33,179 nt of DNA from Erysipelotrichaceae bacterium (GTDB lineage Bacteria; Bacillota_I; Bacilli_A; RFN20; CAG-631), in assembly GCA_022767485.1 (NCBI GenBank), contig JALEMY010000063.1:1-33179 (forward strand). Direction: 5' to 3'. The notes under the pieces are model-generated. The model was not told where the DNA came from. It searched no databases and worked only from the letters and a program-made list of their open reading frames with translations. Below are positions 1-33,179 of the stretch, one piece after another. Each line of letters opens with the position of its first letter. Position 1 is the stretch's first letter. The position numbers and the translations under genes were made by a program.

Positions 1-125
1 GCCAATATCTTTATCATTTTTTTTGCTAATCAACAGTATAATAACGATGCTTTTCTATTTTTTCTATCATACCTTGCTCCTCCTATTTCTAGGATAGCAT
101 TTTATTATATTTTTGCTAGAGTGTT

Positions 126-195
126 AAATTTTGACGTATACCAAAATGGTAGTAAAAATATCTTTCATCACCAAGTGTCGTATACGTCAAAATTT
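126..195. repeat. 16-bp perfect inverted repeat with 38-nt spacer
   Basis: aaattttgacgtatac (126-141) and gtatacgtcaaaattt (180-195). Confidence 0.8.
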
Positions 196-220
196 TAATT
201 ATTTTATTTAAAAACAAAAA

Positions 221-241
221 AGTATGATCATCGACCATACT
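221..241 (-). terminator. Rho-independent terminator downstream of the tRNA pair
   Basis: Minus strand AGTATG-gtcgatgat-CATACT followed by TTTTTTG, just downstream of tRNA-Arg. Confidence 0.75.
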
Positions 242-253
242 ATAATTTATCAA

Positions 254-330
254 TGGCGCGCTAGGCAGGAATCGAACCCACAACCCCTTGGTTCGTAGCC
301 AAGTACTCTATCCAGTTGAGCTACTAGCGC
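254..330 (-). tRNA. tRNA-Arg (anticodon ACG)
   Basis: Reverse complement gcgctagtagctcaactggatagagtacttggctacgaaccaaggggttgtgggttcgattcctgcctagcgcgcca: cloverleaf, ACG in the anticodon loop, GGTTCGATTCC T-arm, encoded CCA. Confidence 0.95.
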
Positions 331-335
331 TTGCT

Positions 336-411
336 TGGAGGTTCCTGTCGGATTTGAACCAACGATCATTGAGTTGCAGTCAATTGCCTTGCCAGACTTG
401 GCTAAGGAACC
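336..411 (-). tRNA. tRNA-Cys (anticodon GCA)
   Basis: Reverse complement ggttccttagccaagtctggcaaggcaattgactgcaactcaatgatcgttggttcaaatccgacaggaacctcca; GCA anticodon, T-arm GGTTCAAATCC, encoded CCA. Confidence 0.93.
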
Positions 412-424
412 ATAAGCATTGTAT

Positions 425-453
425 ATTATACACTTATTTTAGTTTATGTTCAA
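425..453 (-). promoter_or_regulatory. sigma-A type promoter for the tRNA pair
   Basis: Minus strand TTGAAC, 17-nt spacer, TATAAT, directly upstream of tRNA-Cys. Confidence 0.8.
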
Positions 454-477
454 GTATTTTCGTTCATGAATGATAAA

Positions 478-680
478 ATTGTAAAGTGAAAAGTTTATTT
501 CCGGTTTTTAAATTGCAAAGTGGAAAAGAGTCTTACATTTTTAAAATCCGGAAATAAGTCTTGCAAATCAAGTATAATTGTTTTGTAGCGGCTCAAATTA
601 AGAAAGGTAGGGTATTTTATGAGTCGTGGCAAATGTTTACATATGAAGATAGATGTATTATTGAAAAAAGAAATTCAGCC
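478..680 (+). mobile_element. degenerate insertion-sequence remnant (IS21- or IS30-like end plus truncated transposase N-terminus)
   Basis: Direct repeat attgtaaagtgaaaag / attgcaaagtggaaaag, inverted repeat ttatttccgg (495-504) / ccggaaataa (548-557), then a short frame ...MFTYEDRCIIEKRNSAFDT* resembling the start of IS transposase HTH regions. Confidence 0.35.
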
Positions 681-924
681 TTTGATACTTAATCACCAAT
701 AAATTAGAATAATAAAACACTATTAAAAAATTACTTATTTATAAATAAATGTGATAAATTTTTTTATTATATATATTATATGTTGTTAGAATTATTATTA
801 CTTAAGTTGGCTATTTATGATTTGCTTTTTAAAAAATCAATCGTAATAAAAAACTTATTAAATTTCATTATAACCTTTCAAACGATAACTTTATCAAACA
901 ACTTAGTTATTTTTTAAATGATAG

Positions 925-2280
925 TTACTTTGAGATTATCAAGTATTCATCAGAAAATTCATCAGTTAAAAAAGGATAATGAGGATATAATACCTTCCTT
1001 ATATCTATTTTAAATAGTGTTTTGTTGGCAAATTGACCCGCATTAGTTTGAATAAAAATACATTCAGTATTTCTTTCATAATATCTAAAAAAGTAATTGA
1101 TAAATATACTATCAGAATTATACTCAATGATTCCTTTTAAATACTTTGAAATGTTAATCTTTTTAATTTTATATTCCTCATCGATGAATGTCAATTCTAT
1201 AACAATATCATCTAATACCCTTGGAATTTTTATAAAGATTGCTATAATATCATCGTTTTCAAAAAAATCGTAATTTATCTTTGAAACTTTTAATTTTTCA
1301 TATTTAAAATATCTAACAATTTTTTTACTAAATCTCCCATTATTATTAAAAGAATATTTATTGATAGTTAATAATTTTGGATAATATATCTCTAAATTAT
1401 CAAATTTACTTTTGTAAAAATTATTTAATCTTAAATTAAAATCATCAAACAATGATAAAGTAATCTTATCCCTTAATTTGAAAATTTTGTAATATAAATC
1501 TATCACTTTATCATAGACAGATAAATCAAAATATCTTTGAAATATATCATATATGTCACTTATTTTCTTAATTTTATTGAATAGCATATATAGTTCTACA
1601 ATTTGCTTTAATTGAAATTTGTGTCGTATTCCATATTCTGTATAATATGAAAAGTAACAATTATAAATTACAACAACAATCATTAAATCTATAGGTAGTG
1701 TTTTATAATTTGAAAAATATATACAGTTGTTAAAAAGATAACTATTCATTTCTTTGCTATATATACTTCTAAAATGCGTTTTTACTTCAATTGCCACCAA
1801 CAAATCATTAATATTCTTTTCAAATATCACGTCGTCAAAATTTGAATTTTCATAATAATTTATATCATTTGAAAATGTGTTTTTGCTTGATAAAAAAGGA
1901 TTTCTAAAACCATTTTTTACAGCAATCTCACAAAACTTTCTATAATCATCTTCGGCAACGATTATATCAATATCCTTATAAAATCGTGAATCATCATTGT
2001 ATAAGTAATATGATAATGTTCTCCCCTTAACAATACAATATTTTATTTTTTCTTCATTTAATTGATTCAAAAAATCTTTAATATATTCGTGTTTTTTTAT
2101 TGAAAAAGAGTTATATTTTTTTAATTTGTGTAGTAACCTTATATCAATTGACTTGCTTTTGTTTTTTTGGATGTTATATACAACGTCAATCAACTCATTA
2201 TCATCAGCATATGAATATAAATCACTAATACTTTTTTGCTTGTTTCCTAAGACATATTCTACAAAATCAATTGCATTCAT
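925..2280 (-). CDS. nucleotidyltransferase-like protein (NTP_transf_5-like), RiPP cluster accessory
   Basis: 451 aa; IKYCIVKGRTLSYYLYNDDSRFYKDIDIIV matches the KG...R..DiDi(i/v)V pattern of uncharacterised nucleotidyltransferases seen in RiPP clusters. Confidence 0.65.
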   Translation of the reverse strand: MNAIDFVEYVLGNKQKSISDLYSYADDNELIDVVYNIQKNKSKSIDIRLLHKLKKYNSFSIKKHEYIKDFLNQLNEEKIKYCIVKGRTLSYYLYNDDSRFYKDIDIIVAEDDYRKFCEIAVKNGFRNPFLSSKNTFSNDINYYENSNFDDVIFEKNINDLLVAIEVKTHFRSIYSKEMNSYLFNNCIYFSNYKTLPIDLMIVVVIYNCYFSYYTEYGIRHKFQLKQIVELYMLFNKIKKISDIYDIFQRYFDLSVYDKVIDLYYKIFKLRDKITLSLFDDFNLRLNNFYKSKFDNLEIYYPKLLTINKYSFNNNGRFSKKIVRYFKYEKLKVSKINYDFFENDDIIAIFIKIPRVLDDIVIELTFIDEEYKIKKINISKYLKGIIEYNSDSIFINYFFRYYERNTECIFIQTNAGQFANKTLFKIDIRKVLYPHYPFLTDEFSDEYLIISK

Positions 2281-2281
2281 G

Positions 2282-2737
2282 TCATAGCACTCTCCTTTTT
2301 ATTATTTTAATTTGCTTTATAATATTACTTGCTATTGTTATATAAAATTCATCATTCGTTGAGCTAGTTACACTTGAAAGTTTACCTACAAGAAATGACA
2401 ATTCAATTAATATTGAAATGATGTTTTTATCAATGTATTCATCAACTAATTTGTAAAAACCAATTATAGAATTAATATTTATTGACTTATCAAAATAATA
2501 TGAATTATCTCCTTTTGTAAAAAAGCATAAGTCAGATATACCTACAATTCTATGTAATCTATACTCATTGTTTGAATTCAAAATTAAAACTATATCTCCA
2601 ATTTTTGGAGAACTCTCATATTTGTAAATTGTTACAACATCACCATTATTTATTTCGGGTGACATACAGTCTCCATTTACTTTGATTTCAAACAACTTAT
2701 TTGATGTATTTTTCTGCTTGTTTTGTAAACATTTCAT
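2282..2737 (-). CDS. S24/S26-like (signal peptidase I-type) protein
   Basis: 151 aa; FEIKVNGDCMSPEINNGDVVTIYKY...GDIVLILNSNNEYRLHRIVGI, box B plus HRIVG motif; Cys occupies the usual Ser position. Confidence 0.7.
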   Translation of the reverse strand: MKCLQNKQKNTSNKLFEIKVNGDCMSPEINNGDVVTIYKYESSPKIGDIVLILNSNNEYRLHRIVGISDLCFFTKGDNSYYFDKSININSIIGFYKLVDEYIDKNIISILIELSFLVGKLSSVTSSTNDEFYITIASNIIKQIKIIKRRVL

Positions 2738-4472
2738 AATATTTCCCTTTATAATTCATTAATGACACGTGGTTCCCATTTTCGACAATTCGTCCATTTT
2801 CTATATATAATATTTCATCGAAATCTTTCACAGAAGATAATCTATGTGAAATCAAAATAATGGTAGTATCTTTAAAAGATGTCAAAATGAGTTTGTTCAA
2901 TTCATATTCAACAAGTGGGTCTAGTGAAGCAGCTGGTTCATCCAAAATAATCAGTCCATATTTCTTTGTAAACAACCTACATATTGATAATAATTGTTTT
3001 TGCCCACCAGATAGTTCCAAACCGCTTTTATCGAATTCTTTTGTAAGTTGTGTATTATACGAAATATTATTTTTATCGATCACTTTATTAAATCTTGTGA
3101 TTTCAAAAATCTTTGATATTGCGTCATCACTAACGTCAGCATAGAAACTCATATTTTCCCTAATCGTTAAAGCAAAATCTACATTTTCTTGAAATGCTGT
3201 ACCAACATTAATTCTATAATCATCCAAGTTAATTTCTTTTATATCTGTATCATTGATAAGTATTTTACCCTCATTCACATCATAAAGACGCAATAAAAGT
3301 TTTGTTAAAGTGGTCTTTCCAACTCCATTTTCACCAACAATAGCTATTTTTTTTCCCGCAGGAATATGGTAATTAATCTTATTAATAACAATCTGTCTAC
3401 CATCATAAGAAAAACTTATATTATTAAGTTTTATGTCGTATGGCTTACATAATTCATGTGATTCTTCATGAGGCATACTTTCAATATTAGATTTTGTATC
3501 AAAGAAACTTTTAATTTTTTTTCCATACATGCTAATTTGAGCAAAATTTGGAATCTCATTAACAAAAGATTGAAGATTGTTTTTAAAATTGTTAGAAGCA
3601 TAAAATAATGATGCTAACGTGCCAACAGTATAATAACCAGCTATTACTCCATTAGATAATAAAAGTAAAATGATTCCTACAAATAAAAGCCCATTTGACG
3701 AAATAAGAATTCCATTTAGAGCTAATTTATTTCTATAATCATTAGCTATATTAACTAAATCGTTCACATTATTATCAAAATGCTTTAATAATATATTACT
3801 ACTATTATTAGTTTTTATAGGAAATATATACTCTTTTAAATAAAAAAGACGGTTTATATACGACTGCCTTCGATTAACGAAAATACTTTTTTCATCCATT
3901 TCAAAATACATTTTACTATTCTTTCTACTTAATGCAACATTTATAAATACATTAATAATCGAAATTAGTATAATAATAGGGTTGATAACAGTTATGATAG
4001 ATAATAATGTAACAATCGTAATTATACTTGAAAAAGTACTCCAAAATAATCTGGCAGCACGATGTGACTGATTAACAAATTGATCAACAGTAAAGGAATA
4101 ATTATCATAAAAGTCTCTATCATCAAAATGACTTGTGTCTGTCATAGTTACTTTCTTAATTATTGATTTAGATAGTTTCCCTCTTACAATTTTCATTCTT
4201 TTTTCACCGATGTTTACTTCAATTAATTCACAAAATAAACATACAAGAAACTTTATACCAAGGAATATTAATAAGCCTATTAATATATAACTAATACTTT
4301 TATTATAAGTAATAGAATCAATAACAAATTGAAGCAAATATATATCTACTAAAGTGTTTATTGGATTTAGAAAGCATGATATCGTAACAAAAACAAAAAA
4401 CACTTTATCTTGTTTAAAAAATGTGTTTAATAAGAAAAAATAATTATTAATAATACTTTTTGTTTTCTTCAT
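2697..4472 (-). CDS. ABC transporter, fused membrane and ATP-binding domains (no C39 peptidase domain)
   Basis: 591 aa; N-terminal TM segments, Walker A GENGVGKTT, signature LSGGQKQL, Walker B LIILDEPAASLD. Confidence 0.9.
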   Translation of the reverse strand: MKKTKSIINNYFFLLNTFFKQDKVFFVFVTISCFLNPINTLVDIYLLQFVIDSITYNKSISYILIGLLIFLGIKFLVCLFCELIEVNIGEKRMKIVRGKLSKSIIKKVTMTDTSHFDDRDFYDNYSFTVDQFVNQSHRAARLFWSTFSSIITIVTLLSIITVINPIIILISIINVFINVALSRKNSKMYFEMDEKSIFVNRRQSYINRLFYLKEYIFPIKTNNSSNILLKHFDNNVNDLVNIANDYRNKLALNGILISSNGLLFVGIILLLLSNGVIAGYYTVGTLASLFYASNNFKNNLQSFVNEIPNFAQISMYGKKIKSFFDTKSNIESMPHEESHELCKPYDIKLNNISFSYDGRQIVINKINYHIPAGKKIAIVGENGVGKTTLTKLLLRLYDVNEGKILINDTDIKEINLDDYRINVGTAFQENVDFALTIRENMSFYADVSDDAISKIFEITRFNKVIDKNNISYNTQLTKEFDKSGLELSGGQKQLLSICRLFTKKYGLIILDEPAASLDPLVEYELNKLILTSFKDTTIILISHRLSSVKDFDEILYIENGRIVENGNHVSLMNYKGKYYEMFTKQAEKYIK

Positions 4473-5251
4473 AAGTTACCCTCTTTAATGTACTTATTAT
4501 ATATTTTTAAAAAGTTATCAAAGCATGAATAATTAATACTATAAGCTATTGAATTTGTAGCTATATTAATCAAATAACTGAACTTCTTTTTTTTATTACT
4601 TGAATATTTACAGTTACATAATAATTGTTCAAACACTTCTTTTTTATTACACTTTAAAACACTATTATTGTCTTTACTATAACATATAAAAATTATTAAT
4701 GGATATAAATCTATTTCATCAATAATATTTTCATTAAAATACAAATATCTTTTATATCCATATTCATCAACTGCAATATAATCTTTGTTTTTAATCATAG
4801 TTCTAGACTTTGATGGTAATCCCAACCCATAAGTTTTATTATTTATCAATATAATACAATCGTCATCAATAAAACGAGTAAAAAACCTTTCAATAATATT
4901 ATATGCTAATGTACTTTTACCAGATTTTCTCTTCCCAACTAACCAATACATTTTATTATCAAAAACTAGCGCGGATCCATGTATTGACAAATCAGCAATT
5001 GCTACACAAATATAATTTTCAATACTGTTTAATAATTCAAACTTCCAGTTAGAACAAAATGTATTTACTATTATATCAGCTTTATTGTCATAATTTGAAA
5101 TTCTAATTATATATTTTTTTAATGATTGAACATCACAATCAATCCATTTTTTGAATATAAAATTAAAATAATCATTTTCCTCACTACATGTAAAATCAAT
5201 AATAATTTGAACTAAAATAACTCCAAATTTTTTATAATATTTCTTAACCAT
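4469..5251 (-). CDS. HPr kinase/phosphorylase-like P-loop protein (RiPP cluster type)
   Basis: 260 aa; HGSALVFDNKMYWLVGKRKSGKSTLAYNI P-loop followed by FIDDDCIIL; overlaps the upstream PqqD-like reading frame stop by a few bases. Confidence 0.6.
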   Translation of the reverse strand: MVKKYYKKFGVILVQIIIDFTCSEENDYFNFIFKKWIDCDVQSLKKYIIRISNYDNKADIIVNTFCSNWKFELLNSIENYICVAIADLSIHGSALVFDNKMYWLVGKRKSGKSTLAYNIIERFFTRFIDDDCIILINNKTYGLGLPSKSRTMIKNKDYIAVDEYGYKRYLYFNENIIDEIDLYPLIIFICYSKDNNSVLKCNKKEVFEQLLCNCKYSSNKKKKFSYLINIATNSIAYSINYSCFDNFLKIYNKYIKEGNL

Positions 5252-5569
5252 TGTTTTCTATTATTATTATTTCATGCTTATCTAAATCATTCATTGTCTT
5301 AATGATATCGTATAACAACTCATTATCTTTTATATTAATATGAAATTTCTGTTTAATAGAATAAAACAATGATGAAAAATATACTTTTTCTATACTTTTT
5401 TAATGTTATTCATTATAAAATTATATATGTGCAATGCTGTTATATTTGCAACGATTAACTTCTCATTTTTTTCATTGTAGAAAAAACCTTCATTATCCAT
5501 TTCTTCAAAAGACACTTCATCATTTAATTTTACAATAATACTAATTTTATCTGAAATAATTAATTCCAT
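5244..5569 (-). pseudogene. PqqD-like RiPP recognition protein, reading frame broken at an A6 run (pseudogene, assembly error or recoded gene)
   Basis: Not in the ORF track. First frame: MELIISDKISIIVKLNDEVSFEEMDNEGFFYNEKNEKLIVANITALHIYNFIMNNIKKV* (5390-5569). The -1 frame continues SIEKVYFSSLFYSIKQKFHINIKDNELLYDIIKTMNDLDKHEIIIIENNG* to 5244. Region is 326 nt, one base short of 109 codons. Confidence 0.6.
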
Positions 5570-5570
5570 A

Positions 5571-6968
5571 TTATTTCCTTTCTTTTACGAACAACAATTC
5601 TGTTTCCTCGATTTCTTTTCTTTCTAGCTCAAAATTTATAAAACTATGATTTTCTAAAAGTTTATCATATACCATTCTCCAATATTTTTTTATCATTTCA
5701 CATTCATATTTTTCATTCTTAATAGATTCATCATCCAAGTTGTTTAACGGACATCCTGATCCACAATGGCTAAATGCAAAACACTTAATACAATCACGTC
5801 TTTTTTTTAAATATACATTAGCAATATAATCATTATATTCAACAAAATCAATTCTTCCATTTGATACTTTCCCTATCACTGGCGATTTATCACCTCCATC
5901 TAAACAAGTAATAATTTTTCCAGAAGGAAGTAGCCAAGGATGCAATCCATAGCTGGTGCCACAAATATAATCCACTTTATATGATTTGAATTTCATAAAA
6001 CTAAAATTCGTCTTTAAATTATTTTTCATTACATATTCCTGTAAATCTAAATATATTTTTGATATATCTATATTTTTATTGACTAAATGACTTTTAGTAG
6101 CTCTGCCTCTAGGCATAACACAACCAAATGACCATGATATGTAGTTTTTATACCGTTCATTTATAAATAGATACATGTCTTTGATATTTACAAAGTCATC
6201 CAACCAAATAGTCGATCTTATCTCATAATTAAAATTATATTTGTCAAAAAAGCATAGTGTTTTATCCACAATATCAAAAGAACCTTTACCCATAAATGTT
6301 TTTCTGTTTTTGTTTTGAAAAAAATTTGTTCCGTCAAATGAAATTAATACATAATCAACACTATCAATAATAAATTTTCTTTGAGATTCGTTTAAAATTC
6401 CATTGGTTGTCAATCCAATAGTAGCTTTTATTTTATATTTTTTTTCACAATTTCTAATGAAACATATCGTCTGTTGAAAAATATCCCATTTATATGTTGG
6501 TTCTCCTCCGCCTGCAAAGTAAAACTGAACCCCTTTATTCGTTTTGTTTACCATATTAAATATTTTTATTTTTTTAAAAAAATATAAAACATACGAACGA
6601 ATATTATTAATATCTATTGTATCTCCACTATCACAAGATGAAAATGCACAGTAATTACATCTTAACTGACATAGATCAGTTAAGCAAATGCCACATCTAT
6701 TAGTAAAAATATTATCAAAGTTAATTTTTTCAATATCATAGTTTTTATTAATGAACTCACTAACATCTTTATATTTTACATTTTTGTTATCCCAAAATAA
6801 AAAATTTTCGATATTATTTATTTTAATTTTCTCGATTTTGCCTTTAACAAAACATTCGTATTTTAGTAAAAATACATAATCTTCATTATATTGTATCATT
6901 TCCATATGTTTTCTTATATTAGTATATATCCAATCTCTGATATATACTTTTCCTTTCTTTGAGAACAT
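5571..6968 (-). CDS. radical SAM/SPASM RiPP maturase
   Basis: 465 aa; CQLRCNYC (CX3CX2C), GGGEPTYKW, and SPASM pattern C-X13-G-X4-C ... CIKCFAFSHCGSGC (CX2CX5CX3C) ... C. Confidence 0.9.
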   Translation of the reverse strand: MFSKKGKVYIRDWIYTNIRKHMEMIQYNEDYVFLLKYECFVKGKIEKIKINNIENFLFWDNKNVKYKDVSEFINKNYDIEKINFDNIFTNRCGICLTDLCQLRCNYCAFSSCDSGDTIDINNIRSYVLYFFKKIKIFNMVNKTNKGVQFYFAGGGEPTYKWDIFQQTICFIRNCEKKYKIKATIGLTTNGILNESQRKFIIDSVDYVLISFDGTNFFQNKNRKTFMGKGSFDIVDKTLCFFDKYNFNYEIRSTIWLDDFVNIKDMYLFINERYKNYISWSFGCVMPRGRATKSHLVNKNIDISKIYLDLQEYVMKNNLKTNFSFMKFKSYKVDYICGTSYGLHPWLLPSGKIITCLDGGDKSPVIGKVSNGRIDFVEYNDYIANVYLKKRRDCIKCFAFSHCGSGCPLNNLDDESIKNEKYECEMIKKYWRMVYDKLLENHSFINFELERKEIEETELLFVKERK

Positions 6969-7007
6969 TGTTGCAGTATTCGACGTAACACTATAATAAT
7001 TATGACA

Positions 7008-7070
7008 CTGTGGATTTGTCTCTATATGTTTACAGCTTTAATGACTGTTCAAAGGAGACTCCAACCACAG
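7008..7070 (-). promoter_or_regulatory. nested three-helix hairpin between precursor and maturase genes
   Basis: ctgtgg/ccacag (7008-7013/7065-7070), gtctc/gagac (7018-7022/7055-7059), acag/ctgt (7032-7035/7045-7048). Confidence 0.45.
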
Positions 7071-7146
7071 TTTTCATTTTATAGGGTTGATCAGTTAGAT
7101 AACGCTTGACGTTTTATTTGTGCAATAAGATTACTCCTTTAAAAAA

Positions 7147-7399
7147 CTCACTGCACGGAATTCTAATTAAGATGATTTAGTAGTACAGTAAGATGCATTC
7201 CCACAGCCAGATGAATTGGCAGTGCATCCTGTTGCTAATGTAGTACATTCAACTTTTCCATAAGTAGTACAAGTAGTTGATTCACCTGATGAAGCAAATG
7301 CCTCATACTCTTTAATTAAATTACCCTCATAAATTTTCATATCAGGTGTGATGTATTCATGCATTTTTTTCCCTCATTTATATATTTCTGTGCAGTGAG
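7147..7399. repeat. 10-bp perfect inverted repeats bracketing the precursor gene
   Basis: ctcactgcac (7147-7156) and gtgcagtgag (7390-7399). Confidence 0.7.
7167..7364 (-). CDS. Cys/Thr-rich RiPP precursor peptide
   Basis: 65 aa: acidic leader MHEYITPDMKIYEGNLIKEYEAFASSGE and core STTCTTYGKVECTTLATGCTANSSGCGNASYCTTKSS with five Cys; GAGGG ribosome-binding site upstream; first gene ahead of the radical SAM/SPASM gene. Confidence 0.8.
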   Translation of the reverse strand: MHEYITPDMKIYEGNLIKEYEAFASSGESTTCTTYGKVECTTLATGCTANSSGCGNASYCTTKSS

Positions 7400-8082
7400 C
7401 TATCATATATGCTAACGCATAATATAATCATATTTTTTTCAAAGCATAATATTTTTCGTTATTTTATAATTTTTTTCAACCATAATTTACAATATAATTA
7501 TAAGAATAATTCAGTAATACAAACTTAAGGTATAATAATCCGTAATCTATTAAATAATTTTTTTGTTTTTTCAAAAGAATAATGTGTAGTTTATTTAGTA
7601 GAAAATAGCAAATATATTTTTATCAATAATGAATCAATTAAACTTTCTTAAAAACGAAACTATATACATTGCATTTTTTTGCTCCATTATCGTTTTAGAA
7701 GATTTTTATATCAAACAGTAAAAGCGTTATCTATTTTCATTGACTATATTAACATTGTCCTATTATTATATGACATTAGAAATAATTATATCGCAAATTC
7801 AATTAGTGTTTTAAAAACATGCTAATCGTTTACTTTATTTTATTAATAATAATACTAATTTTTTATGTTCACATATCCCTCTATCATATAATTATTGTAA
7901 AAATGTAAAATAGTTTTTTGAAAAGAAATTACAAACACCACAAATACGACCTCAGTAATTATTTCAAATAACATCCTTGATAATAGCAAATCATAAACAT
8001 CTTTTTGATATTGCTATCGTATTAAAAATATCAAAATATCATTTTATAAAACTTATTATCATATTCAAATATAAAGAAGAAA

Positions 8083-8171
8083 TTATATATCTAAATTTAT
8101 AGTAGCACACTTACACTAAAACGTCCATAGGAAATGTTGCTTTTTTAAAATATGTAAAGTGAATGAAAAAA
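8083..8171. repeat. left copy of 89-bp direct repeat (target site duplication)
   Basis: ttatatatctaaatttatagtagcacacttacactaaaacgtccatagg...gtgaatgaaaaaa, same sequence as 10062-10150 by eye. Confidence 0.9.
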
Positions 8172-10061
8172 CCCGTTTTTCGACAATAACACTATAAATT
8201 TTTCGACACAATTTTAAGAGTTTTTGATTTTAATATTATGAATAATATTAATTTTTCAATTAAACTCTTTTTTTATTTTATTTACTATGTTATAATTCTA
8301 GTGTTATCTAATGTTATACATAAGGAGATGTTTCTATGGCTTACTTTCTAAAGGTTTCTCATTTAAAAAAAGGTGATTATTTACAAATTTACGATTCATT
8401 TCATGATAAAGAAAAAAAGCATTCTGTTCACAAATCTTATAAAGCTTTAGGTTATCTTAATGATCTTATTGCTTCTGGTATTGATGACCCTATTTCTTTT
8501 TATAAAGCTGAAGTTGATAAGATGAATAAGAAAGTTAAAAAAGAAAAAGAAGAACTATCTATTAAAAAGATCGATAAATCTCCAATTAAAAATTTAGGTT
8601 ATTTTCTCATTAAAGGTATTTTTAATAAATTAGGTGTTAAATTTCATCTCGATTTACTAGATAAAATCGAAAATCAAAAGATTTCTACTCATGATTACTT
8701 ATTAAATATGGTATCTGCTAGAATCATTAATCCTTGTTCAAAGATTAAGACATATGAAGAAGTATTACCTACTTTATTTGAACCATATAACATTTCTAAA
8801 GATCAAATCTATGATAAGTTAGATTTTATTGGTGATAATTACTCTCGAATTCTTGAAGTGTTCAATGAATTCTATAACGAAAAATTCATTCGTAAAACTG
8901 GTAATGTATATTTTGACTGTACTAACTATTATTTTGAGATTGATACTGAAGATGATTTCAGAAGAAAAGGCCCTTCAAAAGAAAATAGAAAGGATCCTAT
9001 TATTGGAATGGGTTTATTGCTTGACGAAGAGCAAATCCCTTTAACTATGAAACTATATCCTGGTAATGAATCAGAAAAGCCTATTATGAGGCAATGTATT
9101 AATGAAATGAAGGATAGATATCATATGAATGGTAAAACCATTCAAGTTGCAGATAAGGGGTTGAACTGTGCTAGAAACATTTATGAAGCTTTAAAAAATG
9201 GAGATGGTTATATCTATTCTCAATCAGTTAAAAAGCTTGAAGAAAAAGAACAAAACTGGGTTTTATTAGATAATGGTTACATTGAAGTAAAAGATGACTT
9301 AGGAAACGTTGAATTTAAATATAAAAAATGTATCGACAAATTCACTTATAAGCTTGATAATTCTAAATTCACAGTTGAACAAATTAGAGTTGCTTCTTTT
9401 AACCCATCTTTAGCTAGAAAACAAAAAGCCGAAATACTTAAACAAGTTGATAAAATCCAATACCTTTCTTCTTCTCAAGCTAAAAGAAAAGAATATGGTG
9501 ATGCTTCTAAATATGTCACCTTTACTCCTGTTGATTCTAATGGTGAAGTTGATGATGAAACAATTGTCGTTGCTTCTTTAAACACTGAAAAAATAGAAAA
9601 AGATTTATCTTTATGTGGCTATAACTTAATTATCTCTTCTGAGTTAAAAATGAAGCCATTAGATATTTATCGTGTCTACCATCGCTTATGGAGAATTGAA
9701 GAAACTTTTAGAATCCTAAAATCAGAACTTGATGCTAGACCTGTTTATTGTCACAAGCAAAATACTATTTATGGTCATTTCCTGATTTGCTACTTATCTG
9801 TTTTCTTATTAAGAATTCTTCAAATTAAAAAATTTAAAGATAAAATCCATGCAAATCAAATCATTGATTTTATTAGGTCCTTCATAGTATTAAAAGAAAA
9901 AGATAGAATTACTAACCTTTCTTCTAAAGATCGTATTCTACCTCTTACTAATGCGTTAAATTTGAATATCAATAATTATGTTTTCAAACCTAAAGATGTT
10001 GAAAAACTCCTCAATCTAAAGATTTAACACTAGATTTTTATTTGTTTTGTCGAAAGTCAGG
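8172..10061 (+). mobile_element. IS1634-family insertion sequence, about 1890 bp
   Basis: Intact transposase; imperfect 15-bp ends CCCGTTTTTCGACAA / CCTGACTTTCGACAA; flanked by an 89-bp direct repeat. Confidence 0.88.
8336..10027 (+). CDS. IS1634-family transposase (DDE, IS4-superfamily)
   Basis: 563 aa; MAYFLKVSHLKKGDYLQIYDSFHDKEKKHSVHKSYKALGYLNDL start, VYFDCTNYYFEI, VADKGLNCARN, YRVYHRLWRIEETFRILKSELDARPVY. Confidence 0.92.
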   Translation: MAYFLKVSHLKKGDYLQIYDSFHDKEKKHSVHKSYKALGYLNDLIASGIDDPISFYKAEVDKMNKKVKKEKEELSIKKIDKSPIKNLGYFLIKGIFNKLGVKFHLDLLDKIENQKISTHDYLLNMVSARIINPCSKIKTYEEVLPTLFEPYNISKDQIYDKLDFIGDNYSRILEVFNEFYNEKFIRKTGNVYFDCTNYYFEIDTEDDFRRKGPSKENRKDPIIGMGLLLDEEQIPLTMKLYPGNESEKPIMRQCINEMKDRYHMNGKTIQVADKGLNCARNIYEALKNGDGYIYSQSVKKLEEKEQNWVLLDNGYIEVKDDLGNVEFKYKKCIDKFTYKLDNSKFTVEQIRVASFNPSLARKQKAEILKQVDKIQYLSSSQAKRKEYGDASKYVTFTPVDSNGEVDDETIVVASLNTEKIEKDLSLCGYNLIISSELKMKPLDIYRVYHRLWRIEETFRILKSELDARPVYCHKQNTIYGHFLICYLSVFLLRILQIKKFKDKIHANQIIDFIRSFIVLKEKDRITNLSSKDRILPLTNALNLNINNYVFKPKDVEKLLNLKI

Positions 10062-10150
10062 TTATATATCTAAATTTATAGTAGCACACTTACACTAAAA
10101 CGTCCATAGGAAATGTTGCTTTTTTAAAATATGTAAAGTGAATGAAAAAA
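10062..10150. repeat. right copy of 89-bp direct repeat (target site duplication)
   Basis: Same sequence as 8083-8171, directly after the right end of the IS. Confidence 0.9.
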
Positions 10151-10194
10151 TGTTTTATTTATTAAACTGCATAATAACTAATAATATATAATAA

Positions 10195-10230
10195 AAACTG
10201 AATTTGTTAATAATATAACAAACTCAGTTT
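10195..10230 (-). terminator. terminator of the pot operon
   Basis: aaactgaatttgtta...taacaaactcagttt stem with one internal mismatch; T-rich on the minus strand. Confidence 0.7.
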
Positions 10231-10239
10231 ATTGTTTTA

Positions 10240-11688
10240 TTATTTTTTACTACGTCTTTTACGAGCACGTTTGCTTTGGGCATTTTTAACTTCATATAAT
10301 ACTAAAGCAACTACAACTACAGCTAAAAATGCATATATAATCCAAGACACTGAATTACCTTTCACACGTATCCACATTTCAGAAACTTTATCATTTTGTC
10401 CTGCAAAATCTTTCATTACAGCACATCTTAGTATTGTTTTTTCATCTGGATATTGGGCATAAAGTTGTCTGTTTTCTTCTGAAGTATGAATGATAAATTC
10501 ACTAACTTCATTTCCTAATTCATCAACAATACCAGTATTTGCAAAAAAGTATGATAAATCATATTCAATTGTCCCTTCTTCATCATCATACCATTCATTT
10601 ACTAAATCCCACATATCTTGACCAGCAATAGCACTAGTATAACCAACATATTCCATGTTTTGTGAAGCAATAGAAGGATCACATAAGAAATTCATTAATT
10701 CTTGGCTTAATTCAACATTGGCACCTTTTGGCATAACCCAACCATCAAACCAAACATTTGAACCTTCTTCAGGTACTTTATAATTTAATATAAAGTCTTC
10801 TTCCTCTGCTAAATCAAGAGAATATACTGCATCTCCAGACCAACATAGATTTACATTATATTTGCCATTAATAATATTTTCTTTTCCTGTATCAACTTCA
10901 AATTCATAGATGTTTTCTTTTGCTTTCTTTAAAGCTGTTTCAACTAAGGAAATAGTTAAATCATCACAACGATTCATTATTTCTGTAACACGCTTATTGT
11001 ATTGTTCATCATTTAATACATCGCGAGCTAATTCTAATTCTTCTTTATAAATGTGCAATGTCGCTGTTACATAAGTGTCACGAATACTATCTTTTAATGA
11101 AACTTCATTTTTATATTTTTCATCCCAAATGATATCCCAAGATGATACGTCTTCTAATGGGATATTTTCAGGATTATACATAAAGCCCATCGTTCCCCAC
11201 ATATAAGGAACGGCATATTCACCAAATGATACAACTTGTGACGTTGATTTTATCGTTGTCTTTAAGTTGTTGAAAGTATCAATGATATAAGGTGATCCAT
11301 AAGATAAATAATTATCTATATCTTTTGTTAATGGTTCAAGCATATCATTTTGAATCATCTTTTCAATCATATATTCAGATGGACATACTAAATCATATTG
11401 CACACCACCAGCTTTTAATTGATTGAATAAATCTTCATTAGTTTCATATGTTGAATATTTGATTTTAACATTTTTATGAAGAGTATTCTTACAATATTCT
11501 TCAAATTGTTCCATAACACCAACAGTGCCTTCAGCCTCATCTGTTTCACAAATATAATCAGCACAATTATAGACATTTAATGTAATGACACTTGAATCAA
11601 AATCATTTTCATCATTTGTGTCATTACAACCAGCTAAACCAAAGCAAATAGCAAATATTGCTCCAAGCGATAATATTTTTTTGTTCAT
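10240..11688 (-). CDS. potD: spermidine/putrescine-binding lipoprotein PotD with C-terminal TM helix
   Basis: 482 aa; lipobox LAGC; NVYNCADYICETDEAEGTVGVMEQFEEY...WGTMGFMYNPENI...; C-terminal SWIIYAFLAVVVVALVLYEVKNAQSKRARKRRSKK; operon context. Confidence 0.9.
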   Translation of the reverse strand: MNKKILSLGAIFAICFGLAGCNDTNDENDFDSSVITLNVYNCADYICETDEAEGTVGVMEQFEEYCKNTLHKNVKIKYSTYETNEDLFNQLKAGGVQYDLVCPSEYMIEKMIQNDMLEPLTKDIDNYLSYGSPYIIDTFNNLKTTIKSTSQVVSFGEYAVPYMWGTMGFMYNPENIPLEDVSSWDIIWDEKYKNEVSLKDSIRDTYVTATLHIYKEELELARDVLNDEQYNKRVTEIMNRCDDLTISLVETALKKAKENIYEFEVDTGKENIINGKYNVNLCWSGDAVYSLDLAEEEDFILNYKVPEEGSNVWFDGWVMPKGANVELSQELMNFLCDPSIASQNMEYVGYTSAIAGQDMWDLVNEWYDDEEGTIEYDLSYFFANTGIVDELGNEVSEFIIHTSEENRQLYAQYPDEKTILRCAVMKDFAGQNDKVSEMWIRVKGNSVSWIIYAFLAVVVVALVLYEVKNAQSKRARKRRSKK

Positions 11689-11702
11689 TTATCATTAACC
11701 TC

Positions 11703-12530
11703 CTAGCGACTATTTTCTAATTTAAATCTTTCTTTTTTGTCTTTTCTTTTATGTACAATACTATAGATAACAACACCAATTAAGATTGAAACGAAAATAA
11801 TAGTCGTAAGCGATCTAAATTGAAGTGGAACGGACTTTTTAACCATCGATTTATAAACGTAAGTTGATAATGTGTCAAAAGTTGTATCAGAAGTATATGC
11901 TGTAATTATATAATCATCTAAAGATAATGTAACTGATAGAAGAAATCCTGAGATAATTCCTGGAAAGATTTCTGGTAAAACGACCTTATATAATGCTTTT
12001 GTAGGAGTTGCCCCTAAATCTAATGCAGCTTCGTATTCATTTGCATCCATTTGTTGAAGTTTTGGCATAACATTTAATACTACAAATGGAATTGTCAATA
12101 CGACATGGCCAATAAGTAATGTGAAAAAACTAAGTTTAACATCTAAAAATGAATATAAAATTCTAAGAGATAATGCTGTGACAATTTCAGCATTAACGAT
12201 AGAAATATTTGAAATTGAATTTAAAACGTTACGAACTCTTTTTCTTGAATAAAATATTCCTATTGCTCCAAGTGTTCCAATGATAGTTGATACGCCAGCT
12301 GCAGCTAAAGCAATTTCAATAGTGTGCAATACTGCTATCCATATTTCATTAGTTTGTCTCAATGAAAAATCAAATAAGTCAACATATAATTTAAAACTTG
12401 GTGTACTAATCGCATCAAAACGAATAGTTACTATCTCTTGAAAAGAGAAAAATATTAATACTAAAATAGGTAAATACATTAGTAGTAAAATAAAATAAAT
12501 ATAAAATTTGCCAAGGATCTTTTTTACCAT
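11703..12530 (-). CDS. potC: spermidine/putrescine ABC transporter permease PotC
   Basis: 275 aa; inner-membrane permease with EAALDLGATPTKALYKVVLPEIFPGI EAA loop; operon context. Confidence 0.9.
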   Translation of the reverse strand: MVKKILGKFYIYFILLLMYLPILVLIFFSFQEIVTIRFDAISTPSFKLYVDLFDFSLRQTNEIWIAVLHTIEIALAAAGVSTIIGTLGAIGIFYSRKRVRNVLNSISNISIVNAEIVTALSLRILYSFLDVKLSFFTLLIGHVVLTIPFVVLNVMPKLQQMDANEYEAALDLGATPTKALYKVVLPEIFPGIISGFLLSVTLSLDDYIITAYTSDTTFDTLSTYVYKSMVKKSVPLQFRSLTTIIFVSILIGVVIYSIVHKRKDKKERFKLENSR

Positions 12531-13315
12531 ACTCGTCCACCTACACTTTCATCAACTTCCTTGTGATTACTTGTAACTCGCATAATAATAAATAAAATTA
12601 CAAGTAAAACAATTGAAGCAGCAGAACCATAATTCCACTGTGCAGCATTGAAATATTGGTTGATTAAATTACCCATAATTTGTAATTTTTGATTAGAAAA
12701 TACATCGGTAATAACATAAGAACACATCGTAGGCATAAAGACCATTGTCGAAGCGCTAATAATACCAGGCATTGTTAAAGGAATAATAGTTTTTACAAAT
12801 ACCGTAGATGGTTTTGCTCCTAAATCTCTTGCAGCTTCAATAACTGTTTTATCAAGTTTTAACATAGTTGAATATAATGGTAATATTACAAATGGCAAAT
12901 AATCGTACACCATTGCAATAAATACACAAATATACATTCCAGTAGTATTTGAAGCATTGATATTAAATAAGTCCAACAATTCCTTTGTGGCATTGCTTCT
13001 TAACACGAAGTTAATCCACATTGGCATAACAAAGAAATATACAAATACTTTTGATTTATTGACTTGTCTATCAGCAAGTAAATAAGCAAGAGGATATCCT
13101 ATTAATAAACACACAATTGTCGTGATAATAGCGATAAATAAACTTGTGAATAAAGTGTTAACATTATCTGAAGTAAATACAGTTTTGTAGTTATTAATTG
13201 TCAAATTCCAATCAGGTGTTGTAATGGAATACACGATAATTAATACTAATGGAGTTACAACAAATGACAATAAGAATAAAGCATAGGGAATAGATAAATG
13301 TTTTCTATTTAGCAT
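12524..13315 (-). CDS. potB: spermidine/putrescine ABC transporter permease PotB
   Basis: 263 aa; [29 protein letters not shown] loop; overlaps potC and potA ends. Confidence 0.9.
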
Positions 13316-14789
13316 TATTTGATACCTTAAGTTTCATTTTAATCTTATCTGAATTAATAATTACACCAACACGATCATTAATGTTATATGTATATTCAGT
13401 GTCTAAAATATAATCTTCCTCATTGTCAAATGTACGGATGATAACTTGATAGTGATCTCCTTTATAAATAGATGAAATAACTTCCCCATAAACCATACCA
13501 TCTTCTTCATTATCTGTTAATGTTATATCATTAAATCCCACATTAACAACAACATCAACATCTGTTAAATCAATTTGTCTTCCATCAGATGTAATCAAAT
13601 AACCATTTTCATCAAGATGTGATCCTTCATATAATTGTGTTACATCACACATAAATGTTCCATCACCAAAGCATACTTGGTTGTTTTTATCAATATAGCC
13701 TTCAAATACATTTGTTGTAACTTCTTTTTTCATAATATGAATTAAATCAGGATCGATGCTAATACCTACTTCTTCACCAACATTAAATTTGTCAGTTGAT
13801 TGAACTTCAATTTCTGCTTTACCTTTTTTTAATATATATTGATAATGTATGCCTTTAAAGATTCGACTTTCAATCTTAGCGTTTAATAAACCATTATCTT
13901 TAGGCAAAATATCGATATCTTCAGGACGTACAACAACATCAACTTTTTCATTTACAGGGAACTCATCAACGCAAGTAAAAGTAGTGTTTAAAAAACGAAC
14001 ACGTTTGCTTCCCATTACAGTACCAGTATAAATGTTTGATTCTCCAATAAAATCGGCAACAAAGGCATTTGCTGGTTCATCATATATTTGATTTGGACGA
14101 CCGATTTGTTGAATAACACCATCGTTCATAACAACGATTGTGTCAGACATTGTCAAAGCTTCTTCTTGATCATGAGTTACATAAATAAATGTGATCCCAA
14201 GTTTTTTATGCATTTCTTTAAGCTCGATTTGCATATCTTTTCTCATTTTTAAATCTAAAGCTCCTAAAGGTTCATCTAAAAGAAGAATTTCAGGTTCCAT
14301 AACGATAGCACGTGCGATTGCTACACGTTGTTGTTGACCACCAGAAAGAGTGGCAATATCACGATTTTCAAAATCCTCCAAATCGACAATTTTTAGTGCC
14401 TTCATAACTTTTTCATCTATTTCTTCAGGTGTTAGATTTCTAAGTTTTCCACTTCTTTTTTCATTTGGAACTTTTTTTAATTTAAGTCCGAAAGCAACAT
14501 TATCATAAACATCTAAATGAGGAAATAGTGCATAGCGTTGAAAAACAGTATTAATAGGTCTTTTGTGAGGTGGTAATTTAGTAATATCTTTACCATTTAA
14601 TAATATAGTTCCTGAAGTTGGAATTTCAAAGCCAGCAACCATTCTAAGTGTAGTTGATTTACCACAACCAGAAGGACCCAAAATTGTTACAAATTCACCC
14701 TTATTTACATATAAATTTAAATTTTCAATGACAACATTATTGCCATATGACTTACTAACATTAATAATTTCAATACTTTTTTGTGCCAT
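13305..14789 (-). CDS. potA: spermidine/putrescine ABC transporter ATPase PotA, extended C-terminus
   Basis: 494 aa; [48 protein letters not shown]-like C-terminal region appears duplicated. Confidence 0.92.
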
Positions 14790-14803
14790 AAATTTCTCCC
14801 TTA

Positions 14804-15337
14804 TTAAAAATTAGGTGGACATGATACCCATATTATTTTAGAAATATCATTGGAAACATTTTTAATATAATGCACTTTATTTGTATCATAATAAAAAGTT
14901 TCTCCAGCTTTCACTTTATACGATTTATTTGCTACAACAACCACAATCTTACCTTTTAATACAAAACCAAATTCTTGGCCTTCATGAGGCATATCTTTTG
15001 TAGTTACACATCCAGGATATAATGTAACTAAAATAGGCTCCATTTCATTTTTTTGTGAATTTGGAACAAGCCATGTGATCTCATGATCTTCATTTTTAGT
15101 TGAAAAATAATCATTTTTAGTAAAAACAATTTGTTCATCTTCATTTTCATCAAAAAAATCTTTTAAAGTCGTACCTAGTGCAGTAAGAATATCTTGTAAA
15201 GTTGATATTGATGGTTCATTGTTATTATTTTCAAGTTGCGAAATAAAACCTTTTGTTAAATCACATCTATTGGCTAACTCGCTTTGTGTTAGCCCGCTCA
15301 TGGTTCGAAGACTTTTTATTTTGCTTCCAATATTCAT
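14804..15337 (-). CDS. XRE-family regulator with C-terminal cupin domain, likely pot operon regulator
   Basis: 177 aa; [48 protein letters not shown]; cupin [20 protein letters not shown]...[14 protein letters not shown]. Confidence 0.9.
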
Positions 15338-15365
15338 CGATTATTTCCTCCTGATTGTTTAGCAA

Positions 15366-15426
15366 AAATAAACTATAAGTTTACTTTTACAAAACTTTTT
15401 TCATGAAATAAATTATATGCTTACTT
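15366..15426. promoter_or_regulatory. two direct 21-bp operator-like repeats upstream of the cupin regulator
   Basis: aaataaactataagtttactt (15366-15386) and aaataaattatatgcttactt (15406-15426), 18/21 identical, 40 bp apart. Confidence 0.5.
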
Positions 15427-15471
15427 AACAATAAATGCAATAAAAAAATAATAATTATTTATGCAATTAAA

Positions 15472-15491
15472 AAAGCACCATTCGGTGCTTT
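15472..15491 (-). terminator. Rho-independent terminator after the ABC/FtsX gene pair
   Basis: Minus strand AAAGCACC-GAAT-GGTGCTTTTTT. Confidence 0.85.
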
Positions 15492-15511
15492 AAAAATTAT
15501 GACAATTATTA

Positions 15512-18265
15512 TTAACTATTGATTACATCAATAGGTTTAATACCCTTTACATTTGACAATGAAATGATTAATGATAAGGCAAAAATAGCAAAGGTTGCAA
15601 ACACTATTAGCATCGCAATCAATAAATTAAAATTGAATATTGCAAAATAGAAAGTAAAGAATGCTGAAGTTATTAACTTATTAACTAATAAGCCTATAAA
15701 ATAATAAGAACTAACGCCAAATAAGGTTGCAAACACAGCTATTAAAAGGGTTTCTAACATATATATTTTATAAATATCTTTAATGCTTGCTCCTAATGCC
15801 TTTAATATGCCAATTTGTTTCTTATTATCTTTTATTGAAGATGAAATAAAAGAATAAAATAGCAATGCAACAATCACAAGCCATATAACTGTAACGATAT
15901 TAATCACTGTGGAATATTTATTTATAAGTGAAACAAAATCGATATAATGTTTGACAAAATAATTTGCAATCATAAGATTATGATCATATATATCATTCAC
16001 TAATAAAACGTAGTTTTCATTTTTATCTGTTCTTAGTAAAACTTGATTTATTCGATAATAATTATTCGATAAAATATCGAAAACTTCATCGGTTACATAA
16101 ACGCTTTTTCTTGTTGTATCTTCAACATTGTTGTATATTACGCCAACAATTTCAAGATCTTTTATCGACTGGTAAACTTCCCCGTTATTGCCCCTAGCAT
16201 TTTGAATATTTAATATTCTATGTAATGCATTATATTCTTTAGCAAGTTGTCTAAATGTAGTTGTATCGAAGGTATTTATTTTCACAAGGTTATTAAAAAA
16301 TGTTCTACCAACAAATACTTGATTTGGTTTTAATGAAGCTATGTTTTCTTCAAATGTTTTTTCTTCCATTTTTTCATCAACATAATAATACTTAGCTGTC
16401 TTATTTGTATAATCGAATTTTGAAAGCGAATATACATGAGAAGAGGCCACTTGAAAATTCATCGAATCTGAAGTTATCGAAGTGGTTTTAAAGTAATGAT
16501 AAGTATCCTTGTATTTTTCCATAATAGCTGGTTTTACAAGTAACCTTGAGAAAATACTTTTTGATAATTCCTCATATTCTCGATATAAAGTAGCATCTAA
16601 GGAGTTGTATAATGTGGCGTATTTTTGATACATATCTTGATCATCATAACCATATATACCTATAATTGGAAATGAAAATAAAGCATGCACAGGCGTTTTT
16701 ACCTTAAATTTATATCCAATCAAGTCTTCAAGTTTACTAACATCGCTTTTATTTGCATTCGTACCATAATCTTGAATATAATTTACAATAACTTGTCCAA
16801 TAACTGATGAAATATATATTCCTTCTTCATAGTCTTGCTCAGTAATATTTTCTTTTTCATAAATGATTTTAAACTTACTATCACCATAGCCATATTTTTC
16901 AATATCATCGCATACTAGCATTCCATATAATGCTCTATTAGCAAATAAACGATCGTTTTTCAATTGATTATCAATATCAGTATTGCTAGTTGTAAATGTA
17001 AAATCTTGATTATATGCATATGCCAAATCGTTTCCTAATGATTGTAGATACTCTATATCACTATTAGCTAAAGCATAATTATCACTTGATACAGCAAAAC
17101 TTGAAGAAACTTTAATAAAAGATCCATTGTCTTCTTTTAATGTTGCCGAAATAGCACTAGATTGCGAATAATTAGTAAAATTAAAGGCACATCCAGTAAT
17201 AATAACAGATAATATTGCAAGCAAAATCGTCAAAGTCATTCTAAACTTTTTCCTTTTTAAATTAGAAAGAGAAAATTTTAATGCTTTGATAAAAGGTAGC
17301 TTAGAAGTCACAATTTCATCATTTTTCTTGGTTTTATCATCCACATAGTAAAATGGTTTAAATGCTCCTTGTTTATTGTCATCATCAATGACTTCTTTAA
17401 CATTAGGGAATAAAGACATTGCTCTTTTTTTATTTTGTTCGATTAATAAATAATAATCTTGTCTTTTTGATGATATACTAGCATTTAGACTTTCAATATT
17501 TTCATCATCTACTTCGTGTCCTTTAGGAACGATTAATAAGTTTGAAGACACCATGGAAACTTTGTCTTTAATCGTGTCATTTTCATCTTTTTTTAATAAA
17601 TCTTTCAAGACAAAACCATCGCGAATTTCAATGATACGATCACCATATTCATATGCTAATTCTTTATTATGCGTAACGATAATAACTAGACGGCTTTTTG
17701 ATAATTCTTGTAATATTTTTATTATAGCATCGCTTGTTTCACTATCTAATGAACCTGTAGGCTCATCAGCTAAAATTATCTTAGGATCTTTAATTAATGC
17801 TCTTGCGATAGATACTCTTTGTTTTTGTCCCCCTGTAAGTTCATTTATATTGCGATTTCTTATTGAAGATATTTCCATTTTTTCAAGAAGAGGTTGCACC
17901 AAGTTTTCGTCTTTTCTCGATTGTAAATCAAGTGCTAGCGATACATTATCATATACCGACAAATTATCGATTAAATAAAAATCTTGAAAAACAAAACCAA
18001 CACAAGAATTACGATAATAATCATAATCTTTATCCTTAAAACTTAAAAAACTTTTGCCATCGAAAATAATATCTCCTCTATCAAAACTATCAATACCAGC
18101 AATAAGGTTTAAAAGAGTTGATTTACCAGAACCTGATTTACCTAAAATAAAAACAAGTCCTTTTTCATTAAATTTCAATGAGACATTTTCTAAAGCACGA
18201 TGAGTAACGCCATTTTTTGATGAATAAGTTTTATAAATGTTTTTTAACTCTAACATTGAAGTCAC
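15512..18265 (-). CDS. ABC transporter ATP-binding domain fused to FtsX-type permease
   Basis: 917 aa; GKSGSGKSTLLNLIAG, LTGGQKQRVSIARALI, LADEPTGSLD; C-terminal FtsX-like segment KQIGILKALGASIKDIYKIYMLETLLI. Confidence 0.9.
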   Translation of the reverse strand: MTSMLELKNIYKTYSSKNGVTHRALENVSLKFNEKGLVFILGKSGSGKSTLLNLIAGIDSFDRGDIIFDGKSFLSFKDKDYDYYRNSCVGFVFQDFYLIDNLSVYDNVSLALDLQSRKDENLVQPLLEKMEISSIRNRNINELTGGQKQRVSIARALIKDPKIILADEPTGSLDSETSDAIIKILQELSKSRLVIIVTHNKELAYEYGDRIIEIRDGFVLKDLLKKDENDTIKDKVSMVSSNLLIVPKGHEVDDENIESLNASISSKRQDYYLLIEQNKKRAMSLFPNVKEVIDDDNKQGAFKPFYYVDDKTKKNDEIVTSKLPFIKALKFSLSNLKRKKFRMTLTILLAILSVIITGCAFNFTNYSQSSAISATLKEDNGSFIKVSSSFAVSSDNYALANSDIEYLQSLGNDLAYAYNQDFTFTTSNTDIDNQLKNDRLFANRALYGMLVCDDIEKYGYGDSKFKIIYEKENITEQDYEEGIYISSVIGQVIVNYIQDYGTNANKSDVSKLEDLIGYKFKVKTPVHALFSFPIIGIYGYDDQDMYQKYATLYNSLDATLYREYEELSKSIFSRLLVKPAIMEKYKDTYHYFKTTSITSDSMNFQVASSHVYSLSKFDYTNKTAKYYYVDEKMEEKTFEENIASLKPNQVFVGRTFFNNLVKINTFDTTTFRQLAKEYNALHRILNIQNARGNNGEVYQSIKDLEIVGVIYNNVEDTTRKSVYVTDEVFDILSNNYYRINQVLLRTDKNENYVLLVNDIYDHNLMIANYFVKHYIDFVSLINKYSTVINIVTVIWLVIVALLFYSFISSSIKDNKKQIGILKALGASIKDIYKIYMLETLLIAVFATLFGVSSYYFIGLLVNKLITSAFFTFYFAIFNFNLLIAMLIVFATFAIFALSLIISLSNVKGIKPIDVINS

Positions 18266-18275
18266 CTTCCTTGCT

Positions 18276-21005
18276 TTAATTATTTCTTATCGCATCAATC
18301 GGTTTCATTTTAGCAACAGAAATAACAGGTAAAATTGTTGTTACAATGAAAAATAAAGATACGATAGCAATATACAATATTACATGAATAAAACGAATAG
18401 TAATAATATTTAATCCTATGTCAACATTGCCCAAAGATTGATTTACAATCGATACAGCTAAAAAGATAATTATGATTGATAGTAAAGAAACAAATAAAGC
18501 TAAAATACCTTCTTCTACAACAAAAATTGATATTATATCTTTTCCTCTAGCGCCTGTTGCTCTTAAAATTCCGATTTCTTTTTTTCGTTTCTTAACTGTC
18601 GATGAAACATAATTGATCATAAATAATATAGCAAACAAGAAAATGACACCTGAAGCAATTAAGGAAATGGATTGAATTGATTTTATATCCAAATTACTTG
18701 TTGGCACATTTCCATCGATATTTAAAACACGATATCCATTATCAAATAGTTTTTGAATCATCTTTGCATTGCTTTTTGTACTTTTAGATAAAGTGAATAA
18801 TATCTGATTATAGTTGTAAGTTGTATTATTTAACTTATCAGTTAATTCATCGGAAAAAAGAACACATGGTCCATCTTCTTGTAAAAAATTTGTAACTGCC
18901 ACAACTTTTATAGCACTATTATATATAGTTGAATCAACTTGAGATGAACTAACCATTTTATTAATAATAGTGTTTTGATTAATGCTTTCAATAGCCATAT
19001 CGATAAGTTCTTGATAATTTAATCCATTAAAACGTAGAAAATCATATGAGATAATCACTTCATTACCATTTAATTTTTCTGGAATGTTTCCCCATATAAC
19101 ACCACTATTTTTATCGATATTATTTTTATATTGAGAAAAACTTGTAAATGATTCCATCATTGAACTTTCAAGATCTATATATGTAAACGATTCAGATACT
19201 TCGTTTTCTTCAACGTCATATGAATATAAAGGAATTTTATTCATAGTTATTTGAAATAATGGCTTAGTATAATATGATGACTGTTCAGTTAAAAATTTAG
19301 CATAAAAGCCACTTGGAGCGAATATTTTAGCATAATAATAAGACTTTAAAGCATTTAAAGATGAAGATTGTGATGATTGCTCATTATTATATGTTTCAGA
19401 TAATAATAATGGTAAAAAATCTTCATAGTTCGTTTTAAAAATACCAACTATTTTATATTCTATTTCATTAATCAATATATAAGAATCAATCTGTTCTTGC
19501 AATGAGCGCGGACGAACTATTCCATAATTTCCTAAGTTATCTTTTCCAAGATAGCCTGTTCTTCTAAGTTCAAAAGCGGCATAATCTGAGATGATAATCT
19601 CTTTGTTTTCTAAAGAATTATTATCAAACTTATCTTTTCCACAAATCAACGATAAATTTAAATTATCGATTCCTTCACATTCAACTATTCCTCTAAAATA
19701 TCTCATTTCAAATGGAGAACCTTCAAAACTAATACTTGATGTATATGGAATATTGATACTTCTACTCAATTGATATTGATGATTATCATCAATATTCTTT
19801 AATGTTTCTATCGATTGCTTATCAAAATATTCTATTGCGCCATTATTACTTTTTTCAATAATAGCTAGTTTGCTTTCATTATAATTTAATGTATTAGCAA
19901 TAATAGATGCATCATTAATTGTAAAAAACAAAGAAGAAAATCCTAATAAAGAAAAAGCAATAAGTGTAAAAACAAGTAAAAAAGATATTTTGCCTTTATT
20001 TAACGAAAATTGATTAAGTGCCATTTTTAAACAATCTTTAAATGAAATAGCAGCTTTTTGTTTTTTATGTCTCGTATCTTTTTCCTTTTTTATTTCTTGT
20101 AATTTATTACCACAAGAAATAAATTTTTTTGATAAATCATCCTTTTTAAAAATATCATCATATACTTCAGGATATGATAAACTAACAAGTTCAGGAGAAG
20201 AAAGCAAACATACATAATTCGTTTCATCTTTTTTCAATAATTGATTTATCATTTCTTTGTTAACAATTTCACTGCCACTAGAAATCTTTATAATATTGTC
20301 GCTGATTTTTTCATTTTCATCAACTTTATATGAAGGTGAAGTTAGCAAATGATCACATAAAACTCCATCATTTATCATGATAATTTCATCGCCAAAATAA
20401 TGTGCCATTTCACTATCATGTGTGGCAACAATTACCAATTTGTCTTTAGACAATGTTTTTAAAGAACTCATCAATTCATATCCCGTTTTAGAATCAAGTG
20501 CTCCTGTTGGCTCATCTGCTAAAATGATATTTGGATTTTTAATAAGTGCACGAGCAATAGCTATTCTTTGCTTTTGCCCTCCAGATAGTTCTTTTGGTGA
20601 GCGATAGCCTAATCCTTCAAGATTAACCATTTTTAAAACTTCATCAATGCTCGTTTCATCAAGGCCTTTTGATTGAACTTTTAATGATATGGCAATATTT
20701 TCTTTTACCGTTACATCTTCAAGCAAATTAAATTCTTGAAAAATAAAGCCAACATGATAATTTCGATAAGCGTCAAAATCATGCGATGAAAAATCTTTTG
20801 TTGAGCGATTGTTAATTATTATTTCACCGCAATCCATCTTATCAAGACCACCTAAAATGTTTAATAATGTTGATTTACCAGCGCCACTTCTACCAAGGAT
20901 AAAAACAAGACCTTTATCAGGAAAGTCAACACTAAAATCATTTAAAGCGGTAATTGTATTAACACCATTTTTATATGTTTTAGTGATATTTCTAATTTGA
21001 AGCAT
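18276..21005 (-). CDS. ABC transporter ATP-binding domain fused to FtsX-type permease (paralog of the adjacent gene)
   Basis: 909 aa; GRSGAGKSTLLNILGG, LSGGQKQRIAIARALI, LADEPTGALD; KEIGILRATGARGKDIISIFVVEEGIL. Confidence 0.9.
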   Translation of the reverse strand: MLQIRNITKTYKNGVNTITALNDFSVDFPDKGLVFILGRSGAGKSTLLNILGGLDKMDCGEIIINNRSTKDFSSHDFDAYRNYHVGFIFQEFNLLEDVTVKENIAISLKVQSKGLDETSIDEVLKMVNLEGLGYRSPKELSGGQKQRIAIARALIKNPNIILADEPTGALDSKTGYELMSSLKTLSKDKLVIVATHDSEMAHYFGDEIIMINDGVLCDHLLTSPSYKVDENEKISDNIIKISSGSEIVNKEMINQLLKKDETNYVCLLSSPELVSLSYPEVYDDIFKKDDLSKKFISCGNKLQEIKKEKDTRHKKQKAAISFKDCLKMALNQFSLNKGKISFLLVFTLIAFSLLGFSSLFFTINDASIIANTLNYNESKLAIIEKSNNGAIEYFDKQSIETLKNIDDNHQYQLSRSINIPYTSSISFEGSPFEMRYFRGIVECEGIDNLNLSLICGKDKFDNNSLENKEIIISDYAAFELRRTGYLGKDNLGNYGIVRPRSLQEQIDSYILINEIEYKIVGIFKTNYEDFLPLLLSETYNNEQSSQSSSLNALKSYYYAKIFAPSGFYAKFLTEQSSYYTKPLFQITMNKIPLYSYDVEENEVSESFTYIDLESSMMESFTSFSQYKNNIDKNSGVIWGNIPEKLNGNEVIISYDFLRFNGLNYQELIDMAIESINQNTIINKMVSSSQVDSTIYNSAIKVVAVTNFLQEDGPCVLFSDELTDKLNNTTYNYNQILFTLSKSTKSNAKMIQKLFDNGYRVLNIDGNVPTSNLDIKSIQSISLIASGVIFLFAILFMINYVSSTVKKRKKEIGILRATGARGKDIISIFVVEEGILALFVSLLSIIIIFLAVSIVNQSLGNVDIGLNIITIRFIHVILYIAIVSLFFIVTTILPVISVAKMKPIDAIRNN

Positions 21006-21015
21006 ATAACCTCCT

Positions 21016-21033
21016 GTAAATATATATATTTAC
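21016..21033. promoter_or_regulatory. 18-bp perfect palindrome immediately upstream of the RBS
   Basis: gtaaatatatatatttac, adjacent to the minus-strand AGGAGG of the 18276..21005 gene. Confidence 0.35.
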
Positions 21034-21164
21034 CTATTCTTTTTGATTATATAATTATTTTACTTTTTAAACAAGTTTTTCACTAGTTTAATACAATTTT
21101 TTGCATTAAATTTCGTGACTTATCTACAAATATAGTATAATATTAAATTAAGAGGTAAGAAAAA

Positions 21165-22427
21165 ATGAAAGCAAAAATCTATCCTTTAGAGCAATTTAAT
21201 AATGATATTCCAACATACGCAGATTTTTTTTGTTTGCATCTATCAATTATTTGTGCCTCATTAGCTGAGGGAATAACGACTATTACTAATACCACAAAAA
21301 GTAAAAGCATCGATACTACAATAAAATGGTGTCGTAATATTGGGGCAAATATTAAAATTGTTAACGATAAAATAATTGTTAATGGCGTCAATAATACAAT
21401 TAAATACAACACTAGTTTATTCGATTGTGAAAATAGTGATATAACAGCAAAACTCATGATTCCATTATTAAGTTTAATACCTCAACCATTTGGAATAAAA
21501 GCAAGTGATGAAGTTTTACAATCCATTTTAGAAAATAAAGAACTATATGAAAAATTTAATTTATCAGTTTATCTTGAAAATAAAATGATTCGCTTTGAAA
21601 AAGAATTGATACCAATCGAATGTGAAATCGATGGAGATATTGATATTTCTCTTGTTGCTGGTTTACTAATTGCCCTCCCATTAACTAATAACAACAGCAT
21701 AATCAAACTTAGAGCTCCAATTAGAAGTGAAGCAACATACAATTTAATCTTAAAAGTTTTAAAGAAATTTCATGTTGATATTAAGCATCCTGCATCTATG
21801 CAATATGAAATTTTTGGCTATCAACAATATAAACATTGCAAAATTAAAACTGAAACAAGCATCTTAATGCTTTGTAATTTATCCTTATTGTCACAAAAAA
21901 ATAGCAATAAAAAATCTAATAAAATAAGTAATTATCAAAACAATATTAAAGATGAATATGATAAGCTATTAGATTTCTTTAAAAAAAATGTTATTTATTT
22001 TTCAAGAAAGAGAATTAGGAAAAAAGAATTGTGTTTTCAAAGAGTTTCTTTACAAGTGGAAAATTCGCTTCCTTTATTAATGGTTCTTGCATTAATAAAT
22101 AATAATGATTGCGTTATTGATAAAGTTGATTTATCAAAGCCTACAATTTATTTACAATATCAAATTATGAAAGATATTTTTGATAAATTTGGTGTGCAAT
22201 ATACAATTAATGAAAAAGAAATTATGATTCATGCATTAAAGATAGATAAAAAATATCAAGTGGATTGTCAAAATAACCCATATGTAGTTATAGCTTTAAC
22301 TATGTTAGCACTTTTATCAAAGCATCCAATAATTATTAAAAATGTCGATTGTATCTATAATTATAATCAAGTATTTTTCGATGATTTACTTGCATTAAAT
22401 GCTAAAATTGAGTTCATTCATAATTAA
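21165..22427 (+). CDS. divergent EPSP synthase (AroA)-fold protein, likely non-canonical or non-catalytic
   Basis: 420 aa; LSIICASLAEGITTITNTTKSKSIDTTIKWCRNIGANIKI, IDGDIDISLVAGLLIALPL, VVIALTMLALLSKHPIIIKNVDCI..FFDDLLALNAKIEF resemble AroA, but catalytic signatures are altered. Confidence 0.65.
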   Translation: MKAKIYPLEQFNNDIPTYADFFCLHLSIICASLAEGITTITNTTKSKSIDTTIKWCRNIGANIKIVNDKIIVNGVNNTIKYNTSLFDCENSDITAKLMIPLLSLIPQPFGIKASDEVLQSILENKELYEKFNLSVYLENKMIRFEKELIPIECEIDGDIDISLVAGLLIALPLTNNNSIIKLRAPIRSEATYNLILKVLKKFHVDIKHPASMQYEIFGYQQYKHCKIKTETSILMLCNLSLLSQKNSNKKSNKISNYQNNIKDEYDKLLDFFKKNVIYFSRKRIRKKELCFQRVSLQVENSLPLLMVLALINNNDCVIDKVDLSKPTIYLQYQIMKDIFDKFGVQYTINEKEIMIHALKIDKKYQVDCQNNPYVVIALTMLALLSKHPIIIKNVDCIYNYNQVFFDDLLALNAKIEFIHN

Positions 22428-22438
22428 AGGAATAATCT

Positions 22439-23236
22439 ATGGAAACATTTCAAACAATTAAAATTCATGACGACACATATATAATAAATGATGAGCAATT
22501 ATGTAGTGTATATGTTATTGTTGGTACTAAAAAAACATTAATAATCGATTCTGGAATGAAAAACTCTTCATCATTAATTGAAAAGATAAGAGAAATAAGT
22601 AATAACGAATTGATTTTAGTTTTAACTCATGCTCATTTTGATCATATTGGTCATATAGATGAATTTGATAACTTTTATATGGCTAAAGATGAATTGCTTT
22701 ATTTGAGTGATAAAAACTTTGATGTTTCAAAATGTATTTTCTTTGATCAACAATATATATTTGATTTAGGTAATAAAAAGATATTAGCTAAGGTTTTTAA
22801 AGGACACACTCATGGAAGCACTATTTTATTTGATAAAGAAAACCATTATGCTTTTACAGGCGATCAATTTGGCTCTGGTTGTGGAGTGTGGATGCAAACT
22901 AATGAAGCTACATCATTGAAAGAATATTTAAATTCTATCGAAAGTTTTTTATCTTTTTGTCAAAATGATTTTGCTAATATAACTTGGAACTTATGGGGTG
23001 GTCATTATGGCCAGGAAAAAACAAGCAGATTAAATCGTTATAATCCATTAAATATGAAAATGGTAGAAAACATGGCGGTTTTATGTAAAAAAATCTTAAA
23101 TAATGAATTACAATTAATAGGTTGTAATGCCAAAAAATATAATAATGAAGATTCTCTTTATGCAAGCTATGATAGCGCAGAAATAATAATAAGAAAATCT
23201 ATCATTGATGGAGGGAATAATCATGAAAACATTTAG
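22439..23236 (+). CDS. metallo-beta-lactamase-fold hydrolase
   Basis: 265 aa; THAHFDHIGH (HxHxDH), GHTHGST, FTGDQFGSG. Confidence 0.88.
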   Translation: METFQTIKIHDDTYIINDEQLCSVYVIVGTKKTLIIDSGMKNSSSLIEKIREISNNELILVLTHAHFDHIGHIDEFDNFYMAKDELLYLSDKNFDVSKCIFFDQQYIFDLGNKKILAKVFKGHTHGSTILFDKENHYAFTGDQFGSGCGVWMQTNEATSLKEYLNSIESFLSFCQNDFANITWNLWGGHYGQEKTSRLNRYNPLNMKMVENMAVLCKKILNNELQLIGCNAKKYNNEDSLYASYDSAEIIIRKSIIDGGNNHENI

Positions 23237-23669
23237 AAATACTACTTACTTAATTAAAATGATTGTTTCTATCACACTTTTTATCATTTCATTTGTTTTG
23301 TTTTTATGCGATATAATGAAAGCAGGCTTATTCATTATCGTCTTTTTAATTTGTTTATTTTTTGTTATTAATTCTGCATATAATTATTATAAAACAATGT
23401 TTAGATTTACAAATGACAAATTGATTATTTCCTATACTACATCACCTTTTGCTTTGATGTCTACAAAATATCAATATCAAGAAATACTTTTAAAAGATAT
23501 TGTTAGTATTTATAATAAAATGGATGAGACAAGGCGCTATTTATGTTTAATTATAAATACTAAAACTGATAAATATATTATTAAGCCTAATCTTTTAGAT
23601 ACAACTATTGTCAAAATAATAAATCATTTTGAAACACTTTCTACAAGTCAAACAAAAAAGCATCATTAA
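23223..23669 (+). CDS. small membrane protein, two predicted N-terminal TM helices, unknown function
   Basis: ORF opens at 23205; start at 23223 preferred because it follows GGAGGG. Hydrophobic MIVSITLFIISFVLFLCDIMKAGLFIIVFLICLFFVI. Confidence 0.6.
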   Translation: MKTFRNTTYLIKMIVSITLFIISFVLFLCDIMKAGLFIIVFLICLFFVINSAYNYYKTMFRFTNDKLIISYTTSPFALMSTKYQYQEILLKDIVSIYNKMDETRRYLCLIINTKTDKYIIKPNLLDTTIVKIINHFETLSTSQTKKHH

Positions 23670-23726
23670 GATGTTTTTTTTAGATTTTTCATTTTTTTAT
23701 TTAATAATATAATTGAGGTTTTAAAA

Positions 23727-24431
23727 ATGAAAACGATATTTTTTCTTAATGATGTTATTAAAAAATGCAATAATAAACTATATAAAGATATAACAAATGA
23801 TTATAAACATGTTTTTAAACAATTGTATCCAAATGTATCAGATAACAGCCTAATTTTTATAAAAAAGTTATATTCATGCCAAAAAAAAGTTGTTTTTATT
23901 CAAATCGAAAATAAGAAGTTTTATCTTATTGCTTTATCTAAGAATTGTGAAATAATTTATATCGATAATATATATCATTTTATAGATTTGCTAAAAAAAT
24001 GTAAAATAAATAATGATATCATAAAAATTATATTATTATTTCATTGGGCTGATGGAACTTTAAATAATAGTGGAAAGCATAGATATTTAATATCAGAATA
24101 TTATAAAACTCATTTAAATTTGCTAAAAAAAGCTAATGAGGAATTTTATAATAAACTACCTTCATTAATCGATAATATTTTATTTAAAGATATTAATCTA
24201 CCTTGTAAAATAAATAGCATTATATATTATCAAAATGATTGCATTAATATAATAAATAAAGATAACATTATTGACAAATTCACAAGCAGTCAAATCATAG
24301 ATGATAGTCATCTACATATTGGACCATTAGTTATTCAAAACGAAAAAAGAAATATAAATTTTAATGAATCATATGAAGGAAAAAGACAAAACATTTGTCT
24401 TAGATGGTATGAATACCTTAAAAATTTATAA
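23727..24431 (+). CDS. conserved-looking protein of unknown function
   Basis: 234 aa intact ORF with motif-like segments LLFHWADGTLNNSGKHRYLISEYYKTHL and LHIGPLVIQNEKRNINFNESYEGKRQNICLRWYEYL. Confidence 0.6.
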   Translation: MKTIFFLNDVIKKCNNKLYKDITNDYKHVFKQLYPNVSDNSLIFIKKLYSCQKKVVFIQIENKKFYLIALSKNCEIIYIDNIYHFIDLLKKCKINNDIIKIILLFHWADGTLNNSGKHRYLISEYYKTHLNLLKKANEEFYNKLPSLIDNILFKDINLPCKINSIIYYQNDCINIINKDNIIDKFTSSQIIDDSHLHIGPLVIQNEKRNINFNESYEGKRQNICLRWYEYLKNL

Positions 24432-25490
24432 ATGATAAGCTAACTTTTTTAAATACGTTAAACTAATTAATTTTTCTAATTCTTTTATTTCATCATTTTT
24501 ATCTTTAAAGTATTCAGCCATTTTTGCAATGATTTCATCATAAATTGTTTTATTTTCTACGATGTAATCTATCTTGTTATCTTTTTCATATAAAAATGTT
24601 ATCATGCAACGTCTAAGCATTAAAAGAAGAGATTTTTCAATCCAAAATTCAAATTTTGTTTTAGACCAAATCAAAGATTTTTTAAGCATTTTTAGATAAA
24701 TAGGTAAACCATCATCAACACTTTTATATAAATCAACAAAAGCATAATCATAAAATTGATTGTCTTTATTAATATAATCTAATGCATCGGCACAAATGAT
24801 TTTAATTTTATTAAAATTCTTAAATTGTGGCAAAATATATTGCTTAAATAGTTCGATTATCTTCTCGTTTTTTTCAATTATAGTCACACTTGAAACATTA
24901 TCTTTTAAAGAACACATATAGGCAAAATATCCAAGCCCTAAACCAAAAGTTATAACATTTCCAAAAGATGCATTAATCGCTTGCTTCATAGTGTTAATTT
25001 CATGAGGCGTTATTAACATCCAAATGGACTTATTTTCATATAATGCAATATATTTATATGCTTGCTTAAAATAGCCAATAGGCGTAATTTCACGATCATT
25101 TTTTAAAATAATATCTTGATAAATAAAACATTCATATGGTAAGAAAGTTTCTTCTTTAAAATAAAATTGGTCTTTTTTTATATTTTTCAAACAAATATTT
25201 TTAACATAGGGATCGTTTAAGTATTCTTGGATATTTAAGCATTTAATATTATCTTTTATTTGATAATTTTCATCATTATATTTTACAAAATCTAAAACAT
25301 CTAATTTATTTATTATAAAATCAAAGTATTGTATTGAATTATCATATTGCATAGCAATATCTTTTGTGTTTTCAAGCAAATAAAAATAAAATTCAGCCAT
25401 TTGTTGATTATCTAGATTCTTTTGGTATAAATTTACTAATTTTTTCGTCATATCTTGCTTTACCCTATAATTATGTTTCAACCTTGTCAT
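24426..25490 (-). CDS. class I SAM-dependent methyltransferase / spermidine synthase-like fold protein
   Basis: 354 aa; NVITFGLGLGYFAYMCS (motif I), VTIIEKNEKIIELF, IICADALDYINKDNQFYDYAFVDLY. Confidence 0.7.
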   Translation of the reverse strand: MTRLKHNYRVKQDMTKKLVNLYQKNLDNQQMAEFYFYLLENTKDIAMQYDNSIQYFDFIINKLDVLDFVKYNDENYQIKDNIKCLNIQEYLNDPYVKNICLKNIKKDQFYFKEETFLPYECFIYQDIILKNDREITPIGYFKQAYKYIALYENKSIWMLITPHEINTMKQAINASFGNVITFGLGLGYFAYMCSLKDNVSSVTIIEKNEKIIELFKQYILPQFKNFNKIKIICADALDYINKDNQFYDYAFVDLYKSVDDGLPIYLKMLKKSLIWSKTKFEFWIEKSLLLMLRRCMITFLYEKDNKIDYIVENKTIYDEIIAKMAEYFKDKNDEIKELEKLISLTYLKKLAYHL

Positions 25491-25562
25491 AATAATTTTA
25501 TTTTTTTATTAATTTATGATAAGATTATTTTAACATATATTTAGGAGGTATAAAAACCTATT

Positions 25563-27572
25563 ATGAAAAAATTTTTATGCTATTTATTGATGTTAGCTAT
25601 TCCTATTATGGTTAGTAGTTGTAATAATAACGTTAATAATTCATCGTCTGATGGATTAACTAGCAATGATTCATCAAATGATAACTCTTCTAGTTCTTCA
25701 AATGAGGAAAAAATATTTGATGAGGAAATGTATTATCAAGAAGAAGAAGAAAACCCTCATTTTCATCAAGATGTAGTTAATCTTTCAACTAGTAAAGATG
25801 AAATTTCTAGTGTGTTTGTTAGTGAATTTTATGATGAGATTTTAAATCTTACTGCAAGCAATACAACATATGGTGAACTATATTTCAATGGTAGTTTAAG
25901 TGATACAATCACAAAGAGCATTTCTATAACTGATGATGCATACTATATGTTTTATGGTGATAATAAAGCTCGCTTAGTCTCGCTTGCAAATGGTTATGCT
26001 TTAACTTTACCAACAACTACTACTATAAAGCCTAACTTATCTTGTCCTAATTATCGTACACAATATTCTACAAAAGATTACACATTAACAATATCTATTG
26101 AAAATTCTAATCCATATAATAATTGGGCTACATATCATGATGAATGGTTGGTTAGATATTTAAAAGCTGATGGTACCACTGTTGGTAATAATAATTTTAA
26201 AAACTACATGACTGATAATGGCTTATCTTATGTGGAAGAACCAACTATCTCCACTTCATTTTTAAGTGGTTATGAAGTTGAATTTTTTTCAATTTTAATT
26301 GAAGATAATGAACAAATTGCTATGCCATATTATAACATTGCAATCATTAGAAAACCTAGTAGTATAAAAGCCTTTACATTGCTTGTCATGAAATCAAAAA
26401 CTAATATGGTCGTCGATTTTAAAAACATTGTATCATCCTATCATAGATTTAATAAACCATATTGCAAAGGCATGGTTGGAAAAGCCACAGAATATGATTT
26501 AAAAATTCCTAGTTATTTAAATATTGAAACACAAAAGTATTATAAAAAACTTATGGAACAAAACTACACTGATTGGGGGTTTTTCTTTCACTCAATGTAT
26601 AAAAATGGAGCCAATAAAACAAAAATAATTCAAAAAACTTCTATTTTTGAAAGCGAAGAACAAATGAATTATAAATTTGATATTATGCCAACTTATTCTC
26701 ACACAGGAGAATATAGCAATCCTACTTTATTTCCAACGGAAGTCGCATTAGAATTAGCAGGTGGTAATGGCTTTAATAATAGACCTGTATTACAATATAC
26801 TCTTCAATTTACAACATCAAATAATGAAGGTTTAATGGGTTATACACCAATGTTTGATATCTTAAGAGGAAAATACGATGATTATTTTAAAAAACTTGCA
26901 AGCGATATTAAAACATATGGAAAACCAATATTATTTAGATTAAATAATGAAATGAATTCTGACTGGGTTAGTTATTGTGGTCAAGTAACACTTCTTGATC
27001 CTGATATATTCGCACTAACGTGGAACAAAATGGCTAAAATCTTTGAAGATGAAGGCGTTGATAATGTATTATTCATCTTTAATCCTACAGCAGTTACTTA
27101 TCCATTTTCCTCTTGGGGTGAAGATTTATGTTATCTTCCATCATTAAAATATGTTCAAATTTTAGGATTAACATATTATGAATATAACAATTATGCAAAT
27201 GGTGAAGACCCAATGTCTTTTTATGATATGTATAAATGGCTATATAACAAAAATAGTCCTCAATGGACTAAATACCCAGCAATTATTTCTGAATTTGCTT
27301 GTGGTGCTGGTGGCAATTCAGAAGGCTATAAATTATATAGAAATGCTCAAACTCAAGCGGTGTGGGTTGAAGACTTATTCGATTGTTTAAACAATCATAG
27401 AAACGAAGCATTCATCAGTCAAATAAAAGGTGCTGTCTGGTTTAATGCTAATGATGATTTAGGAAGTAAAATTAAAAACTTGCTAGTATTAGATACAGTT
27501 AATACGAAATTCACAATTCAAATGTTTAATTATGGTTTAAATCAAACAAAGCAGTTAAAAAATAATCAGTAA
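25563..27572 (+). CDS. lipoprotein with GH26-like glycoside hydrolase domain
   Basis: 669 aa; lipobox VSSC; KPILFRLNNEMNSDW (acid/base region), VDNVLFIFNPTAV, YPAIISEFACG (nucleophile region). Confidence 0.62.
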   Translation: MKKFLCYLLMLAIPIMVSSCNNNVNNSSSDGLTSNDSSNDNSSSSSNEEKIFDEEMYYQEEEENPHFHQDVVNLSTSKDEISSVFVSEFYDEILNLTASNTTYGELYFNGSLSDTITKSISITDDAYYMFYGDNKARLVSLANGYALTLPTTTTIKPNLSCPNYRTQYSTKDYTLTISIENSNPYNNWATYHDEWLVRYLKADGTTVGNNNFKNYMTDNGLSYVEEPTISTSFLSGYEVEFFSILIEDNEQIAMPYYNIAIIRKPSSIKAFTLLVMKSKTNMVVDFKNIVSSYHRFNKPYCKGMVGKATEYDLKIPSYLNIETQKYYKKLMEQNYTDWGFFFHSMYKNGANKTKIIQKTSIFESEEQMNYKFDIMPTYSHTGEYSNPTLFPTEVALELAGGNGFNNRPVLQYTLQFTTSNNEGLMGYTPMFDILRGKYDDYFKKLASDIKTYGKPILFRLNNEMNSDWVSYCGQVTLLDPDIFALTWNKMAKIFEDEGVDNVLFIFNPTAVTYPFSSWGEDLCYLPSLKYVQILGLTYYEYNNYANGEDPMSFYDMYKWLYNKNSPQWTKYPAIISEFACGAGGNSEGYKLYRNAQTQAVWVEDLFDCLNNHRNEAFISQIKGAVWFNANDDLGSKIKNLLVLDTVNTKFTIQMFNYGLNQTKQLKNNQ

Positions 27573-27607
27573 ATTCTAAACAAAACATATTATTAAAACT
27601 ATATCTC

Positions 27608-27691
27608 CAAAAAAGACACATAATAATTCAAAGAAAAAGCAATGAAAATTGTAATATCATAAATTATTATAAATCTTCTTTGGAGTTTTTT
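27608..27691 (+). terminator. extended stem terminator
   Basis: tctccaaa...tttggag followed by ttttttt, with inner ataataatt/aattattat pairing. Confidence 0.55.
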
Positions 27692-27724
27692 TATTTGATA
27701 TAAAAAATAAAAAGCAAATTAAAA

Positions 27725-27754
27725 GGCATGATTTCAAATAAGTAAAATCATGCC
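27725..27754 (-). terminator. terminator of the lipoprotein gene 27785..29782
   Basis: ggcatgattt / aaatcatgcc 10-bp perfect stem. Confidence 0.75.
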
Positions 27755-27784
27755 CATAAATTTATTTATATTTTAATTTGTCTA

Positions 27785-29782
27785 TTAATTATTTGGCAAA
27801 GCACCTTCATAAGAATTTCTATAACTCTTATCTAACACATTATATTTACCTGCTCCATACATATTATCAACACATTCTTGTAAGAACAACCAAATAGTTT
27901 CTGTGTTACTGTTGATTTCATCTTCAATATCAGTTAAATGCGCTTGAATTGTTGTCACATATGAATCAGTTCCTAAAGTGCCGGTTTGCGTCTCAGAATC
28001 GATAAAATATGAATCTCTATTACGCCAGCGATATAACACGTCCTTCTTTGTTTCTTCACCTGTATCAGTTTCATCAGCAACTTCAATTGGTTCATTGTTA
28101 TAATTCAAACATGTAATATAATCATCGCCAAAGCCATCAAGCATATAAATACTATCAAGCATTGTTACTAAACCATAAGTAATATTAGAAAAGTATTCTA
28201 CATCAGCATCTTTTATTCCATTTTCATCTGGAATAACAAACAAGTCATTACAATCAAACCATTGTTTCATTTGATATGTCCAATTATCGATATAATCAAT
28301 AGCAGGATCTAAAGAAGGATTATCGGTTTGAAATGAAAATTTACTACCGCGTTTTGTTAATGGCATTGTCAAATCACCTTTATAATCAGTACCATTGAAA
28401 TTATACGTTACTTCAGCTCGTCCTTTAATAGCTCTAGGATCAAGGCCCATAAACATTGAAAAATAAGCAGCAACATCCATTTCAAGTTGAGCATTTTCAC
28501 TGCATGGTTTACCTATTGGACATTGATTACCTACAATGACTCCTCCAATTCCAACACCAGAATATAATGGAGAATCTTCATCAACTCTAGGATAAGGTAA
28601 ATAATCTACTTTAACACTTGGATTATGTTGCTTTGTAAAGTTGGAAATGTTTGATATTGCCCATGGTGCTTCTGCATAAAATGTACAATATTGATCGGAA
28701 ATAAAATTTTCATTTGATTTCCAAATAGCAGCATTTGGAAAGGCATCTTTCTTAGTTTTTCCAACAGAAGTCATATCATACATATATACACAATTTTGAG
28801 AAATCTGTTGTTCGTAGTTTAACAACTTTGAAATTGTTGTTTGAACTTGAGGACTACTAATATCTACAGAACTTTCTCTTATAAATTGACTAAATACTGT
28901 AGGCATTGAATAAGAAAGCAAATTATCTACTACTTTTGATAATCCAGCATGCGTATCTGTTGTTGAACGATCAATAGCATTAACAAAACTTTCCCATGTA
29001 AAGTTATCAACCCATTGTTTGTATGCTTCACTATTTTGTCCTAATGATTCATCAATTACATCAGATACAATCGTATATTCTTCTATAGAATTTAAATTTA
29101 CAAAAATTCCCCAAGGGTCTGCAAGTATTGGAAAACCAGCTTGAAAACCGCCAAAATTAAATCTAGATAAAAAGTACTCATTGAATTGTTGAAAATATTC
29201 ACTGTCTTTATAACGATTTAAATCATAACATAAACCATCAGCTAATTCATCAACAACATGTCTCGTTCCCCACATTAATTGTGGTAAGTGACCATTCATT
29301 CCAATGTAATCTTTCAATGTGTAATCATAATCAGCTATAGAACAATATCTCAAATTAATTTTTACGTTTGGGGCTAGTTTTTTAAAAGCACTTGCAGCTC
29401 CAAAAAACTTTGCCATTTCAATTGATGTAACATCATCTTTATGATAGCGATATATTGTATCATTTGGATCAGGACTATAATTACCAATATCAGTGATATA
29501 GCCATCTTGCCCTTCAATATAAGTTAAAAAGTCTATTGAAACAGAGGCATTTAAGACATCATCTGGTATTAATTTTGTATAATCTTCTTCAATTGATCCT
29601 TTATATGATTCATCAGACATAGATTCATAAATATTTCCACTTGAAGATTCATCTGATGGTGTGTTTGATAAATCATCATTTGATGGAGTATTTGATAAAT
29701 CGCTAATTGTATTATCACCACATCCACTTATAGTTAATGAAAGCATAGATATTAGTGAAAGCATTAATATATTTTTTTTCAT
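27785..29782 (-). CDS. large solute-binding-type lipoprotein (paralog 1)
   Basis: 665 aa; MKKNILMLSLISMLSLTISGC lipobox; extensive identity to the next gene; extracellular solute-binding-like composition. Confidence 0.65.
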   Translation of the reverse strand: MKKNILMLSLISMLSLTISGCGDNTISDLSNTPSNDDLSNTPSDESSSGNIYESMSDESYKGSIEEDYTKLIPDDVLNASVSIDFLTYIEGQDGYITDIGNYSPDPNDTIYRYHKDDVTSIEMAKFFGAASAFKKLAPNVKINLRYCSIADYDYTLKDYIGMNGHLPQLMWGTRHVVDELADGLCYDLNRYKDSEYFQQFNEYFLSRFNFGGFQAGFPILADPWGIFVNLNSIEEYTIVSDVIDESLGQNSEAYKQWVDNFTWESFVNAIDRSTTDTHAGLSKVVDNLLSYSMPTVFSQFIRESSVDISSPQVQTTISKLLNYEQQISQNCVYMYDMTSVGKTKKDAFPNAAIWKSNENFISDQYCTFYAEAPWAISNISNFTKQHNPSVKVDYLPYPRVDEDSPLYSGVGIGGVIVGNQCPIGKPCSENAQLEMDVAAYFSMFMGLDPRAIKGRAEVTYNFNGTDYKGDLTMPLTKRGSKFSFQTDNPSLDPAIDYIDNWTYQMKQWFDCNDLFVIPDENGIKDADVEYFSNITYGLVTMLDSIYMLDGFGDDYITCLNYNNEPIEVADETDTGEETKKDVLYRWRNRDSYFIDSETQTGTLGTDSYVTTIQAHLTDIEDEINSNTETIWLFLQECVDNMYGAGKYNVLDKSYRNSYEGALPNN

Positions 29783-29814
29783 ATAATATTTTTCTCCTTT
29801 ATATTAATGTTAAA

Positions 29815-29841
29815 AAGGAAGCAACAAATCGATGCTTCCTT
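29815..29841 (-). terminator. terminator between the two lipoprotein paralogs
   Basis: Minus strand AAGGAAGCA-tcgatttgt-TGCTTCCTTTTT. Confidence 0.8.
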
Positions 29842-29855
29842 AATTAAATGTTTAA

Positions 29856-31862
29856 CTAGTTAGGCAAAGCTCCTTCATATGAATTTCTATATGATCTATC
29901 TAATACATCATATTTTCCTGAGCCATACATATTATCGACACATTCTTGTAAGAATAACCAAGCAATATTTGTGTTGTCATTAATTTCATTTTCGATTTCT
30001 GCTAATCTTGCAATTACTGTTGTTACATAAGAATCTGTACCAAGAGTGCCTGTTTGAGTATCTTTATCAATAAATCTAGTAAATCTACCACACCAGTTAG
30101 CAAAGATATCTTTAGTTTTTTCATCTTCAGAATCAATATCTGGAACTGCAACTGGTTCATTCCAGTAGTTTAAGCATGTTACATAATCATCGCCAATGCC
30201 ATCAAGCATATAAACGCTATCTAACATTTTTACAAGTCCATAAGTAATATTTGAAAAATATTCAACATCGGCATCTTTATTACCATTTTCATCAGCAATT
30301 ACATATAAATCATAAACATCAAACCATTTTTTCATTTGATATGTCCAGTTATCAACATAATCAATAGCAGGATCTAAATCTGGATTTTCTGTTTGGAAAG
30401 AGAATTTGCTACCACGTTTAGTAATTGGTAATGCTAAGTCTCCAGTAAAGTCAGTACCATTGAAGTTATATGTGACCTCTGAACGTGCTTGAATAGCTCT
30501 AGGGTCAAGGCCCATAAACATTGCAAAGTATGCTGCCACATCCATTTCAAGTTGTTTGTCTTCAGTGCATACTGTACCAATTGGACATTGATTACCAACT
30601 GTTAAACCTTCAACAGCGATACCTGAGTAAGCTGAAGTATCAGCATCAAGTTTTGGATAAGGTAAAAAGTCAGCTTTAATATTTGAACTATGTTCTTTAG
30701 CGTATTGAGAAATTGTTGTTAAAGCCCATGGAGCTTCAGCATAGAAAGTACAATATTGGTCAACAACGAAGTTTTGTGTACCTAACCAATTCTTTGCGTT
30801 AGGGAAATTGTCTTTTGCTGTATGGCCAGTTGATGTCATATCATACATATATACGCAATTTTGTGATAATGTTTGTTCGTAATTTAATAATTTTGTAATT
30901 GTATTAATAACTTCAGAACTGCTGATATCTACAGAACCATTAGCGATAAATTGACTATTGATAGATGGAACTGAATATGAAGTGAAATATTCAACAACTC
31001 TTGAAAGTCCTGCGTGTGTATCGTTTGTTGAACGATCAACAGCACTTACAAAATTATCCCAAGTAAAGTTATCAACCCATTCTTTGTAAGCATCTGTATT
31101 TTGTTGTAATGTTTCATCAACAACATCAGATACGATTGAATATTCTTCAAGATTATTTAAATTTACGAATACACCCCAAGGTTCTCCAGCGATTGGAAGT
31201 CCTGCTTGGAATCCACCAAAATTAAATCTACTCATAAAGTATTCATTGTATTGTTGATAGTATTCTGAATCAGCATATCTTGATAAATCATAACAATAAC
31301 CATCTGACAATTGTTCAACAACATGTCTTGTACCCCACATTAAATGTGGAAGACTTCCATTATGCATTCCAACATAATCTTTTAATGTGTAATCATAATC
31401 ACCTATTGAACAATATCTCAAATTGATTTTTACGTTTGGTGCAAGTTTTTTAAATGCACTAGCTGCACCAAAATACTTAGCCATTTCAATTGATGTAACA
31501 TCATCTTTATGGTAGCGATAAGTAGTGTCGTTTGGATCTGGGCTATAATTACCAATATCAGTAATATATCCATCTTGTCCTTCAATATAAACTAAAAAAT
31601 CAATTGACACATTTGCATTCAATACTTTTTCTGGAATCAAGCCAGTGTAATCATCATCAATTTCACCTTTATAAGATTCATCAGAAATCGATTCATAAAT
31701 ATCCTTACTTGAAGAACTTTCTTCAAATTGGTTATCAGATGAATTATCAACTGGATTTGATGGTACGGATTGATCACTAATATCGTTATCACCACATCCA
31801 GCAATCGTTAAAGAAAGCATAGATATTAATGAAAGCATTAATAAATTCTTTTTCATAAGCAA
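29856..31862 (-). CDS. large solute-binding-type lipoprotein (paralog 2)
   Basis: 668 aa; MKKNLLMLSLISMLSLTIAGC lipobox; tandem paralog of 27785..29782. Confidence 0.65.
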   Translation of the reverse strand: MLMKKNLLMLSLISMLSLTIAGCGDNDISDQSVPSNPVDNSSDNQFEESSSSKDIYESISDESYKGEIDDDYTGLIPEKVLNANVSIDFLVYIEGQDGYITDIGNYSPDPNDTTYRYHKDDVTSIEMAKYFGAASAFKKLAPNVKINLRYCSIGDYDYTLKDYVGMHNGSLPHLMWGTRHVVEQLSDGYCYDLSRYADSEYYQQYNEYFMSRFNFGGFQAGLPIAGEPWGVFVNLNNLEEYSIVSDVVDETLQQNTDAYKEWVDNFTWDNFVSAVDRSTNDTHAGLSRVVEYFTSYSVPSINSQFIANGSVDISSSEVINTITKLLNYEQTLSQNCVYMYDMTSTGHTAKDNFPNAKNWLGTQNFVVDQYCTFYAEAPWALTTISQYAKEHSSNIKADFLPYPKLDADTSAYSGIAVEGLTVGNQCPIGTVCTEDKQLEMDVAAYFAMFMGLDPRAIQARSEVTYNFNGTDFTGDLALPITKRGSKFSFQTENPDLDPAIDYVDNWTYQMKKWFDVYDLYVIADENGNKDADVEYFSNITYGLVKMLDSVYMLDGIGDDYVTCLNYWNEPVAVPDIDSEDEKTKDIFANWCGRFTRFIDKDTQTGTLGTDSYVTTVIARLAEIENEINDNTNIAWLFLQECVDNMYGSGKYDVLDRSYRNSYEGALPN

Positions 31863-32094
31863 TTATTCCTCCTTTGTGTAATTTGCTTTTTCATTTTTAT
31901 TATAAGTTATTTTCAAATTATTGTTAAGCATTTTTAATTGATTATCCAAAAAATGACTATTTTAGTTAAAAAATTGCTAGTTAAAAACAAATTTTGGCAT
32001 TTTTTTATAATAATAAAAAATAAATTTATTTTTTCGTTCATTTTTTATGAACTTTTTGATAATATATAGTATGAACAAAAAAGAAGGTGTATTT

Positions 32095-32868
32095 ATGAGT
32101 TTATTATTCTTTGCTCTTCCTATTACTGGAATTGCTACAACTATTATCGATATCATTCTTGCTATATTACTTTTTGCAATAGTTATATATTTTTGCTTTC
32201 GCTTTAAACTTTCAAATAAAGTAATAATTAGTGTATCTATTGCTTGCGCATTGGTTTTGCTTTCAGAAATTTTTGATTTCAAGGCACTTCGTGGAGCTAC
32301 AATTATCACTTTATGTTTACTAACAGTATATGCTTCATTACTACTTTCTAACTCGGAAAAAGAAATAGAAATAAGAAAGAATAAAAAAGTATCAAAAAAG
32401 GAAGCTTCACTTACAGAAAATGAAAGCGATGAACTTATTGAAAATCTTCATAAAGCAGTAATTTCCTTGTCTTCTACACAAACTGGAGCTTTAATCACTC
32501 TTGAAAGAAGCGATGACTTATCTGTTTATATGCAAAAATCCGGAACAAAAATTAGCGCTCCTGTTACACCTGAATTGTTAGAGACTATCTTTTATAAAGG
32601 GACACCTTTACATGATGGTGCCACAATTATCCGCGGAAACATGATCGTTTCTTCTGCAGTTTTCTACCAACCAACACAAAAACCATTAAATGGAAAATAT
32701 GGTTCAAGACATAGAGCAGCAATTGGCTTTTCTGAAGTTTGTGATGCGCTAACAATTGTTATTTCAGAAGAGACAGGAAAAGTATCGTTCGCTTATAAAG
32801 GAGAATTAACTACCATTGCTGTAGGGCAATTTGTAGAAAAATTTAAAGAATTTTACTATAATAATTAA
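32095..32868 (+). CDS. cdaA: CdaA-type diadenylate cyclase (c-di-AMP synthase)
   Basis: ORF opens at 32047; ATG at 32095 follows AAGAAGGTG. N-terminal TM segments, then DisA_N motifs TPLHDGATIIRG and GSRHRAAIGFSE. Confidence 0.92.
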   Translation: MSLLFFALPITGIATTIIDIILAILLFAIVIYFCFRFKLSNKVIISVSIACALVLLSEIFDFKALRGATIITLCLLTVYASLLLSNSEKEIEIRKNKKVSKKEASLTENESDELIENLHKAVISLSSTQTGALITLERSDDLSVYMQKSGTKISAPVTPELLETIFYKGTPLHDGATIIRGNMIVSSAVFYQPTQKPLNGKYGSRHRAAIGFSEVCDALTIVISEETGKVSFAYKGELTTIAVGQFVEKFKEFYYNN

Positions 32869-32922
32869 AAGGGGCTGTTGAAAAACCTATAATTTAAAAT
32901 AGGTTGGACAACAGTCCTTTTA
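32867..32922 (+). terminator. nested hairpin downstream of cdaA that may act as its terminator
   Basis: aaaaggggctgttg ... caacagtcctttt with inner aacctat/ataggtt. Confidence 0.55.
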
Positions 32923-33179
32923 TTATCTATCAAGAGGTTTTTCAACAAGCTTCGCTTGTTGTTTTTAATTTTTATTCTTATTCACATTTTGATTAATCTT
33001 TTTGCCTTTCTTAGAAAGTTTTTTCTTACTTGGCTTTGCCATTACTTGTGGCTCAAGATCATTAGGAGCAATCCAATATTTGATTTGCTTTCCTGTCTCA
33101 AAAAATCTAAATAATTTTGCTATGTTAAAGCCAAGAGCGTTAAGCATAAATTCACAACTAACTTTTTTTAAAGACCTTC
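32871..33179 (-). mobile_element. 3' end of an IS1182-like element, continuing past the window
   Basis: Terminal sequence ggggctgttgaaaaacct, subterminal hairpins, and a transposase C-terminus whose frame stays open to the window edge. Confidence 0.6.
32965..33179 (-). CDS. transposase C-terminal fragment (IS1182-like), partial
   Basis: Frame reads ...RSLKKVSCEFMLNALGFNIAKLFRFFETGKQIKYWIAPNDLEPQVMAKPSKKKLSKKGKKINQNVNKNKN*; the 33147 Met in the ORF track is internal. Confidence 0.65.
   Translation of the reverse strand, partial: RSLKKVSCEFMLNALGFNIAKLFRFFETGKQIKYWIAPNDLEPQVMAKPSKKKLSKKGKKINQNVNKNKN

Follow-up and report, generated by a model that had tools for sequence, protein, structure and literature searches.

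The window, a stretch of 33,179 nucleotides from an Erysipelotrichaceae bacterium, contains a gene cluster; the evidence supports reading it as a RiPP locus that has a SPASM maturase and a precursor belonging to no named family. Together with a second locus of identical gene order, L034, it almost certainly represents a real RiPP cluster. All its genes lie on the minus strand: the precursor, a radical SAM/SPASM maturase, a PqqD-like protein, an HprK-like kinase, an ABC exporter, an S24/S26-type protein and an NTP_transf_5 nucleotidyltransferase-like protein. An earlier note, made from the sequence alone, had described the five-Cys precursor and the one-strand gene set; both are present where it placed them, and PF04055, PF00717 and PF14907 are matched. 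Its PqqD-like and HPrK-like labels fall below the Pfam cut-offs, yet they are backed by profile comparison and by position.

We infer the following pathway. The PqqD-like protein would bind the conserved leader and present the core, in which the radical SAM/SPASM enzyme would cross-link the five conserved cysteines, most likely through sulfur-to-carbon thioethers. The HprK-like kinase would phosphorylate the C-terminal serine, and the NTP_transf_5 protein would add a sugar or a nucleotide to the phosphate. The S24/S26-type protein would cut off the leader using Cys24-His62 in place of Ser-His, and the ABC exporter would secrete the product, which probably acts against competitors or as a signal. 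The predicted product would carry radical-SAM cross-links and have a C-terminus that is phosphorylated and possibly glycosylated. That the loci form a rare, unnamed RiPP family using all of these steps is, in our judgement, an evenly balanced proposition.

The precursor pair and the second locus

The precursor gene (7167..7364, minus strand) is an open reading frame of 65 aa, 63% identical to its L034 orthologue (L034:13268-13483), while identity between the two maturases is lower, at 42%. For the precursor pair dN is 0.30 and dS 1.14 (dN/dS 0.27), and different codons are used at 18 of the 40 identical residues: the precursor is under purifying selection. Kept in both peptides are the leader (about residues 1-28; 7281-7364, minus strand), with the motif YxTPDMxxYEGNLIxEYEA, the five cysteines and the tail NS[SA]GCGxASYCTT[KR]SS. 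In the window the core covers residues 29-65 (7170-7280, minus strand) and includes the C-terminal block NSSGCGNASYCTTKSS. Both cores have one or two Tyr and are free of Trp, Phe and Asp. Both precursors end in Ser-Ser; this conserved C-terminal Ser was absent from the earlier note.

L034 belongs to an uncultured Bacilli MAG. About 1,800 genome searches, covering order, class and phylum with some genomes repeated, gave these two complete loci, and the contig scans used a few narrow peptide patterns (the first gave no match, the second only the contig of L034); the rarity is an impression rather than a measurement. With only two complete loci the comparative power is low. Still, the shared gene order and the dN/dS values of the precursor pair indicate that the cluster is more than chance. 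Taken together, the two loci hold each cluster gene intact in at least one copy; each also has one frameshifted gene, PqqD in the window and HprK in L034, the shift lying within or close to an A-run.

Neither precursor reaches any family cut-off in Pfam or NCBIfam, which agrees with the earlier statement that the precursor could not be assigned to a named family. When plasmids and phages were searched by tblastn with the precursor, only chance hits were returned. The cysteines had also been described as mostly next to Thr. This is explained by composition: at least five Thr-Cys contacts occur in 9% of shuffles of the window core, and the pattern is not conserved in L034, whose core has only two such contacts (28% of shuffles). 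Thr-adjacent Cys is rejected as a signature, and the Thr-based argument for Cys-to-Thr/Asn/Ala thioethers fails the same test.

The precursor frame is bracketed by an unstranded inverted repeat with arms at 7381..7399 (upstream) and 7147..7165 (downstream), of which 10 bases are exact and for which a control set was compared; the L034 precursor is bracketed by a different, perfect inverted pair of 13 bases. A PADLOC scan gave no match, and anti-phage defence was dropped for this reason. The Rfam scan of the window found two tRNAs and no other match.

Condition of the window copy

The window copy looks damaged. Its PqqD-like gene (5244..5569, minus strand), predicted to encode the leader-binding protein, is split by a frameshift in an A-run into 5390-5569 and 5244-5369, which confirms an earlier hint of a broken PqqD. 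L034 has the gene intact; its protein of 106 aa shares 42% identity over 55 aa with that of the window, whose second half matches the L034 C-terminus. In hhalign against PqqD relatives the E-value is 8e-5, with a probability of only 61%.

Between precursor and maturase lies a relic of the non-coding end of an IS110 element (6945..7119, minus strand), the bridge-RNA region, without a transposase and ending in an IS110 ribosome-binding-like stretch. It is 82% identical to a sequence in G000:C113, where an IS110 transposase follows directly downstream, and further copies of this end occur in G000:C58, G022 and G021. The spacer between the two genes is 203 nt long and structured (z -2.9); it was rejected as an RNA of the cluster, as it holds the IS110 end. 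The first codons of the maturase frame fall in IS110-derived sequence, and translation therefore probably begins at M22 (6905). This origin of the first codons had been missed before. On the other side an IS1634-family transposase (8336..10027, plus strand; NF033559, 307 bits) flanks the cluster and stands outside the pathway.

Function of the cluster in this genome is slightly doubtful. We give a little less than an even chance to the reading that this copy is a relic in decay and that its peptide, once made, is no longer produced here. The frameshift fits such decay, as do the IS1634 element abutting the cluster and the IS110 relic, which fills the spacer and has probably taken the place of the original ribosome-binding site of the maturase. 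Related loci show comparable states: L035 is a decayed copy with a radical SAM fragment, truncated S24 and nucleotidyltransferase genes and an intact ABC gene adjoining, L033 has the ABC gene without the other cluster genes, and the sister species G001 is without the cluster at the same site. However, the other window genes are all open with their catalytic residues kept, assembly errors can produce frameshifts in MAGs, a PqqD protein encoded elsewhere could act in trans, and the IS110 end may itself provide a ribosome-binding site.

Proposed leader removal and C-terminal tailoring

The S24/S26-type peptidase-like protein (2282..2737, minus strand; PF00717) has a cysteine, Cys24, at the position of the catalytic Ser; His62 is conserved. 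Cys is found at this position in the window and in L034, while all 24 of the other relatives with a readable residue have Ser, as do the 12 others in a second residue survey (12/12). The change had escaped the earlier note. A structural model (pLDDT 76) has SpsB, LexA, UmuD and SipA as its top fold matches, with weak E-values (1.4e-3 and up). The predicted fold is that of signal peptidase I and LexA-UmuD (S26/S24), with the HR and GD motifs conserved and, unlike these, Cys for the nucleophilic Ser.

Leader removal by this Cys variant is, in our view, an even bet; the Cys at the nucleophile position could also mean that the protein is non-proteolytic. SipA of S. pyogenes, a homologue of signal peptidases, is required for pilus polymerisation. 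A SipA-like chaperone, with the leader removed by other means, would agree with the loss of the catalytic Ser and with SipA being among the fold matches. We find it somewhat unlikely, given that the replacement is a competent nucleophile in both loci and that the His is kept.

The HprK-like kinase (4469..5251, minus strand; 34% identical to that of L034) keeps H91, K112 and D129/D130 and is predicted to act on the C-terminal Ser. Profile comparison gives E 1e-12, and the sole match of a plasmid search with the kinase is the paeninodin-cluster kinase of Priestia. The His, the P-loop Lys and the Asp-Asp pair are invariant in an alignment that includes this enzyme, and L034 has the same set, in frame ahead of its frameshift. 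Lasso-peptide kinases require this His-Lys-Asp-Asp set and a C-terminal Ser, which they phosphorylate, and PsmN attaches hexose to the phosphate (PMC9266682; PMC8498205). Both loci combine such a kinase with a precursor ending in Ser. The NTP_transf_5 nucleotidyltransferase-like protein (925..2280, minus strand; PF14907, 41 bits), whose L034 orthologue scores 54 bits with 34% identity over 112 aa, is predicted to modify the C-terminus after its phosphorylation (compare PsmN).

By analogy with these enzymes, phosphorylation of the C-terminal Ser by the kinase is mildly favoured. The earlier note was right that HPrK- and nucleotidyltransferase-like genes are present; it took them for generic accessories, and the evidence points instead to Ser tailoring of the paeninodin/pseudomycoidin kind. 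The likeness to these lasso peptide clusters extends to PqqD and the ABC exporter. Unlike the Priestia cluster, ours has no Asn-synthetase-like cyclase and no B2 protease; it has a radical SAM enzyme, and an S24/S26-type protein instead of B2.

The ABC exporter (2697..4472, minus strand; PF00005) is a permease-ATPase fusion, 47-49% identical to orthologues in G258, G309 and G404, with the next best at 32%. PqqD, HprK, S24, ABC and nucleotidyltransferase genes recur across the class as a five-gene module, and HprK-S24 and SPASM-S24 fusions occur there as well, which ties the five to one process. The module is also found without a radical SAM gene or recognised precursor in many genomes of the class, and some copies adjoin polysaccharide-type genes, so the kinase and the nucleotidyltransferase could have another substrate. 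In L084, L087, L090 and L093, which belong to these copies without a maturase, the same five families are encoded by neighbouring genes, but their S24 protein keeps the catalytic Ser.

These copies are what favours a separate, widespread cell-envelope or polysaccharide module, made up of kinase, nucleotidyltransferase, S24 and ABC genes, that leaves the peptide unmodified. We consider it unlikely. In both Cys-rich loci these genes come after those for the precursor and the maturase, co-oriented with them and separated by short gaps or none; the orthologues are divergent and particular to these loci, the Ser-to-Cys change is locus-specific, and the precursors end in Ser.

The maturase and its likeness to known systems

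The maturase (5571..6968, minus strand) matches PF04055 with 37.5 bits. The SPASM model TIGR04085 scores 26.9 bits, just below its cut-off of 27, with seven of the seven SPASM cysteines present (C336, C355, C393, C396, C402, C406, C423). These and the CX3CX2C motif (C100/C104/C107) are invariant in the L034 orthologue. The general marks of a radical-SAM RiPP are found here: both sets of cysteines, an adjacent precursor and a leader-binding protein, the PqqD link being the weaker.

No curated maturase family reaches its cut-off with either maturase, and all scores are far below. The nearest NCBIfam model is PapB (NF047865; 85.3 bits for the window and 107.3 for L034, cut-off 340), and the SCIFF model TIGR03974 gives 62 and 71 bits (cut-off 425). 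Among sactisynthase models, L034 scores 43.6 with RumMC (cut-off 720) and 30.1 with StsB (625), and the window 34.6 with StsB (625); RumMC, StsB and CcpM-type models together give 30-83 bits against cut-offs of 500-720. Filing under PapB, SCIFF, CcpM, RumMC or StsB was rejected. An AlphaFold model of the enzyme, built on two sequences, reached a pLDDT of 47 and was left unused.

Cross-linking of the cysteines by the maturase is likely. Sulfur cross-links are plausible: PapB, SCIFF and the anaerobic sulfatase maturases are the nearest models, and among solved sequences the best match is entry 5wgg, which we take to be the SCIFF maturase CteB. Cys-to-Thr thioethers are conjecture. At low scores the enzyme resembles maturases of the thioether, sulfatase and cyclophane kinds alike, and it could instead form a carbon-carbon or carbon-oxygen link, epimerise or carry out a formylglycine-type oxidation, with the cysteines serving as disulfides or metal ligands. 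This is improbable: the best models, PapB and SCIFF, are thioether-forming, the conserved core positions are the five cysteines, and for cyclophanes the cores offer few aromatic residues. A lanthipeptide-like product, suggested by a core rich in Ser, Thr and Cys, is very improbable and was rejected, since no dehydratase or cyclase (Lan) gene is among the cluster genes scanned.

The arrangement of a SPASM maturase adjoining a small Cys-rich precursor is shared with the ranthipeptides of PapB (freyrasin) and SCIFF-CteB. In contrast to these, the PqqD-like protein is encoded separately, kinase, nucleotidyltransferase and S24 genes are added, and the maturase scores stay far under the cut-offs. 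The CX3D repeats of PapB type are absent, as the cores lack Asp; as to SCIFF, the window precursor has five cysteines and matches no NCBIfam family at its cut-off. Sactipeptides and related products (RumMC, StsB, CcpM-type) also pair a Cys-rich core with a SPASM maturase, but with ours the sactisynthase models stay far under their cut-offs.

A peptide that bears both sulfur cross-links and lasso-type phospho- or phosphoglyco-Ser, its leader cut off by a signal-peptidase/LexA-fold protein with a Cys nucleophile, is a tentative proposal that we hold to be doubtful as a whole. A literature search gave no report of radical-SAM cross-links combined with lasso-type C-terminal tailoring and Cys-variant leader removal.

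If the proposal is true, lasso peptides share their kinase/nucleotidyltransferase tailoring of C-termini with radical-SAM RiPPs, and this tailoring is a portable module. For the many copies of the module that lack a maturase it would also supply a testable substrate rule, namely that the precursor has Ser as its last residue. The Cys-His version of the signal-peptidase/LexA fold would, if active, be an unusual protease. Both claims, Cys-protease activity and Ser tailoring, can be tested directly through the locus-specific Ser-to-Cys change and the conserved Ser at the C-terminus.

Gene content and occurrence of the cluster

The window holds a real, rare RiPP cluster. All of its genes lie on the minus strand. 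In the direction of transcription they begin with a 65-aa precursor (7167-7364) and a radical SAM/SPASM protein, here the maturase (5571-6968). Next come a PqqD-like gene, which is interrupted and reads as two ORFs (5390-5569 and 5244-5369), and the gene for an HprK-like kinase (4469-5251). An ABC exporter (2697-4472), an S24/S26-type protein (2282-2737) and an NTP_transf_5 protein (925-2280) complete the set. Upstream there is an IS1634 transposase (8336-10027), and downstream tRNA-Cys and tRNA-Arg (254-411). The genome (G000), of which the window is one entire 33,179-base contig, is 81% complete. The same gene order is present in L034, a complete cluster in an uncultured Bacilli MAG (G258, contig CANQVC010000016.1).

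These two are the only complete loci in about 1,800 genome searches at order, class and phylum level, with some genomes repeated. Among 395 class genomes, orthologues of the window ABC exporter occur in G258, G309 and G404 at 47-49% identity, and the next relatives are at 32%. Decayed copies were found as well: in G404 the ABC gene is intact, but the radical SAM, S24 and nucleotidyltransferase genes survive only as fragments, and on the G309 contig the ABC gene is present and the other cluster genes are absent.

Elsewhere on the L034 contig, at 1636-6251, lie genes for an ABC ATPase and two FtsX-like permeases, together with two for secreted proteins (250-273 aa); they are perhaps an immunity or other bacteriocin system. 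In the window, 15512-21005 encodes a pair of neighbouring FtsX permeases, each fused to an ATPase (917 and 909 aa), and two adjacent, highly alike large lipoproteins (665 and 668 aa) at 27785-31862 are apparently a tandem duplication.

Precursor and maturase

L034 encodes the precursor MENYVTPDMAVYEGNLIREYEAYAASVSCSSGAITCSSQAVSCQTGAVGSQSCLANSAGCGAASYCTTRSS, which shares 63% identity with that of the window; the pair is more conserved than the maturases (42%). For the precursors dN is 0.30 and dS 1.14, and 18 of the 40 identical residues use different codons. Both share the leader YxTPDMxxYEGNLIxEYEA, five Cys (L034 has one more) and the tail NS[SA]GCGxASYCTT[KR]SS, ending in Ser-Ser. The earlier note was unable to place the precursor in a named family; indeed, neither precursor has a Pfam or NCBIfam family at cut-off. 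Its description of the Cys as Thr-flanked does not hold up: 9% of window-core shuffles give equally many Thr-Cys contacts, and the L034 core contains just two, a number that 28% of its shuffles reach.

Each precursor ORF is surrounded by an inverted repeat, with arms at 7147-7165 and 7381-7399 in the window (10 bases exact) and at 13234-13246 and 13519-13531 in L034 (13 exact). The two repeats are unrelated in sequence. Among 226 control genes, 10 exact bases are reached in 2.7% and 13 in none. The repeats could form an mRNA stem enclosing the precursor transcript.

The two maturases agree in all three Cys of the radical SAM motif and in all seven SPASM Cys. The nearest curated family models are PapB (85 bits for the window, 107 for L034; cut-off 340), SCIFF (62 and 71; cut-off 425) and anaerobic sulfatase maturase, and both proteins stay below the cut-offs. 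Among PDB sequences, 5wgg comes nearest (E 4.5e-14). SCIFF maturases make a Cys-to-Thr linkage (PMC8326336). From these nearest models and 5wgg, it can reasonably be inferred that the maturase would form thioethers.

Condition and genomic site of the window copy

The spacer between precursor and maturase holds a solitary non-coding IS110 end (bridge-RNA region) without transposase, at 6945-7119. This end is 82% identical to another copy in G000 that immediately precedes an IS110 transposase; five IS110 transposase matches lie elsewhere in G000, and further copies of the end occur in two other genera. Because the end overlaps the opening codons of the maturase as annotated, translation probably starts at M22, and the maturase may have lost its own ribosome-binding site. 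Further, an A-run in the PqqD-like gene carries a frameshift, and the HprK gene of L034 is likewise split close to an A-run. That the window copy is functional is possible, if somewhat doubtful.

G001, a sister species of the same genus, lacks the cluster between the tRNAs and the pot-type transporter genes; a MACPF-domain protein and an ABC-FtsX fusion of 931 aa are encoded there instead (L113, G001:C33, 357-4687). The site is therefore a variable spot.

Predicted C-terminal tailoring, peptidase and related modules

The sole plasmid relative of the window kinase is the kinase of the Priestia paeninodin lasso cluster. Alignment of the latter with the class relatives shows an invariant His, P-loop GKST and Asp-Asp, all kept in the window kinase (H91, K112 and D129/D130). 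Lasso kinases depend on a His-Lys-Asp-Asp set and act on the linear precursor, whose C-terminal Ser they phosphorylate; PsmN, a protein of the nucleotidyltransferase type, accounts for the hexose added later (PMC9266682; PMC8498205). Given the retained kinase residues, this precedent and the Ser-Ser ends, the product is predicted to carry a C-terminal phospho- or phosphoglyco-serine. In the literature, with few subscription papers covered, no report joining HprK-like kinase and NTP_transf_5 genes with a radical SAM RiPP was found.

At the catalytic Ser position the S24/S26-type protein has G-D-C24-M in the window and G-E-C-M in L034. Ser precedes Met in every one of the 24 other class relatives that can be read at this position, and in 12 of 12 others of a wider alignment. 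His62-Arg is retained, and the matches to a structure model (14 sequences, pLDDT 76) include signal peptidase I, LexA and UmuD, with weak E-values. The simplest reading is that the protein uses a Cys-His dyad; the rival one is that it is non-proteolytic, like SipA.

In many class genomes PqqD, HprK-like, S24/S26, ABC and NTP_transf_5 genes are grouped without radical SAM (L084, L085, L087, L090, L093), some copies adjoining polysaccharide-type genes. Given such maturase-free copies, the module may have another substrate. Fusions of HprK with S24 (L083) and of SPASM with S24 (L086) link the proteins to a single process. The L083 fusion (G070:C29, 7132-8586) adjoins PqqD and ABC genes. L086 (G327:C46, 1800-8366) is a different RiPP-like cluster; besides its SPASM-S24 fusion it encodes NTP_transf_5, ABC and HprK-like proteins and a second radical SAM protein that possibly binds B12, and no precursor was recognised in it. 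A possible precursor, the 42-aa ORF MIQEEKKEYQKPVIQVVKFTLEEGIAESTMSGEGPNLICLDA, comes after the PqqD, radical SAM, HprK-like and S24 genes of L097 (G345:C3, 9548-12402).

The window cluster is thus a radical-SAM RiPP variant that carries genes for lasso-type tailoring of the C-terminus, together with a peptidase of the Cys variant.
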